Source of the DNA: Actinoplanes oblitus
GTDB lineage: Bacteria > Actinomycetota > Actinomycetes > Mycobacteriales > Micromonosporaceae
Reading direction: 5' to 3'
Assembly: GCF_030252345.1 (NCBI RefSeq)
Contig: NZ_CP126980.1
Location: forward strand, 3,549,501-3,613,500
Length of the DNA: 64,000 nt
In this document: in pieces, positions 1 to 64,000 of the stretch
Layout: each line of letters opens with the position of its first letter
How positions within the stretch are numbered: position 1 is the stretch's first letter
The notes under the pieces: generated by a model
Told to the model about the DNA's origin: nothing
The model's database searches: none
What the model saw: the letters and a program-made list of their open reading frames with translations, nothing else
Position numbers and translations under genes: made by a program

Positions 1-868
1 CATGCGCGAGGTGATCACCGCGCAGGTCGACGAGCTGATCGACGAGTTGCCGGCCGAGACCGATTTCGTCGGCTCGTTCGCCTATCCGTTGCCGATCGCG
101 GTGATCTGCGCGCTGCTCGGCATCCCGGAGTCGGAGCGCCGCTGGTTCCGGCAGCGCGCCGCCGACCTGACGGTGGTTCTGGAGCCGATCAGCAGCGAGG
201 AGGAGATGGTCCGGGCCGACAAGGCGGGGCGTGAGCTGGAGGCGTACCTCACCGGGCTGATCGCCGACCGCCGGAACACCCCACGCGAGGACCTGACCAG
301 CGCCCTCGTCGCGGCCGCCGACGACGATCAGGTGCTCACCGGCGAGGAGCTGCTGGCCAACCTGGTGCTGCTGCTGGTGGCCGGCTTCGAGACCACCACC
401 AACCTGCTCGGCACCGGTCTCGAGATCCTGCTGAAGCATCCCCGGGAGGCCGATCGGTTGCGGTCCGACGCGGAGTTCGCGCCGGCTGTCGTCGAGGAGA
501 TCCTCCGGTACGACTCGCCGGTCCAGCTGACGTCCCGCTTCACCACCACCCCGCTCGATCTGGGCGACGGCAGGCACCTGGACGTCGGCACCATGCTGAC
601 CATGCTGCTCGGCTCGGCGAACCGGGACCCGGACCGCTACCCCGACCCGCACCGCTTCGACCCGGACCGGCCGAACATCCAGCCGGTCTCGTTCGGCGGC
701 GGCGCGCACTACTGCCTGGGCGCGCCGCTGGCCCGGCTGGAGGCGCAGGTGGCGTTCCCGCGGTTGTTGAGCAGGCTGCCCCGGCTCGCGCTCAGCGGCG
801 AGCCGGTGCGCCGGGATCGTCTGGTGTTGCGTGGCTACGCCAGCCTGCCGATCACGACCGGGGCTTGA
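1..868 (+). CDS. Cytochrome P450, 3' part (5' end outside window)
   Basis: Heme-thiolate monooxygenase of the bacterial soluble class (CYP105/107-like in general form). The 288 visible residues contain the I-helix motif AGFETT (about 127-132), the K-helix ExxR (EILR, 166-169), the PxRF-region (PHRFDPDR) and the heme loop FGGGAHYCLG with Cys238 as the axial ligand. Bacterial P450s run to about 400 residues, so roughly 110 N-terminal residues lie upstream of the window and the ATG at position 2 is probably internal. No ferredoxin or reductase gene follows. The stop overlaps the convergent F420 oxidoreductase gene by 17 bases. Substrate cannot be told from the sequence. Confidence 0.95.
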   Translation, partial: MREVITAQVDELIDELPAETDFVGSFAYPLPIAVICALLGIPESERRWFRQRAADLTVVLEPISSEEEMVRADKAGRELEAYLTGLIADRRNTPREDLTSALVAAADDDQVLTGEELLANLVLLLVAGFETTTNLLGTGLEILLKHPREADRLRSDAEFAPAVVEEILRYDSPVQLTSRFTTTPLDLGDGRHLDVGTMLTMLLGSANRDPDRYPDPHRFDPDRPNIQPVSFGGGAHYCLGAPLARLEAQVAFPRLLSRLPRLALSGEPVRRDRLVLRGYASLPITTGA

Positions 869-1790
869 TCTCCTTCTGGAAGAACTCCAGGAAGCCGTCC
901 GGATCCGGTCCGGCATTCTGCAGGACCAGATGATCAAAACCGGCCTCGGCATAGGTCCGCAGCGCGTCCAGGTAGGGCTTCGGGTCCGGCCCGCAGACGA
1001 ACTTCTCCCGTACGTCCTCCGCGCGCACCGTCTGCGAGGCGGCGTCGAAGTTGACCGGGTTGGGCAGCTCGGTCATCACCTTCCAGCCGGTCAGCGCCCA
1101 CCGCGAGGTGCGGTGCGCCTCCTCGACGGCGGCCTCGACGGTCGGCGCCCAGGCCATCGGGATCTCCGCGTACTTCGGCCCGCTGCCGCCGTAGGCCTCG
1201 ACGAGATCCTTGCGGGGCTCGGTGGCGAACAGCCCGCCGCCGTGGGTGCGGGCCAGCTCGGCGGCTTTCCGGCCACCGGCGGCGACCGCGATCACCGGGA
1301 GGGTGTCCGGCAGGTCCCACACCCGGGCATCGTCCAGTCGCAGGTGCTTGCCCTGGTAGGACCGGTAACCGCCCTGCCAGAGCAGGTTGATGATGTCCAG
1401 TGCCTCGACCAGCATCTCGTGCCGGACCCGGACGCTCGGCCAGGCCTGACCGGTGACGTGCTCGTTCAGCCGTTCGCCGGAACCGATGCCGAGCGTGAAA
1501 CGGCCGTCCGAGATGATGGCGAGCGTGGCGGCCGCCTGCGCGATGATCGCCGGGTGGTACCGCACCGTCGGGCAGGTCACCCCGGTGGCCAGGCCGAGCC
1601 GGTCGGTGCGGGCGGCGATCGCGCTCAGCACGTTCCAGGCGAACGGCGAGTGGCCCTGCTCCTCGAGCCACGGGTGGTAGTGGTCACTGATCTCCACGAA
1701 GTCGAATCCGGCCTGCTCGGCGCGGACCGCCTGCCGGATCAGCTCCTTCGGGTCGAAGGCCTCGGCCATCAGCTTGTATCCGAATCGCAT
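852..1790 (-). CDS. LLM-class F420-dependent oxidoreductase (TIGR03557-like)
   Basis: A luciferase-like-monooxygenase fold enzyme of the F420-dependent glucose-6-phosphate-dehydrogenase-related group. Visible family features are the start MRFGYKLMAEAF, the EISDHYHPW stretch near residue 40 (cofactor/active site side), GVTCPTVRYHPAIIAQ and the GIGSGERLNEHVTG loop typical of this family, and a C-terminal HLVLQNAGPDPDGFLEFF. I place the start at ATG 1790 (312 residues), with GGGAAG-type ribosome binding sequence about ten bases upstream; a longer reading frame to 1868 adds only a low-complexity Pro/Gly/Arg extension. Stands alone, convergent with the P450. Reductant F420H2 is known for the family; the substrate is unknown. 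Confidence 0.9.
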   Translation of the reverse strand: MRFGYKLMAEAFDPKELIRQAVRAEQAGFDFVEISDHYHPWLEEQGHSPFAWNVLSAIAARTDRLGLATGVTCPTVRYHPAIIAQAAATLAIISDGRFTLGIGSGERLNEHVTGQAWPSVRVRHEMLVEALDIINLLWQGGYRSYQGKHLRLDDARVWDLPDTLPVIAVAAGGRKAAELARTHGGGLFATEPRKDLVEAYGGSGPKYAEIPMAWAPTVEAAVEEAHRTSRWALTGWKVMTELPNPVNFDAASQTVRAEDVREKFVCGPDPKPYLDALRTYAEAGFDHLVLQNAGPDPDGFLEFFQKEIKPRS

Positions 1791-2008
1791 GCTGATCGCC
1801 CTTCCCGGGCAGCCGCCCGGCAAACGTGCCGGCGGTGCTTCCCTTCCCGGGCCGGGGCCCGCGGACAAGGTGCCGATGTGGTGACACCGGGGCGCCGGAC
1901 GCCCGGCGACGGGTTGCGATGGGCGGGTTCGGCGCTACGCTCGATCCGAGTTCGGTCGGCCCGGGGTTCGGACCGGGCCGGGAGCGGCGAACGGCCAGGA
2001 GGACGACG

Positions 2009-2068
2009 ATGTACTGCGCAGCGCGGCTCGGCCGCCTGCGGGGAAGCGGCCACGGAGCTGTCGGATGA
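2009..2068 (+). CDS. Candidate 19-residue leader peptide upstream of the MEDS regulator
   Basis: An ATG at 2009 is preceded by a perfect AGGAGG (1997-2002) with six-base spacing, the best Shine-Dalgarno sequence in this part of the window. It opens a 19-codon frame (MYCAARLGRLRGSGHGAVG) whose TGA overlaps the ATG of the next gene as ATGA. The downstream gene has no recognisable ribosome binding site of its own, so its translation may depend on termination-reinitiation from this frame. The peptide resembles no family known to me. Alternatively the strong site simply marks a different start for a product I do not recognise. Confidence 0.4.
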   Translation: MYCAARLGRLRGSGHGAVG

Positions 2069-2985
2069 CCGGCTTCGATCATCCCGGCCTGCTTTACCAC
2101 AACGATGACGACTACCTCGCCGGCACGGCGGCGTTCGTCCGGGCCGCGGTGGCCGGTGGCGATCCGGTACTGGTCGCGGTGCCCGATCCTAACCTGACCA
2201 TGCTGCGCGACGAGCTCACCGACGTCGGCGGCGCGGTGACCTTCGCCGACATGGCCGAGGCCGGGCGCAACCCGGGGCGGATCATCCCGGGGGTCCTGCT
2301 GGCCTTCGCCGCCCGGCACCCGGGCCGCCGGGTCGCGGCGATCGGCGAACCGATCTGGCCCAGCCGCTCCGGCATCGAGTACCCGGCCTGCGCGGCACAC
2401 GAGGCGCTGATCAACACGGCGTTCGCGGGGCGGGAGGCGACGGTGCTCTGCCCGTACGACGCGAGCCGGCTCGACCCGACATGGGTGGAGGACGCCTGGC
2501 ACACCCACCCCGTCATGATCGACTCCGGGCAGCGCAAGCCGAGCCCGTGGTACACCGACGGGGTGACCGCGGCGGCCGCGTTCAACCAGCCGCTGCCCCC
2601 GGTCCCGGGCTCGGCCGTCACCTGGAAGTACACCGCGGCGCGCGACCTGTCCGCCGTGCGCGCCTTCGCCCGCGGGCAGGCCCGGGAGGCCGGGCTGCTC
2701 GGCGACCGGGGTGAGGACTTCGTGCTCGCCGTCAACGAACTGGCGGAGAACACGATCCGGCACGCGCCGGGTCCCGGTGTCGTCGCCGTCTGGGCCGAGC
2801 CCGGCCGCCTGGTCTGCCAGGTCGACGACAACGGCTACCTGGCCGACCCGCTCGTCGGCCGCATCCCGGCGGCCGTCAGCCGCGAGGGAGGCCGTGGCCT
2901 GCTCCTGGTCAACCAGGTCGCGGACCTGGTCCGGATCCACACCGAGCCGACCGGCACCAGCATCCGCCTGCACATGACCCTCTAG
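2065..2985 (+). CDS. MEDS domain plus anti-sigma-type histidine-kinase-like ATPase
   Basis: Two-domain cytoplasmic regulator of 306 residues. Residues 6-165 match the MEDS (methanogen/methylotroph DcmR sensory) layout, opening GLLYHNDDDYLAGTAAFV. Residues 185-306 form an RsbW/SpoIIAB-type GHKL ATPase: N-box NELAENTIRHA (224-234), G1 box DDNG (254-257) and G2 region GGRGLLLV (275-282). In actinobacteria this combination is common and is thought to sense a small ligand and act as a protein kinase or anti-sigma factor on an anti-anti-sigma protein; no such partner is adjacent. Start ATG 2065 lies in an ATGA overlap with a 19-codon leader frame. Confidence 0.88.
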   Translation: MTGFDHPGLLYHNDDDYLAGTAAFVRAAVAGGDPVLVAVPDPNLTMLRDELTDVGGAVTFADMAEAGRNPGRIIPGVLLAFAARHPGRRVAAIGEPIWPSRSGIEYPACAAHEALINTAFAGREATVLCPYDASRLDPTWVEDAWHTHPVMIDSGQRKPSPWYTDGVTAAAAFNQPLPPVPGSAVTWKYTAARDLSAVRAFARGQAREAGLLGDRGEDFVLAVNELAENTIRHAPGPGVVAVWAEPGRLVCQVDDNGYLADPLVGRIPAAVSREGGRGLLLVNQVADLVRIHTEPTGTSIRLHMTL

Positions 2986-3144
2986 CCGTGCTCGACCGGC
3001 CGGCGGTGTTCGGCCCGGCCGGTGAGCCGGCTGCGCGGCAGCGGGGGCGGTGACCTGAGGTTTCCTGTGCGGGTGAACCGAATGGCAACCGTCGTGTAAC
3101 CGGTCTGCACTCGGCGGGCCGGGGTTTCGCCCGAAGTGTGGGGT

Positions 3145-3414
3145 ATGACCGACACGATGGTGGTTGAGCTGGGGCTGCAGGCGATGACGATCGCGGCGAA
3201 GCTGTCCGCGCCGGTGCTGCTGACCGCGCTGGCGGTCGGGTTCGCCATCTCGTTGTTCCAGTCGGTGACGCAGATCCAGGAGGCGACGCTGTCGTTCGTG
3301 CCGAAGGCTGTCGCGATCGGCGCGGTGCTGCTGCTGGCCGGCAACTGGATGCTGCACGAGATGATCACCTACACCACGCAGCTGTTCGACCGGATCCCCG
3401 ACCTGCTGCGCTGA
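3145..3414 (+). CDS. fliQ: Orphan flagellar export apparatus protein FliQ
   Basis: An 89-residue protein with the two FliQ transmembrane helices (about 14-36 and 53-73) and family signatures SAPVLLTALAVGFAISLFQS, TQIQEATLSFVPK and GNWMLHEMITYTTQLFDRIP. FliQ is one of the FliPQR export-gate proteins of the flagellar type III secretion system. Start ATG 3145 matches the usual FliQ N-terminus; a GTG at 3136 in frame is an alternative. What is odd is the setting: no fliP, fliR, flhA, flhB or other flagellar gene is near, and a strong terminator follows directly, so this is a monocistronic fliQ, perhaps a second copy. Confidence 0.85.
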   Translation: MTDTMVVELGLQAMTIAAKLSAPVLLTALAVGFAISLFQSVTQIQEATLSFVPKAVAIGAVLLLAGNWMLHEMITYTTQLFDRIPDLLR

Positions 3415-3437
3415 CGATGTCGCACGACCTTCGCGAC

Positions 3438-3463
3438 GGGCCGCCCGAGTGGGCGGCCCTTTT
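3438..3463 (+). terminator. Rho-independent terminator after fliQ
   Basis: Perfect nine-base-pair GC stem (3438-3446 with 3451-3459), four-base loop GAGT and a T4 run at 3460-3463, lying 23 bases after the fliQ stop codon. Confidence 0.8.
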
Positions 3464-3565
3464 CGCGTGTCCAGGGCGTGGACGCGCCTCACCCCGTGCC
3501 GTGGCTTGCGGGAGGCGCGCCGGCATCCACGAGCAGATAATGGCCCGAGTCCGCAATCTTCCAGG

Positions 3566-3918
3566 GTGAGCCGGGCCCACCGGCACCACGGTGCACCGCC
3601 CTCCATCGCGGTCGCCCTGTTCACCGGGACGTGCAGCATCGCCCTGCTGTGTCTGGCCGGGGCGGCCCTCGGCGTCGGCGAGGTGTTCTTCGACACCCCT
3701 TCGATCGCGATGACCTCGGTGTCCGCGACACCATCGACGGCATCAGGTGGCCGTTCGGGCAGGCCACGCTCGGCACGCTGACGTTCGCCGTCGGCGTGCT
3801 CGGCCTGGCCGGCATCGCGCTGTTCGCCCTCATCCCGCTGATGCGGTGGGTCAGGGATCGGGACGCCTCCGTCGTCCTGGCCGAGCAGCCCGAGAAACGG
3901 GAACCGTCAGCCGGTTGA
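3566..3918 (+). pseudogene. Small two-helix membrane protein interrupted by a frameshift
   Basis: Reading from GTG 3566, one frame gives a short basic start and a hydrophobic helix (SIAVALFTGTCSIALLCLAG) to about position 3710. The coding pattern then continues in the -1 frame as DTIDGIRWPFGQATLG, a second hydrophobic helix (LTFAVGVLGLAGIALFALIP) and a charged tail with RDRDASVVLAEQPEKREPSAG cut at the stop 3916-3918. Third-position G/C preference is high in both pieces, which supports one original gene of about 115 codons. The break could be a real mutation, a sequencing error, or (least likely) programmed frameshifting. No family recognised. Confidence 0.35.
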
Positions 3919-3982
3919 TGCCGGCCACCGCCGCGCGGGTGGCGCCGGATTAATCGGTGGACCGGGCTGCGAGGATTGCGGC

Positions 3983-4522
3983 ATGCGGAAGATTCCCACG
4001 GTGTTTCGCCGGGACCCGGACGATCGCAAGCGGGTGCTGCCCGAGGCCAACCCCGAGTGCCAGTGGGTGCTCGACGGCGAGGGGGTGGCGACGCGGAAGT
4101 ACGACGGGACCTGCGTGCTTCTGGACGAGGACGGGGTCTGGTGGGCGCGACGCGAGGTGCGGCCGGGGCGGACCCGGCCGCCGGGGTACCGGGCGGTGAT
4201 GACCGATGAGAACACCGGGAAGACGGTGGGCTGGGAGCCGATCGCGCAGTCGTCGTACGCCGCCTGTCACGTCGAGGCGGTGGCCCGGCCGGGGGAGTGG
4301 GCGCCGGGCACCTACGAGCTGATCGGTCCGAAGATCAACGGCAATCCGGAGCGGGTGGCGGGGCACGAGCTGGTCGCGCATGCCGCCGCGGAACGGTTCG
4401 AGACGCCGCGGGACCTGGCCGGGTTGCGGGCGTGGATCCTGGCGCACCCGCAGTACGAGGGCATCGTGTGGCACCACCCGGACGGTCGCCGCGCCAAGCT
4501 GAAGTACCGGGATTTCGCCTAG
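3983..4522 (+). CDS. Minimal RNA-ligase-like nucleotidyltransferase (DUF5565-type)
   Basis: A 179-residue protein with the covalent nucleotidyltransferase motifs of ATP-dependent polynucleotide ligases: motif I K39-Y-D-G followed by TCVLL, a motif III-like GTYELIGPK (109-117), motif IV E159-GIVW and motif V AKLK (171-174). This is the adenylation domain alone; there is no OB fold or other C-terminal domain, as in the small RNA ligase family annotated DUF5565. Lys39 would carry AMP. The start ATG 3983 has GAGGA ten bases upstream. It stands alone, convergent with an EamA transporter. Whether it seals RNA, caps or adenylates another substrate cannot be told. Confidence 0.75.
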   Translation: MRKIPTVFRRDPDDRKRVLPEANPECQWVLDGEGVATRKYDGTCVLLDEDGVWWARREVRPGRTRPPGYRAVMTDENTGKTVGWEPIAQSSYAACHVEAVARPGEWAPGTYELIGPKINGNPERVAGHELVAHAAAERFETPRDLAGLRAWILAHPQYEGIVWHHPDGRRAKLKYRDFA

Positions 4523-4525
4523 CCC

Positions 4526-4591
4526 GTGTTTCGGAGTCCGACCGAGTGCGAGGCGTGGCCCAGAGCGCGCCTGGCAGCGTCCGCGAAACAC
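4526..4591. terminator. Possible long-loop hairpin between convergent genes
   Basis: GTGTTTCG at 4526-4533 is complementary to CGAAACAC at 4584-4591, flanking a 50-base GC-rich loop in the 71-base convergent gap between the RNA-ligase-like gene and the EamA gene. No T run on either strand, so a terminator role is only suggested by place. Confidence 0.3.
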
Positions 4592-4593
4592 AG

Positions 4594-5493
4594 CTAGGCC
4601 GGGATCGGAACCGGTGAAGGGTGCGCCCGCCGGCTGCGGGTCTCGACGCGCTGCCCGAGGTAGGTGCCGGCCAGGACCAGGACGATGCCGGCGGCGGCGG
4701 CGACCGTCAGCTGTTCGCCGGCCAGCAGGACGCCGATCAGGACGGCCCAGACCGGCTCGGTGCCGAGCAGGAGGCTGGCCCGCGCCGCGGAGGTGCGCCG
4801 GATCGCCCACAGCTGGACGACGAAGGCGAAGACGCTGCACCCCAGCGCCAGGTAAAGCACACCCAGCCACTGGCCGGGGTGCAGGCCGGCGGCCGCCGCC
4901 GGCAGGGACGAGCCGGCCGCGGCGGTGAAGACGACGGCGCCGGTCAGCGTCTGCAACGTGGTCAGGGTGGTGGTCTGGAACGCGCGGCCACGGGTCAGGT
5001 GCGCGGAGAGCGTGACGTGCGTGGCCCGCACCACGGCGGCGGCCAGCATCAGCGCGTCGCCGAGCGACGGGGGCCGCAGGCCGGGCCCGGCCACCAGCAG
5101 GACCACGCCGGCGAACGCGACGCCCGCCGCCCCGAAGAATCCCGCGGGCAGCCAGCGGCGGGCGGCGAACCCCTCCAGGATCGGGGTGAGCAGGATCGTC
5201 AGGCTGATCAGCACGCCCGCGTTGGTGGCGCTGGTGAGCGACACCCCGTACGTCTCCAGCACCAGGACCGAAGCCTGCGTGACGCCCAGCAGGACGCCGA
5301 TGCCGGTCTCGGACCGGCTCGGCCGTCGACGGACCAGCAACGGCAGCATGGCGACGGCGGAGACCAGGAAGCGCAACGCCAGCACGACCAGTACGCCACC
5401 CGCGACCACCAGGGTCTTCGCGGTCAGATAGCTGCTTCCCCAGACCACCGCGACGGCCAGCAGCAGGACGTCACCCACACGCGTTGTCGACAC
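4594..5493 (-). CDS. EamA/DMT-family transporter
   Basis: A 299-residue polytopic membrane protein with the ten-helix, two-repeat EamA plan: first repeat from LLLAVAVVWGSSYLTAKTL, second repeat opening SLGDALMLAAAVVRATHVTL, and the conserved end VWAVLIGVLLAGEQLT. Members of the drug/metabolite transporter superfamily export amino acids, sugars or drugs; the substrate here is unknown. Start GTG 5493 (VSTTRVGD). It is transcribed divergently from the LysR gene with 72 bases between, the usual arrangement for a LysR regulator and its target. Confidence 0.9.
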   Translation of the reverse strand: MSTTRVGDVLLLAVAVVWGSSYLTAKTLVVAGGVLVVLALRFLVSAVAMLPLLVRRRPSRSETGIGVLLGVTQASVLVLETYGVSLTSATNAGVLISLTILLTPILEGFAARRWLPAGFFGAAGVAFAGVVLLVAGPGLRPPSLGDALMLAAAVVRATHVTLSAHLTRGRAFQTTTLTTLQTLTGAVVFTAAAGSSLPAAAAGLHPGQWLGVLYLALGCSVFAFVVQLWAIRRTSAARASLLLGTEPVWAVLIGVLLAGEQLTVAAAAGIVLVLAGTYLGQRVETRSRRAHPSPVPIPA

Positions 5494-5565
5494 AGGGTGA
5501 GCCTCGGGCGGATAGATCCGGTAGACAAGACACCAACTCTTGAATCAACGATGTAGTGGAGCCTG
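5494..5565. promoter_or_regulatory. Divergent EamA/LysR promoter region
   Basis: A 72-base gap that is AT-richer than its surroundings (for example ACACCAACTCTTGAATCAAC) and must hold both promoters and any LysR operator. No clear T-N11-A palindrome stands out. Confidence 0.4.
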
Positions 5566-6453
5566 ATGGATCCGCACCACCTGCGGCTGTTGCGCGAGCT
5601 GGGGGACCGGGGGAGCGTCGCGGCGGTGGCCCGATCGCTGCACATCACGCCGTCGGCGGTGTCCCAGCAGTTGAACACCCTGCAACGGTCGGCGCCGGTG
5701 CCGCTGACCGAGCGCAGTGGCCGCCGCCTGGTGCTGACCGAGGCCGGGCGGGCGCTGGCCGCGGCGGCCGTCGAGGTGCTTACCGCGCTGGACCGCGCGG
5801 ACCGGGCCGTCGGGGCCTACCTGGACGATCCGGCGGCGCCGGTCACCGTCAGCGCGTTCCACAGTGCCGCGCTGACCTGGTTCCCGCCGCTGGCCCGGCG
5901 GGTACCGGGGGTGCGCTGCGCGGACGAGGACGTGGCCCGTGCCGACTTCCCGGGCCTGGTCGGCGACTACGACCTGGTGATCGCGCACCGGCTGGCGCAC
6001 AGCCCGCCGTGGCCGGCCGGGCGGGTGACCGTGGTGCCGCTGGTCTACGAGCCGCTCTACGTCGCGATGGCGGCGGACTCGCCGCTGGCCGGGAAATCCC
6101 GGCTCACCGCCGTGGACGTGGCCGGCGAGCCGTGGATCAGCGTGCACGAGGGGTTCCCGGTCGAGGGGGTGCTGACCGCGATCGGGGCGGCGGCCGGGCG
6201 GCCGCTCGACATCGTGCACCGGATCAACGAGTTCACCGTGACCGCGTCGATGGTGGCGGCCGGCGCGGCGCTGGCGCTGCTGCCCGGGTACACCACGGTG
6301 CCCGATCCGCGGCTGGTCCTGCGTCCGCTGGCCGACCTGCCGGTCGGCCGGCACATCGACGTGCTGGCCAGACCGGAGGCCCTGCACCGGGCGGCGGTAC
6401 GCGTGGTCCTCGAGGCGCTGCGCGAGATCAGCCGTGCCGGTGGTGCTTCTTGA
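5566..6453 (+). CDS. LysR-family transcriptional regulator
   Basis: 295 residues. N-terminal winged helix-turn-helix (about 1-60) with the LysR pattern VAAVARSLHITPSAVSQQLN and LTEAGRAL, followed by a shortened LysR substrate-binding domain (about 90-290, LVIAHRLAH, VPLVYEPLYVAMAADSPLAG, GAALALLPGYT). Start ATG 5566 with TGGAG upstream. Likely regulates the divergent EamA transporter and itself (inference from arrangement). Its 3' end overlaps the convergent gene by 26 bases. Confidence 0.9.
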   Translation: MDPHHLRLLRELGDRGSVAAVARSLHITPSAVSQQLNTLQRSAPVPLTERSGRRLVLTEAGRALAAAAVEVLTALDRADRAVGAYLDDPAAPVTVSAFHSAALTWFPPLARRVPGVRCADEDVARADFPGLVGDYDLVIAHRLAHSPPWPAGRVTVVPLVYEPLYVAMAADSPLAGKSRLTAVDVAGEPWISVHEGFPVEGVLTAIGAAAGRPLDIVHRINEFTVTASMVAAGAALALLPGYTTVPDPRLVLRPLADLPVGRHIDVLARPEALHRAAVRVVLEALREISRAGGAS

Positions 6454-7303
6454 CGAACGTGTACCCCGGCGGTAGTTCCTCGTCCTCGTCGATCAGGTCG
6501 TTCTCCACCGCGCGCTGGTAGGCAGAGAGCTGCTTCTCCGACGGCTGGGCGCCGGGCGGCAGCTTGCGGACGAAACCCTTGACCCAGTGCTCCCGGCGCT
6601 CGTGGTACTCCGCCGGCGAGTCCGACTCGTCCGGATGCTGCGCGGGCTCCACCAGCGGGGCGTAGAACAGCAGGTCGACCGGCTCCTCGCCGTCGACCGC
6701 CGGGTAGGACGGCTGCCCGGCCGGGTCGACGCTGCCCTCGACGCGGGTGACGTACCCCTCGCGGATCAGCTGGTCCACCGCGTTCTTCAGCAGGAACGCG
6801 CCCTTCTGGCCCCGGCCCAGCCCGGACTGCCTGGCCAGCTCGGCCTCGGGGAAGACCGCGCTGCCGTCCTCGAAGACCCGGCCGCGCTTGCGGATCGTGG
6901 TGAGCACCCGCATCCGGTTCGACGGGCGGGCCTCGTAGTCGCGGGTGACGGTCTTCGGGTCGTACTCGTGGTAGTAGTTGACGCCGTCGATGCGCATCGG
7001 GTCGGCCAGGACCTTGGTGCGCATCACCACGGCGTCCCGCCCGGACTGCCAGGAGATCGTCACGAACATGCCGGTCCGCAGGTCGTCCGGCCAGGTGATC
7101 CCGGTGAACTGCCAGGTGATGTCCTGCTCCAGCCGCGCCTCGAAGACCTCCCGGGTCGGGGTGATCCCCTTCACCCGGTGTTCCAGCACGACCAGCACCG
7201 GGTCCCGGTCGCGCAGCGCCTCGGCGAGCTCCTCCGGCGCGGTGCACACCGAGCCGTCCAGGTCGGCATGGCGCAACGTGACCCGGCGCGTCACCGTTCG
7301 CAT
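6428..7303 (-). CDS. Conserved hypothetical protein with a winged-helix-like segment
   Basis: A 291-residue soluble protein that I do not recognise as a named family. The N-terminal half is rich in beta strand (RRVTLRHADLDGSVC, QFTGITWPDDLRTGMFVTIS). Residues about 140-195 (FPEAELARQSGLGRGQKG, NAVDQLIREGYVTRVEG) have the look of a winged helix; the C-terminal 100 residues are charged and end in a His/Lys-rich tail. No signal peptide or membrane helix. Start ATG 7303. It could be a regulator or a replication-type wHTH protein; no neighbour helps. Confidence 0.7.
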   Translation of the reverse strand: MRTVTRRVTLRHADLDGSVCTAPEELAEALRDRDPVLVVLEHRVKGITPTREVFEARLEQDITWQFTGITWPDDLRTGMFVTISWQSGRDAVVMRTKVLADPMRIDGVNYYHEYDPKTVTRDYEARPSNRMRVLTTIRKRGRVFEDGSAVFPEAELARQSGLGRGQKGAFLLKNAVDQLIREGYVTRVEGSVDPAGQPSYPAVDGEEPVDLLFYAPLVEPAQHPDESDSPAEYHERREHWVKGFVRKLPPGAQPSEKQLSAYQRAVENDLIDEDEELPPGYTFVKKHHRHG

Positions 7304-7382
7304 CGTCCACCCCCATCACCGCAGGTCAGATGAGCATGGTCGCACAGTGCGCGGGGCGGTGACGGCGTACCAAAATGCCGTT

Positions 7383-7462
7383 TTCATCGTGATATCCGGG
7401 ACTTTAGGGGCTGAAGTTGTTATTTTGCAGAGGTGCCGGCTCGTTGTGGCCGGCACCTTTTT
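7383..7462 (+). ncRNA. Candidate small RNA ending in an intrinsic terminator
   Basis: In the 380-base gap 7304-7683, an unusually AT-rich stretch (7370-7430) leads straight into a canonical terminator with no plus-strand open reading frame that could account for it; the nearest upstream plus-strand gene ends 980 bases earlier behind a convergent gene. A short independent transcript beginning in this stretch is the simplest reading. The exact 5' end is not defined and no known RNA family is recognised. Confidence 0.3.
7431..7462 (+). terminator. Rho-independent terminator in an intergenic region
   Basis: Stem GGTGCCGGC (7432-7440) pairs with GCCGGCACC (7449-7457), extended by one A-T pair, loop TCGTTGTG, then T5 (7458-7462). 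Polarity is plus strand only: there is no A run on the other side. Confidence 0.75.
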
Positions 7463-7683
7463 GTCGTCACTCGAAGGTCCGGCCACCGGTCCGGGTGCGC
7501 TCGAGCTGGACGGATCCCGTGCGGGACGCGGTGGAGAACCGGCCCGAGGAACGCCACCCGATCGATGGTGATGGCCGGTGTGCTGACCCTGGCGCTCGGC
7601 GTGACCCGCCTGATCCGCCTGGCCCGCGGGCGCTGATCGCCGGACGGTCCCGATGCGGCGCCCGATCGGGACCGCGGCGGAAC

Positions 7684-8022
7684 TCAGGCGTCGAGGATGC
7701 CGTAACGCGCCAGCACCGCGGCGCGGCGGGAGCTGTTGACGGCGCGGACCCGGCGGGCGATGAAGAAGACGTCGAGGAGGGTCCAGAGGCCCAGGCCGCC
7801 CAGCGTGAACAGCATGGCGATCGACTGGGTGGTGTCGCCGAGGTAGAAGCGGTGACCGCCGAAGACGCCGGTGACGCACCAGAGGGCGTACGCGGATCGA
7901 GGATTCTTCTTGATGGCGTCGAACTCGGACTCGGCGCGCAACAGGCGCAGGCGCTCCCACTCCGGAAGGGTGCTCTGGTCCGGCGGCGGGTTCACGAGCG
8001 CCACGATAGCGGCACCGGGCAC
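7684..8022 (-). CDS. TM2-domain membrane protein
   Basis: A protein of up to 112 residues with a TM2 domain: two hydrophobic helices joined by a short loop, with the signature SAYALWCVTGVFGGHRFYLG and GGLGLWTLLDVFFIARRV. TM2 proteins are small inner-membrane proteins of unclear function. The start is uncertain: GTG 8022 or GTG 7995 are both possible and neither has a good ribosome binding site. The soluble N-terminus (EWERLRLLRAESEFDAIKKN) would be cytoplasmic. Confidence 0.8.
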   Translation of the reverse strand: MPGAAIVALVNPPPDQSTLPEWERLRLLRAESEFDAIKKNPRSAYALWCVTGVFGGHRFYLGDTTQSIAMLFTLGGLGLWTLLDVFFIARRVRAVNSSRRAAVLARYGILDA

Positions 8023-8080
8023 CGAGCCGGCCGGGCGGAGCGGCGGCCCGGGCGGTGGTCGCGGTCGGTGATCACTGCAG

Positions 8081-9079
8081 GTGGTGAGCCGGATGCCGAG
8101 CGTGCGGGGATTTGTGAACCGGCCGGTGGCGCGGCAGTATGCACGGGTGCAGCGATACCGGATGGCGATTCTGGCTGTGGCGGCGGCCGTGGTTCTCGGC
8201 GGTGGCGGCCTGATCTATCTGGGCCTCGACGACGACGGCGCCGACGGCGCGAGCGTGCTGCCCGGCTCGCTGAGCGTGGTGGCCGGTGAGTCGCCGTCGC
8301 CGGCCGCGTCGCCGTCGCCGACCGGCCCCAGCCCCGAGGAACTGGCCAGGGCTGAGCGCGCCAAGCGGACGAAGCAGCTGGACGCCGCGCTGAAGAAGCT
8401 GTCGGCGAGCTCGCCGGAGTTCTCCGTGGCGGTGCAGGACCGCACCACCGGCGAGACCTACACCTATCGCGGCGACGAGCACTACGACACGGCGAGCATC
8501 GTCAAGGCGCAGATCCTGGCCTGCATGCTGCTCAAGGACCAGGACGCCGGTCGCGAGCCCAGCTCCAGCGAGATGACGCTGGCCAAGCCGATGATCCAGC
8601 TCAGCGACAACAACGCGACGACGTCGCTGTTCCAGCGGCTGGGCGGCAAGACCGCGATCAGCAGGTGCAACAAGCGGCTCGGCCTGAGCGACACCGTCGT
8701 CAACACCTCCTGGGGCCTGACCCGCACCACCGTCAAGGACCAGATCAGGCTGCTCGCCGAGCTGGTGGACAGCAAGGGCCCGCTGGACGCCGGCTCGCGC
8801 AAGACCGCGTTCAAGCTGATGAACACGGTGAACGAGGCGCAGGACTGGGGCGTCCCGGCGATCGCCAAGCCCGGCGAGACCTTCACCGTCAAGAACGGCT
8901 GGGACACCCGCTCCGCCGACGGCGGTCTCTGGGCCATCAACACGATCGGCCGGGTGACCTCGGGCGACGACGTGGACGCCTCGGTCGCCGTCCTCTCCCA
9001 CAACAACCAGTCGATGGAGGCCGGCATCGCCCTCGTCGAGAAGGTCGCCAAGCTGACCAGGCAATACCTCGAGTACTGA
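8081..9079 (+). CDS. Membrane-anchored or exported serine hydrolase of the class A beta-lactamase fold
   Basis: 332 residues: a short basic N-terminus, one transmembrane/signal-anchor helix (28-48), a Ser/Pro linker (70-85) and a penicillin-recognising hydrolase domain (about 105-330). The serine-hydrolase motifs are present as S139-I-V-K142, S175-D-N177 and K271-N-G273. The omega-loop glutamate motif of true class A beta-lactamases is not evident, so hydrolysis of beta-lactams is doubtful; a cell-wall amidase/carboxypeptidase or inactive binding role is more likely. GTG 8081 is the longest start; ATG 8093 is equally possible. Confidence 0.85.
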   Translation: MVSRMPSVRGFVNRPVARQYARVQRYRMAILAVAAAVVLGGGGLIYLGLDDDGADGASVLPGSLSVVAGESPSPAASPSPTGPSPEELARAERAKRTKQLDAALKKLSASSPEFSVAVQDRTTGETYTYRGDEHYDTASIVKAQILACMLLKDQDAGREPSSSEMTLAKPMIQLSDNNATTSLFQRLGGKTAISRCNKRLGLSDTVVNTSWGLTRTTVKDQIRLLAELVDSKGPLDAGSRKTAFKLMNTVNEAQDWGVPAIAKPGETFTVKNGWDTRSADGGLWAINTIGRVTSGDDVDASVAVLSHNNQSMEAGIALVEKVAKLTRQYLEY

Positions 9080-9106
9080 CTTCGGTACGCCGGCGCAGCG
9101 CCCGCT

Positions 9107-9556
9107 TCACGCGGTGGGGCGCAGGCCCGGGGCGAAGCGGAACGAGAAGGCCTCCGCGAGAGTCCGGTGCTTGGTGTTCTGGAACGCGGCGATGCGCCAG
9201 CGGCCGTCGGGGTCGCGCACCAGGACGTAGGTCTGCACCTTGCCGAGGCGCCGGGTCCGGCCGGCCGGCTGGACCTCGCCGCGGCTGGTCACGATCGCGG
9301 TGTCGGCGGTGGGGAAGCGGATGTCGGTGATCTCGTCGGCGAGTGTGGTCCCCTTCAGGAATTTGCGCCACAGCTCGCGGTGGCTGGCGGCGATGTCGCC
9401 CCGGCCCTGATAGCGCGTGCCCACCCAGGTCACATACGTCGCGTCCGGGGTGAACTGGTCGGCGTAGGCCTGGTCGTCGTGGGCGGCCCAGGCGGCGGTG
9501 AGCGCCTGGATGGTCTCGGTCACGGCGCTGCGGTCCGCGAGGCGATCGTTCGGCAC
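9107..9556 (-). CDS. SgcJ/EcaC-family NTF2-like protein
   Basis: 149 residues of the SnoaL/NTF2-like cone fold: TIQALTAAWAAHDDQAYADQ, FTPDATYVTWVGTRYQGRGDI, then strands TLADEITDIRFPTADTAIVTSR broken here for length, and DGRWRIAAFQNTK. Proteins of this family serve as small hydrolases or isomerases or have unknown substrates. Start GTG 9556 is supported by AAGGAAGG seven bases upstream. It is divergent from the marR-type gene across a palindromic operator, so the MarR protein probably represses it (inference). Confidence 0.85.
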   Translation of the reverse strand: MPNDRLADRSAVTETIQALTAAWAAHDDQAYADQFTPDATYVTWVGTRYQGRGDIAASHRELWRKFLKGTTLADEITDIRFPTADTAIVTSRGEVQPAGRTRRLGKVQTYVLVRDPDGRWRIAAFQNTKHRTLAEAFSFRFAPGLRPTA

Positions 9557-9577
9557 GGGACACCTTCCTTGGGGTAA

Positions 9578-9597
9578 TATCTGCTCTCGTGCAGATA
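9578..9597. promoter_or_regulatory. Palindromic operator between SgcJ-like and marR genes
   Basis: Perfect inverted repeat TATCTGC-N6-GCAGATA, 20 bases long, in the 58-base divergent gap. Length and position fit a MarR dimer site that could cover both promoters. Confidence 0.6.
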
Positions 9598-9614
9598 CTA
9601 ACTCGGGGAAGCTA

Positions 9615-10067
9615 ATGCGGAAAGACGCCCATCTGATCTTCCGGCGGTACCTCGACGCGGTCGGCCTCAACGGCCTGGCGCTGGCCGAGGCCGCCGGCTT
9701 GAACACGACCGACTGGCACGCGCTGAGCGTGCTGGAGCAGGCGGGGCCGCTGACCTCCGGCGCGCTCGCCGAGCAGACCGGGCTGACCACCGGAGCCACC
9801 ACCCGGCTGATCGACCGGCTGGAGCGGGCCGGTCACGTGCGCCGCGTCCCGGACCCGGCGGACCGCCGGCGGGTGATGGTCGAGCATCTGGCCAACCCGG
9901 AGCTGGACGTGGACGCGATCGTCGGGCCCGCTCGGCGGCATCTCGGCGCACTGCTGGCGGAGTACTCACCGGAGCAGCTGGAACTGCTCTTCGACTTCTT
10001 CGAGAAGGCCGCCCCGGCGCTGCGCACCGCCACCGCCGAGATCCGCCGGGCTGCGCGAGACCGCTGA
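9615..10067 (+). CDS. MarR-family transcriptional regulator
   Basis: 150 residues with the MarR winged helix-turn-helix: WHALSVLEQAGPLTSGALAE, TGLTTGATTRLIDRLERAGH and the wing VRRVPDPADRRRVMV. N- and C-terminal helices (1-30, 115-150) would form the dimer interface. Start ATG 9615 with CGGGGAAG upstream. Divergent from an SgcJ-like gene with a 20-base palindrome between; likely represses both genes and is released by a small molecule. Confidence 0.92.
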   Translation: MRKDAHLIFRRYLDAVGLNGLALAEAAGLNTTDWHALSVLEQAGPLTSGALAEQTGLTTGATTRLIDRLERAGHVRRVPDPADRRRVMVEHLANPELDVDAIVGPARRHLGALLAEYSPEQLELLFDFFEKAAPALRTATAEIRRAARDR

Positions 10068-10085
10068 ATTCGGCAGACTGCGCCG

Positions 10086-11786
10086 GTGAGCATCGGCGGA
10101 GGTCTGTTTCTGAACGAGCGCTACCGGCTGCTGGACCAGCTCGGCGCGGGCGGGATGGCGGTCGTCTGGCGGGCGCGGGATCAGGTGCTCGGGCGGGTCG
10201 TCGCGGTCAAGCTGATGGCCACGCGCCGGTTCGGCGACCGGATCCGGCAGGAGGCGCTGGCGGCCGCGGCGCTGTCGCACCCGAACATCGCGCAGGTCTA
10301 CGACTACGGGGAGACCGAGCACGACGGGCGGGTCCTGCGGTACGTCGTGATGGAGCTGGTTCCCGGCAGCACCCTGGCGCAGCGGCTGATGGCCGGGCCG
10401 TTGCCGCCGCGGTTCGCCCTGCGGGTCGGCGCGGAGATCGCGGCGGCGCTGTCCGCGGCACACGGGGAAGGGCTGGTGCACCGCGACATCAAGCCCGGCA
10501 ACGTGATCCTCGGGCCGACCGGGGCCAAGGTGGTGGACTTCGGGATCGCGGCGGCGGTCAGCCCGGCCGGTTCCGGGGTGACCGACACCGAGGTGCTCGG
10601 GACGCCCGCCTATCTGGCGCCGGAACGGCTGTTCGGCCTGGCTGTCACACCGGCCTCGGACGTCTACGCGCTCGGGGTGGTGCTCTATCTGTCGCTCACC
10701 GGGCAGTCGCCGTGGACGGCGGAGGACACGCGGCAGATGCTCGACGCGCACGTCTACGTCGAGCCGGCCGCCCTGCCGCCGGTGCGCGGAGTCCCCGGGC
10801 ACGTGGTGCGCCTGACCGACCGGTGTCTGGTCAAGGATCCGGCGGGGCGGCCCAGTGCCCGCGAGGTGGCGGGGGTGCTCGCGGCGGCGGCCGGGTTGCG
10901 GGTGATCTCGGACGATCCGCCGGCGGCGGCCACCGGGATCGCGGCGGCGGCGGAGCCCACGTTGCTGATCCGGGCGGTGGAGCGGGCTCGGCACCTGCCG
11001 CCGGCGCCGCCGGTTCCGGCGCCCGTCGACGCGCCGCCCTCGTCTCCGGCACCCGTCGACGCGCCGGTTCCGGTCCCGGCACCCGCCGATGCGGCGCCGG
11101 GACCGGCCCGCCCGCGTGTCGACGCGGTGCTGCCGGTTCCGCTTCCCGTGCGGGTCGAGGCGCCGGTGCCGGGCGGCGCGGGTGCCGAGGCGGTGACCCC
11201 GGGCCCGATGGCGCGGCGCAGGAGGCTCGGCGTGGCGGCCGGGTCCGCGGCAACCCTGGTCGTCGCGGCCGGAGGCTGGCTGCTGCTCCACGACCGGCAT
11301 TCCGGCGGCGTCGCCGGGGCGGCGGTCCGGGTGGCCTCCGAGCCGGCGGCCGCCCCGCTGCCACCGTCCGCGAAGCCGAGCCCGGCCGGCTCCACGCCCG
11401 CGGCGCGCCGGACCAGCCGCGCCGGGCAAGCCGGGCCGTCCGCCACCCCGGAGCCCAGCGCCGGTGGCAGCACCGCACCCGCCACGACCACACCCGCGAC
11501 CAGGCTCACGACCGCCACGGCCACCGCACCCGCCAGCACTCCACCGACGACCGCGACGCCGGTCCGGCGCACACTCTCGATCAGCGCCGGCACCGTGGAG
11601 GCGACCTGCCCGTCACCCGGCACGGCGCGGATCCTGTCCTGGAAACCGGCCCAGTCCTACAAGGTCCAGTCGGCCGACCCCGGTCCCGGCCCGGCGCCGA
11701 CGGTCACCTTCAAGCGCGGCTCGGCGCTGGCCACCGTGACCGTCACCTGCGCCGGCATGGAGCCGTCGGCCTCCGTCAGCGGGTGA
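10086..11786 (+). CDS. Transmembrane Ser/Thr protein kinase (PknB-like)
   Basis: 566 residues. A cytoplasmic Hanks-type kinase domain (about 13-270) shows the glycine loop LGAGGMAVVW, ATP lysine K42 in VAVKLM, catalytic HRDIKPGN (D134), DFG (D151) and GTPAYLAPER. A long Pro/Ala-rich juxtamembrane linker (about 300-375) leads to one transmembrane helix (about 383-403) and an extracellular Ser/Thr/Pro-rich stalk ending in a small domain (ISAGTVEATCPSPGTARIL to VTVTCAGMEPS) with two cysteines. There are no PASTA repeats. GTG start 10086. A Hsp70-like membrane protein gene follows in the same direction. Confidence 0.95.
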   Translation: MSIGGGLFLNERYRLLDQLGAGGMAVVWRARDQVLGRVVAVKLMATRRFGDRIRQEALAAAALSHPNIAQVYDYGETEHDGRVLRYVVMELVPGSTLAQRLMAGPLPPRFALRVGAEIAAALSAAHGEGLVHRDIKPGNVILGPTGAKVVDFGIAAAVSPAGSGVTDTEVLGTPAYLAPERLFGLAVTPASDVYALGVVLYLSLTGQSPWTAEDTRQMLDAHVYVEPAALPPVRGVPGHVVRLTDRCLVKDPAGRPSAREVAGVLAAAAGLRVISDDPPAAATGIAAAAEPTLLIRAVERARHLPPAPPVPAPVDAPPSSPAPVDAPVPVPAPADAAPGPARPRVDAVLPVPLPVRVEAPVPGGAGAEAVTPGPMARRRRLGVAAGSAATLVVAAGGWLLLHDRHSGGVAGAAVRVASEPAAAPLPPSAKPSPAGSTPAARRTSRAGQAGPSATPEPSAGGSTAPATTTPATRLTTATATAPASTPPTTATPVRRTLSISAGTVEATCPSPGTARILSWKPAQSYKVQSADPGPGPAPTVTFKRGSALATVTVTCAGMEPSASVSG

Positions 11787-11830
11787 GCCGCCTGCTCGGC
11801 CGCCATCGCGGCCGGTGCGACACCGCAATG

Positions 11831-11848
11831 ATCCTATCCTCCTAGGAT
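11831..11848. repeat. Inverted repeat upstream of the Hsp70-like gene
   Basis: ATCCTA-TCCTCC-TAGGAT, six-base arms, in the 143-base gap between the kinase and Hsp70-like genes. It may be an operator; a TTGACT and an AT-richer patch follow just before ATG 11930. Confidence 0.3.
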
Positions 11849-11929
11849 GCCCTAGAGGCGGTGCGGGAGGTCGCGACGGCGGGAATCCGGCTACTGACTC
11901 ATCGGTGATCATCTGTTTGACTTGGTCTC

Positions 11930-13780
11930 ATGCAGACCGCGCCGCGTTTGGCGATCGACTACGGAACCGCCTGCACCCGCGCGGTCCTGGCCTGGCCGGG
12001 ACGCCCCTGGCACCCGCTGGTCATCGAGGGCACCGTGGAGCCGTCCAGCGCCGTGCACGTCGCCAGGGACGGGACGATCACGGCCGGCGCCGGGGCGTGG
12101 CGGCTGGCCGCCGACGATCCGGACGGGTTCGTCGGCGCGCCGCTCGCGGAGGGGACCGGCACGGTGCGGGTGCGCGGCCGTACCGTGCCGATCGCCGATC
12201 TCGTGGCCGCCACCCTGCGCCTGGTCGCCGGCGAGGCGATCCGGATCGCCGGCGTGCTGCCCGCCGACGTCCGGATGAGCGTGCCGGCCGGTTGGGATCC
12301 GGCCCGCCGGACCTGGCTGCGCCAGACCGCGCACCAGGCCGGGCTGGGCCGTCCGCAACTGATCGAGGCGCCACTCGCGGCGCTGCTGTCCACCAAGGCC
12401 GATCCGCCGCCCGCCTCCGGTCCGCCCGCCTCCGGATCGCCGCTTTCCGGTACGACGTTCGCGCTGGTCTGCGACGTCGGCGCGACGGCCGAGGTGAGCG
12501 TGGTCCGCGCCGATCCGCAGGGGGCTGAGGTGCTCGCCACGGTGTCGGCGCCGGATGCGGGCGGCCGGGCGATCGACGACCGGCTGGTCGCCATGCTGCT
12601 GAACACGTCCGCTCCTGATCAGACCGCCGGCGCCGGTTCCGGGGTCGAGGCGGTGCTGCGCGCGGCGTCGCCGGCGACCGTGGCGGTGTTGCGTACCGGG
12701 AAGGAGGCGGTCTCTCTGCAGCCTGCCGTGACCGTGCCGCTTCCCGCGCGTGGCGCGGCGGTCGTGCTGAGCGCGACCCTCGTCGAGCAGGCGGCCGAGC
12801 CGGTCCTGCGGCGTCTCACCGAGCTGGCCGCCGAGGCGTTGCGGGCCGCGCGGCTGGGTGCCGTGGACCTGGCCGCGGTCTACGCCGTCGGTGCCACGGC
12901 CGCGATGCCGGCGGTCTCCCGCGTGCTGGAGCGGCAGCTGAACGTGCCGGTGCGGACGGCGGCGATGCCGGCCGCCGCCGTGGTGCTCGGGGTCGCCGAG
13001 GCGGCGGGTGCGGCCGCGCCGGTCTCCGAGCCGGCCCCCAAGGTGCCGAAACTGACCGCGCTGCGGGCGCTGGGGCTGGTGGCGCCGGGCCTGGCGTCGG
13101 TGGGGCTGTTCAGTCATTTCGTGTTCACGGCGCGCGGCGCGACCGCGTCGAGCTGGGCCGAACTGGCCCTGGCCGGCGTGCTGGGGCTGGTGTTGTGCCT
13201 GGCCGCCGGCCCGTGGATCGGGGCGGCGCTGGCCCGCGACGCCGGGGCGCGTGGTCGCTGGGACGCCGCCGGGCAGATCTCCGCGGGGTTGCTGACCGCT
13301 GACGCGTTCGGGGTGACGGTGGCCGCGCTGTACGCGGTGGCGGCCGGGTTGTACCTGGTCGCGCCGTTCGGCGAGCCGTTGCAGTGGTCGCTGCTGCCGG
13401 TGCTGCCGGCGGCGTTGCTGGCGGCGGCCGTGGCGGTGCTGATCCGGCGCCGCCTGTCGCCTCCGGTGATCGTGGAGTTCCCGCTGGTGGCGACGCTGAT
13501 CCTGAGCGCCGGGAGCGTGCTGTTCGCGGTGACCGCGGGGGAGACCGGCGCGGGGCCGTGGGTGGAGATGGCGAGCCGGGCCGGGGGCGCCCTGATCGGC
13601 GTCGGTGTGGCGTTCCTGCTGTTCCGGATCCGGGTGCTGCAGGCCCTGGCGGCGGTGGTGCTGGGCGTGTTCGGTTTCTTCATCGCCGATCCCCGGGCGC
13701 TCGGGGTGTTCGGGGTGGGCGTCGGCATCGCGGTGGCGGTGTGGTGGGGCCAGCGTCTGCTGGCGCTGGTCCGCACCTGA
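11930..13780 (+). CDS. Hsp70/actin-like ATPase domain fused to a multi-helix membrane domain
   Basis: 616 residues. Residues 1-360 have the Hsp70 nucleotide-binding plan: phosphate-1 loop LAIDYGTACTRAVL, a second phosphate loop ALVCDVGATAEVSVV and the adenosine region VYAVGATAAMPAVSRVLE. The Hsp70 substrate-binding domain is absent; residues about 375-616 are instead hydrophobic with six to eight transmembrane helices (LVAPGLASVGLFSHFVF, LALAGVLGLVLCLAAGPWIG, IAVAVWWGQRLLALV). Such fusions occur in actinobacteria without a defined role. It lies directly downstream of a transmembrane Ser/Thr kinase and might be controlled by it (inference). Confidence 0.85.
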   Translation: MQTAPRLAIDYGTACTRAVLAWPGRPWHPLVIEGTVEPSSAVHVARDGTITAGAGAWRLAADDPDGFVGAPLAEGTGTVRVRGRTVPIADLVAATLRLVAGEAIRIAGVLPADVRMSVPAGWDPARRTWLRQTAHQAGLGRPQLIEAPLAALLSTKADPPPASGPPASGSPLSGTTFALVCDVGATAEVSVVRADPQGAEVLATVSAPDAGGRAIDDRLVAMLLNTSAPDQTAGAGSGVEAVLRAASPATVAVLRTGKEAVSLQPAVTVPLPARGAAVVLSATLVEQAAEPVLRRLTELAAEALRAARLGAVDLAAVYAVGATAAMPAVSRVLERQLNVPVRTAAMPAAAVVLGVAEAAGAAAPVSEPAPKVPKLTALRALGLVAPGLASVGLFSHFVFTARGATASSWAELALAGVLGLVLCLAAGPWIGAALARDAGARGRWDAAGQISAGLLTADAFGVTVAALYAVAAGLYLVAPFGEPLQWSLLPVLPAALLAAAVAVLIRRRLSPPVIVEFPLVATLILSAGSVLFAVTAGETGAGPWVEMASRAGGALIGVGVAFLLFRIRVLQALAAVVLGVFGFFIADPRALGVFGVGVGIAVAVWWGQRLLALVRT

Positions 13781-13798
13781 GCCGGGCGCCGGCCCGGC
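13781..13798. terminator. GC hairpin between convergent genes
   Basis: GCCGGGC (13781-13787) pairs with GCCCGGC (13792-13798) over a four-base loop, immediately after the Hsp70-like stop and 20 bases from the chemoreceptor stop. No T run; probable bidirectional terminator of the tailless kind found in high-GC bacteria. Confidence 0.45.
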
Positions 13799-13818
13799 GC
13801 GTACCGGAAACCGGGGTC

Positions 13819-15390
13819 TCAGTAGCGGAAGTGGCTGACCAGGGCCTGCAAGTTGTTGGCCATCATGCTGAGTTCGGTGACGGCTTGCTGGGACTGGGCG
13901 ATGCCCTCGGTGCTGACCTGGGTGGCGGTGGCCAGGCCGGTGATGTTGGCGGCGATGTCGCCGGCGCCGGAGGCGGCCAGGGTCACGTTGTGGCTCATCT
14001 GTTCGGTGGTGGCGGTCTGTTCGGCGACGGCGGAGGCGATGGTGGCCTGGTAGTCGTTGATGTGCGCGATGACCGACGTGATCTCGCCGATGGCGGTGAC
14101 GGCACCGGCGGTGTCGGCCTGGATGGCCTGGACGCGGCGGGAGATGTCGTCGGTGGCGCGGGCGGTCTCCTGGGCGAGTTCCTTGACCTCCCCGGCGACG
14201 ACGGCGAAGCCCTTGCCGAGTTCGCCGGCGCGGGCGGCCTCGATGGTGGCGTTGAGCGCGAGCAGGTTGGTCTGCTCGGCGATCGCGGTGATCACCTTGA
14301 TCACGGTGGCGATCTCGGCGGACGATTCGCCGAGCTTGCCGACCTGGGCGGTGGTGGCGCCGGCGACGGTGACCGCCTGTTCGGCGACGCGGGCCGCCTC
14401 GGTGGCGTTGTGCGCGATGTCGCGGATGGAGGCGCCCAGCGTCTCGGTGCCCTCGGCGACGTTGGAGACGTTGAGGTTGACGCCGTCGGCGGCTTCGGCG
14501 GCGGTGCGGGCCTGGTCGGCGGCCTGTTCCGCGGAGCGTGACATGGTGCTGGCGGTGGCGGTGAGCTGCTCGGCGGCGGCCGCGACGGCCTGGGCGGAGC
14601 CGGCCACCGAGGAGACCACCCGCCGGGTGTTGGCCTGGGCCTCGTCGAGGGCGCGTGCCATCTGGCCGACCTCGTCCTGCCCGCGCACGTCGGCGGCGAC
14701 GGTCAGGTCACCGCCGGCCATGGCTTGCAGGGCGCCGCGGACGCGCTGCAGCGGCCGGGTGATCGACAGTACGACGAGCCGGGCCAGCACGATGACGGCG
14801 ACCGCGGCGACCGTGACGGCCAGCCAGAGGATGCGTTCGGCGGTGGCGCGGCGGTGTTCGGCGCTGGCGTTGGCCCGGGCGACGGTGTCGAGGAACAGTG
14901 CCCGCTCGTTGGCCAGCACCGCGCTGATCAGGTAGTTGTCGACGCCTACCTGTTCCCAGGCGAGCCGGGCGCCGGCCTGGTCGGCGGCCGCCGAGTCGAC
15001 GAAGCGCTTGAGGGTGCTGGTGTAGTCGGCGGTCACGTCCTTGATCCGGCCGACCGCGGCGTCCAGGCCGCTGGGCAGGTCGATCGCTTCGAGGCGGGTG
15101 AGCAGGGCGTCCGCGGAGGTGATCCGGTCCTGCAGCAGGTCCGCCTGCTTGGCCGGGTCGTTGCGGACGATCGCCTGGATGCCGTTGGCCCGCAGCTCGC
15201 TGGCCTCCCGGTCGAGTTGCAGCACCAGGGCGCTGGCGGTGTTGAGGTTCTCCAGGTCGGCGGCGGTGCCGGCGGCGGCCCGGTCGTTGACGACGGTGAC
15301 CCCGAGGCAGACGGCGAGCGCGACCAGGCTGGCGGCGACAAGCACGGTGAGTTTGGTGCGGACCGACAGGTCGAGGAAGCGCTGGATCAT
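13819..15390 (-). CDS. Methyl-accepting chemotaxis protein (sugar-operon linked)
   Basis: 523 residues. Transmembrane helix 1 (about 13-33), an extracellular four-helix-bundle sensor (about 34-190), helix 2 (about 190-212), a HAMP domain (about 213-268) and the signalling hairpin (about 270-523) with the tip [19 protein letters not shown] and [17 protein letters not shown]. No C-terminal pentapeptide for CheR tethering. It follows a periplasmic-type sugar-binding lipoprotein gene by only four bases, suggesting that the lipoprotein presents its ligand to this receptor. A second chemoreceptor is at 52783-54405. Confidence 0.95.
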
Positions 15391-15394
15391 CGGA

Positions 15395-16468
15395 TCACCC
15401 GGCCAACTGGTCGGCGGTGTAGTAGCCGCCGTCGATGAGTACCCGCCGGTAGTTGGTGCGGTCGACGTTCACCGGCTGCAGCAGGAAGGTGGGGACGACC
15501 TTGACGCCGTTGTCGTACTGTTTCTCGTCGTTGACCTCGGGGACGCCGCCGAGCAGCAGCGAGTTGGTCATCTGGACGGCGACCTTGGCGAGTTCGCGGG
15601 TGTCCTTGTAGACGGTCTCGGTCTGTTTGCCGGCCGCGATGAGCTTGGCCGACTCGAGTTCGGCGTCCTGGCCGGTGATGACGGGCAGTTTGCGGTAGCC
15701 GTCCTCCTGGAGTGCTTCCAGGGCGGCGCGGGCGATGCCGTCGTTCGGGCAGAGGACCGCGTCCACCCGTTTGCCCCGCAGCGGTCCGGCGAGCAGGCGT
15801 TTCATCCGCTTCTTGGCGACCGCGTTGTCCCAGCGCTGGGTGGCGACGGTGGCGAACGCGGTCTCGCCGCTGACCACCCGCAGCCGGCCGGATCTCAGGT
15901 ACGGCCGCAGCAGGCTCATCGCCCCGTTGAAGAAGAACGTGGCGTTGTTGTCGTCGGCCGACCCGGCGAACAGCTCGATGTTGTCGCTGCCGCCGGTGCT
16001 GTCGAGCCGCAGCGCCTTGATGATCGTGGTGGCCTGCAGCACGCCGACCTTGTAGTTGTCGAAGGTGGCGTAGTACGTGATGTCCGGCGTGTCGCGGATC
16101 AACCGGTCGTAGGAGATCACCGGGATCTTCGCGGTGGCCGCGTCGGCCAGCACGTTCTTGAGCGCGGTGCCGTCGATGGCGCCGACCACCAGCGCCCGGA
16201 CCTTGCCGTCGATCATGCTGGTGATCTGGTCGATCTGCCGGTTGACGTCGTCCTCGGCGTACTGCAGGTCGGTCTTGTATCCGAGCAGCTGGAACTGCCG
16301 GACGATGCTCTCCCCGTCGCCGACCCAGCGGATCGACGTGGTGGTCGGCATGGCGATCCCGATGGTGCCGCGATCCGGTTGCTCGACTGCCGGTTCCGCG
16401 GTGCCGGAGCAGCCGGTCAACAGGGCGAGCACCATCGTCGCGACCACGAACCGGCGCACGGCATACAC
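15395..16468 (-). CDS. Sugar-binding lipoprotein paired with a chemoreceptor
   Basis: 357 residues, signal peptide with lipobox LLTGC (Cys20), then a type I periplasmic-binding-protein fold of the ChvE/XylF/RbsB class: [62 protein letters not shown] and [19 protein letters not shown]. No ABC permease or ATPase gene is in this operon; the next gene, four bases on, is a chemoreceptor. It is therefore more likely a chemosensory binding protein (as ChvE or RbsB for Trg) than a transport component. Start ATG 16468; the ligand is probably an aldose such as xylose or glucose (inference from family). Confidence 0.9.
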
Positions 16469-16734
16469 CCCCTCGTAGCCCTGTTCGGCCGGGCGGGGCG
16501 GGAGATGAGGGTTATCCGGGAAGTGTGCCGCCGGCCCGGCGCCCGCCGGCCCGGGCCCGGGCGTTCCGGTCGCGCCGGATCACGCTGAGCGCGCCGTTCG
16601 CGTGGCGGACATACCAGTCGGAGGTGAAGGCAGTGATTTCCACACCAGCACGGTCGGCAGCACGGGTGCCGCGCCGGAGTGCGGAACCGGTGCCGATGGG
16701 TGGCAGCACGGGCGCGGCGCCCGCCGCCCGGCCG

Positions 16735-17739
16735 TCACCGGCTGCTGAAGGCCGCGTCGAACGCCGCCGACGGTGCGTCGAACAACCGGTCGCGGACGAA
16801 CGCCAACGCCTCCGGAGCCCCGACCAGCCGGTCCATCCCGGCGTCCTCCCACTCCACCGAGATCGGCCCGTGGTAGCCGATCGCGTTCAGGGCCCGGAAG
16901 CATCGCTCCCACGGCACGTCCCCGTGCCCGGTGGACACGAAGTCCCAGCCGCGCCGCAGGTCGGCCCAGGCCAGGTGTGATCCGAGCCGCCCGTTGCGCC
17001 CGTTGCCGACGGCGAGCTTCACGTCCTTGCAGTCCACGTGGTAGATCCGGTCGGCGAACTCCAGGATGAAGTCCGCCGGGTCCAGGTCCTGCCAGATGAA
17101 GTGCGACGGGTCCCAGTTCAGCCCGAACGCCGGCCGGTGCCCGATCGCGTCCAGGGCGCGCCGCGTCGTCCAGTAGTCGTAGGCGATCTCACTGGGGTGC
17201 ACCTCGTGCGCGAACCGGACCCCCACCTCGTCGAACACGTCCAGGATCGGGTTCCACCGGTCGGCGAAGTCCTGGTACCCGGCGTCGATGACGTCCTGGG
17301 ACACCGGCGGGAACATCGCCACGTATTTCCAGATCGCCGAGCCGGTGAACCCGACGACAGTGTCGACGCCGAGCCGGGCGGCGGTGCGCGCGGTGTCCTT
17401 CAGCGCCTGGGCCGCGCGGTCCCGGACGCCGGCCGGGTCGCCGTCGCCCCACACCGCGGCCGGCAGGATGTCCCGGTGGCGGTGGTCGATCGGGTCGTCG
17501 CAGACCGCCTGGCCGGTCAGGTGGTTGGAGATGGCGAAGACCTTCAGGCCGTACTTGTCCAGGATCGCTTTTCGGGAGGACACGTACGAGTCGTCGGTGG
17601 CGCCCCGCGCGACGTCCAGGTGATCACCCCAGCAGGCGATCTCCAGGCCGTCATAGCCCCAGCCGGAGGCCAGTTCGCAGACCTTTTCGAAGGGCAGGTC
17701 CGCCCACTGCCCGGTGAACAGTGTGATCGGTCGGGTCAT
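16735..17739 (-). CDS. Sugar phosphate isomerase/epimerase (AP endonuclease family 2 TIM barrel)
   Basis: 334 residues with the xylose-isomerase-like TIM barrel used by IolE/IolI/UlaE-type enzymes: [74 protein letters not shown] and [12 protein letters not shown]. The acidic and His residues in these strands form the divalent-metal site known for the family. It is the last gene of the ROK-ABC-oxidoreductase operon, ten bases after the Gfo/Idh/MocA stop, and probably acts on the ketone made by that enzyme. Substrate likely a cyclitol or rare sugar (inference). Confidence 0.9.
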
Positions 17740-17749
17740 GGCAGTCCTC

Positions 17750-18925
17750 TCAGACGGAGACGGGTTCGACAGCGGTCCACGTGCAGGTCTCGGCGGAGCG
17801 GGAGACCGCGTCGAGGACCAGTTGCACCTGCAGGGCGTCGCGGAACGACGGCGCCGGATCCCGTCCGGCGGCGATCGCCTGGATCAGGTCGTGGGCCTGG
17901 TGGGTGAAGGTGTGCTCGTAGCCGATCAGGTGCCCGGGCGGCCACCAGGCCGACAGGTACGGATGCGACGGCTCGGTGACCAGGATGCGGGTGAAGCCCT
18001 GCTCGGTCTCCGGTATGTCCCGGCTGTAGAACTGCAGCTCGTTCATCCGCTCGAAGTCGAACACCAGCGTGCCGAGCGACCCGTTGATCTCCACGCGCAG
18101 GCCGTTCTTGCGTCCGGTCGCGAATCGGGTGGCCTCGTACGTCGCCACGATGCCCTCGCCGAGCCGGGCCAGGAACAGCGCCGCGTCGTCCACGGTGACC
18201 TCGCCGTACTCGGCGGAGCCGGTGGCGGACAGCCCGGCCGAGGCGGACGGCAGCGGACGGGACTTGACGAACGTCGACGTCAGCGCGCTGACCTCGGTGA
18301 TCGACCGGCCGGTGACGTACTGGGTCAGGTCGACGAGGTGCGCGCCGAGGTCGCCGAGGGCCCCGGACCCGGCGACCTCCCGCCGCAGGCGCCAGACCAG
18401 CGGGTACGACGGGTCCACGATCCAGTCCTGCAGGTAGTGGGCGCGTACGTGCCGGATGGTGCCGAGCCGGCCCTCGGCGATCATCTGCCGCATCAGGGCG
18501 ACGGCGGGCACCCGGCGGTAGTTGAAGCCGCACATCGCGCGTACCCCGGATTGTTGTGCCGCCGCCGCGGCCGCGGCCATCTTGCGGGCCTCGGCCACCG
18601 AATTGGCCAGGGGTTTCTCGCAGAGGACGTGTTTGCCCGCGGCCAGCGCGGCGATGGCGATCTCGGCGTGCGTGTCGCCCGGCGTGCAGATGTCGATCAG
18701 GTCGACGTCGTCGCGGGTGAGCAGCGTGCGCCAGTCGTCGGTGTGCCCGGCCCAGCCGAGCCGGGCGGCCGCGGCTGCCACCGACGCCTCGGTGCGGCCG
18801 CTGACCACCCGCATCTCGACCGGGGCCGGCAGGTCGTAGACGTGGTTGACAGTGCGCCACGCCTGCGAGTGCGCGGCCCCCATGAACGCGTAGCCGACCA
18901 TGCCGACGCGCAGCGGTTGCGACAT
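17750..18925 (-). CDS. Gfo/Idh/MocA-family oxidoreductase
   Basis: 391 residues. N-terminal Rossmann domain with [32 protein letters not shown] and the catalytic CEKPLANS motif; a C-terminal alpha/beta domain with [15 protein letters not shown]. The family uses NAD(P) to oxidise sugars or inositols. It sits between the sugar-binding lipoprotein gene (eight bases away) and the TIM-barrel isomerase gene (ten bases), so it most likely oxidises the imported substrate. Start ATG 18925. Confidence 0.93.
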
Positions 18926-18933
18926 CAGACCCC

Positions 18934-19974
18934 CTAGAAGCCGAGCGGCGCGTACTTCGACGCGTTGTCCTTGGTGATCGTCTCGGAGGCGAGCGTGATC
19001 TCCTTGGGCACCTGCAGCTCCACCAGGTCGGACAGGCCCTTGCCCTGGCCGATCAGCCGGGCCAGGCTGATCGCCGAGGAGGCCATCGACGGGCTGTAGG
19101 TGACGGTTGCCTTGAGCACGGTGTCGTCCTTGGTGATGCCGTCGATGGCGGCTTTCGAGCCGGCGCCGCCGACCATGAAGAACTCGCCGCGGTTGGCCTG
19201 CTTGATCGCGGCGAGCACGCCGATGCCCTGGTCGTCGTCGTGGTTCCAGAGGGCGTCCATCTTGGGCAGCGCCTGCAGCAGGGCGGTCGCGGCGGCCTGC
19301 CCGGAGTCGGCGGTGAACTCGGCCGGGCGCCGGTTGGCGACCTTGAAGCCGTACACGGCGAGCGCGGCGTTGAACCCGGCGGTGCGTTCCTGGGTCAGTT
19401 CCAGGGAGTCGATGCCGGGGATCTCGCCGATGATCGGGTTGCTGACGCCCTTGGCCTTGAGCTGGTCACCGATGTATTTGCCGGCGGCCAGGCCCATGCC
19501 GTAGTTGTCGCCCTTGATCTGCAGCCGGTAGGCGGCCGCCGACGGGAACGCCCGGTCCAGGTTGACCACCGGGATGCCGGCCCGCATCGCCTCCAGGCCG
19601 GTGGCGTTCAGCTCCTTGCCGTCGTGCGGCAGCATCACGATGACGGTGGGTTTCTGGGCGATCAGGGTGGCCAGGGCGGCGCGCTGGGCGGCCGCGTCGG
19701 TGCCCGCCTCGACGGTGCGCAGTTCGACGTCGGCGTACTGCTTGGCCTGTGCCTTGGCGTTGTTGGTGATCGCCGCGATCCAGCCGTGGTCGGCGGCCGG
19801 GGCGGAGAATCCGATGACGACCTGCTGCCCGGCGGCGGCGTTGGCGTTGCCGCTGGTGTCGGTCTTGACCTGGGCGGTGCCGGCCGGGTCGTTGCTGGTG
19901 CAGGCGCTGAGCGCGAGGCCGGTGCCGGCCGCCGCGCTACCGAGAAGGATGTTCCGACGGCTTATCTGGATCAT
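18934..19974 (-). CDS. Sugar ABC transporter substrate-binding lipoprotein
   Basis: 346 residues. The N-terminus has a twin-arginine-like SRRNILLG followed by a lipobox ALSAC (Cys25), so it is probably a Tat-exported lipoprotein. The mature part is a type I ribose/inositol-type binding protein (VVIGFSAPAADHGWIAAITN, PTVIVMLPHDGKEL, IPVVNLDRAFP, DALWNHDDDQGIGVLAAIKQ). Its 5' end overlaps the permease gene by 38 bases. Delivers substrate to the permease and ATPase encoded upstream. Confidence 0.93.
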   Translation of the reverse strand: MIQISRRNILLGSAAAGTGLALSACTSNDPAGTAQVKTDTSGNANAAAGQQVVIGFSAPAADHGWIAAITNNAKAQAKQYADVELRTVEAGTDAAAQRAALATLIAQKPTVIVMLPHDGKELNATGLEAMRAGIPVVNLDRAFPSAAAYRLQIKGDNYGMGLAAGKYIGDQLKAKGVSNPIIGEIPGIDSLELTQERTAGFNAALAVYGFKVANRRPAEFTADSGQAAATALLQALPKMDALWNHDDDQGIGVLAAIKQANRGEFFMVGGAGSKAAIDGITKDDTVLKATVTYSPSMASSAISLARLIGQGKGLSDLVELQVPKEITLASETITKDNASKYAPLGF

Positions 19975-20983
19975 TTCTCCTCCTGAGGAGGTTGGTGAGC
20001 GAGCGGTACCGGAACTGCTGCAGGAGCACGGCGGCCACGATGATGCCGCCCTTGACCATGTTCTGGACCTCGGTGGCGAGGTTGTTGATCGCGAACAGGT
20101 TGGTGATGGTGGAGAAGACCAGCACCCCGAACAGGGCGCCGACGATGGTGCCGCGGCCGCCGGAGAGCAGCGTGCCGCCGATGATCGCCGCGGCGATCGC
20201 GTCGAGTTCGTAGAGGTTGGCCATCGCCGCCTGGGCGCTGGTGGCCTGCGAGGTCAGCATGATCGCGGCGATCCCGCAGCACAGCCCGGAGAGCACGTAG
20301 AGCAGCAGGGTGTGCCGTTTGACGTTGATCCCGGCCAGCCGGGCCGCCTCCGGGTTGCCGCCGACGGCTACCGTGCGCCGGCCGAAGGTGGTGCGGTTGA
20401 GCAGCACCCAGCCGGCCGCGACCACCACCGCCAGGATCCAGATCAGCAGCGGGATGCCGAGCAGTTTCGTGCTGGCGATGCCGTTGATCGTGCTGTTCGC
20501 GGAGACCTGGGTCTGCTTGCCGGAGATCTGCGCGGCCAGGCCGCGCGCCGACACCAGCATCGCGAGGGTCGCGATGAAGGGCACCAGTTTCCCGTACGCG
20601 ATGAGCACCCCGTTGACCAGCCCGACGGCGATGCCGACCACCAGCGCCGTGAAGATCATCCCGGCGGCGCCGTAGCTCTGCGTCGCGAGCGTGGTGGCCC
20701 AGACGCCGGCCAGGGCGATGATCGCCCCGACCGAGAGGTCGATCCCGCCGCCGATGATCACGAAGGTCATGCCGACGGTGACCACGCCGATGGCTGACGC
20801 CTGTTGCAGGATGGTGAGGATGTTGTTCTTCACCCAGGTGGGGTCGGAGTACAGCTCCGGCCTGGTGACGATCCCGATGATCACCAGGAGGACCAGCACC
20901 CCGACCAGGCCCAGGTTGCGCAGCACCCCGTCGTCGTATCTGTGGGACTTGTTCACTTCGGGAAGCGCCGTCTCGGCGATCAC
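19937..20983 (-). CDS. Ribose/inositol-type ABC transporter permease
   Basis: 348 residues, about nine to ten transmembrane helices of the RbsC/XylH/IatP family: GMTFVIIGGGIDLSVGAIIA, LVNGVLIAYGKLVPFIATLA, GGNPEAARLAGINVKRH and GTLLSGGRGTIVGALFGVLV. The GGIDLSVG stretch is the family signature. Start GTG 20983 forms a GTGA overlap with the ATPase stop. A single permease gene implies a homodimeric channel. Confidence 0.95.
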   Translation of the reverse strand: MIAETALPEVNKSHRYDDGVLRNLGLVGVLVLLVIIGIVTRPELYSDPTWVKNNILTILQQASAIGVVTVGMTFVIIGGGIDLSVGAIIALAGVWATTLATQSYGAAGMIFTALVVGIAVGLVNGVLIAYGKLVPFIATLAMLVSARGLAAQISGKQTQVSANSTINGIASTKLLGIPLLIWILAVVVAAGWVLLNRTTFGRRTVAVGGNPEAARLAGINVKRHTLLLYVLSGLCCGIAAIMLTSQATSAQAAMANLYELDAIAAAIIGGTLLSGGRGTIVGALFGVLVFSTITNLFAINNLATEVQNMVKGGIIVAAVLLQQFRYRSLTNLLRRRNDPDKPSEHPSR

Positions 20984-22488
20984 GCGGCTTCTCCCTCCAT
21001 CAGCGACCCCGCCATCACGAGGTCGAGCACGGCGTCCTCGTCCAGTTCGCCGGCCGCCGCCTCGCGGATCAGCCGGCCTTCGCGCATCACCAGCACCCGG
21101 TCGGCCAGGCCAAGCACCTCGGGCACCTCGCTGGAGACCAGCAGCACCCCGACCCCGTCCGCGGCCAGGCCGTGGATGACCTGGTAGAGCTCGGCGCGGG
21201 CGCCGACGTCGACGCCGCGGGTGGGCTCGTCGAGCAGCAGCAGCCGGGTGTGCCCGAGCAGCCAGCGGCCGACCACCACCTTCTGCTGGTTGCCGCCGGA
21301 CAGGGTGCGGGCCGGCCGGTCCACGTCGCGCGGCCGCAACTCCAGCGCGTCGGCGGTGCGCAGGGCGGCGGCGCGCTCGTCGCCGGCGGCGGTGAACCCG
21401 GCGTGCGCGAACCCGGCGAACGACGCGAGGGTCATGTTCTTGAAGACCGGCTCGTCGAGCAGCAGGGCCTGGCTCTTGCGTTCCTCCGGGGCCATCCCCA
21501 TGCCGTGCCGCACCGCCGCGCCGACCCCGGTGATCCGGTGACCGTCGAGGGTGACGGTGCCGCCGTCCGGGATCCGGGCGCCGAAGATGGTCTCCAGCAG
21601 CTCCGAGCGGCCGGAGCCGACCAGCCCGGCGATCCCGACGATCTCGCCGGGCCGCACGGTGAGGCTGACGTCGGCGAACTCGCCGGCCCGGCTGAGGCGT
21701 TCGACGCGCAGCAGCGGCTCGGCGGTGTCGTCGGCCGGCACGCGGGGCGGGAAGACGTACTCGAAAGCCCGGCCCGTCATCTTGCCGACCAGCACCTTGG
21801 TCGGGGTGTCGGCGGGCAGGCCGGCGGCGGTGGTGCGGCCGTCCTTGAGCACGGTGACCCGGTCGCCGATCTCGCGGATCTCGGCGAGCCGGTGCGAGAT
21901 GTAGACGACGGCGATGCCGCGGGCGGTCAGTTTCCGGATGATCCGGAACAGGTTGGCGACCTCGTCGTGGGCCAGCACCGCGCTGGGCTCGTCCATCACG
22001 ATCAGCTTGGCGTCGTGCGACAGGGCGCGGGCCATGCTGACGATCTGCTTGCCGGCCGAGGGCAGGTGCCGGACCAGGCGGCGGGGCGGGATCTCCGGAT
22101 GGCCGAGCTCCGCCAGGATCGCCCGGGTGCGCTCGAAGCCGGTCCGGCGGCGGGTGAACCCGAACCGGCTGGGCTCGTGGCCGAGGAAGACGTTCTCGGC
22201 GACGCTCAGCTCGTCGACCAGGTCGAGTTCCTGGTAGATGGTGGCGATCCCGGCGCGCATCGCGGCCTGGGGGCTGGCCGGCGCGAACGGCTCGCCCTGC
22301 CAGAGGATCTCGCCGGAGTCGGCGTGGTGCACCCCGGCGAGCGTCTTGATCAGGGTGGATTTGCCGGCGCCGTTCTGGCCGAGCAGGCAGTGCACCTCGC
22401 CGGCCTCGACGTCCAGGTGCACGCCGTCGAGGGCGCGTACCCCGGGGAACGTCTTGACCACGTCGGTCAGGGCCAGCACCGGGCTCAT
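20980..22488 (-). CDS. Sugar ABC transporter ATP-binding protein (double NBD)
   Basis: 502 residues with two tandem ATPase domains, as in RbsA/XylG/MglA. First half: Walker A GQNGAGKST, Walker B LIVMDEPSAVL, with a degenerate signature LPSAGKQ. Second half: degenerate Walker A GLVGSGRSE, canonical signature LSGGNQQKV and Walker B LLLLDEPTRGVDVGARAE. This asymmetry is normal in the family. Start ATG 22488 makes an ATGA overlap with the ROK stop; longer in-frame readings run inside the ROK gene and are shadows. Confidence 0.95.
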   Translation of the reverse strand: MSPVLALTDVVKTFPGVRALDGVHLDVEAGEVHCLLGQNGAGKSTLIKTLAGVHHADSGEILWQGEPFAPASPQAAMRAGIATIYQELDLVDELSVAENVFLGHEPSRFGFTRRRTGFERTRAILAELGHPEIPPRRLVRHLPSAGKQIVSMARALSHDAKLIVMDEPSAVLAHDEVANLFRIIRKLTARGIAVVYISHRLAEIREIGDRVTVLKDGRTTAAGLPADTPTKVLVGKMTGRAFEYVFPPRVPADDTAEPLLRVERLSRAGEFADVSLTVRPGEIVGIAGLVGSGRSELLETIFGARIPDGGTVTLDGHRITGVGAAVRHGMGMAPEERKSQALLLDEPVFKNMTLASFAGFAHAGFTAAGDERAAALRTADALELRPRDVDRPARTLSGGNQQKVVVGRWLLGHTRLLLLDEPTRGVDVGARAELYQVIHGLAADGVGVLLVSSEVPEVLGLADRVLVMREGRLIREAAAGELDEDAVLDLVMAGSLMEGEAA

Positions 22489-23642
22489 GGGATCTGCTCG
22501 AACGCCGTGTCGCTGGCCAGCACGGCGGCGCCGGTGACGCCGGCCCGGCCGCTCAGCTCGGAGAGCACCACCGGCAGGTTGCCGGTGGCCAGCGGCAGGG
22601 ACCGCCGGTAGACCACGCTGCGGATCTCGGCCAGTAGTACGTGGCCGAGCTGCGCCAACCCGCCCCCGATCACGATCATCGACGGGTTGGCGAAGCTGAC
22701 CAGCGCGGCCAGGACCCCGCCGAGGCGGCGGCCGCCCTCGCGGATGAGCTGGATGCAGACCACGTCGCCCTCGGCCGCGCCGTCCGCGACGTCCTTGGCG
22801 GTCAGCCCGGTGGCTTTCGCCAGCCGCTCGGCGAGCGCGGGGGAGGCGCCGGACCGGGCCGCGGCCAGCGCGTCGCGGGCCAGTGCCGCGCCGCTGAACA
22901 CCGCTTCCAGGCAGCCGGTGTTGCCGCACGAGCAGGTCGGGCCGGACGCGTCGACCTGGATGTGCCCGATGTCGCCGGCGCACCCGTCGACACCGCGGTA
23001 GACGCCGCCGGTCAGGTGGATGCCGCAGCCGATCCCGGTGCCGATCTTAACGAACAGGAAGTCGTCGACGGACCGGGCCACCCCGCCGTGGCGTTCGCCG
23101 ACCGCCATGATGTTGACGTCGTTGTCCACCACGACCGGGCAGCCGTGCTCGCGGGCGAGCAGCTCACGCACCGGGTAGCGGTCCCAGCCGGGCATTATCG
23201 GCGGGGACACCGGCACCCCGTCGCGGAAGCTGACCGGGCCGGGCACGCCGATGCCCACCGCGTCGAGGCGCTCGTAGACGCCCTCGGCGCGGGCCTTGGC
23301 CAGCAGCTCGCTGACCCGGTGCAGGATCGCTTTCGGGCCCTGGCGGATGTCGGCCGGTTCCCGGTACGCGGCCAGCGGCTCGAGCCGTCCGTTGACCACC
23401 TCGATGTCGATCGAGCTGGCCCCCAGGTCGACAGCGGCGAACCGCAGCCGCGGGTGGATCGCGACAAGGGTGGACCGGCGGCCGCCGCGCGAGGCGGCCA
23501 TGCCCGCCTCGGCCAGGAAGCCGGCCTTGACCAGCCGCTCCACCTCGGACGTCAGGCGCGGGCGGGTCAACCCGAGCCGGTCGCCGAGTTCGGCCCGGGA
23601 GACCGGGCCGTCGTCGCGCAGCGCACGAAGTATCGGTAACAC
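22485..23642 (-). CDS. ROK-family transcriptional regulator, first gene of the sugar operon
   Basis: 385 residues. N-terminal winged helix (1-60; RALRDDGPVSRAELGDRLGL, RPRLTSEVERLVKAG) and a ROK sugar-kinase-like domain: FAAVDLGASSIDIEVV, GIGVPGPV, DNDVNIMAVGERHGG, KIGTGIGCGI, and the ROK zinc site GHIQVDASGPTCSCGNTGCLE. Start GTG 23642 with TGAGGGG upstream; no earlier in-frame start exists. Being the first gene of the operon and preceded by palindromes at 23716-23757, it probably represses its own operon and is relieved by the transported sugar. Confidence 0.93.
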   Translation of the reverse strand: MLPILRALRDDGPVSRAELGDRLGLTRPRLTSEVERLVKAGFLAEAGMAASRGGRRSTLVAIHPRLRFAAVDLGASSIDIEVVNGRLEPLAAYREPADIRQGPKAILHRVSELLAKARAEGVYERLDAVGIGVPGPVSFRDGVPVSPPIMPGWDRYPVRELLAREHGCPVVVDNDVNIMAVGERHGGVARSVDDFLFVKIGTGIGCGIHLTGGVYRGVDGCAGDIGHIQVDASGPTCSCGNTGCLEAVFSGAALARDALAAARSGASPALAERLAKATGLTAKDVADGAAEGDVVCIQLIREGGRRLGGVLAALVSFANPSMIVIGGGLAQLGHVLLAEIRSVVYRRSLPLATGNLPVVLSELSGRAGVTGAAVLASDTAFEQIP

Positions 23643-23715
23643 GACGGACCCCTCACTTTGCGTGCTGTGTTCGCCGTCACCGTAGGGCTCTTCCGTCGTC
23701 TCGGTCCATGCCTTC

Positions 23716-23757
23716 GTTCTGTTTGGACAGAACTTTTGTCGCTCCGCGCAAAAGTTC
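23716..23757. promoter_or_regulatory. Overlapping palindromes upstream of the ROK operon
   Basis: Two perfect inverted repeats share bases: GTTCTG-N6-CAGAAC (23716-23733) and GAACTTTTG-N10-CAAAAGTTC (23730-23757). They lie 74-115 bases upstream of the ROK start in an AT-rich patch, as expected for a promoter/operator of the ROK-ABC operon. Confidence 0.55.
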
Positions 23758-23780
23758 GGCGCCGCACACCCGCTTCCGCT

Positions 23781-23834
23781 CCGGACGAGGATGGCGCCGG
23801 GACCCGATCGGGTCCCGGCGCCATCCTCGTCCGG
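23781..23834. terminator. Perfect 54-bp palindrome, probable terminator hairpin
   Basis: The 27 bases 23781-23807 are exactly complementary in reverse to 23808-23834, with no spacer. It lies 41 bases beyond the stop of the minus-strand gene ending at 23875 and upstream of the ROK promoter, so it most likely ends transcription of the sigma-factor operon. No T run on either side. Confidence 0.6.
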
Positions 23835-23874
23835 GCTCAGCCGCGACGGCAGGGGCCGGTCGCGGCGTCAGCGG

Positions 23875-24939
23875 TCACTCGCAGCCGATGGCGTCCCGGT
23901 AGCCGCGGGGCGTCTTGCCGGCGGCGACCTGGTCGGCGACCTCCCAGAAGACCTCGGACCAGCCGCCGTCCTTCTCCATCGACTTCAGGATCTTCCACTG
24001 GTGGCTGCCGCGCATCGCGGCCTCGGCCTTGCTCCGGGCCGCGCTGTCACCGGCCTTGCCGGCCCGCTGCCACTCGGCGATCCACGCGCAGCCCACCTTG
24101 CCGGTCACGCCGGCCCCGAACTGGTACCGGTCGTTGGTGCCGAGCTTGGTCAGCACGCTCTTGTCGAACCCGGGCGGCAGCGGGATGTCGGCGAGCAACT
24201 CGGCCGCCGCGTCCGCCGCCTTGGCCGGGGTGACGATCTCCGGCGGCAGCGCGGCCAGCCAGGTGTCCACGTCCACCTGCTTGATCCCGGCGGTGACCTC
24301 GTCGAACCGGGCCCGCGTCCACGCGCCGCCGGTGCGCAACTCGGCGAACGTCGTGCCCTGCGGCCGCAGCAGCAGGGCGAAGTCGCCGGCGCTGTAGGTG
24401 TAGACCTCACCCGGCAGCGGGCCGGCCTTGCCCGGCTGCGGCTTGCTCACGTCGCGCCGGTCGTCGACATAGCCCTGATAGTCCTTGGCCGGGTACCAGT
24501 TCATGTCCAGCGTGGCGCCGCCCTTGCGGAAGGTGATCGCGCCGGAGTCCTCGGCGAAGCCGGAGACGTTGGTGACCTCCCAGCCCGCCTCGCCGATCAG
24601 CAGCCGCGGGCTGGCCTCGGCCGCCTTGACCGCGGCCAGGGTCCAGCGGGACGCCGGCGCGCTGGTGGCGGGGGACGTGCCGGCCGCGACCGGACCGGCG
24701 GGCTTGTCCGGCTGATCGCGCAGCGCCGCCGTGACGCCGACCACGCCGACGACCGCCGCTGCCGTCGCCAGCGAGACGGCCAGCCGGCGGCCGAAGACGG
24801 GCCGGTGGACCGTGGCCGGTGCGGGGGGAACGGACATGATCTCCTCCAGGAGGTCGTGCTCGGCCCCGCGGAGATCGATCAACTCGGGACGGTAGGGATC
24901 GGCGTCGCGCACCAGGCGCTCCACGCGGTCGTCGGTCAT
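23875..24939 (-). CDS. Membrane-anchored partner protein of an ECF-like sigma factor
   Basis: 354 residues: a cytoplasmic N-terminus (1-50, MTDDRVERLVRDADPYRPEL, then HDLLEEIM), one transmembrane helix (about 50-72, RRLAVSLATAAAVVGVVGVT) and a large extracytoplasmic domain with LTAVKAAEAS-like and GWEVTNVSGFAEDSG segments. The arrangement resembles the CU044_5270-type proteins commonly encoded after sigma-70 genes in actinobacteria. Its ATG overlaps the sigma stop (ATGA). A role as anti-sigma factor is inferred only from topology and pairing; there is no zinc-binding HxxxCxxC motif. Confidence 0.75.
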   Translation of the reverse strand: MTDDRVERLVRDADPYRPELIDLRGAEHDLLEEIMSVPPAPATVHRPVFGRRLAVSLATAAAVVGVVGVTAALRDQPDKPAGPVAAGTSPATSAPASRWTLAAVKAAEASPRLLIGEAGWEVTNVSGFAEDSGAITFRKGGATLDMNWYPAKDYQGYVDDRRDVSKPQPGKAGPLPGEVYTYSAGDFALLLRPQGTTFAELRTGGAWTRARFDEVTAGIKQVDVDTWLAALPPEIVTPAKAADAAAELLADIPLPPGFDKSVLTKLGTNDRYQFGAGVTGKVGCAWIAEWQRAGKAGDSAARSKAEAAMRGSHQWKILKSMEKDGGWSEVFWEVADQVAAGKTPRGYRDAIGCE

Positions 24940-25529
24940 CGGCCCTCCTTCGGGGACGGTGCGGACAGGATGCTGAACACATGTCCGGGCGGTGCCGGAT
25001 CGTCACCGACGAGTTCTCGCAGCCGCGCCCGGGCCCGGGACAGCCGGGTCCGTACCACCGCCGGGGACACCTCGAGCACCTCCGCCACCTCGCGCGGCTC
25101 CAGTCCCTCCCACGCGGTCAGGGTCAGCACCTCCCGATCGAGCCCGCCGAGCCGGGCCAGCGCGTCGCGCACCGCCAGCCGCTGCGGCACCTCGGCCGCC
25201 GGATCCCCGCCGATCGCGGCCAGCCGGGCCCGCAACCGGTCACCGAGCCGGTTGCGCCGCTCGTTGCCGCGATGGTGGTTGGCCAGCACCCGCCGGGCCA
25301 CACCGTAGAGCCACAGCCGCGTCTCCGCCCCGCCGGGCATGTCGTCCCGCCGCCGCCAGGCGATCAGAAACGTCTCGGCGACCACATCGGCCGCGTCGGC
25401 GGGCTGCTCGACCCGCCGCACCGCATAGCCGAGCAGCGCCGAGAAGTTGGCGGCGTAGGTCTGCCGGAATTGTTCATCGGAACTCACGATCACCTCATGT
25501 CCGGCAGCACCCACATCGTGACAGCTCAT
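24936..25529 (-). CDS. RNA polymerase sigma factor, ECF-type
   Basis: Up to 197 residues. Region 2 is visible as FRQTYAANFSALLGYAVRRV and DAADVVAETFLIAWRRRDDM, region 4 as LGGLDREVLTLTAWEGLEP followed by REVAEVLEVSPAVVRTRLSR. The start is uncertain: ATG 25529, or GTG 25493/25487 giving a more usual N-terminus (VSSDEQFRQTY). Translationally coupled to the membrane protein downstream through an ATGA overlap. An eight-base-arm inverted repeat lies just upstream. Confidence 0.9.
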   Translation of the reverse strand: MSCHDVGAAGHEVIVSSDEQFRQTYAANFSALLGYAVRRVEQPADAADVVAETFLIAWRRRDDMPGGAETRLWLYGVARRVLANHHRGNERRNRLGDRLRARLAAIGGDPAAEVPQRLAVRDALARLGGLDREVLTLTAWEGLEPREVAEVLEVSPAVVRTRLSRARARLRELVGDDPAPPGHVFSILSAPSPKEGR

Positions 25530-25542
25530 CCTGCCCGGATTC

Positions 25543-25569
25543 GCCGAGCGAGCGGTCCAGCCGCTCGGC
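25543..25569. promoter_or_regulatory. Inverted repeat upstream of the sigma factor gene
   Basis: GCCGAGCG (25543-25550) and CGCTCGGC (25562-25569) are perfectly complementary with an 11-base loop, in the 105-base divergent gap between the sigma factor and OsmC genes. Could be an operator or an mRNA hairpin. Confidence 0.35.
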
Positions 25570-25634
25570 GCTCCCGGAAACCGATCATGTTAGGTGGGTC
25601 GCCCCGGCGGTGCCGGCCACGGGAGAATGCCGCC

Positions 25635-26033
25635 ATGAACGAGTTCGAGGTGGTGGTCGGCGCCGGATGCCTGCGGTCCGCTCGGGAGCGGGTGGTCCGC
25701 TTCCCGCACCGGTGGACCGGGGAGGGCGTGACCGTCGAGGCGGACTTCACCGGGGCACACCTGCTGCACCTGGCCGCCGCCGGATGCGTGCTCAACGACG
25801 TCTATCGCGAAGCCGCCGCCCTGAACCTCGAGGTGGACGGCGTCCGGGTCACCGCGTCGGGCGGCTTCGACACGTCCACCTGGGCCTCGACCGGCATCGA
25901 GTACCGGGTCGAACTGGCCTCCGCCACCGCCTCCGCCGCCGACCGCGAGGCGCTGCTGGCCCGGGTCGACGAGGTCGCCGAGATCCCCCGCACCCTCCGG
26001 GCCGGCGCCCGGGTCGAGCGAGTCGCCCCCTGA
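25635..26033 (+). CDS. OsmC-family protein
   Basis: 132 residues of the OsmC/Ohr fold: RFPHRWTGEGVTVEADFTGA, HLLHLAAAGCVLNDVYREA, ALNLEVDGVRVTASGGFD, then EYRVELASATASAADREAL. It has one of the cysteines (in AAGCVLND) in the position of the Ohr/OsmC peroxidatic pair; the second cysteine is not evident, so peroxidase activity is uncertain. Start ATG 25635 after CACGGGAGAATG. Divergent from the sigma factor gene. Confidence 0.85.
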   Translation: MNEFEVVVGAGCLRSARERVVRFPHRWTGEGVTVEADFTGAHLLHLAAAGCVLNDVYREAAALNLEVDGVRVTASGGFDTSTWASTGIEYRVELASATASAADREALLARVDEVAEIPRTLRAGARVERVAP

Positions 26034-26139
26034 CGCCCGCCGGGGAGCCGACGCTGTCGTGTCGCTCGGGTGGCGGCATCGGACGATCGTCACAGATGGT
26101 CGTCGGCCGTCGCACGACCGGCAGCCTCGACCCCTCTGC

Positions 26140-26298
26140 CGACATCCGGACAACCTGACCAACGACGAGCGACCGGCTTTGACGGCCCTGCTCAACCGCT
26201 GTCCCGAACTCCGCGAGGCCCATCGACTCGTCCGGGATTTCGCCAAGATGATGGCCTACCGCCGCGGACAAGAACTCCCCTGCCGCCGAGCACGGTGA
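26140..26298 (+). pseudogene. Remnant of an ISL3-family transposase (C-terminal part)
   Basis: About 50 codons read RHPDNLTNDERPALTALLNR and CPELREAHRLVRDFAKMMAY, the conserved C-terminal segment of ISL3-type transposases that precedes the last helix of the DDE domain. The rest of the roughly 400-residue transposase is absent and the frame runs out at 26298 after a non-homologous end. It marks the edge of the accessory patch that follows. Confidence 0.6.
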
Positions 26299-26310
26299 CG
26301 CGCGGACCGT

Positions 26311-27051
26311 TCAGGGTCGGCGAGTGAGCCCGTGGTAGGTCCAGCGATATTTCGCGTTCGTTGTGCGGGCGACACTGTCCAGCACGGCTCCGGCGTCCAG
26401 CCAGGGCTGCACCAGCGATCCACGGACCTCACGAGCGGCGAGCGGTTCATAGCCCTTGTCCTCTTTGAGCAGGTCGAGGACGGTGAGCTGCCCTTCGTGC
26501 CGGGATGTTCCGTAGCTCCGGATCCCCTCGGCCAAGAAGGCCGAGAAGTCCCCGAGCGTGGGGAACAGCGACGACGACCATCGTGGAGCCGGGACCGCTC
26601 GACCGGTGAAGCGGTCGTTCCCCAAGGTGATCAGAAACGACTCGTCGTCTCTGCTGATGTTCGCGGGTAGATGCTCGTGCTGGGCCGAGAACCCGGCCCC
26701 GGTGAAGAGGGAGCCGAGAGCCGAGTTGGTCGTGCGCTCGGTGACGAAGACGGCAGGGCGGCCGCCTGACCTCTGATCGAGAACTCCGTAGCGCCGCGCC
26801 GCGCTGACGCTTCGGACGCCGAACAGGGAGGGGACAGGACCGGCCGTGACCTTGCTGAGCCGCAACACGCACACCGAGGCAACCGCGTCGCCGTCGACGA
26901 GTTGGGGGGTCAACCAGGCGACCGGGAGCAGGCGTTCCAGGTGGTCGGCGGGCAGCCGGTAGTTGAAGATGATGCGCTCTTCCACCAGAGCGCGAACTGA
27001 GGGCAGCTGGCTACCCGTCGCCGTCAATTCGGGGGGATCAAGTACAGGCAT
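26311..27051 (-). CDS. DUF2071-like protein
   Basis: About 246 residues from ATG 27051. The pattern EERIIFNYRLPADHLERLLP, TPQLVDGDAVASVCVLRLSK, GVRSVSAARRYGVLDQ and VFVTERTTNSALGSLFTGAG resembles the DUF2071/YqjF acetoacetate-decarboxylase-like fold. Function unknown. The frame remains open to 27213 and the extra part contains a hydrophobic run (KAAGVAMLAAWLPAFFVV), so a longer membrane-anchored form cannot be excluded; neither start has a clear ribosome binding site. Codon third positions are less GC-biased than in the flanks, in keeping with a transferred segment. Confidence 0.65.
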   Translation of the reverse strand: MPVLDPPELTATGSQLPSVRALVEERIIFNYRLPADHLERLLPVAWLTPQLVDGDAVASVCVLRLSKVTAGPVPSLFGVRSVSAARRYGVLDQRSGGRPAVFVTERTTNSALGSLFTGAGFSAQHEHLPANISRDDESFLITLGNDRFTGRAVPAPRWSSSLFPTLGDFSAFLAEGIRSYGTSRHEGQLTVLDLLKEDKGYEPLAAREVRGSLVQPWLDAGAVLDSVARTTNAKYRWTYHGLTRRP

Positions 27052-27395
27052 GGGGCACAAGTCTGCACGCCTGTGCCGCGATGACACCAGGGCCCACCGG
27101 GCTCCCGCGACGATGCCGGCGGCCGGTGTCCGCTCGTAGCGGTACGGGAGGACGACAAAGAAGGCCGGCAGCCATGCTGCCAGCATCGCTACGCCGGCGG
27201 CCTTGGCCCACACCTCAAGCCGTTCGGATGAACAGCGGAAACAAGGTTCGACCTACCCAGGCGCCGGATAACGCTGTGTCACAGTCGGTCGGCTCCGCGG
27301 CGGGACTTTACGAGTGCACGGATCTGCCGATGAGAGGGCACTCGGATTGCGCCGAGAATTGTCCACCGCCTGGTGATTCACGTCCTACCACAAGA
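27052..27395. other. Non-coding stretch in the accessory patch
   Basis: 344 bases, comparatively AT-rich at 27220-27420, between two minus-strand genes. Apart from the possible N-terminal extension of the DUF2071-like frame (to 27213) I see no convincing gene, repeat or RNA. Confidence 0.5.
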
Positions 27396-28034
27396 TTATG
27401 GATGAGCCGGATTTCTCGTGCGGCTGTCTACCCAGCTGGGCCGCCGGATCAGTCCGATGGCAAGCAGCGTGAGCGAAAGCAAGGGCATCGGGTGACCAAT
27501 GGCGACGGCGAATGCCAAGTCCGCAAGGCCTCCGACCGCTGTTGCTACGAAGATCCAGCGGGGCCCGGTTCCGGCCGGGGCGCGATACCGGGCGCGGACC
27601 TTGCCCCACGGCTTCGCGACCGAAAGCCAGCCCTGGAACGCGATGGCGCTTGCCATGAGACCGGTCCCGATGATCTGAGCCGGTGACGGCCCGGCGGTCA
27701 GGGAGTCCGTGAGCGCGGGGGACAGCAGGAAGATGCCCAGGTAGAGCTGGACTAGGGTGATCGCGAATTTGATGAGGACCCACCAGTTTCGGAAGAACCC
27801 CCAAGGCGTGGCGGCGGCTAGCATGATGCCGGTGAAGGCTGAGGCGTCAGCCATCGGCCCCAGCAAGCGTCCGTCGAGAACGTGTGCCATGGAGGTGGCC
27901 GCACTCCGGACAGAAACGTCGTCGGCTCCATGCCCGACGGAGAGCAGCACGCACAATGCCATTGCTTGGGCCATCCAGCCCACCGACGTCAATACGTGTA
28001 GCCAAACCGTCAGGTGCCTCCACCGCTTCGTCAC
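27396..28034 (-). CDS. Five-helix membrane protein (DUF2269-like)
   Basis: 212 residues from GTG 28034, which places VTKRWRHLTVWLHVLTSVGW at the N-terminus as in DUF2269-type integral membrane proteins. Five hydrophobic helices: HVLTSVGWMAQAMALCVLLS, ASAFTGIMLAAATPWGF, WVLIKFAITLVQLYLGIFLL, IIGTGLMASAIAFQG and ATAVGGLADLAFAVAIGHPM. Function unknown. No ribosome binding site at this start or at the alternative ATG 28070; an AT-rich TTGTTGAATTATCGCT just upstream could be a promoter for a leaderless message. Confidence 0.65.
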   Translation of the reverse strand: MTKRWRHLTVWLHVLTSVGWMAQAMALCVLLSVGHGADDVSVRSAATSMAHVLDGRLLGPMADASAFTGIMLAAATPWGFFRNWWVLIKFAITLVQLYLGIFLLSPALTDSLTAGPSPAQIIGTGLMASAIAFQGWLSVAKPWGKVRARYRAPAGTGPRWIFVATAVGGLADLAFAVAIGHPMPLLSLTLLAIGLIRRPSWVDSRTRNPAHP

Positions 28035-28359
28035 ACAGCGATAATTCAACAAATCGTGCCTGCCGGCCATCGGGGAAAACCCGGAAACAAGCTCGGGGTG
28101 ACCTGGTCGGCATATCGGTCCGATCCGGAGAACGCACATCCATGACAACGTCCTCGTCTGCCGCAGAGAACGCGCGCTGGATCCCGTCGCTGCCCGCGCT
28201 CAGCGCGGTGGCCGGCACGCACCGTAGTGCCCTCGGTGACGCAGCGGCCTCGTCCGCAGCGGCGTCGGGGTGGAGTGGAAGGTAGGGCAAGCTAAGAGAG
28301 GGAAGCAGGCTCGGACCTATGGCGCCCGGCGACGAACCAACCGTGGGCATCGTCGAGCC

Positions 28360-28458
28360 AACGATCGAGTCGATCAGGTCCGGTTCCCCGTTCACAGGCA
28401 GGTGCGAATACACCTCGACGGCACAACCATCCGGCGTCACCACTCCGCTGTCATCCAT
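28360..28458 (-). pseudogene. Remnant of a SAM-dependent methyltransferase N-terminus
   Basis: The first 33 codons from 28458 (MDDSGVVTPDGCAVEVYSHL then PVNGEPDLIDSIV) match the characteristic opening of a class I SAM-dependent methyltransferase group common in actinobacteria. The next expected segment, the ELGCGxGR SAM-binding loop, is missing and the frame continues in unrelated sequence that overlaps the membrane protein gene. A truncation or fusion point therefore lies near 28360. Confidence 0.45.
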
Positions 28459-28482
28459 TCAGACGACTCTGACAGACGCCGC

Positions 28483-29085
28483 CTACATGCTGGAGGAGCC
28501 GAATCGATCACGAAAAGTGGGCAGAACCAGGGGTTCGGTGGCGGGGCCGGGTGTTTCGCCGGATACCGGTGCCGGCTCCGTCTCGGTCCGGTAGACGCGC
28601 AGCCCGCGCGCCCGGTAATTGGCCAGGGCGATCGGGCTGTCGAGGCTGCAGGTGTGCAGCCAGACACGCTCGGCGGCGGGCAGGGCGGGCCAGCGGGCCG
28701 GCAGCGACCAGGACTTCTCCAGGGCGGTGGTGAGCAGGAACCCGCCGAGGCGCTTGCCGATGAACGCGGGGAGCAGCCCGAAGTACACGATCTCGACCGC
28801 ACCCGGCCGGGTTCCGTCGAGCTCGAAGTAGCCGGCCGGGGTGCCCCGGACGTAGCCGACCCAGGTCTCCAGGCCGGGCCGGTCCAGGTGGTCCTGCCAC
28901 TGCTGCCGGGTCCAGGGCAGCCGGTCGGTCCAGGACCAGTCGCCGCCGACGGCGGTGTAGAGGAAGCGGCTCAGCTCCGGCGACGGGATCTCGGCACGCA
29001 CGACGTCCACGGGCAGGCCCGGCGCCGCACCCGCCTTGATCTCGGCCGCGTCGGTCTGCTCCAGGTACCAGGTCGTGATCTCCAC
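28483..29085 (-). CDS. GNAT-family N-acetyltransferase
   Basis: 200 residues from GTG 29085 (VEITTWYLEQTDAAEIKAG). GNAT elements: ETWVGYVRGTPAGYFELDG (strands 2-4), VEIVYFGLLPAFIGKRLGGF with the acetyl-CoA loop LLPAFIGKRLGG, then LHTCSLDSPIALANYRARGL and RVYRTE (strand 6-7). Substrate unknown. Divergent from the NAD(P)-binding protein gene at 29300. Confidence 0.88.
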   Translation of the reverse strand: MEITTWYLEQTDAAEIKAGAAPGLPVDVVRAEIPSPELSRFLYTAVGGDWSWTDRLPWTRQQWQDHLDRPGLETWVGYVRGTPAGYFELDGTRPGAVEIVYFGLLPAFIGKRLGGFLLTTALEKSWSLPARWPALPAAERVWLHTCSLDSPIALANYRARGLRVYRTETEPAPVSGETPGPATEPLVLPTFRDRFGSSSM

Positions 29086-29299
29086 CCGGCCATGATCGCT
29101 CGCCGGCGCCAGCCGCGGCGTGACCGCGCCCATTCGGCCAGCCGGTGCCGGTCCGAAGGCGGGTAGCGGTGATCGTGCGGCCCGCGGGGTGGGCTTGCAA
29201 CGCCCGCCGGGCCAGGGTGTCCTGGGTCACTGTCACAAAGTTCGCTGCTGGGCAGTCCTGTTACGAAGCTCGGGTGGTGACGGTTGTGGAGGTGGCGAG

Positions 29300-30076
29300 A
29301 TGCGGATCGCGGTGGCTGGCGGGACCGGCTGGGTGGGCAGGCTGGTGGTCGCCGAGGCGGAGCGGGCCGGGCATGACGTCGTGGTGATCGCGCGGTCCCG
29401 GGGGATCGACGTGATCGGCGGGGACGGGCTGGACGCGGCGCTGCGCGGGGCCGACGTGGTGATCGACGTGACGAACCGGACCACCCTGGACGGCGCGAAG
29501 GCGACAGCGTTCTTCGAGACGGTGACCAGGAACCTGCAGGAGGCCGGGGTGCGGGCCGGGGTGAAACACCACGTGCTGCTCTCGATCATCGGGGTGGACC
29601 GGGTCGCGTGGGGTTATTACCAGGCGAAACTCCACCAGGAGAGGGTGGCGCTCGCCGGGCCGGTGGCGACCACGGTGCTGCGGGCGGCGCAGTTCCACGA
29701 GTTCGCGGTGCAGTCGCTGACCCGGTTCGGCGGGCCGGTCGCCGTGGTGCCGAGGATGCTCAGCCAGCCCGTCGCGGCCCGCGAGGTGGCCGCCGAACTG
29801 GTCCGGCTCGCCGCGGGCGCACCGGCCGGGATGGCCGCCGAGATCGCCGGTCCGGAGGTCCTGGAGATGGGCGCCCTGGTGCGCGAGGTGGCCCGCGCCC
29901 ACGGGCCGCACAAGTGGGTGCTCAGTCTCCCGATGCCGGGCAGGGCCGGCAAGGCGATGGCCACCGGCGGCAACCTGCCGAGCGGCCCGGGCATCCGCGG
30001 CACCGAGACCTTCGACCAGTGGCTGCGCCGTCGGGGAGCCGATTCGCCTACCGCAGGACCGGCATCGCCTCGGTGA
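29300..30076 (+). CDS. NmrA-like NAD(P)-binding protein
   Basis: 258 residues, atypical short-chain dehydrogenase fold with N-terminal MRIAVAGGTGWVGRLVVAEA (GxxGxxG), HHVLLSIIGVDRVAWGYYQA carrying a YxxxK-like YYQAK, and VLRAAQFHEFA. Family members are NAD(P)H sensors or quinone/flavonoid reductases. Start ATG 29300 with GGAGGTG six bases upstream. The 3' end overlaps rmlD (convergent) by 29 bases. Confidence 0.88.
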   Translation: MRIAVAGGTGWVGRLVVAEAERAGHDVVVIARSRGIDVIGGDGLDAALRGADVVIDVTNRTTLDGAKATAFFETVTRNLQEAGVRAGVKHHVLLSIIGVDRVAWGYYQAKLHQERVALAGPVATTVLRAAQFHEFAVQSLTRFGGPVAVVPRMLSQPVAAREVAAELVRLAAGAPAGMAAEIAGPEVLEMGALVREVARAHGPHKWVLSLPMPGRAGKAMATGGNLPSGPGIRGTETFDQWLRRRGADSPTAGPASPR

Positions 30077-30869
30077 GCATCGCGCGCCAGTCCCGCAGCG
30101 GCGTCACGTCCGTTTCCGCCCACCGGGCGTGGCCGAGCACGCTGTAGGCCGGTCGCCTGGCCGGCCGCACGAACCGGTCGCTGGTCGTCGGACGGACCCG
30201 CGCGGGGTCCAGCCCGGCCTCCTCGAACACCGCCCGGGCCAGGCCGAACCAGGTGGTCGAGCCGGCCGCGGTGCCGTGGTAGACACCCGGCGCCGCGGCC
30301 GAGCGGGCCAGCGCCACCAGCTGCTGCGCCAGTGCGTACGACCAGGTCGGCGGCCCCTGCTGGTCGTCCACCACGTCCACCGTGTCGCGCGTGGCGGCCA
30401 GTCGGAGCATCGTCGTGACGAAGTTCGGCCCGTGCTCGCCGTACAACCAGGCGGTCCGGACCACCGACCCGCCCGCCGCCAGCACCGCTTCCTCGCCGGC
30501 CGCCTTGCTCCGGCCGTAGGCGTTGATCGGCGCCCGCGCCGTGTCCTCCGGGATCGGCGTGGTCGCCGAGCCGTCGAAGACGTAGTCGGTGGAGACGTGG
30601 ATCAGCCGCTTGCCGGCCACCGAGGCGAGGTTCGCCGCACCCCGGCCGTTGATCGCGGTGGCCTGCTCCTCGGCGGTCTCCGCGCCGTCCACGTCGGTCC
30701 AGGCCGCCGCGTTGATCACGACGTCGATGCCGTCGAGCGCCCGCTGCACCGCGGACCGGTCGGTGATGTCGAGGTCGGCGCGGGTGGCCGCCACGACGTC
30801 GGCGCCGTGCAGCACCTTCAGCAGATCCCGGCCGAGCATGCCACCGGCGCCGGTGATCAGCCAGCGCAT
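30048..30869 (-). CDS. rmlD: dTDP-4-dehydrorhamnose reductase
   Basis: 273 residues; last step of dTDP-L-rhamnose synthesis. N-terminal Rossmann MRWLITGAGGMLGRDLLKVL, INAAAWTDVDGAE, ISTDYVF-type HVSTDYVFDGSATTPIPED, the catalytic YGRSKAAGE and VVRTAWLYGEHGPNFVTTML. Start ATG 30869 shares a base with the rmlB stop (TGATG), so the two are translated together. Longer in-frame readings upstream run inside rmlB and are shadows. Confidence 0.95.
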   Translation of the reverse strand: MRWLITGAGGMLGRDLLKVLHGADVVAATRADLDITDRSAVQRALDGIDVVINAAAWTDVDGAETAEEQATAINGRGAANLASVAGKRLIHVSTDYVFDGSATTPIPEDTARAPINAYGRSKAAGEEAVLAAGGSVVRTAWLYGEHGPNFVTTMLRLAATRDTVDVVDDQQGPPTWSYALAQQLVALARSAAAPGVYHGTAAGSTTWFGLARAVFEEAGLDPARVRPTTSDRFVRPARRPAYSVLGHARWAETDVTPLRDWRAMLTEAMPVLR

Positions 30870-31846
30870 CAGAGCCCGGCCCGGGACTTGAGCGGCTCCC
30901 ACCAGTCCCGGTTCTCGCGGTACCAGGTGACCGTCGCGGCCAGCCCTTCGTCGAGGGTGACCCGCGGCTCGTACCCCAATTCGGTGTTGATCTTGGTGAT
31001 GTCCAGCGAGTAGCGGCGGTCGTGACCCTTGCGGTCCGGCACCGGCGTGACCATGTCCCAGTCCGCGCCGCAGGCCGCGAGCAGCTTCTCGGTGAGCGAA
31101 CGGTTGGTCAGCTCGGTGCCGCCACCGATGTTGTAGACCTCGCCGGCCCGGCCCTTCTCCAGCGCGAGCTGGATGCCGCGGACGTGGTCGGTGACGTGCA
31201 GCCAGTCCCGGACGTTGCCGCCGTCGCCGTAGAGCGGCACCTTCCTGCCGTCGAGCAGGTTGGTCACGAACAGCGGGATGACCTTCTCCGGGAACTGGTG
31301 CGTGCCGTAGTTGTTGGAGCAGCGGGTGACCACCACGTCCATGCCGTGCGTCCGGTGCGCCGCGAGGGCGAGCAGATCGGAGGAGGCCTTCGAGGCGGCG
31401 TAGGGCGAGTTCGGCGCCAGCGGCCAGGTCTCGGTCCACGAGCCCTCGTCGATCGAGCCGTACACCTCGTCGGTGGAGACGTGCACGAAGCGGCCGACCC
31501 CGGCGGCGCGGGCCGCGTCCAGCAGCACCTGGGTGCCGAGCACGTTGGTGGTGACGAACGGTACCGCGCTGTTGATCGACCGGTCCACGTGCGACTCGGC
31601 GGCGAAGTGGACCACCGCGTCGTGCCCGGGCAGCAGATCACGCAGCAGGTCGGCGTCGCCGATGTCGCCGCGCACGAAGGTCAGTCGGGAATCCGTCACC
31701 GGCAGGTTGGCCAGGTTGCCCGAATAGGACAACAGGTCCAAGACGGTCACCGATGCGCCGACCGCACCTGGGAAATCATCCTTCAGTACCGCTCGCACAT
31801 AGGCCGAACCGATGAAACCGGCGCCTCCGGTCACAAGAATCTGCAC
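30869..31846 (-). CDS. rmlB: dTDP-glucose 4,6-dehydratase
   Basis: 325 residues from GTG 31846 (VQILVTGGAGFIGSAYVRAV). Extended SDR with GxxGxxG, VVHFAAESHVDRSI, HVSTDEVYGSIDEG, catalytic YAASKASSD, CSNNYGTHQFPEKVIPLF and RDWLHVTDHVRGI. Makes dTDP-4-keto-6-deoxyglucose, the common precursor of rhamnose and of amino sugars. A GTG at 31873 is an alternative start, but a TACACT -10-like hexamer seven bases before GTG 31846 suggests that this start is used from a leaderless message. Divergent from rmlA. Confidence 0.95.
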   Translation of the reverse strand: MQILVTGGAGFIGSAYVRAVLKDDFPGAVGASVTVLDLLSYSGNLANLPVTDSRLTFVRGDIGDADLLRDLLPGHDAVVHFAAESHVDRSINSAVPFVTTNVLGTQVLLDAARAAGVGRFVHVSTDEVYGSIDEGSWTETWPLAPNSPYAASKASSDLLALAAHRTHGMDVVVTRCSNNYGTHQFPEKVIPLFVTNLLDGRKVPLYGDGGNVRDWLHVTDHVRGIQLALEKGRAGEVYNIGGGTELTNRSLTEKLLAACGADWDMVTPVPDRKGHDRRYSLDITKINTELGYEPRVTLDEGLAATVTWYRENRDWWEPLKSRAGL

Positions 31847-31849
31847 AGC

Positions 31850-31891
31850 GGGCGAGTGTACTACCGCTTCCACTGTGTTTAGTCTTCCTCA
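31850..31891. promoter_or_regulatory. Compact divergent promoters of rmlB and rmlA
   Basis: On the minus strand TACACT ends seven bases before GTG 31846; on the plus strand TAGTCT (31880-31885) ends seven bases before GTG 31892. Neither gene has a ribosome binding site. Both placements fit promoters driving leaderless mRNAs, back to back in under 50 bases. Confidence 0.45.
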
Positions 31892-32776
31892 GTGCGCGGA
31901 ATTCTGCTGGCCGGTGGTACCGGCTCCCGGTTGTGGCCCATCACCATGGCCATGTCGAAACAGCTCATGCCAATTTTTGACAAACCGATGGTGTACTACC
32001 CGTTGACCACACTCGTCTCCGCGGGAATTAGGGAGATCCTGGTCATCACCACCCCGGAGGATCGGCCGCATTTCCGGCGTCTGCTCGGTGACGGCGACCG
32101 ATTCGGGCTGTCGCTCTCCTATGCGGAACAGCCGAAACCGGACGGGATCGCCCAGGCGTTCCGGATCGGTGCGGACTTCATCGGCGACGAGCCGGTGGCG
32201 CTGATCCTGGGCGACAACATCTTCCACGGGGTGGGCCTGGGCCGGCAGCTCGCGGCGTTCACCGAGCCGGCCGGCGGGCGGGTCTTCGCCTACCCGGTCG
32301 CCGACCCGGAGCGCTACGGCGTCGTCGAGTTCGACGCGGCCGGCAAGGCGCTGTCCATCGAGGAGAAGCCCGAGAAGCCCAAGTCCACGTACGTCGTGCC
32401 CGGCCTCTACTTCTACGACGCCGACGTCGTGCAGATCGCCGAACGCCTGGTGCCCAGCGCCCGGGGCGAGCTGGAGATCACCGCGGTGAACGAGGAGTAC
32501 CTGCGCCGCGGCCGCCTCGACGTGACCGTATTGGATCGGGGTACGGTGTGGCTGGACACCGGCACGTTCCAGTCCATGGTGCAGGCCTCGGAGTACGTCC
32601 GGGTGATCGAGGAGCGGCAGGGACTGAAGATCGGCTGTGTCGAGGAGGCCGCCTGGCGGCACGGGTTCATCACCGACGATCAGTTGCGTGAGCTGGCCCA
32701 ACCGTTGCTGAAGAGCGGCTACGGGACGTACCTGGAGCGGCTGCTGGAGACCGGCCCGTTCGGCGGTGCCCGATGA
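31892..32776 (+). CDS. rmlA: Glucose-1-phosphate thymidylyltransferase
   Basis: 294 residues with the nucleotidyltransferase signature [49 protein letters not shown] and [20 protein letters not shown]; length is that of the short RmlA form. First step of dTDP-sugar synthesis. Start GTG 31892 with a -10-like TAGTCT seven bases upstream. Overlaps rmlC by ATGA. Confidence 0.97.
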
Positions 32777-33384
32777 AGATCCGGCCGCTGACCATCGAGG
32801 GCGCCTGGGAGGTCACCCCGGTGCAGCACGGCGACGACCGGGGCACGTTCCTGGAGTGGTACCGCTTCGATCACCTGGCCGCGGCGATCGGGCACCCGCT
32901 GAACCTCGCCCAGGCCAACCTGTCCACCTCGACCCGCGGCGTGGTGCGTGGCGTCCACTTCGCCGACGTGCCGCCGGGCCAGGCGAAATACGTGACCTGT
33001 GTGGCCGGTGCGGTGCTGGACGTGGTGGTCGACATCCGGGTCGGCTCACCGACCTTCGGGCAGTGGGAGGCGGTGCCGCTGGACGACCGGGAGCGGCGGG
33101 CCGTCTATCTCGCCGAGGGACTGGGCCACGCGTTCTGCGCGCTGACCCAGGGGGCCACGGTGGCCTACCTCTGCTCGTCGACGTACCGGCCCGGGCACGA
33201 GCACGGGGTGCACCCGCTGGACCCGGCGCTGGCGATCACCTGGCCGGTCGAGGCGCCGTCGCTGTCGGCGAAGGACGCCGCCGCGCCGTCGCTGGCCGAG
33301 GCGCTGGAGGCCGGCCTGCTCCCGCGGTACGAAACATGTCGTGACTATGTCGAAACAATGCGTCATTTTGATGACAGTCAATAG
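32773..33384 (+). CDS. rmlC: dTDP-4-dehydrorhamnose 3,5-epimerase
   Basis: 203 residues, RmlC cupin: [57 protein letters not shown], and the catalytic-region [20 protein letters not shown] and [14 protein letters not shown]. The catalytic His is in RGVHF. Translationally coupled to rmlA. With rmlA, rmlB and rmlD the set for dTDP-L-rhamnose is complete. Confidence 0.95.
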
Positions 33385-33422
33385 TCCGGTGTGGATGATT
33401 GACTCGCGTAGATCCCTGTAGT

Positions 33423-33463
33423 AAGGCGGCCTGGAATTCGGACGCGTCCGAACTGGAGGCCTT
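33423..33463. terminator. Hairpin after rmlC with a 16-bp palindromic core
   Basis: The core TTCGGACGCGTCCGAA (33438-33453) is a perfect palindrome, flanked by partly complementary arms (AAGGCGGCCT / AGGCCTT). It lies 39 bases past the rmlC stop; a pyrimidine-rich but not T-only stretch follows. Terminator or regulatory hairpin. Confidence 0.4.
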
Positions 33464-33699
33464 GCGTGTCTTACTCTTTGGCACCTCATCCGAATAGCTA
33501 TTCGCGTCGTGCGGAAAGCTGTAGCGCGCGATGGGTAGGGTTCAGCAGTCTGTCTCTTGTGTCCGGTGGGTCTGGCGTTGCGTGACCGACCGGTCACTGC
33601 TGAGTGCGGTAGGTGCCTCGGCGTCACATGGTGACCGGCATGTCCGGTTTGCCGGTAAAATTGTGTAATGGATTGACCGCAGCCAATGGGGGCAGAGGC
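33464..33699. promoter_or_regulatory. Regulatory region of the EPS-priming transferase gene with two palindromes
   Basis: The 315-base gap 33385-33699 carries CGAATAGCTATTCG (33491-33504, perfect palindrome) and GTGACCG-AC-CGGTCAC (33582-33597, perfect). An AT-rich patch GGTAAAATTGTGTAATGG (33655-33671) probably holds the promoter. No open frame is convincing here. These look like operators for control of the polysaccharide genes, but no regulator gene is adjacent. Confidence 0.45.
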
Positions 33700-35199
33700 G
33701 TGCAGACAATCGAGTCGCTGGCCACCGTCGACCTCAGCGATCGAGCTGATCAGGTCCGGCGGGGACGACGTGCCGGCGAGACCCGGGCCGGCTGGCAGAG
33801 CCGATACTCCCGGGTGCTCTACCTCATCGACTACGCCGTCGGACTGGGCGCCGCCTGCTGGGCGCTGGTCCTGCGGTTCGGCCCGGACAACCAGACCGAG
33901 CCGAACATCAAGGGCTACGTGCTGCTGACCGCGGTGCTGCCGTTCGCCTGGATCATCTGCCTGTCGGTGAACCGCGCCTACGAGCCGCGGCACCTGTTCG
34001 TCGGCACCGACGAGTACGCCCGGGTGTTCCGCTCCGGGCTGGCGCTGATGGCCGTGCTGGCGATCGTCTCGTTCGTCTTCGACCTGCGCCTGGCGCGCGG
34101 CTACGTGAGCATCGCCCTGCCACTAGCCATCGTGGTCGACCTCGGCGCCCGCTACCTGTTCCGGCAGCGGCTGCACCGCTCCTGGGCCCGCGGCGACCGG
34201 CTGCACCGGGTGCTGCTGGTCGGGCACGAGAAAGCCGTCTCCGACATGACCCGCCGGCTGCGCCGCGAGCGCTTCCACGGGCTGGGCGTGATCGGCGCCT
34301 GCCTGCCGGTCACCCCGAACCCGAAGGCGTTCACCGCCGGCATGCCGCCGGTCTACGGCACCTTCGACGCGGTCAACTCGGCGGTCACCCGGTCCGACGC
34401 GGACACCGTCATCGTGCTGGCCTGCCCGGAGATCGACGGCGCCGCGCTGCGCCGGCTCGCCTGGCAGCTGGAGCGCGACGAGATCGACCTGATCGTGGCC
34501 AGCACCCTGGTCGACGTGGCCGGCGACCGCACCACCATCCGCCCGGTCGACGGCCTGCCGATGCTGCACGTCGAGCACCCCAAGCTCAAGGGCAGCGCCC
34601 GGGTGGTCAAGGACGCCTTCGACCGGCTCGGTGCCGCGCTGCTGCTCTTCCTGCTCTCGCCGCTGCTGCTGGTCACCGCGGGTCTGGTGATGTTCGGCAG
34701 GGGCGGCCGCGGTCCGGCGATCTTCAAGCAGGAGCGGGTCGGCAAGGACGGCCGCACCTTCATGCTGTACAAGTTCCGGACCATGGTGGTCGACGCCGAG
34801 GCGCGGCTGGCCGAGTTGCAGGCGCTCAACGAGCACGACGGCGAGCTCTTCAAGATCAAGGAGGACCCGCGGATCACCCCGATCGGGCACTGGCTGCGGC
34901 GCTTCTCCATCGACGAGCTGCCGCAGCTGCTGAACGTGCTCAAGGGCGACATGTCGCTGGTCGGCCCGCGCCCGCCGCTGGCCCGCGAGGTGGCCGGCTA
35001 CCCGTCCGACATGCTCCGCCGGCTCGTCGTCAAGCCCGGCCTCACCGGCTTGTGGCAGGTGTCCGGCCGCTCCGACCTGTCCTGGGAGGAGTCGATCCGC
35101 CTGGACCTCAGCTACGTGGAGAACTGGTCGCTCGCCATGGACGTCGCCATCCTGTTCCGTACCGTCAGCGCGGTCCTGCGCAGCTCGGGGGCTTACTGA
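33700..35199 (+). CDS. Polyprenyl-phosphate sugar-1-phosphate transferase (EPS priming enzyme)
   Basis: 499 residues from GTG 33700, preceded by GGGGGCAGAG; longer starts to 33613 lack such a site. Four to five N-terminal helices (about 30-150), a Rossmann-like CoA_binding_3 region (about 160-270; VLLVGHEKAVSDM) and the C-terminal bacterial sugar transferase domain (about 300-499): a membrane helix, FKQERVGKDGRTFMLYKFRT, RRFSIDELPQLLNVLKGDMS, LVGPRPPLAREV and KPGLTGLWQVSGRSDLSWEE. WbaP/ExoY/CpsE-type: puts the first sugar phosphate on undecaprenyl phosphate at the inner membrane face. Overlaps the next gene as TGATG. Confidence 0.95.
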   Translation: MQTIESLATVDLSDRADQVRRGRRAGETRAGWQSRYSRVLYLIDYAVGLGAACWALVLRFGPDNQTEPNIKGYVLLTAVLPFAWIICLSVNRAYEPRHLFVGTDEYARVFRSGLALMAVLAIVSFVFDLRLARGYVSIALPLAIVVDLGARYLFRQRLHRSWARGDRLHRVLLVGHEKAVSDMTRRLRRERFHGLGVIGACLPVTPNPKAFTAGMPPVYGTFDAVNSAVTRSDADTVIVLACPEIDGAALRRLAWQLERDEIDLIVASTLVDVAGDRTTIRPVDGLPMLHVEHPKLKGSARVVKDAFDRLGAALLLFLLSPLLLVTAGLVMFGRGGRGPAIFKQERVGKDGRTFMLYKFRTMVVDAEARLAELQALNEHDGELFKIKEDPRITPIGHWLRRFSIDELPQLLNVLKGDMSLVGPRPPLAREVAGYPSDMLRRLVVKPGLTGLWQVSGRSDLSWEESIRLDLSYVENWSLAMDVAILFRTVSAVLRSSGAY

Positions 35200-36539
35200 T
35201 GACCATCCGCCCGCGCCTGACCGTGATCGGCACCGGTTACCTCGGCGCCACCCACGCGATCTGCATGGCCGTCATGGGCTTCGAGGTGCTCGGCGTCGAC
35301 GTGGACGCCGCCAAGATCGAGAAGTTGAGCTCCGGCGAGGTGCCGTTCTTCGAGCCCGGCCTGCCCGAGCTGCTCGCCAAGGCCCTGGAGTCCGGCCGCC
35401 TGCGGTTCGGCACCGACTTCGCCGAGGCCGCCGCCTTCGGCGACGTCCACTTCATCTGCGTGGGGACGCCGCAGGCCGCGGGATCCGAGGCCGCCGATCT
35501 GCGGTACGTCGACAGCGCTGTCACCACGCTCGCCCCGCACCTGCGCCGTCGCGCCCTGGTGGTCGGCAAGTCGACGGTGCCGGTCGGCACCGCGGCCCGC
35601 CTCGCCGGCCTGCTGCGCGAGCTGGCCCCGGCCGGTGACCGGGTCGAACTCGCCTGGAACCCGGAGTTCCTGCGCGAGGGCTTCGCCGTCGACGACACCA
35701 TGAAACCGGACCGGATGGTCTTCGGGGTCACCTCGGACTGGGCCGAGCAGCGGCTGCGCGCCGCGTTCGAGCCGGTCCTGGCGCAGGGCGTCCCGGTCAA
35801 GGTCACCGACCTGCAGACCGCCGAGCTGGTCAAGGTCGCCGCCAACTCGTTCCTGGCCACCAAGATCTCCTACATCAACGCGATGGCCGAGATCTGCGAG
35901 GCGACCGGCGCCGACGTGCACGACCTGGCCGAGGCCCTCGCCTACGACGAGCGGATCGGCGGCAAGTTCCTGCGTCCCGGGCTCGGCTTCGGCGGCGGCT
36001 GCCTGCCCAAGGACATCCGGGCGTTCGCGCACCGGGCCGAGGAGCTCGGCGTCGGGCAGGCGGTCGGCTTCCTGCGCGAGATCGACGGGATCAACCGGCG
36101 CCGCCGCGCCCGTACCGTCGATCTGGTCGTCGAACTGTGCGGCGGTGACGTGGCCGGCAAGCGGATCGCCGCGCTCGGCGCCGCGTTCAAGCCCAACTCG
36201 GACGACATCCGGGACGCGCCGGCCCTCGACGTCGCGGCCACGCTGCGGCGGATGGGCGGCGACGTGGTCGTCTACGACCCGGCCGCGATGGACAACGCGC
36301 GGCGGGTGCACCCCGAGCTGACCTACGCCACCAGCGCGCTGGACGCCGCCCGGGACGCCGACGTGGTCGTGCTGCTCACCGAGTGGAACGAGTTCCGCGA
36401 GATCGAACCGTCGGCGATGGCCGCCGTGGTGCGCCGCGCCAAGATCGTCGACGGGCGGCATGCCCTCGTCCCCGCCAGCTGGCGCACCGCCGGCTGGGAG
36501 TACCGGGCCCTCGGCCGCCCCATCGTGCAGGGAGTGTAA
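35199..36539 (+). CDS. UDP-glucose/GDP-mannose dehydrogenase family protein
   Basis: 446 residues. N-terminal NAD domain LTVIGTGYLGATHAICMAVM, central dimer helix with LVKVAANSFLATKISYINAM, catalytic cysteine in GFGGGCLPKDIRAF, and C-terminal domain RIAALGAAFKPNSDDIRDAP. Oxidises a nucleotide sugar to the uronic acid (UDP-glucose to UDP-glucuronate most often), supplying an acidic sugar to the polymer. Start ATG 35199 overlaps the stop of the priming transferase. Confidence 0.93.
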   Translation: MTIRPRLTVIGTGYLGATHAICMAVMGFEVLGVDVDAAKIEKLSSGEVPFFEPGLPELLAKALESGRLRFGTDFAEAAAFGDVHFICVGTPQAAGSEAADLRYVDSAVTTLAPHLRRRALVVGKSTVPVGTAARLAGLLRELAPAGDRVELAWNPEFLREGFAVDDTMKPDRMVFGVTSDWAEQRLRAAFEPVLAQGVPVKVTDLQTAELVKVAANSFLATKISYINAMAEICEATGADVHDLAEALAYDERIGGKFLRPGLGFGGGCLPKDIRAFAHRAEELGVGQAVGFLREIDGINRRRRARTVDLVVELCGGDVAGKRIAALGAAFKPNSDDIRDAPALDVAATLRRMGGDVVVYDPAAMDNARRVHPELTYATSALDAARDADVVVLLTEWNEFREIEPSAMAAVVRRAKIVDGRHALVPASWRTAGWEYRALGRPIVQGV

Positions 36540-36545
36540 GCAACA

Positions 36546-37622
36546 GTGAAGATTTCCGTGGTCCGCCCCGACGAGCTGGGCCCCGGTGAGCTCGCGGCGT
36601 GGCGGCAGTTCCAGAAGGACCAGCCCGAGCTGCAGAACCCGTTCCTGGCGCCCGAGTTCACCCTGGCCGTTTCTCATCAGCGGCCGTCCGCCCGGGTGGC
36701 GGTCCTGGAGGAGTCCGGCGGCATCGCCGGCTTCTTCCCGTTCGAGGTGCGCAACCGGGTGGTCGGGGTGCCCATCGGCTTCGGGATCACCGACTGCCAG
36801 GGACTGGTGCACCGGGCCGGGTTCAGCTGGGACGCGGTGGTGCTGCTCAAGGCGTGCCGGCTGCCGGTGTGGGAGTTCGACCACCTGATGGCCGGGCAGG
36901 CCCCGTTCGCCGGGTACCACACCGAGACGACCGGGTCGCCGCTGATGAACCTGCGCGACGGCTACCCGGCGTACGTCGAGGATCGCAACCGGTCCGGCGA
37001 CCTGGTCAAACAGACGCTGCGCAAGCAGCGCAAGATGGGCCGGGAGGTGGGCGAGGAACGGTTCGCCTGGGACGATCGCGACCCGGGCGCGCTCGCCGCG
37101 CTGCGCGAGTGGAAGTCCGCGCAGTACCGCCGCACCCAGCAGTACGACAGGTTCGACACCCCGTGGATCGAAGGCGTCCTCGAGGAACTGCTCGCGTCCC
37201 CCTCCGACGACTGCCGCGCGGTGGTCTCCACCGTCTACGCGGGCGACCGGCCGGTCGCCGCGCACCTGGGCCTGCGCAGTCCGTCGGTGCTGGCCTACTG
37301 GTTCCCCGCCTACGACGTGGACCTGGCCAAGTACTCCGCCGGCATCCTGCTCTGCCTGCGGATGGCCGAGGCCGGGGCCGCCGACGGCCTTCAGCGGATC
37401 GATCTGGGCAAGTCCGAGGCGCTCTACAAGACCCGGCTGATGAACGACGAGACCCCGGTCGCCGCCGGCCGGGTCGGCCGCTCCTGGCCGGTCACCACCG
37501 CGCGGCGCACCCAGACCGCGCTGTCCCGCACCATCAAGCAGGGCGCGCTGGGCGAGAAACTCAAGAGCGGGCGTACCGGCAAGGTGCTCCGCGGGCTGAA
37601 GGCGAGGCTGGCCTCCCGATGA
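36546..37622 (+). CDS. CelD/BcsL-type GNAT acetyltransferase of the EPS locus
   Basis: 358 residues of the FemAB-like/CelD double-GNAT fold: FLAPEFTLAVSHQRPSARVA, GIAGFFPFEVRNRVVGVPIG, the basic RKQRKMGREVGEERF, STVYAGDRPVAAHLGLRSPS, YWFPAYDVDLAKYSAGILL and DLGKSEALYKTRLMNDETPV. These enzymes are found in cellulose and EPS loci and probably acylate sugars or a lipid-linked intermediate. GTG start 36546, six bases after the dehydrogenase stop; ATGA overlap with the following glycosyltransferase. Confidence 0.85.
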   Translation: MKISVVRPDELGPGELAAWRQFQKDQPELQNPFLAPEFTLAVSHQRPSARVAVLEESGGIAGFFPFEVRNRVVGVPIGFGITDCQGLVHRAGFSWDAVVLLKACRLPVWEFDHLMAGQAPFAGYHTETTGSPLMNLRDGYPAYVEDRNRSGDLVKQTLRKQRKMGREVGEERFAWDDRDPGALAALREWKSAQYRRTQQYDRFDTPWIEGVLEELLASPSDDCRAVVSTVYAGDRPVAAHLGLRSPSVLAYWFPAYDVDLAKYSAGILLCLRMAEAGAADGLQRIDLGKSEALYKTRLMNDETPVAAGRVGRSWPVTTARRTQTALSRTIKQGALGEKLKSGRTGKVLRGLKARLASR

Positions 37623-38536
37623 CGGTGCTGGTCGCAGTGGTCACCTACAACAGCGAGCGGCTGCTCGCCGACCTGATCGACGGGCTGCGGGTGGGCCTGG
37701 ACGGGGTGAAGTGGCACCTCGCGGTCGCCGACAACGCCTCCCGGGACGCCAGCGTCGCCACCGTGCGCCGGCTGGCCCCGGAGGCGACGGTCGTCGAGAT
37801 GGGCCGCAACGCCGGATACGCGGCCGGGATCAACGCGGCGGTGGCCGCGTCACCGGCCCACGACGCGATCCTGGTGCTCAACCCGGACGTGCGGCTGGCG
37901 CCGGGCTGCATCTCGACACTGCTGGACGCGCTGCGCGTACCCGGGACCGGGATCGCGGTGCCGAACATCGTGGACGGCGACGGCGAGCTGATCTACACCA
38001 TGCGCCGCGAGCCGAGCGTGCTGCGGACCCTGGGCGACGCGTTCCTCGGCGCCCGCCGGGCCGGGCGCTTCGGCCCGCTCGGCGAGGTGGTGGCAGACGA
38101 GCGGTTGTACTCCGAGGAGCGCTTCGCGGACTGGGCCGAGGGGTCCACGATGCTGGTCAGCGCGGAGTGCTGGGAACGCTGCGGCCCATGGGACGAGTCG
38201 TTCTTCCTCTACTCCGAGGAGACCGATTTCGCCCTGCGGGCGCGGGACGCCGGCCTGGGTACCCGCTATGTGCCGGCCGCCAGGGCCATCCACCTGGAGG
38301 GCGACTCGCGGGTGTCGCCCGGACTGTGGTCGCTGCTCACCCTCAACAAGGTCCGGCTGCACCGCAAGCGCAAGGGGCGGGCCCGGGCCGGCGCGCTGTG
38401 GGCGGCCCTGGTGCTGCGCGAGTCCAGCCGCGCGCTGCTCGGCAAGCGCCCGAGCCGGGCCGCGACCCGGGACCTGCTGACCCCGTCCCGGCTGCGGGAG
38501 CGGCCCGGACCGGCCAGCGTCGTCCGCTGGTCCTGA
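37619..38536 (+). CDS. Glycosyltransferase family 2 (rhamnosyltransferase-like)
   Basis: 305 residues, GT-A fold: VLVAVVTYNSERLLADLIDG, ADNASRDASV, GRNAGYAAGINAAVA, ILVLNPDVRL (the DxD-type NPDV) and FFLYSEETDFALRARDAGLG. The NxGYAAGxN and NPDV patterns are those of dTDP-rhamnosyltransferases (WbbL/RfbF-like), which suits the rml genes nearby. Last gene of the plus-strand block beginning at 33700; followed by a large hairpin. Confidence 0.92.
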   Translation: MTVLVAVVTYNSERLLADLIDGLRVGLDGVKWHLAVADNASRDASVATVRRLAPEATVVEMGRNAGYAAGINAAVAASPAHDAILVLNPDVRLAPGCISTLLDALRVPGTGIAVPNIVDGDGELIYTMRREPSVLRTLGDAFLGARRAGRFGPLGEVVADERLYSEERFADWAEGSTMLVSAECWERCGPWDESFFLYSEETDFALRARDAGLGTRYVPAARAIHLEGDSRVSPGLWSLLTLNKVRLHRKRKGRARAGALWAALVLRESSRALLGKRPSRAATRDLLTPSRLRERPGPASVVRWS

Positions 38537-38551
38537 CCAGCAGCGCTACCA

Positions 38552-38614
38552 CCCACGGCCCGCTCGGCTCCCGGCCGGACCGGTTTTCGGTACGACCGGG
38601 AGCCCCGCCGTGGG
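38552..38614. terminator. Two-step hairpin between convergent EPS genes
   Basis: Outer arms CCCACGGC (38552-38559) with GCCGTGGG (38607-38614), inner arms GGCTCCCGG (38566-38574) with CCGGGAGCC (38596-38604). It sits 15 bases after the glycosyltransferase stop and is symmetrical, so it can end transcription from both sides. Confidence 0.5.
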
Positions 38615-38747
38615 CTCGCTCCGCGGCGGCGTCCCGGGCGGGTGCGGGACCCGGCCCCGCGAGCACGCCGGCACCGGTCACGCGCCGGTGGGCGTACCGG
38701 GAACGCGAGGCGGCCCGCGGTCCGGCGCACCCGGACCGGGGAAGCGG

Positions 38748-39410
38748 TCAGCGCCAGCGTTTGACGACGCCGGCGGCGGCGTTGCGCAGCCGGGGGCGCA
38801 GCTCGCGGGAACGCTGGACCGCGGCCCGGACCGACTCCGGGGTGTCGTCGCGGTAGACGCTGAAGCGCGGCTGCAACCAGCGGCCCGGTGTCGCCGGACG
38901 GCGGTCGCTGGTGAAGACGGTGGTGTAGCCCAGCCGGCGCAGCGAGGACAGCGTGGTGCGGTCGTAGCGGCCCAGCGGGCAGGCCGCGCGGGTGACCGGC
39001 CGGCCGATGATCGAGGAGATGCGGTCCCGCGCCTCGGCCAGCTCGGCCCTGGTGGTGGTGTCGTCCATGCCGCGCCAGGGGTGGTGCCACATGCCGTGGT
39101 TGGCGACCGGCATCCCGTTTTTGATCAGGGTGCGCAGGTCGTCGGCGCCGAGGCTGCCGGGCTGGTCGAGACGGCCGGCCAGGACGAAGAACTCGGCGGT
39201 GAGGCCGCGCTCCAGCAGGGCCGGCAGGGCGATCTCGACGTCCGAGGTGTTGCTGTCGTCGAAGCTGAGGTTCACGTCCGGCCAGCCGGCGACCTCGTCC
39301 AGGATCGCCGCGAAGGCGGCCTCGCTGATCCAGTACTGCTCCTCGCCCGGTTCCAGCTCGCGCCGCGGCTCGCCGATGCCGTGGAACAGGATGTTGATCT
39401 GCTCAGGCAC
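38748..39410 (-). CDS. Polysaccharide deacetylase
   Basis: 220 residues, NodB-homology fold: VNLSFDDSNTSDVEIALPAL (motif 1 with the FDD), TAEFFVLAGR, MPVANHGMWHHPW (motif 2, HxxxHP-like), RPVTRAACPLGRYDRTTLS (motif 3). Removes N- or O-acyl groups from the polymer or its precursor; no signal peptide, so a cytoplasmic or non-classical location. Start GTG 39410 has AGGAGGAG eight bases upstream and overlaps the preceding glycosyltransferase by eight bases. Confidence 0.88.
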   Translation of the reverse strand: MPEQINILFHGIGEPRRELEPGEEQYWISEAAFAAILDEVAGWPDVNLSFDDSNTSDVEIALPALLERGLTAEFFVLAGRLDQPGSLGADDLRTLIKNGMPVANHGMWHHPWRGMDDTTTRAELAEARDRISSIIGRPVTRAACPLGRYDRTTLSSLRRLGYTTVFTSDRRPATPGRWLQPRFSVYRDDTPESVRAAVQRSRELRPRLRNAAAGVVKRWR

Positions 39411-40251
39411 GCGACTCCTCCTGGATCCGGGAGGACTCGTCACGGCCCCAGCCGGTGTCCGGGCGGCGCTTGGCCTGACCGGCGGCGTACAGCGTGATGC
39501 CGGCGTAGCAGACGGCGGCGGGCGCGAGCCACGGGCGGCGCAGCACCACATCCTTGAGCCAGGAGGAGCGGCCGGCCGGGCGTACGTCGGCGGTGATCTG
39601 ACCGCGGGCGGCGGCCGCCCGCATCGCCGCGTTGCCCGCCCGCACCCGGATCAGCCGGCGGATCAGATCCCGCGTCCTGCGCGGGGTCGCCACCAGCGAC
39701 GACACGGACGCCACCTGGGTCTTCTCGTCCACAGTGAACAGCGAGTCGACGAACAGGTCGTCGGCCACCATGTCCGGGAACCGGGTGAAGCGGGCGCGCC
39801 CGGCCTCGGACAACACGATCACGCCGCGGCCGAACAGGCCGGTCCGCAGCGCCGGCAGGTGCCGGTGGACGCTGAAGTACGCCCGGACCAGCAGCGGCCG
39901 TCCGGTGAGGTCCAGCTCGCGGCGGGCGGTGGCGGCCGGGGTCCGGTCCCGCGCCGCGGCGGCCAGCGCGCGCAGGCCGTCGGTGCTCACCATGACGTCG
40001 GCGTCCAGATAGACGCGCGGAAAACCGGACGCGACGGCGTCGGCCGCATTGAGCGCGCCGGGTTTGCCGGGCTCCGGGAGATCGAGGACGCGTACGCCAC
40101 GGGCCGCCGCCACGGCGACGGTGTCGTCGGTGCAGCCGTTGGCGGCCACCGTCACGTCGAACTCGCCGGGACGCGCGTCGGCCAGCAGCGTGTCGAGGCA
40201 GCGGCCGATCACCGCTGCCTCGTTGTGCGCGGCGATGACGACGCTGGTCAC
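39403..40251 (-). CDS. Glycosyltransferase family 2
   Basis: 282 residues from GTG 40251 (VTSVVIAAHNEAAVIGRCLD): AANGCTDDTVAVAAARGVRV, KPGALNAADAVA, YLDADVMVST (DxD) and FPDMVADDLFVDSLFTVDEK. The C-terminus has a hydrophobic stretch (LAPAAVCYAGITLYAAGQA) that may anchor it. GTGA overlap with the GT4 gene upstream, eight-base overlap with the deacetylase downstream. Confidence 0.9.
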   Translation of the reverse strand: MTSVVIAAHNEAAVIGRCLDTLLADARPGEFDVTVAANGCTDDTVAVAAARGVRVLDLPEPGKPGALNAADAVASGFPRVYLDADVMVSTDGLRALAAAARDRTPAATARRELDLTGRPLLVRAYFSVHRHLPALRTGLFGRGVIVLSEAGRARFTRFPDMVADDLFVDSLFTVDEKTQVASVSSLVATPRRTRDLIRRLIRVRAGNAAMRAAAARGQITADVRPAGRSSWLKDVVLRRPWLAPAAVCYAGITLYAAGQAKRRPDTGWGRDESSRIQEESRA

Positions 40252-41507
40252 GGCACGTCCGCCGGGGTGGTCTCGCCGACCGGCCGGCGCTGGCCCGGGA
40301 TGGTGGCGGCCGGCACCTTCAGCAGGCGGCGCCACACCGCGACGTACTTCTCGGCCTGGTGCTCCCAGGACAGGAAGTCGCGGAACCGCTCCTTGCCCAC
40401 CCGGTGCATGTGCTCGCGCAACGCCGCGTCGTCGAGCAGCGTGTTGATCGCCTCGGCGAACTCGGCCGGGTCGCCGGTCTTCACGTAGAGCCCGGCGTCG
40501 CCGACGCTGGCCCGCGTCTCGATCAGGTCGACGGCGACCACCGGCACCCCGCGGCCCAGGTACTCCACCGTCTTGGCCATGGTGGACAGCTGGTTCATCC
40601 GGGTCGGCAGGTCGGGCTGGATGGCCACGGTGGCGTCGCGCAGCAGCGCGTCCACCTCCGGACCGTTGAGCCAGCCGGTGAACTCCACCACGTCGGTCAG
40701 GCCGCGCGCGGTGGCCAGCTCGCGCAGCGCGGCGGCGGTCTCGCCGTCACCGGCCAGGACCATCCGCCAGCCGGTGCGGCCGCGCAGCCGGATCAGCTCC
40801 TCGGCGGCCAGCACGGCACCCTCGACATTGTCCTGTGGACCGAAAACGCCCAGATATACGACGCGATGCGGGCCGTCCGCCCGGGCCCCGTCGGGTCCGG
40901 CCTTGCCGGCGATCTCGGCGTGCGCGGGCCCGTTGCGCACCACGGTGACCTTGTCCGCGTCGACCCCGCGGCGCACGGCGTTCTCCTTGAACGACTCGTT
41001 GGTCGCGAACACCGCCGTCGCGGTGCGCAGCGTCAGCCACTCGAAGGCGACCAGCAGCCGGGAGACCAGCGGGTTCGGATCGCCGCCGCGGGAGATGTAC
41101 ACCTCGGGGGAGAGGTCGTGGTGGTCGAACACCCACGGCTTGCCCAGCGCCCGGACCAGCAGCGCGAGCGGGAAGTAGACATCCGGCGGGTTGCACACCT
41201 GCACGGCCTGCGCCCGGCCGCGGAAGATCTCGCCGAGCAGCCGGATGGTGATCCACACGAACGACCAGAGGAACTCCCCGGCGAACGAGACGAACCCGCT
41301 GCCGTAGAGCAGCACCGGGTAGGGCCGCAGCCGGGTCCGCTGGCTGCCGGGCAGGACTTTGAGACCACGGTCACCGCGCGGTGCGATCACCGTCACGTCG
41401 AAGCCGGCGGCCTCCAGGCTGAGGCATTCGCGAATGACCCGGCGGTCCTTCTCGGCGGGCAGGTTGGCCACCAAAATAGCGACGCTCGGTCGGCGCTTCG
41501 ATCCCAT
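40248..41507 (-). CDS. Glycosyltransferase family 4
   Basis: About 419 residues, GT-B fold: SVAILVANLPAEKDRRVIRE, FDVTVIAPRGDRGLKV, VQVCNPPDVYFPLALLV, VFDHHDLSPEV and the C-terminal donor site HRVVYLGVFGPQDNVEGAVL, MVLAGDGETAAALRELA and GRGVPVVAVDLIETRASVGD with E/DxxxxxE-type placement. Retaining transferase using a nucleotide sugar. Start ATG 41507 (or the in-frame GTG 41510). First gene after the minus-strand Wzz-like gene; no gap large enough for a strong terminator. Confidence 0.92.
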   Translation of the reverse strand: MGSKRRPSVAILVANLPAEKDRRVIRECLSLEAAGFDVTVIAPRGDRGLKVLPGSQRTRLRPYPVLLYGSGFVSFAGEFLWSFVWITIRLLGEIFRGRAQAVQVCNPPDVYFPLALLVRALGKPWVFDHHDLSPEVYISRGGDPNPLVSRLLVAFEWLTLRTATAVFATNESFKENAVRRGVDADKVTVVRNGPAHAEIAGKAGPDGARADGPHRVVYLGVFGPQDNVEGAVLAAEELIRLRGRTGWRMVLAGDGETAAALRELATARGLTDVVEFTGWLNGPEVDALLRDATVAIQPDLPTRMNQLSTMAKTVEYLGRGVPVVAVDLIETRASVGDAGLYVKTGDPAEFAEAINTLLDDAALREHMHRVGKERFRDFLSWEHQAEKYVAVWRRLLKVPAATIPGQRRPVGETTPADVP

Positions 41508-41556
41508 CACGCGAACAACATTTCAGAAACGTGCTCGCGTAGACATGCCGCGTCGG

Positions 41557-42246
41557 TCACAGCTGAGGGGCTGAACGGACTACTTGATCAGTCCAATTTG
41601 GCGAGTTCGCCGTGGCAGCGGCGCTCGCGGCGGGTCGCCGGCGGCGGCCCAGAACGGTGTCTGTCCAGAATGCGACAGCGCAGGTCCCGAGCGTACCGAG
41701 CAGCCCGACGCCGATCAGCGAGCGCAGCGGCGAGTGGGTCAGCAGGGTCGAGCTGGGCGGGACCAGCTGGGCCACCGTGATGCGCAGGCCCCGCTTCACC
41801 CGGTACGCGTCCTGCAGCTCCTTGATCTCCTGCTCGTAGGTGCTGTGCAGGATGGCGAGCGAGCGCAGGGCACCCTGCTCGTCGGTGCCGATGTTGGTGA
41901 TCGACATCGAGCCGATCACGTACCGCGGCTCCTGCCGGGTGCCGGTGTTGCGCGGCTCGAACTTGTACGTCCCGGTGACCCCCTTGGCCCGGAACATCTC
42001 CTGGCTGTCCGCGGTGTTCAACCGGTTCGCCACGGCCGCCGCGGTCACCGCTATCGACGGGTAGAGCCCGGTGACCGGGTTGGGCTGGTACTCGTTGACC
42101 GGCGGCTGGATCATCAGCACCTCGGTGGCCAGGTAACGGTCCTGGGTGTGCACCGCGGGATTGGCGGCCGCCGCGGTGATCAGGGCGCCGGCGAGGATCA
42201 GATACCAGCGCCGTTCCAGCACTCCGGCCATATCGGACAGATACAT
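41557..42246 (-). CDS. Short Wzz-like membrane protein
   Basis: 229 residues with two transmembrane helices (about 14-30 and 175-197: LRSLIGVGLLGTLGTCAVAF) around an extracytoplasmic region (STYEQEIKELQDAYRVKRGL, coiled-coil-like). The PPSS segment just before the second helix (VAQLVPPSSTLLTHSPLRSL) recalls the Pro-rich motif of chain-length determinants. No kinase domain. Starts ATG 42246 and is divergent from a second Wzz-like gene at 42459. Confidence 0.7.
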   Translation of the reverse strand: MYLSDMAGVLERRWYLILAGALITAAAANPAVHTQDRYLATEVLMIQPPVNEYQPNPVTGLYPSIAVTAAAVANRLNTADSQEMFRAKGVTGTYKFEPRNTGTRQEPRYVIGSMSITNIGTDEQGALRSLAILHSTYEQEIKELQDAYRVKRGLRITVAQLVPPSSTLLTHSPLRSLIGVGLLGTLGTCAVAFWTDTVLGRRRRPAASAAATANSPNWTDQVVRSAPQL

Positions 42247-42358
42247 TGTTATCCCGCTTCCCGCGCGTGACCTGCTGTGGGACTCCTTAGCGCGTTGACC
42301 TCGATCTCGTCAACTTCGATTGCAGACGGATGTCCAATAGCCACCCGTGCCATCGTCG

Positions 42359-42364
42359 TATAAC
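42359..42364 (+). promoter_or_regulatory. Possible -10 element for the Wzz-polymerase-flippase operon
   Basis: TATAAC in a locally AT-rich part of the 212-base divergent gap, about 95 bases before the GTG of the plus-strand Wzz-like gene. No clear -35 hexamer is seen. Confidence 0.3.
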
Positions 42365-42458
42365 TTGGCGATCGTGTGTCGGGGGGCACCGGTCGCCCTC
42401 CGTTCTGGAACTCCGTGGCGACGAAAGACGTCCTGGCGGAAATTTGGAGAAGGCGTCC

Positions 42459-43445
42459 GTGGACCTCGGCGAGATCCTGCGCATCCTGCGCAACCGCTGG
42501 TACATCGTCGTGCCGATGCTGGCGCTGGCGGTGGGCCTCGGCCTGGGCACCTACGTCCTGGTGCCGAACACCTACACGACCTACACGATGGTCAGTCTGC
42601 TGGCCGCCCCGACCACGAGCAAGGCCGCCGCCGTCGACACCGGCCAGGACAACCCGTTCCTCAACTTCAACGGCTCGCTGGTGGCGACCGCCGACTTCCT
42701 CGGCCGCCGGCTGCAGTCCTCCGACACCGTGCTGCAGCTGAAGGCCGCCGGGATCACCGAGGAGTACACGGTCGCCCTGGCCGAGAACGCACAGGGCCCG
42801 TTCCTCACCATCACGCTGACCGGCGGCGCGACCAAGGAGCACGTGCTCGCCTCGGCCAACCAGCTGGTGAAGGTCGCCGACACCACGCTCACCGAGATCC
42901 AGAAGCAGAACAACGTCGCCGAGAAGGACCGGATCACTTTGATCCAGGTCATCCCGCCGCAGAAACCCGAGACGGAGAGCAAGGAGAAGCTCAAGCTGGT
43001 CATCGTGGCCGGCGGCGGCACCGCGGCGCTCGCCTTCGTGCTGACCTTCGTGGTGGAGAGCATCGCCCGGGCCCGGCGGCGCAAGCGGCTCGGCGGTGAA
43101 GAGGTGACCACGGCAGCCGGCGCGGCGGCCGCGGGCCCGGACATCGAGGGCACCATGGTGCTGCAGCTGCCACCGAAACCGAAGGCCGCCGTCGCCCCGG
43201 TGGCGCCGCCGCAGCGGCCGCTGCCGCCGAAGGACGAACCGATCGCCGACGCCGAGAAGACCCAGCGGCTGCGGCTCCCGTCCCGGCCGGTGGGCAGCCC
43301 GCCGCAGGACAACCGCAAGCAGCCGGGCCAGGGCGCGCCGCAGCAGCGCTCCGGCGGGGCGCCTCGGACCGGAGCCGCCACGACCTACCAGTCGAACGGC
43401 GGGGACCGTAGGGGTCAGGATGCCGGCCGCGTCAACGGCAGCTGA
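42459..43445 (+). CDS. Wzz/chain-length-determinant-like protein with long cytoplasmic tail
   Basis: 328 residues from GTG 42459 (GGAGAAGG upstream). Wzz domain: [20 protein letters not shown] with helix 1 (about 14-34), an extracytoplasmic part, [11 protein letters not shown] before helix 2 (about 177-202). The tail (203-328) is Pro/Ala/Gln-rich and cytoplasmic, with two copies of a D-x-E-x-T-x-x-L-x-L-P motif (43140-43172 and 43248-43280). No tyrosine kinase domain follows. Controls polymer length together with the polymerase whose gene overlaps it by 26 bases. Confidence 0.82.
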
Positions 43446-44808
43446 GCCGCACGCCGCGACCGAGGACCGGTCCGCCACCTACGCCACCCGCCGCCCCGGC
43501 GCTCTCTACCGCTCCCAGCAGCGTCTGCGCCGGCTCGGCCCGGACTCGCTGCTGGCCGTCTACATCGTCCTGCTGCTGGTCGTCCCGTCCCGGCTGGTGG
43601 TCGCCGGGATCGGCGCGACCGGCACCATCGCCAACCTGTTCCTGCTGGTCTCCCTGCTCTGGTACGCGATCAGCTGGCTGATGCGCCGGGTGTCCACCGC
43701 GTCGTTCACCAGGCCGGCCCGGCTGGCGCTGTTCGGTTACGCCGTGGCGGTGCTGCTGGCGTACGTCGCGGTCGGCCGCCGCGACGCCGACACGGCGGAG
43801 TACAGCGCCGCCGACCGGGCCCTGCTCCAGTTGCTGGTCTGGCTGCCACTGATCCTGCTCACCACCTCGCTGACCGAGTACCGGCAGATCGAACGGCTGC
43901 TGCGCCTGTTCGTCAGGTGCTGCTCCTGGATCGCCGTGGTGGCGATGCTCGAGTTCGTGCTCAAGCAGAGCCTCACCGCGTGGATCGTGATCCCGGGCCT
44001 GTCCTCCAGCGCGACCTCCGAGCTGGTCACCCGCGGCGACTTCGTCCGGCCCACCGCCACCGCGTCACACAGCCTGGAGCTGGCCGCGGTCATGGTGACG
44101 GCCCTGCCGTTCGCCATCCAGCAGGCCTTCCACGGCGAGGGCCGCAGCGTGCTGCGGCGCTGGACGCCGGTCGGCCTGATCGCCCTCTCCTCGATGATGA
44201 CCGTCTCGCGGACGTCGGTGATCGGCCTGGCGGTGGTCCTGCTGGTGCTGCTGCCCACCTGGCCGGCGCGGCGGGTGGGCCGCACCCTGCTGGCGATGAT
44301 CCCCGCCCTGGGCGCCACCCGGATCCTGGTGCCCGGCCTGGTCGGCACCCTGATCGGACTGTTCAGCGCGATGCTCGACGGCGGCGACAACAGCACCAAG
44401 TCGCGGACCGCCACCAGCGCGGACATCGGCCTCGACCTGGCCGGTCACCAGTGGTTCGGGCGCGGGCCGGGGACCTACCTGCCGACCATGTACCGCTACA
44501 CCGACAATCAGTATCTGCTGGCCCTGCTGGAGGTCGGCGTGGTCGGGCTGATCGCCATCATGCTGATCTACGCCACGACGATGCACTGTGGTGCCCTCGG
44601 CCGCCGCCGGTCCATCGACCCGGCGCGCCGGGAGACCGGTCAGGGATTCGTGGCCGTCGGGTTCGTGATGCTCGTCGTAATGGCCACTTTCGACACGCTG
44701 AGCTTCCCGATGGTGGCCGGATCCACTTTCCTGATGTTGGGCCTCTCGGGTGCTTACCTGGGCGTGGCTCGCCGTGAAGAGGCGAGAATCGGAGACCTTC
44801 CACAGTGA
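43420..44808 (+). CDS. O-antigen ligase/polymerase-family (Wzy-like) membrane protein
   Basis: 462 residues with about ten to twelve transmembrane helices ([57 protein letters not shown] and others) and the large loop typical of Wzy_C proteins ([20 protein letters not shown], then [18 protein letters not shown]). Polymerises or ligates lipid-linked repeat units on the outer face of the membrane. Overlaps both neighbours, including GTGA with the flippase. Confidence 0.88.
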
Positions 44809-46283
44809 CGGACCTGAACCGACGGGTGGCCACCGCCGCCCGCTGGAGCTTGATCAACACCATCGTTCGCCGGATCGGCACCTTCGCCTCCGGCGTCGTG
44901 CTGGCCCGCCTCTTTTTCGGGCCGTACGAGTGGGGCCTCTACGCGGTCGGCCTGCTGGTGCTGGCGATGCTGCTCTCGCTCAACGAGATGGGCGTCAGCC
45001 TGGCCCTGGTGCGCTGGGAGGGCGACATCCGTCGCTTCGCGCCCACCGTGCTGACCCTCTCCACGCTCAGCAGCACCGCGTTCTATGTCGTGTTGTACTT
45101 CTCCGCGCCGACGGTGGCCCGGCTGCTCGGCTCGCCGGACGCCACCACGATGCTCCGGGTGCTGTGCCTCAGCGTGATCATCGACGGTATCGCCTGCGTC
45201 CCGCTGGGCCAGCTGAACCGGGAGTTCCAGCAGTTCCGCCGCACCGTGGTGGACATCCTCAACTTCGCCGTCAACACCGGCGCCACCATCGCGTTCGCCG
45301 CGGCCGGCGTCGGTGCGATGAGCTTCGCCTGGGGCTCGCTGGCCGGCAACCTGGTGGCGCTGGTCGGCTTCGGGCTGTGCGCGCCCGGCATGCTGCGGTT
45401 CGGCTGGAACCGCGACCAGGCCCGGCAGCTGATCCGGTACGGCCTGCCGCTGGCCTCGGCCAGCCTGCTCACCCTGGGCATCGTCAACGTGGACTCGGTG
45501 GTGGTCGGCTCGGTGCTCGGCCCGGCCGCGCTCGGCATTTACGCGATGGCCTTCAACATGTCGAGCTGGCCGGTGCGGATGGTGTCGGAGACCGCCCGGC
45601 GGGTGTCGTTCGCCGGCTTCTCCCGGCTCGCCGACTCCGCGCCGGCCGAGTTCGCGAGCGGTTTCGTCCGCGCCTTCACGCTCGTCATCGCGGCCGCGGT
45701 GCCGATCTGCGTGGTGCTCGGCGTGCTGGCCGAGCCGATCATCACGTTCGTCTACGGTGACCAGTGGGCGGCCGCCGCGCTGCCGCTGCAGTTCCTGGTC
45801 GGCCTCGGCCTGTTGCGGACCGCCGTCGAGCTGGCCTACGACTGCCTGGCCACCCGGGTCCGCAAGACCCTCATGCTGATGCAGGCCTGGTGGCTGTTCT
45901 CGCTCATCCCGGTGCTGCTGCTCTTCGCCCACCGGTGGGGCGTGCCGGGCGTCGGCGCCGGCCAGCTGGTGGTGGCCGCCCTACTGGTCGCCCCGGTCTT
46001 CCTGGTCGCGCTGGTCCGGCTCGGCATCCCGGCCGGCCAGATCCTGCTCGCCTGCGTCCGCCCGCTGCTCGGCGGCGTGGCCATGGGCGCTGTCGCCTGG
46101 GCCGCGCACCACTGGCTCGGCGGCGGGTTCGTCGGCCTGACCGTGGCCGGCCTCGCCGCCCTCGCGGCCTACGTGCCGTTCGTCCTTCCCATCGTGAAAC
46201 GCCTCCGGTCCGGCATGGCCGGCACCGACGAGGTGCCCGCCGGCGAGCCCGCTCTCGCGGCCGCGGCAGCCGACCCCTCCTAG
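44805..46283 (+). CDS. Polysaccharide flippase (Wzx/MOP family)
   Basis: 492 residues, about 12-14 helices; N-terminus [20 protein letters not shown] and [20 protein letters not shown], then [20 protein letters not shown] and [20 protein letters not shown] are typical of the MATE/MOP exporter group (RfbX/Wzx, oligosaccharide flippase). Moves the undecaprenyl-linked repeat unit across the membrane. GTG start 44805 coupled to the polymerase. Confidence 0.92.
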
Positions 46284-46296
46284 GAGTTCGAAGACA

Positions 46297-47097
46297 ATGC
46301 GTTCGTTGAAGCGGCGACTGCGCGAGCGATACGGCTGGCTGCCCCTCGAGGAACTGCGCAACAAGGTGGTGCTCGGGCACACCGCTGTCGGCCTCGGCCG
46401 GTTCGAGCGCTCGGAGGTGCGCCGCCTGCTGCGCGGGATGCCCGGCGGGGTGCGCCCGCGGGCCCGGGTAGCCGTCGTCGTGCTGACCTACAAGCGCCCC
46501 GGCGGCCTGCTGCGGGCTGTCGAGTCGGTCCTCGCCCAGACCATGGAGGACCTGGTCCTGGTGGTGGTCGACGACGCGGGCGGCCAGCTGCCCGAGTTCC
46601 CGGCGGACCCGCGGCTGCACGTGGTGAGCCTGCGGCACAACATCAACGTGCCGGGTGTCGGGCGCAACGTCGGGATCGGCCTGACCGAGTCGTCGTACGT
46701 GGCGTTCCTCGACGACGACAACACCTGGGACAAGCACCACCTGGAGACCGCCCTGGCCCGGTTGGACGACGGGCGCGACGCGGACCGTCCGGACGCGGTC
46801 TACACCGCGATGCGGCGGCTGATGCCGGACGGGACCGTCCGCGACGTGCTGTCCGTGCCGTTCGACCGCAAGCTCGCCTGGGAGCGCTGCTATCTCGACA
46901 ACAACCCGCTCGTCCTGCGCCGGCTGCCGAGCACCCGGTTCAGCCGGTTGCGCCGCACCACGTCGGTGGCGCCGAAGGAGGACTGGGAGCTGGTCTACCG
47001 GTTCAGCCGGCGGCACCGCGTCGAGCACATCCCGGAGCCGACAGTGAACTACACCATCAACCCGGACAGCTACTGGACCCCTTGGGAGCTTTCATGA
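46297..47097 (+). CDS. Glycosyltransferase family 2
   Basis: 266 residues: a basic N-terminal extension, then the GT-A core VAVVVLTYKRPGGLLRAVES, LVLVVVDDAGG, GVGRNVGIGLTESSYVAFLD and DDDNTWDKHHLETALARL (DxD). ATG 46297 with AGGAG upstream, 13 bases after the flippase stop; the stop overlaps the next gene (ATGA). Confidence 0.9.
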   Translation: MRSLKRRLRERYGWLPLEELRNKVVLGHTAVGLGRFERSEVRRLLRGMPGGVRPRARVAVVVLTYKRPGGLLRAVESVLAQTMEDLVLVVVDDAGGQLPEFPADPRLHVVSLRHNINVPGVGRNVGIGLTESSYVAFLDDDNTWDKHHLETALARLDDGRDADRPDAVYTAMRRLMPDGTVRDVLSVPFDRKLAWERCYLDNNPLVLRRLPSTRFSRLRRTTSVAPKEDWELVYRFSRRHRVEHIPEPTVNYTINPDSYWTPWELS

Positions 47098-48311
47098 GGC
47101 CCGGCCTGCGGAAACTCATCTGGCCCGCCGGCCTGGCGGTGCTGCTGGCGGCGGTGGTCGCGATAGTGGTGCTGATCCGCGGCGGCGACGACGCCGGGCC
47201 TGGCGCGCAGGCGAACGGCACCCCCGGCGCCTCCGGTCCGCAGGCCACCGGCGGCCCGCGGTCCTCCCCGGCGCCCAGCGCGGCCGGCTCGGGCGCACCC
47301 TCGGCATCCGTCTCGGCGTCGGTGCCGGCCAAGGAGCCGACCGCCGCGCCGTCCAAGCCCAAGACGCTGCCGGTGAACGCGACCGGCGGCGGGCGGTACC
47401 CGGCCCGGTTCTCGGTCGGCGCGCCCGGGGTCAAGCCGTACAAGCAGTCGGACACGTCACTGCCGGTGCCCAAGGGCTACAAGGTGGTGAAGCCGAGCAA
47501 CAAGGAAAGCAAGGAGTGGGACCTCTACGACTGCAAGGGCACCGTCAACCTGGACCACAAGTACTTCCGGGGCTACCTCTACATCGGCACCGGCTGTCAC
47601 GGGACGGTCAACATCACCAACTCGATCATCGCGCCGCCGGCCGACTCGGCGAACCGGGCGATCCTGGTGAACGCCGACTCCTCCGGTGACCTGCGGCTGA
47701 ACCTCACCAACGTGACCATCCGGCCGGAGCCGGTGCCGAAGGGTGAGAAGGGCGCCGCCGCGAACGACCACGCCATCAACGACTGCGCGACCTGCACCAT
47801 CTCGCTGAACCGGGTGGACGTGGCGAACACCGGGGGCATGTGCCTGTGCGGCGCCCGGACGACGATCCGCAACAGCTGGCTGCACGACAACTACATCGCG
47901 AACCTCGACGATCCGTCGGTCGCGCACACCGGCGGGGTCTTCCCGTACGGCGGGTCCGGCCCGGTGACCATCGAGAACAGCCGCCTGGAGCCGGGCATCG
48001 ACGCGCACACCGGCAAACCGGTGCCGAATTACTGGAAGGCCATCACCGCCGTGCTGTTCACGCAGAGCGTGGACGGCTCGGTGCTGCGTGACTACTCGGT
48101 CCGCAACAGCTTCATCTCGCTCGGCGCCTATGGGCTGCGTGCCCAGAGCGGCGCCGGGTTGAAGGTCACCGACAACGTGTTCGGCCCGACGCACTGGGAG
48201 GCCGTCGAGGGCTGCGACGGGGGTTGCTCGGTGACGTACGGCGAATGGTCGAACAACGTCGTCGGCACCATCGACGGCGTACCGACCAAGAAACAGGTCG
48301 CCAAACCGTGA
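47094..48311 (+). CDS. Membrane-anchored right-handed beta-helix protein
   Basis: 405 residues: a short cytoplasmic start, one transmembrane helix (about 9-30, LIWPAGLAVLLAAVVAIVVL), a Ser/Pro/Ala linker (about 38-88) and a domain (about 130-400) built of short repeated strands with Asn ladders (GTVNITNSII, LRLNLTNVTI, CTISLNRVDVANTGG, TTIRNSWLHDNYIANLDDPS) as in parallel beta-helix proteins. It may bind or cleave the polysaccharide; a hydrolase or lyase role is an inference from fold and place. Cysteine pairs CLCG and CDGGC are notable. Confidence 0.75.
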   Translation: MRPGLRKLIWPAGLAVLLAAVVAIVVLIRGGDDAGPGAQANGTPGASGPQATGGPRSSPAPSAAGSGAPSASVSASVPAKEPTAAPSKPKTLPVNATGGGRYPARFSVGAPGVKPYKQSDTSLPVPKGYKVVKPSNKESKEWDLYDCKGTVNLDHKYFRGYLYIGTGCHGTVNITNSIIAPPADSANRAILVNADSSGDLRLNLTNVTIRPEPVPKGEKGAAANDHAINDCATCTISLNRVDVANTGGMCLCGARTTIRNSWLHDNYIANLDDPSVAHTGGVFPYGGSGPVTIENSRLEPGIDAHTGKPVPNYWKAITAVLFTQSVDGSVLRDYSVRNSFISLGAYGLRAQSGAGLKVTDNVFGPTHWEAVEGCDGGCSVTYGEWSNNVVGTIDGVPTKKQVAKP

Positions 48312-48339
48312 CACATATTTCTGAGGAAAAGAGCATGGC

Positions 48340-51300
48340 GTGATAAATAGGCTCGCAGCAGGCGTGTTGTCAGCGCTGCTGTTCGGTGCCGTGGTCGGGC
48401 TGCCAGGGGCAGTCCTGGCGGCGGACGACCCATGCGGGGTCAATTCCAATCCGATCGTGTGCGAGAACTCCAAGCCCGGCACACCGCGCGACGACTGGTA
48501 CTCGGACGCCTCGTGGGGCGACATCGAGGGCTTCACCACCAAGGTGAGCGTCCAGCCCGGTGAGACGCTGAAGATGAAGGTGAACTCGCCGACCGCGTTC
48601 ACCGTCACCTTCTACCGGCTCGGCTACTACCAGGGCAACGGTGCGCGGATCATGCCGACGTCGCCGACCGCCAAGTTCCCGGCCAAGGTGCAGAACGCGT
48701 GCCAGAAGGACCCGGCCGTCGGCCTCGTCGACTGCGGCAACTGGACCACCAACGTGACCTGGACGGTGCCCTCGGACGCGGTCTCCGGTGTCTACCTGGC
48801 CGCGCTGGACCAGGGTGACGGGCTGGGCTACATGCCGTACCCGTTCGTCGTGGCCAACGACAACAGCCACTCCGACATCGTGGTGCAGACCTCCGACGAG
48901 ACCTGGCAGGCGTACAACTCGTGGGGCGGGCAGAACCTGTACGAGGGCGGCGGCCCGGCACCGGACGGCCGCGCGTACAAGGTCAGCTACAACCGGCCGC
49001 TGCGGATCGCCGGTGACAACGCGATCCTGTCCAGCGAGTTCCCGATGATCCAGTGGCTGGAGCGCAACGGCTACGACGTCAGCTACGCCTCCAACCTGGA
49101 CGTCTCCACCAAGCCGTCGCTGCTGCCCAAGCACAAGATCTACGTGTCGTCGGGCCACGACGAGTACTGGGACCAGGGGATCTGGGACAACGTCAAGGCG
49201 GCCCGCGCCGCCGGGGTGAACCTGGCGTTCTTCAGCGCCAACGAGGCGTTCTGGCGGACCCGCTGGGAGCCGTCGCTCGCCGCCGACGGCGGTGACCACC
49301 GCACCCTGGTCTCCTACAAGATGACCAAGATGAACCAGTCGCCGCCGAACGGCGTCGCCGACCCGAGCGGCCAGTGGACCGGCACCTGGATGGACCCGGC
49401 CGGTGCCGGCAAGGGCGGCAACTCGCCGCAGAACCAGATCACCGGCACGCTGTTCTCGGTCAACGGCTACCGGCACGACGCCATGACGGTGTCCTCGCAG
49501 TTCAAGAAGATGCGGCTGTGGCGCGACACCGAGATCGAGAGGCTCGGCGACGGCGAAGTGGCGACGTTCCCGGCCGGCACCCTCGGCTACGAGTGGGACT
49601 CCGACGTGGAGAACGCGGTGCGCCCGCCGGGCGCCGTCCGGTTCTCGGCCACCACCCTGCAGATCACCGACGGCACGCTGCTGCTGGACGAGGGCAACAA
49701 CTACGGCAACGGCGTGGCCACGCACAGCGTCGTGATGTACCGCGACCCGGTCTCCAAGGCGCTGGTCTTCGGCTCCGGCACGGTGCAGTGGTCGTGGGGC
49801 CTGAGCACCCTGCACACCGGCCCGGCCAGCTCCGAGGACCCGCGGATGCAGCAGGCCACGCTGAACCTGCTGGCCGACATGGGCGCGCAGCCGAAGACCA
49901 TCCAGAGCGGCATGAAGGTGCCGGTCAAGTCGGCCGACACCACCGGTCCGGTGGTGACGGTGAGCGCCCCGACGGCGGGGAGCACCGTGCCCAAGCTGTC
50001 CCCGATCACGGTGACCGGTACCGCCGCCGACGCCGGCGGGCAGCTCGGCCGGGTGGAGGTCTCCACCGACGGCGGCACCACCTGGAACGCGGCGACCGGG
50101 CTGGCCACCTGGACGTACACCTGGACGCCGGTCGCCGAGGGCGCCGCGCAGATCAAGGTGCGGGGCATCGACGACAGCCTGAACTTCGGCACCGTCACCA
50201 CGATCAACCTGACCGTCGGGCCGCAGAAGTGCCCGTGCACCACGTACAAGGCCGGTGACGTGCCGGCCAACGTGGACTCGCAGGACGCCAACGCGAACGA
50301 GCTGGGCGCCAAGTTCCAGGTGTCGGTGCCGGCCCAGGTGACCGGGGTGCGGTTCTACAAGGCCGCCGCGAACACCGGCACCCACCTCGGCAAGCTCTGG
50401 ACGACCGGCGGGAAACTGCTGGCCACCGGCACGTTCCAGAACGAGTCGGCCAGCGGCTGGCAGACGATGAGTTTCGCCAGCCCGGTCTCGATCGCGGCGA
50501 ACACCACGTACGTCGTGTCCTACTACACCCCGACCGGGCACTACTCGTACTCCAGCGCCTACTTCACCGCCAAGGGCGCCGGGGACGGCATTGTCAAGCA
50601 GCTGCAGTCCGGGGTGTCCGGGCCGAACGGCGTCTACAAGTACGGCACCAACGGTGGCTTCCCGAACCTGAGCTGGGGCGACACCAACTACTGGGTGGAC
50701 GCGGTGGTGGAGACGGCCTCGGCCGGCACCACGCCGCCGGTGGTCACGGTGCGCAGCCCGGCGAACGGTGACGCCGGCGTGGCCCGCAACACGTCGGTGA
50801 CCGCGACGTTCGACCACGACGTCAACCCGGAGACGCTGGAGTTCACCCTCAAGGCGGGCGGCACCGCCGTCGGCGCCAAGGTGTCCTACGACGACACCAC
50901 CCGCAAGGCGACCCTGCAGCCGGACAGCGTGCTGGCCGCGAACACCCAGTTCACCGCGTCGGTGAAGGCTGCCGACCTGTGGGGCAACGCGATGGCGTCG
51001 GCGCAGACCTGGCAGTTCACCACCGGGTCCGGGGTGCAGTGCCCCTGCTCGGTGTGGGGCTCGGCGGCCACGCCGGATGTGGAGAGCGCCGGCGAGGCCA
51101 ACGCCCTGGAGCTCGGCATGCGGTTCACCTCGGCGGTCGACGGCTACGTCACCGGGGTCAAGTTCTACAAGGGTGACCGCAACACCGGCACGCACACCGG
51201 GACGCTGTGGTCGGACACCGGGCAGGAGCTGGCCACCGGCACGTTCCAGAACGAGTCGACGAGCGGCTGGCAGACCCTGAAGTTCGCGACCCCTGTGGAG

Positions 51301-51534
51301 ATCGACGCGAACATCACGTACGTGGTGTCCTACCACACCGAGGTGGGCTTCTACGCGTACAGCCCGTCGTACTTCACGCAGGCCCGGACCTCGTACCCGC
51401 TGACCGCGGTGGCCGACTCGGCCACCGGGCACAACGGGTTGTTCAAGGCCAGCTCCACCCGGACGTTCCCGACATCCAGCTGGAACGCCGGCAACTACTG
51501 GGTCGACGTGGTGTTCACGACGGCCACACCGTGA
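48340..51534 (+). CDS. Secreted DMFase-like protein with Big and two DUF4082 modules
   Basis: 1064 residues. Signal peptide (1-28, cleavage near AVLAADDP). Residues about 35-505 resemble the N,N-dimethylformamidase beta-subunit-like domain (FTVTFYRLGYYQGNGAR, DETWQAYNSWGGQNLYEGGG, KIYVSSGHDEYWDQGIWDNV, FFSANEAFWRTRWE). Then an Ig-like module (about 535-625), DUF4082 copy 1 (about 630-790), a Big_5-type module (about 795-890) and DUF4082 copy 2 (about 900-1062). Both DUF4082 copies carry GTFQNES-SGWQT and YWVD. Probably a polymer-binding extracellular enzyme. Start GTG 48340 after TGAGGAAAAG. Confidence 0.85.
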   Translation: MINRLAAGVLSALLFGAVVGLPGAVLAADDPCGVNSNPIVCENSKPGTPRDDWYSDASWGDIEGFTTKVSVQPGETLKMKVNSPTAFTVTFYRLGYYQGNGARIMPTSPTAKFPAKVQNACQKDPAVGLVDCGNWTTNVTWTVPSDAVSGVYLAALDQGDGLGYMPYPFVVANDNSHSDIVVQTSDETWQAYNSWGGQNLYEGGGPAPDGRAYKVSYNRPLRIAGDNAILSSEFPMIQWLERNGYDVSYASNLDVSTKPSLLPKHKIYVSSGHDEYWDQGIWDNVKAARAAGVNLAFFSANEAFWRTRWEPSLAADGGDHRTLVSYKMTKMNQSPPNGVADPSGQWTGTWMDPAGAGKGGNSPQNQITGTLFSVNGYRHDAMTVSSQFKKMRLWRDTEIERLGDGEVATFPAGTLGYEWDSDVENAVRPPGAVRFSATTLQITDGTLLLDEGNNYGNGVATHSVVMYRDPVSKALVFGSGTVQWSWGLSTLHTGPASSEDPRMQQATLNLLADMGAQPKTIQSGMKVPVKSADTTGPVVTVSAPTAGSTVPKLSPITVTGTAADAGGQLGRVEVSTDGGTTWNAATGLATWTYTWTPVAEGAAQIKVRGIDDSLNFGTVTTINLTVGPQKCPCTTYKAGDVPANVDSQDANANELGAKFQVSVPAQVTGVRFYKAAANTGTHLGKLWTTGGKLLATGTFQNESASGWQTMSFASPVSIAANTTYVVSYYTPTGHYSYSSAYFTAKGAGDGIVKQLQSGVSGPNGVYKYGTNGGFPNLSWGDTNYWVDAVVETASAGTTPPVVTVRSPANGDAGVARNTSVTATFDHDVNPETLEFTLKAGGTAVGAKVSYDDTTRKATLQPDSVLAANTQFTASVKAADLWGNAMASAQTWQFTTGSGVQCPCSVWGSAATPDVESAGEANALELGMRFTSAVDGYVTGVKFYKGDRNTGTHTGTLWSDTGQELATGTFQNESTSGWQTLKFATPVEIDANITYVVSYHTEVGFYAYSPSYFTQARTSYPLTAVADSATGHNGLFKASSTRTFPTSSWNAGNYWVDVVFTTATP

Positions 51535-51611
51535 GGTGGCGGGCTCCGCGCCACCCGGCGCGGAGCCCGCCACTGTTCGTGCTGGGTTCGTTCCTACTGG
51601 GGGGAAACAAG

Positions 51612-52646
51612 GTGAGCTCGGTCAGCGTCGTGATCCCGTGCTACAAGTACGGCGATTACCTGCGGGCATGCGTGGACAGCGTGCTCGACAACCCGGGCGT
51701 CGACGTGCGGGTGCTGATCATCGACGACGCGTCGCCGGACGACTCGGCCGCGAAGGCGCACGCGATCGCCGCGAGCGACCCGCGCGTCGAGGTCCGGGTG
51801 CACAAGGAGAACAAGCGGCACATCGCGACGTACAACGAGGGGCTGCTGGAGTGGGCCGACGGCGACTACGTCGCACTGCTGTCGGCCGACGACATGCTGA
51901 CCCCGGGCGCGCTGACCCGGGCGGTGGCGCTGCTCGACGCGAATCCGGACATGGGCTTCGCCTACGGCCATCCGGTCCACTTCCAGCACCCGGGCCCGCC
52001 CCCGCCGGCGAACCAGGGCACCGGCGAGACCGCCGTGTATCCCGGCCACTGGTGGCTGGAACGGCGTTTCCGGGAGGGGACCGGCTGCATCACCTCACCC
52101 GAGGTGGTGGTGCGGACCAAGCTGCAGCGTGAGGTCGGCGGCTATGACCCGAACCTGCCGCACGCCGCCGACATCGAGATGTGGATGCGGCTGGCCTCGC
52201 ACGCCGACGTCGGTTACGTCAAGGCCGACCAGGCGTACTACCGGCTGCACGGGCAGAACATGCACGTCGACGCCGGTGCCGTCGACGACCTGCGGGAACG
52301 CAAGGTCGCCTACGAGTCGGTGCTGGCCAAGTGCGGACACCTGCTCCCCGACGCGGACCGTCTCGACGCGATGGTGCACCGGCGGCTGGCCCGGTTCGCG
52401 CTGCGCCGCGCGTACCGCGCCTACGACCGCGGCCGTACCGCCAGCACGCCGGAGGAGGAACTGGTCGCCTTCGCCGCCGAATGCTGGCCCGACTACAGGT
52501 CCCTCCCGGAGTACCGCGGCCTGCGGGTCCGCCGCCGCGTCGGCGCCAAGACCATGCCTTACCTGCAACCCCTGGTCCTCTCCGCGGTCGCCCACAAGGG
52601 CCGCGAGTGGCTGTGGTGGCGCTCCTGGAGCCGCCGCGGCATCTGA
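51612..52646 (+). CDS. Glycosyltransferase family 2
   Basis: 344 residues from GTG 51612 with GGGGGGAAA upstream: SVSVVIPCYKYGDYLRACVD, LIIDDASPDDSAAKAHAIAA, GDYVALLSADDMLTPGALTR (the AD/DD metal site) and NLPHAADIEMWMRLASHADV, YRLHGQNMH. Long in-frame readings upstream lie inside the DUF4082 gene and are shadows. Last gene before a strong symmetrical hairpin. Confidence 0.92.
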   Translation: MSSVSVVIPCYKYGDYLRACVDSVLDNPGVDVRVLIIDDASPDDSAAKAHAIAASDPRVEVRVHKENKRHIATYNEGLLEWADGDYVALLSADDMLTPGALTRAVALLDANPDMGFAYGHPVHFQHPGPPPPANQGTGETAVYPGHWWLERRFREGTGCITSPEVVVRTKLQREVGGYDPNLPHAADIEMWMRLASHADVGYVKADQAYYRLHGQNMHVDAGAVDDLRERKVAYESVLAKCGHLLPDADRLDAMVHRRLARFALRRAYRAYDRGRTASTPEEELVAFAAECWPDYRSLPEYRGLRVRRRVGAKTMPYLQPLVLSAVAHKGREWLWWRSWSRRGI

Positions 52647-52723
52647 CCACCCCGGCGGGCCTGTCTGGGGGTGAGCGCTCCGTCCCGGGACCGCACAGGG
52701 CTCCCGTCCATCGGACGGCCCGG

Positions 52724-52757
52724 TCCCAGGCGCGGACGCCTTGTCCGCGTCCTGGGA
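52724..52757. terminator. Bidirectional hairpin between glycosyltransferase and chemoreceptor genes
   Basis: TCCCAGG (52724-52730) pairs with CCTGGGA (52751-52757) and GCGGAC (52732-52737) with GTCCGC (52743-52748), loop GCCTT. It lies between two convergent stop codons. Confidence 0.55.
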
Positions 52758-52782
52758 ACGGGAGGCGCTGTTCGCGACCGCC

Positions 52783-54405
52783 TCAGTAGCGGAACCTGCC
52801 GACGGTGGTCTTGAGGTCACCCACCACTGTCGCGATCGTGCTGGTGGTGTGTGCGGCCTCCCCGGCCGCCGCCGACGTGCTGGCCGCGCCCTCGGAGACC
52901 TGGGTGATGTTGACGGCGATCTGACCGGCCGCCTCGGCCGTCTCGGTGACGTTCCGCGACATCTCGTTGGTGGTCGCGGTCTGCTCCTCGACCGCGGAGG
53001 CGATCGTGGTGGAGAAGTCGCTGATCCTGCCGACGATGTCGGCGACCGTGGAGATGGCGCCGACCGCGGCATCGGTGCCGGCCTGGATCGCGGCGACCCG
53101 CTGAGTGATGTCGTCGGTGGCCTTGGCGGTCTCCTGTGCGAGTTCCTTGACCTCGCCGGCGACCACCGCGAACCCCTTGCCGGACTCGCCGGCCCGGGCC
53201 GCCTCGATGGTGGCGTTGAGCGCCAGCAGATTGGTCTGCTCGGCGATCGAGGTGATCAGCTTGACCACGTTGCTGATCTCAGAGCTCGCGGTGGACAACG
53301 CGGCGACGGTGTCCCGGGCCGTCGAGGCGATGCCGACGGCGGTGCCGGCCACCTGTGCGGCCTCGGACGCGTTCACCGAGATCTCCCGGATCGACGCGGT
53401 CATCTCCTCGCTGCCGGCCGACAGGGTGGACACGTTGCGGGACACATCCTCGGCGGCGCGAGTGACCGTTCCGGCCTGGGTGCTGGTCTGCTCGGCATTG
53501 GCCGACATCTGCGTGGTCATGGCACCCAGCGTCTGCACCGACCCGTCGAGGGTCTCCGCGGCGCCGGCCATCTGGGCGACCACCTGTTGCACCCGGGCGA
53601 TGAACGTGTTGACCGCCCGGGCGACGTCGCCGGTCTCGTCGTTCGTCAGGTCGGGCAGCCGGGCGGTGAGATCGCCCTCGCCCTCGGCGATGTCGGTCAT
53701 CCGGTCCCGCAGGCGATACAGCGCGGTGCGCACCGCGCGCACCAGTCCCCAGCCGATCCCGCCCAGCAGCAGCACTGCGACCAGCAGCGAGACGCCCACC
53801 ACGACCTTCACTGACGTCGCCTTGGCATCGGCCTCCTCGGTAGCCTTGACGACCATGCCGTCCAGGTTGGCGCGGGCATCGGTCAGCACCTCCTCCGTGG
53901 CGCCGGCGCGTTTGTCGTCGTCGGCGAGCAGCCTGATGGCCGCCGCGCCCGCCGGGTCGACGGTCTTGGCGGTGGCCACCGCGTCGTCCTCCTCGCCCAG
54001 GTACTTCTCGTAGGCGGCGGCCACCGCCGTCAACTGGTTGTGCGCCGCCCCGGTCAACGCCATCGTGGCGATCGCCGCCATGTCCGCGCGGGCCGCGGTC
54101 GCCGCATTACCGAGCAGGGTGTCGGCCTGCTGACGCGCGGCGTCCGTGGTGGACAGGAGGGCTCGGTTCAAGGCGATGGTCGCGTTGCTCTCCTGCATGT
54201 CCATGTCGATCAGGCGTGCGTTCGCGTCGGACAGCATCGCCTGTTGCGTCGCCAATGTCCGGATGTCGGACACCGACAGCACTCCCAGCAGGCCCAGTGC
54301 GAGGAGCAGGCCGACCGCGATCACCACCAAGGTGGTGATTTTGGCCGCGATCGTCCACCGCAACCGGCCCGCCCAACCTGACTTGATCATGGTCTGCTGA
54401 CTCAT
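52783..54405 (-). CDS. Methyl-accepting chemotaxis protein in the EPS locus
   Basis: 540 residues: helix 1 (about 23-43, [20 protein letters not shown]), an extracellular helical sensor domain (about 44-205) of the four-helix-bundle type ([20 protein letters not shown]), helix 2 (about 205-226), HAMP (about 227-280) and the signalling hairpin with [20 protein letters not shown] and [17 protein letters not shown]. No CheR-tethering pentapeptide. Paralogue of the receptor at 13819-15390. No che genes are near. Its position inside an EPS locus is unusual. Confidence 0.95.
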
Positions 54406-54925
54406 CCTGGCCCCCCGGCCGACCCGCGATGCGGCGGAACATGACTGCCGTATCTGGTGCCTGATGTCTGACTTATATCGACATACCCTTTATGACACTA
54501 GCGCGGGCAGGTGACGCTTTCGGCTGGCTCGCATCTTCCGGTTCGACCCGACTTTTCGGTACGGCGCAGGGTCCATGCCGGTCAGGAACAGAACACGGCC
54601 CTGATCGCCGTGAAGAAGGCGGGACGGGCGGGTGCTCGGGATCGTGCTTCTTGCCAATCTCCAGGTCGAAGACGCTGCCCACCAGCACGAAACTGCCGGG
54701 TCCGGTCGGTGCTGGTGACCGACAGGCTGTCGAACAGCGCCCGGTCCAACCGAGCCAGCTCGTCCAGAGTGGAGACCATGGCGCCGGCCGTCCACGCGCG
54801 GTCCGATCGCGTGGTCGTGCCGGCGGCCTGGAAGGCTGCGGTCGTGGCCGATGCCGGGACCGCGACTCAGGAGGCGGCCGGGGACCGCGACCCGGGACAC
54901 CGCCCGGGCCGCGGACCGCGATCGA
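54406..54925. other. 520-base gap with a possible PAP2-phosphatase remnant
   Basis: No intact gene. On the minus strand, from 54779, about 27 codons read MVSTLDELARLDRALFDSLS, resembling the N-terminus of PAP2-family lipid phosphatases, but the frame then degenerates. The 60 bases before the chemoreceptor start are AT-richer (ATATCGACATACCCTTTATG region, 54476-54495) and probably hold its promoter. Confidence 0.3.
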
Positions 54926-56041
54926 TCAGCGGCGCAACGGCACGACCGTCGTCGTGACGATCTTCGTCTTGACCACGTGCTCGGCCGGCACGGACGCCGT
55001 CAGCACCGCGCCGGAAGCGACGGCGACATCGTCGCCGATCACCACGTCCGGTTCGATGACGATGCCGGTGCCGAAGCGGGTGCGGTTGCCGATGGTGACC
55101 TTGCCGGAGGTGTAGACCGACGGGCCGGTGGCGTTGTCGTCGCCGATCACGCTGTGGTGGTCGAACGAGTTGTAGGCCGAGAAGAAGTTGTTGTCGCCCA
55201 CCTTCACCCCGGTCGCCACATGGCAGAACGCGCAGATGATGTTGCCCTGCCCGAGCTCGGTGTCGGTGGCGATCTTCGCGGTCGGGTCGATCGCGTTGGC
55301 CAGCGGGATGCCGGCCCGCTCGCAGACGCCGCGGAACTTGGCGCGAACCGCCGGCGACTTGCCGATCGCGATGATCGCCGCGTCGAAGACGCCGGCCCCG
55401 AACAGCTCGGTGAGCCGCCCGCTGCCGCCGACCACCGGCACGCCGTGCACCTCGGCGCCCCAGCGCGACGTGTCGTCGTCGACGATCGCGACGGCCTGTT
55501 GCGTCGTGCTGCCCGCCAGGATGTCCAGGACCTGCGTGGCACCGAGCGCCGCCCCGATGATCAGGATCCGCTGCCGGCCGGGTGCCCCGGTCAGCGGCGC
55601 CGGGAGGTCCGCCTCGGCGACGACCGGCGCGACCACGGCGGCTTCCACGTCCTTGACCGTGATCAGCCGGTCCAGGCCCAGCGAGGCCAGGTCGACGCCC
55701 AGTTCGGCAGCCCGCTGGACGGCCTTCACCGTGGCCCGCGGTCCGTCCGTAGCGGGCGCCGCGGCAGCGGCCGCGGCCTGCTCGATGACGTAGGCGTCGC
55801 GGGCCACGACGTCGTCGAACAGCATCGCGATCGGCTGCGTGAGCCGGATCTCGGCCCCCTTCGCGGCCTGGTGCAGCAGCACCCCGGCGACCGGCGCGAC
55901 CACCTCGAGGACCGCCTTGCTCGTCTCCACCTCGGCGAGCAGCTCATCCTTCGCCACCTCGGCGCCGTCCTCGGCGAACCACATCACCAGGATGCCGTGC
56001 TCGCTGTTGACGTCGTTGGTGGGCACCAGGACGGGATTCAA
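54926..56041 (-). CDS. Fusion of E2-type lipoyl and subunit-binding domains to a NeuD/PglD sugar N-acyltransferase
   Basis: 371 residues. (1) Lipoyl domain 1-77 with the lipoylation site ETSK42AVLEV. (2) Ala/Pro linker 86-100. (3) Peripheral subunit-binding domain 102-136 (ATVKAVQRAAELGVDLASLG, LITVKDVEAAV), which in E2 proteins holds E1 or E3. (4) NeuD/PglD acyltransferase 155-371: Rossmann-like ILIIGAALGAT, then a left-handed beta helix with the catalytic-type FDHHSVIGDD (His295/296). The usual E2 catalytic core (HxxxDG) is absent. Start TTG 56041 has AAGGAG upstream and a TTGA overlap with the E1 beta stop. I infer direct acyl transfer from lipoate to an amino sugar. Confidence 0.85.
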   Translation of the reverse strand: MNPVLVPTNDVNSEHGILVMWFAEDGAEVAKDELLAEVETSKAVLEVVAPVAGVLLHQAAKGAEIRLTQPIAMLFDDVVARDAYVIEQAAAAAAAPATDGPRATVKAVQRAAELGVDLASLGLDRLITVKDVEAAVVAPVVAEADLPAPLTGAPGRQRILIIGAALGATQVLDILAGSTTQQAVAIVDDDTSRWGAEVHGVPVVGGSGRLTELFGAGVFDAAIIAIGKSPAVRAKFRGVCERAGIPLANAIDPTAKIATDTELGQGNIICAFCHVATGVKVGDNNFFSAYNSFDHHSVIGDDNATGPSVYTSGKVTIGNRTRFGTGIVIEPDVVIGDDVAVASGAVLTASVPAEHVVKTKIVTTTVVPLRR

Positions 56042-57057
56042 CGGGACTCCTTATGAGCGGCGCGCAGGGCCGCCTCGATCCGGGCACTGCCGACCAGTAC
56101 GTCGGCTTCCTTGGGCTTCGACGACGGGATGATGGTGGGCTCGCTGGCCACCACGTCGACCGGCTGCCGCAGCCTGCCGAACAGCCGCCGGGAGATCACC
56201 GAGGCCGCCTCGGATCCCCAGGACCAGCCGTCGGCACCCTCCTCGATCGTCACCAGACGGCCGGTGACCGAGACCGATCGCTCGACCGGCGCCCAGTCCA
56301 TCGGGGCGATCTGCGCCGGCACGATCAGCTCGGCGAAGATCTCCTCCTCGATGGCCAGCCGCTCGATCACCTGGGCGGCCAGCATCGCCTGATAGCCGTA
56401 GGCGAGGACGCTGATCGTGCAGTCCTCGGCGGGCACCGCGGAGAGCCGGATCGTCGGCAGCATGCCGGGGGAGTTGTCGCTGGTCGCGATGAGGTCACCG
56501 ACCCGGCCGCCGACCGGCGGCGTGAGGTGCTGCGGGTAGAGCAGCTTGTGCTCCACGTAGAGCACCGGCTCGTCGCGGCGCAGGAAGTCGGCGAAGACCT
56601 CCCGCGGGTCGTGGTAGAGCGAGGCGGCGACCACCCTCAGGTGCGGGACGCCGAGGAAGTGCTTTTCCAGGCTCTGACTGTGGGTGGGGCCGTAACCGCG
56701 GTGCCCGCCGGTGGCCGCCCGGATGATCACCGGGCAGGTGGCCTGCTCGGCGTACATCTTCTGATATTTGGCGATGTGGTTGACGACCTGATCGAACATC
56801 AGCGTCAAAAAGTCGCCGAACATCACCTCGGCGATCGGCCGGTACCCCGCCAGGGCCAGGCCGGCCGAGATGCCGGCGATCGCGCCCTCGCTGATCGGCG
56901 TGGTCCGCACCCGTTGCGGGAAGGCAGTGGACAGGCCGCGGGTCACCTTGAAGGCGCCACCGTACGGATCGGCGATGTCCTCCCCGAGCAGCACCACCCG
57001 CTCGTCGTCGCCGAGCGCCCCGCGCAGCGTGTCGCCCAGCTCCTTCGCGAAGATCAC
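56038..57057 (-). CDS. 2-oxoacid dehydrogenase E1 component, beta subunit
   Basis: 339 residues, transketolase-like pyrimidine-binding and C-terminal domains: DERVVLLGEDIADPYGGAFK, TTPISEGAIAGISAGLALAG with the thiamine-activating Glu58, VMFGDFLTLMFDQVVNHIAK, GGHRGYGPTHSQSLEKHFLG (His126) and LEV-type ISVLAYGYQAMLAAQVIERL. AcoB/PdhB/BkdB family. GTG 57057 overlaps the alpha-subunit stop (GTGA); its stop overlaps the lipoyl-NeuD start (TTGA). Forms the alpha2beta2 E1 with the upstream gene product; the 2-oxoacid is not predictable. Confidence 0.93.
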   Translation of the reverse strand: MIFAKELGDTLRGALGDDERVVLLGEDIADPYGGAFKVTRGLSTAFPQRVRTTPISEGAIAGISAGLALAGYRPIAEVMFGDFLTLMFDQVVNHIAKYQKMYAEQATCPVIIRAATGGHRGYGPTHSQSLEKHFLGVPHLRVVAASLYHDPREVFADFLRRDEPVLYVEHKLLYPQHLTPPVGGRVGDLIATSDNSPGMLPTIRLSAVPAEDCTISVLAYGYQAMLAAQVIERLAIEEEIFAELIVPAQIAPMDWAPVERSVSVTGRLVTIEEGADGWSWGSEAASVISRRLFGRLRQPVDVVASEPTIIPSSKPKEADVLVGSARIEAALRAAHKESR

Positions 57058-57989
57058 GCGCTCGCCCTCGCCGTCGCCACGACCTCGCTCAGCGCGGTCT
57101 CCACCTCGTCCTCGATCCGCCGCCGGTCCGCCTCGTCGAGCCGCCGCCCGTGCACCACCAGCGGCTCGACCAGCCACCGCTCGGCGATCTCCCGCTCCGG
57201 CCGCTCGTCGTCGCTCTTCGAGTGGTGGCACAGCCGGTACGTGTGGATCAGCAGCACCCGCGGCCCCTCCCCGGAGCGCACCGCGGCCACCTCCGCACCG
57301 GCGATCTCGCTCAGCTCCTGCACGTCGGTGCTGTCCACCTCGCGCACCGGCACGCCGAACGCGGCGAACCGGGACGCCATGTCGCCGGCCAGGTTGGCGG
57401 CGATCGGCGTGCTCTGCGCCCACCGGTTGTCCTCGCAGACCACCAGCAGCGGCAGTTTCCACAGCGCGGCCATGTTCAGCGTCTCGTAGACCACCCCCTC
57501 GCCCAGGGTGCCGTCGCCGATGAACACCACGCTCACCGCGTCGTTGCCGGAGAGTTGATTCGCGAGGGCGATCCCGGCCGCGTTCGGCACGATGCCGCCC
57601 TGCACGCCGTTGGACTTGAAGCCGGGCGCGCAGATGTGCTGGCTGCCGCCCAGCCCGCGGCAGACGCCGGCCTCTTTGCCCATGATCTCGGCCATCAGGC
57701 CCAGGGCGTCACCGGAGTGCGCGAGGTAGTGGCCGTGGCACCGGTGGTTGCTGAAGATGTGGTCGCCGTCGGCGAGGTGCTCGGTGACCGCCACGGCGTC
57801 GGCCTCCTGGCCGATGCAGGCGTGCGTGGTCCCGTTGAGCGCACCCTCCTCGAACAGCTGCAACAGCGTCTCTTCGAATCGCCGGATGAACCGCATGCGC
57901 CGGTACCGCCGGTGGGCGAGCGGCTCGCCGGGGACCCCGGTGAGCCGCTCGTCGGTCCCGTCCCGCGCCGGCGCGAGCGCCGTCGACAT
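57054..57989 (-). CDS. 2-oxoacid dehydrogenase E1 component, alpha subunit
   Basis: 311 residues from ATG 57989 with GGGGAGG upstream (a TTG at 57992 is adjacent). AcoA/PdhA family: FEEGALNGTTHACIGQEADA, HIFSNHRCHGHYLAHSGD, GSQHICAPGFKSNGVQGGIV and the thiamine-diphosphate motif starting GDGTLGEGVVYETLNMAALW with Asn about 28 residues on (CEDN). First gene of a three-gene operon (E1 alpha, E1 beta, lipoyl-NeuD). No E3 and no conventional E2 gene follows. Confidence 0.94.
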   Translation of the reverse strand: MSTALAPARDGTDERLTGVPGEPLAHRRYRRMRFIRRFEETLLQLFEEGALNGTTHACIGQEADAVAVTEHLADGDHIFSNHRCHGHYLAHSGDALGLMAEIMGKEAGVCRGLGGSQHICAPGFKSNGVQGGIVPNAAGIALANQLSGNDAVSVVFIGDGTLGEGVVYETLNMAALWKLPLLVVCEDNRWAQSTPIAANLAGDMASRFAAFGVPVREVDSTDVQELSEIAGAEVAAVRSGEGPRVLLIHTYRLCHHSKSDDERPEREIAERWLVEPLVVHGRRLDEADRRRIEDEVETALSEVVATARASA

Positions 57990-58311
57990 CAAAATGTGCC
58001 TCCCCCTGGCCGCCCCCGAGGGGCGGATGATCCCATCGCGCCGACCCTACCGACGCCGGCGAGTCCGATGGAGACACCTTCAGCCATCGTGGAAGCGCCG
58101 GGGATCGCCTAATTAGAGCCGAACGGCCGGTGCTCCCCACCCAACGGATGGGACCGGCCCGCTTACGGCGCTGACTACAGTAGTCGAGCCGATCACAACG
58201 CACCGTGACGTAATCGGGGTTGCCGGAAAGCCGTCACTGCACTGCCGCGGACATCGACCCGGCGGTAATGTCCGTCCACTCAAGAGCCCCTTTCCCGGGA
58301 GTAGACACAAC
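57990..58311. promoter_or_regulatory. Divergent control region between E1 operon and aminotransferase operon
   Basis: 322 bases without a gene. Contains CTAATTAG (58109-58116), the most AT-rich spot and a possible -10 for the E1 operon, and a perfect inverted repeat GACTAC-A-GTAGTC (58173-58185) near the centre, a candidate operator for joint control. Confidence 0.4.
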
Positions 58312-59421
58312 ATGATTCCGCTCGTCGATCTGCAAGCCGCGCACGCCGAGGTCGCCGAGGAGGTGGACGCCGGGTTCAAGCGGGTGCTCGCCACCACCGG
58401 ATTCATCGGCGGCGGCGAGGTGGCGGCGTTCGAGCGCGAGTTCGCCGACTTCTCCGGCGCCGCTCACTGCGTGGGTGTCGCCAACGGCACCGACGCCGTG
58501 GAGCTGGCCCTGCGGGCCGCCGGTGTCGGTCCCGGCGACGAGGTGGTGGTGCCGGCCAACACGTTCGTCGGCACCGTCGAGCCGGTCGCCCGGATCGGCG
58601 CCCGCGTGGTGATGGCCGACATGGACCCGGACACCTACCTGGTCGACGTCGACCAGATGCTCGCCGCGGTCGGCCCGAAGACCAAAGCCGTCGTCCCGGT
58701 GCACCTCTACGGGCAGCTGGCCGACGCGCCGCGGCTGCGCGCCGAGCTGGCCGGCAGCGGCGTCGCGGTGGTCGAGGACGCCGCGCAGTGCCAGGGCGCC
58801 CTGCGCCACGGCCGGGGCGCCGGTGCCGACGGCATCGCCGCCACCAGCTTCTACCCGGGCAAGAACCTGGGCGCCTACGGTGACGCCGGTGCGGTCCTCA
58901 CCCCGGATCAGGACCAGGCGATTTTCGTACGCACCCTGGGCAGTCACGGGGGCCTGGAGAAGTACCTGCACGAACTGGTCGGGATGAACAGCCGCCTCGA
59001 CGCGTTGCAGGCCGTGGTGCTGCGCGCCAAGCTGGCCCGGCTGGGCGCGTGGAACGCGTCACGCCGCGCCGCCGCCGACCGCTATCACCAGCTGCTCGCC
59101 GACCTCGACGTGGTCCGCCCGGTCACCCTGGACGGCAACGAGCACGCCTGGCACCTCTACGTCGTCCGGATCCCGGGCGGCCCGCGGCGGCGCGACGCCG
59201 TGCTGGCCAAGCTGCACGAGTCCGGTGTGGGCGCGGGCATCCACTACCCGTACCCTCTGCACCTGACCCCGGCCTTCGCCGACCCGAAGTACCCGGCCGG
59301 CAGCTTCCCGCACGCCGAGAAGGCGGCCGGCGAGATCCTGTCGCTGCCGCTCTACCCGCAGATCACCGTGGACCAGCAGGAGAAGACCGTGGCCGCCCTC
59401 GCGGCCGCGCTGGAGGGCTAG
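58312..59421 (+). CDS. DegT/DnrJ/EryC1/StrS sugar aminotransferase
   Basis: 369 residues, fold-type I PLP enzyme: FIGGGEVAAFEREFADFSGA, VGVANGTDAVELALRAAGVG, VVPANTFVGTVEPV, VVPVHLYGQLADAP, VVEDAAQCQGA (Asp156) and the PLP lysine K184 in TSFYPGKNLGAYGDAGA. Transfers an amino group (usually from glutamate) to a keto group of a nucleotide sugar. The SFYPGKNLG form is seen in C-3 aminotransferases such as FdtB/QdtB/DesV, which suggests a 3-amino-3,6-dideoxy sugar, but a C-4 product is not excluded. Start ATG 58312; first gene of a four-gene operon. Confidence 0.93.
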   Translation: MIPLVDLQAAHAEVAEEVDAGFKRVLATTGFIGGGEVAAFEREFADFSGAAHCVGVANGTDAVELALRAAGVGPGDEVVVPANTFVGTVEPVARIGARVVMADMDPDTYLVDVDQMLAAVGPKTKAVVPVHLYGQLADAPRLRAELAGSGVAVVEDAAQCQGALRHGRGAGADGIAATSFYPGKNLGAYGDAGAVLTPDQDQAIFVRTLGSHGGLEKYLHELVGMNSRLDALQAVVLRAKLARLGAWNASRRAAADRYHQLLADLDVVRPVTLDGNEHAWHLYVVRIPGGPRRRDAVLAKLHESGVGAGIHYPYPLHLTPAFADPKYPAGSFPHAEKAAGEILSLPLYPQITVDQQEKTVAALAAALEG

Positions 59422-59429
59422 GCACAACC

Positions 59430-60641
59430 GTGTACATCACCATCCGGGACCGGCCCGCCGGCGCGAAGGCGGCCGGTTCCCGTGTAGCGACCACCGTCGT
59501 CCTGCTCGGGGTGGTCAGCCTGCTCACCGACATCTCGTCGGAGATGGTGACCGCTGTCCTGCCGCTCTACATGACCGCCGAGCTCGGTCTCAGCCTGCTC
59601 GCGTACGGCGTCGTCGACGGTCTGTACCAGGGTGTCAGCGCCCTGGTGCGGATCTTCGGCGGCTACCTGAACGACCGCACCAACCGGCCCAAGTGGGTGG
59701 CCGTCCTCGGCTACGGCATCTCGGCGCTGAGCCGGATCGCGCTGGTCCCGGCGCACAGCTTCGCCGCGATCACCGGGGTGGTCACCGCGGACCGGCTCGG
59801 CAAAGGTTTCCGGACCGCGCCGCGGGACGCGCTGATCGCCGACGCCTCCGATCCGGCGGCGCTGGGCCGGGCGTTCGGCGTACACCGCACCCTGGACACC
59901 ATCGGCGCGGCGCTCGGCCCGCTCGTCGCGTTCGGGCTGCTGCTGCTCGTGCCGGCCGGATACAGCTCGGTGTTCGTCGCGTCGTTCGCCTTCGCCCTGC
60001 TCGGCGTCGCGATGCTGGTGCTGTTCGTGCCGGACCGGCGGACCGCCGGCAGCGGCCTGCCGGTGCGCCGGCTGGTCACCGAGCTGACCGGTCCGCGCCT
60101 GCGGAAACCGCTGCTGGCCGCCGGCCTGCTCGGGCTGTGCACGGTCAGCGACGGCTTCCTCTACCTGTCCCTGCAGCACAGCGGCGACTTCGCGGCCCGC
60201 TGGTTCCCGCTGATGTACGTCGGCACCAACCTGGTCTACCTGTCCCTGGCGATCCCGCTCGGCCGGCTCGCCGACCGGGTCGGCCGGGCCCGGGTCTTCC
60301 TCGCCGGGCACGCCGCGCTGCTGCTGACCTACCTGGTGGCCGGCGGTTCGGACGGCGGGCTGATCGCCACCCTGGTCGCGCTCGGCCTGCTCGGCGCGTA
60401 CTACGCGGCCACCGACGGGGTGCTGCCCGCGCTGATCAGCCGGCGGGTGCCGGCCGAGGCGCGGGGCAGCGGCATCGCCGCCGCGCAGACGGTGGTGGTG
60501 CTCGCCCGGTTCGCGGTGTCGCTCGCCTTCGCCGCGCTCTGGGAGGCGTGGGGGCCGTCGCCGGCGCTCTTCCTCGCCGCTGGTTTTCTGACCGCCGGTA
60601 TCGGAGCGGCCTCCTGGCTGCTGAAAGGTATCGACAGGTGA
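59430..60641 (+). CDS. MFS transporter
   Basis: 403 residues, twelve helices of the major facilitator superfamily: VVLLGVVSLLTDISSEMVTA, YGVVDGLYQGVSALVRIFGG, the loop 2-3 motif GYLNDRTNRPKW, VTADRLGKGFRTAPRDALIA and RLADRVGRARVFLAGHAALL. GTG start 59430, eight bases after the aminotransferase stop. Substrate unknown; being in the sugar operon it may export a sugar compound or a precursor. Confidence 0.9.
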   Translation: MYITIRDRPAGAKAAGSRVATTVVLLGVVSLLTDISSEMVTAVLPLYMTAELGLSLLAYGVVDGLYQGVSALVRIFGGYLNDRTNRPKWVAVLGYGISALSRIALVPAHSFAAITGVVTADRLGKGFRTAPRDALIADASDPAALGRAFGVHRTLDTIGAALGPLVAFGLLLLVPAGYSSVFVASFAFALLGVAMLVLFVPDRRTAGSGLPVRRLVTELTGPRLRKPLLAAGLLGLCTVSDGFLYLSLQHSGDFAARWFPLMYVGTNLVYLSLAIPLGRLADRVGRARVFLAGHAALLLTYLVAGGSDGGLIATLVALGLLGAYYAATDGVLPALISRRVPAEARGSGIAAAQTVVVLARFAVSLAFAALWEAWGPSPALFLAAGFLTAGIGAASWLLKGIDR

Positions 60642-61657
60642 GTCCGCGTGCCAAGCTGGTGGCGTTCGCCGCCGTCCTCGTGCTGGCGGTGGCCGGCACC
60701 GTCCTGTTCGTCGTGCACACCCGCCAGGAGCGGGCCGCGGCAGTGGCGGCCGCGCCCCCGGTGCCGGTCGTCGACCTGGCCGGGGTGACGCCGGTACCGC
60801 ACGTGGTGTTCCGCAGCACCGCCATCGGTGACTACTACGGCAAGGTGGCGATGGTGCCGCTGGGCGATCCGGCCGGGCCGCGGGCGTTCACCCGGGTCGA
60901 CTGCGACCGGGTCTACGCGCACCGCGACGAGGCGGTCTGTCTCTACTCCAAGCCGAGCTTCGTGACCACGTACCAGGCCGAGGTGCTCGACGCGAACTGG
61001 GCGATCCGGCGGGAGTTGCCGCTGGCCGGGGTGCCCAGCCGGACCAGGCTCTCGCCGGACGGGGCGTGGGTGGCGACCACCACGTTCGTCTCCGGGCACG
61101 CGTACTCCTCGCCCGGCGACTTCTCCACCGAGACCCTGGTGACCTCGCTGCGGGGCGGGCCCAGCCTCAACCTCGAGGCGGACTTCCGGCTGATCGTCGA
61201 CGGAAGGCGGATCACCGCCAAGGACCGCAACCTGTGGGGTGTCACGTTCGCCGCCGACGGCGACACGTTCTACGCCACCGCCGCGTCCGGGACCAGGACG
61301 TGGCTGGTCCGGGGCAGCCTGAAGACCCGTGAGCTGGTGGCGCTGCGCGAGGACGCGGAGTGCCCGTCGCTGTCGCCGGACGGTGCGCGGGTGGCCTTCA
61401 AGACCCGCAACGGGCAGCCGGCGGGGCAGTGGATGATCGCCGTCTACGACCTGGCCTCCGGCAAGTCCACGCTGCTCACCGAGAAGCACAGCGTGGACGA
61501 CCAGATCGAGTGGCTCGACAACGAGCAGGTGCTCTACGGCCTGCCGCGCGCCGGCACCGGACCGTCCGCCAGCGACGTCTGGGCGGTCCCGGCGGACGGC
61601 ACCGGGACGCCCCGGGTGTTCATCCCGGACGCCTGGTCGCCGGCAGTGGTCCGCTGA
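60638..61657 (+). CDS. Membrane-anchored beta-propeller (PD40/TolB-like) protein
   Basis: 339 residues: one N-terminal helix (about 7-27, VAFAAVLVLAVAGTVLFVV) and a beta-propeller domain with PD40/WD40-like blades (RTRLSPDGAWVATTTFVSGH, CPSLSPDGARVAFKTRNGQP, VYDLASGKSTLLTEK). Extracytoplasmic; function unknown. GTG 60638 in a GTGA overlap with the MFS gene. Confidence 0.8.
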   Translation: MSPRAKLVAFAAVLVLAVAGTVLFVVHTRQERAAAVAAAPPVPVVDLAGVTPVPHVVFRSTAIGDYYGKVAMVPLGDPAGPRAFTRVDCDRVYAHRDEAVCLYSKPSFVTTYQAEVLDANWAIRRELPLAGVPSRTRLSPDGAWVATTTFVSGHAYSSPGDFSTETLVTSLRGGPSLNLEADFRLIVDGRRITAKDRNLWGVTFAADGDTFYATAASGTRTWLVRGSLKTRELVALREDAECPSLSPDGARVAFKTRNGQPAGQWMIAVYDLASGKSTLLTEKHSVDDQIEWLDNEQVLYGLPRAGTGPSASDVWAVPADGTGTPRVFIPDAWSPAVVR

Positions 61658-61706
61658 CCGCGCCGCCACAACTCCATGAGCCGAACACCATGAAGGGAAC
61701 TCTGCG

Positions 61707-63431
61707 GTGAGGTCTTTCCTCGCGGTCTCCGGGGCAGCCCCGCGGCCCGACATCCTCGAGTATCTGCCCGGCGACCCGGTCGTGTCCCGCACGGCCACCG
61801 GATGGGTCGCCACCGACGAGCCGGTGGACGACGCCTTCACCGTGCTGATCGGCAAGACCGCCCGGACCCGCGGCGGCGACGTCTCCACCGAGGCGCTGGG
61901 CGTGCTGCTGCGCGCCGGGGCCAAGGTCGACGGCTCGCGGCTGGCCGCGCTGGTCCCGCCGTTCGCGGCGGCGCACAGCGACGGGTCGACGGTGGTCGCG
62001 GCCACCGACTGGCTCGGCTTCCAGCAGCTGTTCTGGTGGCAGGGCGACGGCGTCGCCGCGATCTCCACCAGCGCACTCGCCCTGGCCGCCCTGGCCGGCG
62101 CCGGCCTGGACCGGCCGGCGCTCGCCGTGCAGAGCCTGGTCGGCTGGCAGGTCGGGCTGCGCACCGTCTTCGCCGGGGTGCACAAGGTGCCGGCCGGCTG
62201 CCTGGTGACCCTCGAGGACGGCCGGGTCACCCCGCACCGCTACGTCGAGGAGTCCCTCGCCGTCGACGGTCCGGCACCGGGCCTCGAGGAGGCCGCCGCC
62301 GAGCAGGCCGAGCTGATGATCGAGTTCCATGAGGCCTACCTGCGCGACCACCCGTCGTCGGTGTTGCAGCTGACCGGTGGGCAGGACACCCGGGTGCTGC
62401 TCGCCGCCATCCGCCCGGCGGCGCGTACCGGGCTCGCGGCGCTCACCCTGGACGTGCACGGCGGCACCGACTCCCGGTTCGCCCGGCGGCTCGCCGACCT
62501 CACCGGTATGAACCTGCACGTGCACTGGATGGACGACGGCCCGGCGGTCACCCCGGCCGAGGCGCACGAACTCGCCGTCCGGGCCGCCCGCGACCTCGAC
62601 TGCATGGCCAGCCCGCTCGCGCTCGCCCCGCTGCTGCGCGCCGAGGCGCAGCTGGAGCAGGGGCACCGGCTCTCCGGGCTGGGCGGCGAGACCTGCCGTG
62701 GCTTCTACTATTTCGGGCAGCCCAGCGGCGCGACCACCGGACCGAAACTGATCGAGAAACTGGCCACCTGGCGGCTGTACGCCAACGAGGCGGTCGAGAC
62801 CGCCGCCCTGGCGCCGGAGTTCGCCGCGTCCGCGCGGGCGTCCGCCCTGGAGCTGATCACCGAGTCGTTCGACGGTTATCCGGGGGAGTGGCTGGCCGCG
62901 ACCGACCACTTCTACCTGTACCAGCGGATGCAGCGCTGGTCCGGCGCACACGGGTCGGTGGCCGCGGTGAACCGGCACTTCGTCAACCCGATGTTCGACA
63001 GGCGGTTCATCCAGCTGGCGCACGCGGTCAGGCCGGAGGAGAAACGCAACGGGCTGCTCACCGGCCGGCTGATCACCCTGCTCGACGCGGAGCTGGCCGC
63101 CGTACCGTTGGATTCTGGTCTGATCCCGAACCGGCTCGGCCGGCCGGGCCTGGCCGCGCGGACCGCCGCCTACCGGGTCACCGCGCAGAAGGCGGCCCGC
63201 AAGATCCGGCAGAAGCTGCGTGGTCAGGGCCGGCCGCAGCTCGGGGCGGCCGAGACCGCGGCGCTGGTGGTGGCGCACTGGCGCGCCGAGCCGTCGGTGG
63301 TCGCCCCGCTGCGGGCCACCGGCCTGGTCGACGACGGGTGGCTCGACGGCGTGCTGGCCGGGCGCGTCAGCCCGGAACCGGCCACGGTCGCCTTCCTGAT
63401 CAACCTGCTGGTGATCGGCGGGGTCAGCTGA
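61707..63431 (+). CDS. Asparagine-synthase-like protein lacking the glutaminase cysteine
   Basis: 574 residues with asparagine synthetase B organisation: a degenerate N-terminal glutaminase-like domain (about 1-190) and a C-terminal ATP-pyrophosphatase-like domain. The N-terminus is MRSF, so the Cys at position 2 essential for glutamine hydrolysis is missing. The PP-loop SGGxDS appears as TGGQDTR (223-229). LSGLGGETCRGFYYFGQPSG and HFVNPMFDRRFIQLAHAVRP follow as in EPS-associated AsnB-like proteins. It may amidate or otherwise activate a carboxyl group using free ammonia or another amine (inference). GTG 61707 after AAGGGAA. Confidence 0.85.
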   Translation: MRSFLAVSGAAPRPDILEYLPGDPVVSRTATGWVATDEPVDDAFTVLIGKTARTRGGDVSTEALGVLLRAGAKVDGSRLAALVPPFAAAHSDGSTVVAATDWLGFQQLFWWQGDGVAAISTSALALAALAGAGLDRPALAVQSLVGWQVGLRTVFAGVHKVPAGCLVTLEDGRVTPHRYVEESLAVDGPAPGLEEAAAEQAELMIEFHEAYLRDHPSSVLQLTGGQDTRVLLAAIRPAARTGLAALTLDVHGGTDSRFARRLADLTGMNLHVHWMDDGPAVTPAEAHELAVRAARDLDCMASPLALAPLLRAEAQLEQGHRLSGLGGETCRGFYYFGQPSGATTGPKLIEKLATWRLYANEAVETAALAPEFAASARASALELITESFDGYPGEWLAATDHFYLYQRMQRWSGAHGSVAAVNRHFVNPMFDRRFIQLAHAVRPEEKRNGLLTGRLITLLDAELAAVPLDSGLIPNRLGRPGLAARTAAYRVTAQKAARKIRQKLRGQGRPQLGAAETAALVVAHWRAEPSVVAPLRATGLVDDGWLDGVLAGRVSPEPATVAFLINLLVIGGVS

Positions 63432-64000
63432 CGAACCACGAGCCGGCCTCGATCGCGGTGTCGATGGCCGTGCCCTTGGCCGTGTCGATCACCGCTACCT
63501 TGATGTCGTAGCCGTCGATCGTGCTGACGTAGAGCCGGCTGCCGTCCGGGCTGAGGACCATCGAGGACGGCCGCGGTCCCACGACGATCGGCGTGCCGAC
63601 CGGCTCGCCGGAGGCGGTGTCGTTGACCGAGACGACGTTCGACGACTCGCACGCGGTGTACAGCCGGGTGCCGTCCGCGTTGAGGGCCAGGGCCTGGGGA
63701 TGGATGCCGCAGCCGGGGGTGATACTGCGGGCCACCCGCGGTGCGCTGGTGTCGCCGACGTCGATCCGGTCGGCGCCGTACGCGGCCAGGTAGACGTGCC
63801 GGCCGTCGCGGCTGACGACCAGGTCGCGGGGGCCGGATCCGACCGGGAAGGACGGGTCCTGCCGGCCGGTGCCGAGGTCGAACCGGGCGCCGGCGGCGGG
63901 CGGACCACCGGCCAGGTACAGGTACTTGCCGTCCGGGCTGGGCACTGTCAGCCGCACCGCGAAGGTGGTGGAGAAGCTGCGGATCGACGGTTTCCGGATG
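63424..64000 (-). CDS. YncE-like beta-propeller protein, 3' part (5' end outside window)
   Basis: At least 192 codons; the frame stays open to the window edge, so an apparent ATG at 63957 is probably internal. Repeated blades of the YVTN/YncE type: VPSPDGKYLYLAGGPPAAGA, GPRDLVVSRDGRHVYLAAYG, HPQALALNADGTRLYTACES, GPRPSSMVLSPDGSRLYVST. Ends in AIEAGSWFVS. Such proteins are usually extracytoplasmic or surface attached. Its stop overlaps the convergent asparagine-synthase-like gene by eight bases. Confidence 0.85.
   Translation of the reverse strand, partial: IRKPSIRSFSTTFAVRLTVPSPDGKYLYLAGGPPAAGARFDLGTGRQDPSFPVGSGPRDLVVSRDGRHVYLAAYGADRIDVGDTSAPRVARSITPGCGIHPQALALNADGTRLYTACESSNVVSVNDTASGEPVGTPIVVGPRPSSMVLSPDGSRLYVSTIDGYDIKVAVIDTAKGTAIDTAIEAGSWFVS

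Follow-up and report, generated by a model that had tools for sequence, protein, structure and literature searches.

The question raised by this locus is where an acyl group goes when the E2 core of a 2-oxoacid dehydrogenase is replaced by a different enzyme. In textbook complexes of this kind, the acyl group carried on lipoate ends on CoA. The window that we analyzed, 64,000 nucleotides of the Actinoplanes oblitus genome, encodes E1-alpha, E1-beta and a third protein that combines a lipoyl domain with a sugar N-acyltransferase and has no E2 core. The simplest account of such a protein is that lipoate replaces CoA as the donor, and we consider it fairly probable that lipoate carries the acyl group made by E1 and delivers it straight to an NDP-3-amino sugar, with no acyl-CoA intermediate.

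A lipoyl-acyltransferase fusion in an E1 operon

The three genes are on the minus strand, and neighboring reading frames share 4 bases (GTGA at 57057-57054 between E1-alpha and E1-beta, and TTGA at 56041-56038 between E1-beta and the fusion gene), as expected from the translational coupling proposed in a sequence-only reading of this DNA. E1-alpha (57054..57992) has 312 amino acids from a TTG start, with an ATG at 57989 as a possible alternative; it matches Pfam E1_dh and keeps the motifs GDG...CEDN and HRCHGH. E1-beta (56038..57057, 339 amino acids) matches Transket_pyr and Transketolase_C and keeps PISE and THSQS. Together these are the alpha and beta subunits of a ThDP-dependent E1, catalytic motifs included, that characterize a 2-oxoacid dehydrogenase complex. 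There was no dedicated E3 gene beside them: none of the 27 genome-wide matches to E3 models fell inside the window. Two E3 genes above the model cut-off are found elsewhere in the A. oblitus genome, which also encodes lipA, and this suggests that enzymes for making and re-oxidizing a lipoyl arm are available.

The fusion gene (54926..56041, minus strand) encodes 371 amino acids from a TTG start. Residues 1-76 (55814..56041) form a lipoyl domain, with a Pfam Biotin_lipoyl match at residues 14-73 and Lys42 (codon 55916-55918) within ETSKA, in agreement with the sequence-only reading. Biotin in place of lipoate on Lys42 was rejected because of the ETSKA motif, which we take to be a lipoyl rather than a biotin site. 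The PglD_N Rossmann-like subdomain (PF17836) spans residues 157-235 (55337..55573), with the Pfam match at 158-235 and a structural match to PerB, VioB and PglD. It is followed by a left-handed beta-helix (LbH) acyltransferase at about residues 248-355 (54977..55300), where the best stretch of the Pfam Hexapep match is 315-348. The NCBIfam NeuD model (TIGR03570) matched residues 159-358 at 123 bits, under its cut-off of 160.8. E2-type NCBIfam models matched only the N-terminus, and no match to the 2-oxoacid_dh catalytic domain (the CAT-like E2 core) was found in the fusion with Pfam or NCBIfam. The protein thus has the PglD_N subdomain and LbH fold of NeuD/PerB N-acyltransferases, with TIGR03570 below cut-off, and the proposal that a NeuD/PglD-type beta-helix takes the place of the E2 core holds. 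The nearest solved structures to the core are PerB, VioB, PglB and PglD, and the known structures of NeuD homologues contain acetyl-CoA or CoA. In the AlphaFold prediction for the A. oblitus protein, the beta-helix has low confidence (pLDDT about 55-67). The histidines that had been read as an intact catalytic region are His295 (codon 55157-55159) and His296 (55154-55156); His295 aligns with PerB His141, a residue that was mutated in PerB. A separate NeuD-like ORF of 215 amino acids (27% identity) is present elsewhere in the genome.

Between the lipoyl and acyltransferase parts is a region resembling a peripheral-subunit-binding domain (about residues 101-138, 55628..55741, placed by profile alignment). 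An E1/E3-binding domain had been proposed here, and it is the least secure part of the architecture. Aligned as a profile with hhalign, the region gave a probability of 92.3% against a set of related CAT-type E2 proteins, whereas 20 column-shuffled controls reached no more than 0.54%; against a single ordinary E2 (L042) the probability was only 19.9%. Of 17 family members scanned, nine had a sub-threshold Pfam E3_binding match at E≤1 (best 0.0042), and the A. oblitus protein had none.

Relatives, E1 linkage and exchange of the E2 core

We found 702 homologues of the fusion at E≤1e-3. Merging the best 120 of each of two homologue listings gave 168 distinct relatives, all of 365-380 amino acids and all with ETSK and [DE]HH; the lipoyl lysine and the His295-His296 pair are kept in every one of those listed. 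These relatives, together with 13 close loci on 13 contigs, rule out a chance or mis-assembled fusion. A C-terminal G-x-P-A element, presumably part of the CoA site in the LbH fold, is absent from all 168. This absence is suggestive only of a donor other than CoA, because WbbJ-like lipoyl fusions (see below) mostly keep the element (108 of the 120 listed).

Scanning the GTDB genome collection with two peptide patterns, both taken from the lipoyl domain, gave 42 loci, and 14 of them (L005-L018) encode a full-length fusion. E1-alpha and E1-beta are directly upstream of the fusion gene in all 13 close loci (L005-L017). The divergent fusions also adjoin E1 genes: in L018 (Zixibacteria, 22% identity) the order is fusion, E1-alpha, E1-beta, and in L101 the fusion gene is on the opposite strand with its end abutting E1-beta. 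Within the Micromonosporaceae, the fusion was present in 15 of 250 genomes and 6 of 44 genera, and it is therefore a sporadic, accessory trait. All 15 of these fusions, which partly overlap with the 13 close loci, have E1 genes directly upstream. The co-occurrence with E1 that the sequence-only reading had put forward as a check was thus seen at 13/13 and 15/15 loci, and at L018 and L101, and fusions without E1 neighbors are not the rule.

The third proteins at the other 28 loci were mostly of the usual type. CAT-like E2 cores were assigned to 23, by eye from the sequence (DH[RQA] core region) and not by a domain scan; two were cut by a contig end, one was a lone lipoyl domain, and two were other LbH acyltransferases, WcaF-like in L034 and WcaF/WbbJ-like in L045. 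A search at E≤1e-10 gave 282 homologues for the WbbJ-like L045 family. Among the 120 listed, all have lipoyl and hexapeptide domains and the histidine of M-x-H-I-K, and 119 have the lipoyl-lysine motif. The beta-helix of the L045-family structure model is mostly confident and matches N- and O-acetyltransferases, including QdtC. Across 296 genomes of its phylum, this fusion was seen in the starting genome only, and the beta-helix half without the rest was seen in three further genomes.

We also sampled loci by E1-alpha, independently of the third protein, with queries and cut-offs that differed between phyla; phylum or family labels of some sampled genomes were inferred from named loci or relatives. 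With the A. oblitus E1-alpha as query, four of 396 Actinomycetota genomes passed E≤1e-60: A. oblitus and G695 (L101), both with NeuD-type fusions, G727 (L100) with a WcaF-like core, and G885 (L102) with a CAT core. For Acidobacteriota, a 10-row E1-alpha profile that included L034, L045, L017, L019 and A. oblitus matched 58 of 396 genomes at E≤1e-60. We took forward the seven loci with E≤1e-100, after which the best remaining match had 4.8e-70; four of the seven have CAT and three WcaF-like cores. An LbH rather than a CAT-type core was therefore found at 6 of the 11 E1-sampled loci in two phyla, and at 4 of the 8 that remain when the three known beforehand (A. oblitus, L034, L019) are set aside.

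In a tree of E1-alpha plus E1-beta with 44 rows, well-supported branches force at least three changes of the NeuD label and at least three of the WcaF-like label; L146 and L045 are long branches of unsure placement. Three WcaF-like loci (L100, L144, L145) and the NeuD-type L101 form one supported E1 clade. An earlier tree with 45 rows gave three changes for NeuD and two for WcaF-like. That tree left out L026, L033 and L044, in which E1-alpha was not found. In it, the CAT label was given to L036 and L037 (third protein cut by a contig end) because they resemble L039, and to L056 and L057 (own housekeeping E1) with the E2 unread; L038 (lipoyl only) was labeled "none". The 44-row tree left out L036, L037, L038, L041, L042 and L043 as well. 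Each label change could reflect a gain, a loss or an exchange of genes. Given the number of changes for each label, the E2 core seems to have been exchanged repeatedly for LbH acyltransferases on a common E1/lipoyl chassis, and the A. oblitus fusion is one instance of this wider pattern. The case for a general class of CoA-free machines appears to us evenly balanced. In such a class, so far undescribed, a specialized E1 clade would charge lipoate for interchangeable NeuD-type, WcaF-like, WbbJ/QdtC-like and CAT-like cores, each joined to one shared set of lipoyl and binding domains, and E2 would be a modular chassis whose acceptor, formerly CoA, is now a sugar or another precursor of surface structures or natural products.

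The NeuD part could instead be an ordinary acetyl-CoA-dependent N-acetyltransferase, with the lipoyl part and E1 doing a separate job such as supplying acyl groups to the housekeeping E2 or keeping the enzymes together. PerB, VioB, PglB and PglD, the closest solved structures, use CoA or acetyl-CoA, and the stand-alone NeuD-like ORF also fits this explanation. We think it rather unlikely, as it accounts neither for the fusion of three LbH families to lipoyl domains beside one E1 clade nor for the E1 genes that adjoin every fusion locus examined; the loss of G-x-P-A from all 168 listed relatives also speaks against it.

Sugar-pathway neighbors and the candidate acceptor

The divergent neighbor of the operon (58312..59421, plus strand) encodes a DegT/DnrJ/EryC1/StrS sugar aminotransferase (PF01041); the solved structures closest to it include QdtB and WbpE. 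An aminotransferase match was found in all 14 fusion loci L005-L018 (a contig end cuts the L016 copy), and a Gfo/Idh oxidoreductase in all eight outside Actinoplanes (L011-L018). In each of the four of these Gfo/Idh genes that were scanned, the best NCBIfam model was UDP-GlcNAc 3-dehydrogenase, below its cut-off. The A. oblitus Gfo/Idh gene is 4.3 kb past the window end and is 70% identical to that of L011. These neighbors support the amino-sugar setting proposed earlier, but not the dTDP-amino sugar that had been suggested for an assay. Because they resemble a 3-dehydrogenase and a 3-aminotransferase, they point to a UDP-GlcNAc-derived 3-amino sugar as the probable acceptor in preference to a dTDP sugar. 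Genes of dTDP-sugar type, identified with Pfam, do occur in the exopolysaccharide cluster (30869..33384; a 4,6-dehydratase-like gene on the minus strand, a nucleotidyltransferase and a dTDP-sugar epimerase on the plus strand), about 22 kb from the fusion operon; it is possible that they supply the sugar, and we do not favor this.

WlbA/WlbC/WlbB and WbpB/WbpE/WbpD constitute 3-amino-sugar pathways. The eight loci L011-L018 share with Wlb/Wbp-type pathways the Gfo/Idh 3-dehydrogenase-like and DegT aminotransferase genes, but differ in that the E1-lipoyl-NeuD machine would apparently carry out the acylation. L016, L018 and A. oblitus have WlbB-like genes too. In A. oblitus, the WlbB-like LbH acetyltransferase gene (best PDB match 3mqg) adjoins the Gfo/Idh gene, so that ordinary WlbB-like acetylation of the 3-amino sugar is conceivable, with the fusion acting on another group.

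This bears on whether lipoate might donate directly to an acceptor other than an NDP-3-amino sugar, such as another amine, a hydroxyl or a lipid-linked sugar. The WlbB-like gene is consistent with such an acceptor, as are the sister systems, whose WcaF/WbbJ-like cores resemble O-acetyltransferases. Aminotransferase and Gfo/Idh queries gave no match at L101 (16 kb, NeuD) or at L034, L045 and L100 (other LbH), so these genes are not in every such system. Against a different acceptor, the fusion is the sole LbH protein in five of the eight loci with both Gfo/Idh and aminotransferase genes (L011, L012, L014, L015 and L017, by tblastn with WlbB-like and fusion queries, matches >80 residues), and its NeuD/PerB/VioB relatives act on NDP-amino sugars. 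We regard a different acceptor as unlikely, and retain the NDP-3-amino sugar in the mechanism below.

Proposed mechanism and known systems

E1 chemistry yields acyl-dihydrolipoyl, and NeuD-type enzymes acylate a sugar amine from a thioester on a long, flexible arm. From the modules, key residues, E1 linkage, pathway neighbors and recurrent core exchange described above, we infer the following steps. E1 (alpha2beta2, with thiamine diphosphate) would decarboxylate a 2-oxoacid and reductively acylate lipoate on Lys42, while the subunit-binding-like domain would hold E1 and, probably, the common E3 of the cell. The lipoyl arm would then swing to a trimeric NeuD-type beta-helix, entering at the position of CoA in PerB. 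With His295 as the base, dihydrolipoate would give up the acyl group to the amine of an NDP-3-amino sugar, which the regional Gfo/Idh 3-dehydrogenase and DegT aminotransferase would supply, and the housekeeping E3 would re-oxidize the lipoate. The product would probably be an N-acyl-3-amino sugar for the surface polysaccharide of the cluster. Making acetyl with a dedicated E1 would be wasteful, and for this reason we favor an acyl group whose CoA thioester is not plentiful.

The A. oblitus system shares with pyruvate, branched-chain and acetoin dehydrogenases E1-alpha, E1-beta, a lipoyl domain with the conserved lysine and, putatively, a subunit-binding-like domain. It differs from them in having neither a CAT-like E2 core nor a dedicated E3 nearby, and in having an LbH sugar acyltransferase as its C-terminal enzyme. 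Known NeuD, PglD, PerB and VioB enzymes take acetyl-CoA as donor and do not contain a lipoyl domain, and the fusion clade further departs from them in lacking G-x-P-A. We came across no description of a lipoyl-LbH fusion or of lipoate-dependent sugar acylation in searches of open-access papers; given that scope, this is weak evidence of absence.

Another reading is that the beta-helix has no catalytic role and serves as a trimeric scaffold on which E1 and E3 assemble, with the acyl-lipoyl group used elsewhere; CAT-type E2 cores and LbH proteins both form trimers, which makes a structural replacement conceivable, but the conservation of His295-His296 in all 168 listed relatives and the alignment of His295 with the residue mutated in PerB make this very unlikely.

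The closest parallel that we saw for E1-like proteins in sugar chemistry is provided by AviB1/AviB2 in avilamycin and Pau11/Pau12 in paulomycin biosynthesis, pyruvate dehydrogenase-like alpha/beta pairs for which C-C attachment of a two-carbon branch to the sugar is proposed (PMC4425429). These systems share with ours the recruitment of an E1-alpha/beta-like pair for sugar modification, and keto-sugar intermediates would be expected in A. oblitus too, so the fusion might be a docking or modifying partner of an E1 pair that acts on a keto-sugar. However, the passages on these pairs name no lipoyl partner and no lipoyl acyltransferase (PMC4425429), whereas in our family the lipoyl lysine is kept in 168/168 listed relatives and the partner is an N-acyltransferase near an aminotransferase gene in 14/14 loci (L005-L018). 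We find such a role quite improbable, and direct transfer from lipoate to an NDP-3-amino sugar remains our preferred explanation.

If direct transfer is correct, lipoate would have a new role as the direct acyl donor for sugar N-acylation, and E2 cores would be exchangeable. N-acyl sugars could then be made from 2-oxoacids, and bacteria could decorate their polysaccharides with an acyl group set by a dedicated decarboxylase and not by the CoA pool.

Cysteine-rich tails in acyltransferase relatives

A cysteine-rich C-terminal tail was seen by eye in the third proteins, those encoded with the E1 pair, of loci L019, L020, L022, L024-L026, L035, L043, L046, L142 and L143, all of which have an ordinary E2-like (CAT-type) acyltransferase core, as opposed to the left-handed β-helix core of the fusion. 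These tailed proteins belong to the same E1 clade as the system in the window. The tail, as read by eye, contains two C-x-x-C pairs and is like a small zinc ribbon. We know of no comparable cysteine-rich tail in ordinary E2 proteins. The acidobacterial locus L142 has two differing lipoyl CAT-type E2-like genes (3218-4633 and 6031-7365) close to a single E1 gene, and the one adjoining E1 has FDAR at the place of the expected catalytic DH.

Genes in and around the fusion operon

At the Actinoplanes fusion locus represented by both L008 and L072, the E1-alpha match ends at residue 276 of the 312-residue query, and the C-terminus of this E1-alpha may be changed or damaged. In the window, the operon is adjoined by a gene for a 574-aa protein (61707-63431) that had no Pfam match at E ≤ 1e-3; the product of 1304-3088 in the fusion locus L005, whose N-terminus is similar, is probably its counterpart. 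Approximately 5 kb downstream of the fusion, a gene for a PhyH-type dioxygenase is kept in three genera (L012, at 16156-17013, L014 and L015), immediately preceded by a second, divergent DegT-like gene. The exopolysaccharide cluster of the window includes a 1064-aa protein (48340-51534) that by eye looks secreted; it seems to carry a signal sequence, and its C-terminal part consists of repeated modules.

Ketosynthase-like genes beside an E1/E2 pair

In region 3001-8696 of the actinomycetotal locus L102, sampled through its E1-alpha, the genes for E1 and a CAT-type E2 are flanked on both sides by genes that by eye appear ketosynthase-like. Such a placement suggests that the starter of a fatty acid or polyketide is supplied here through an E1 from this clade.
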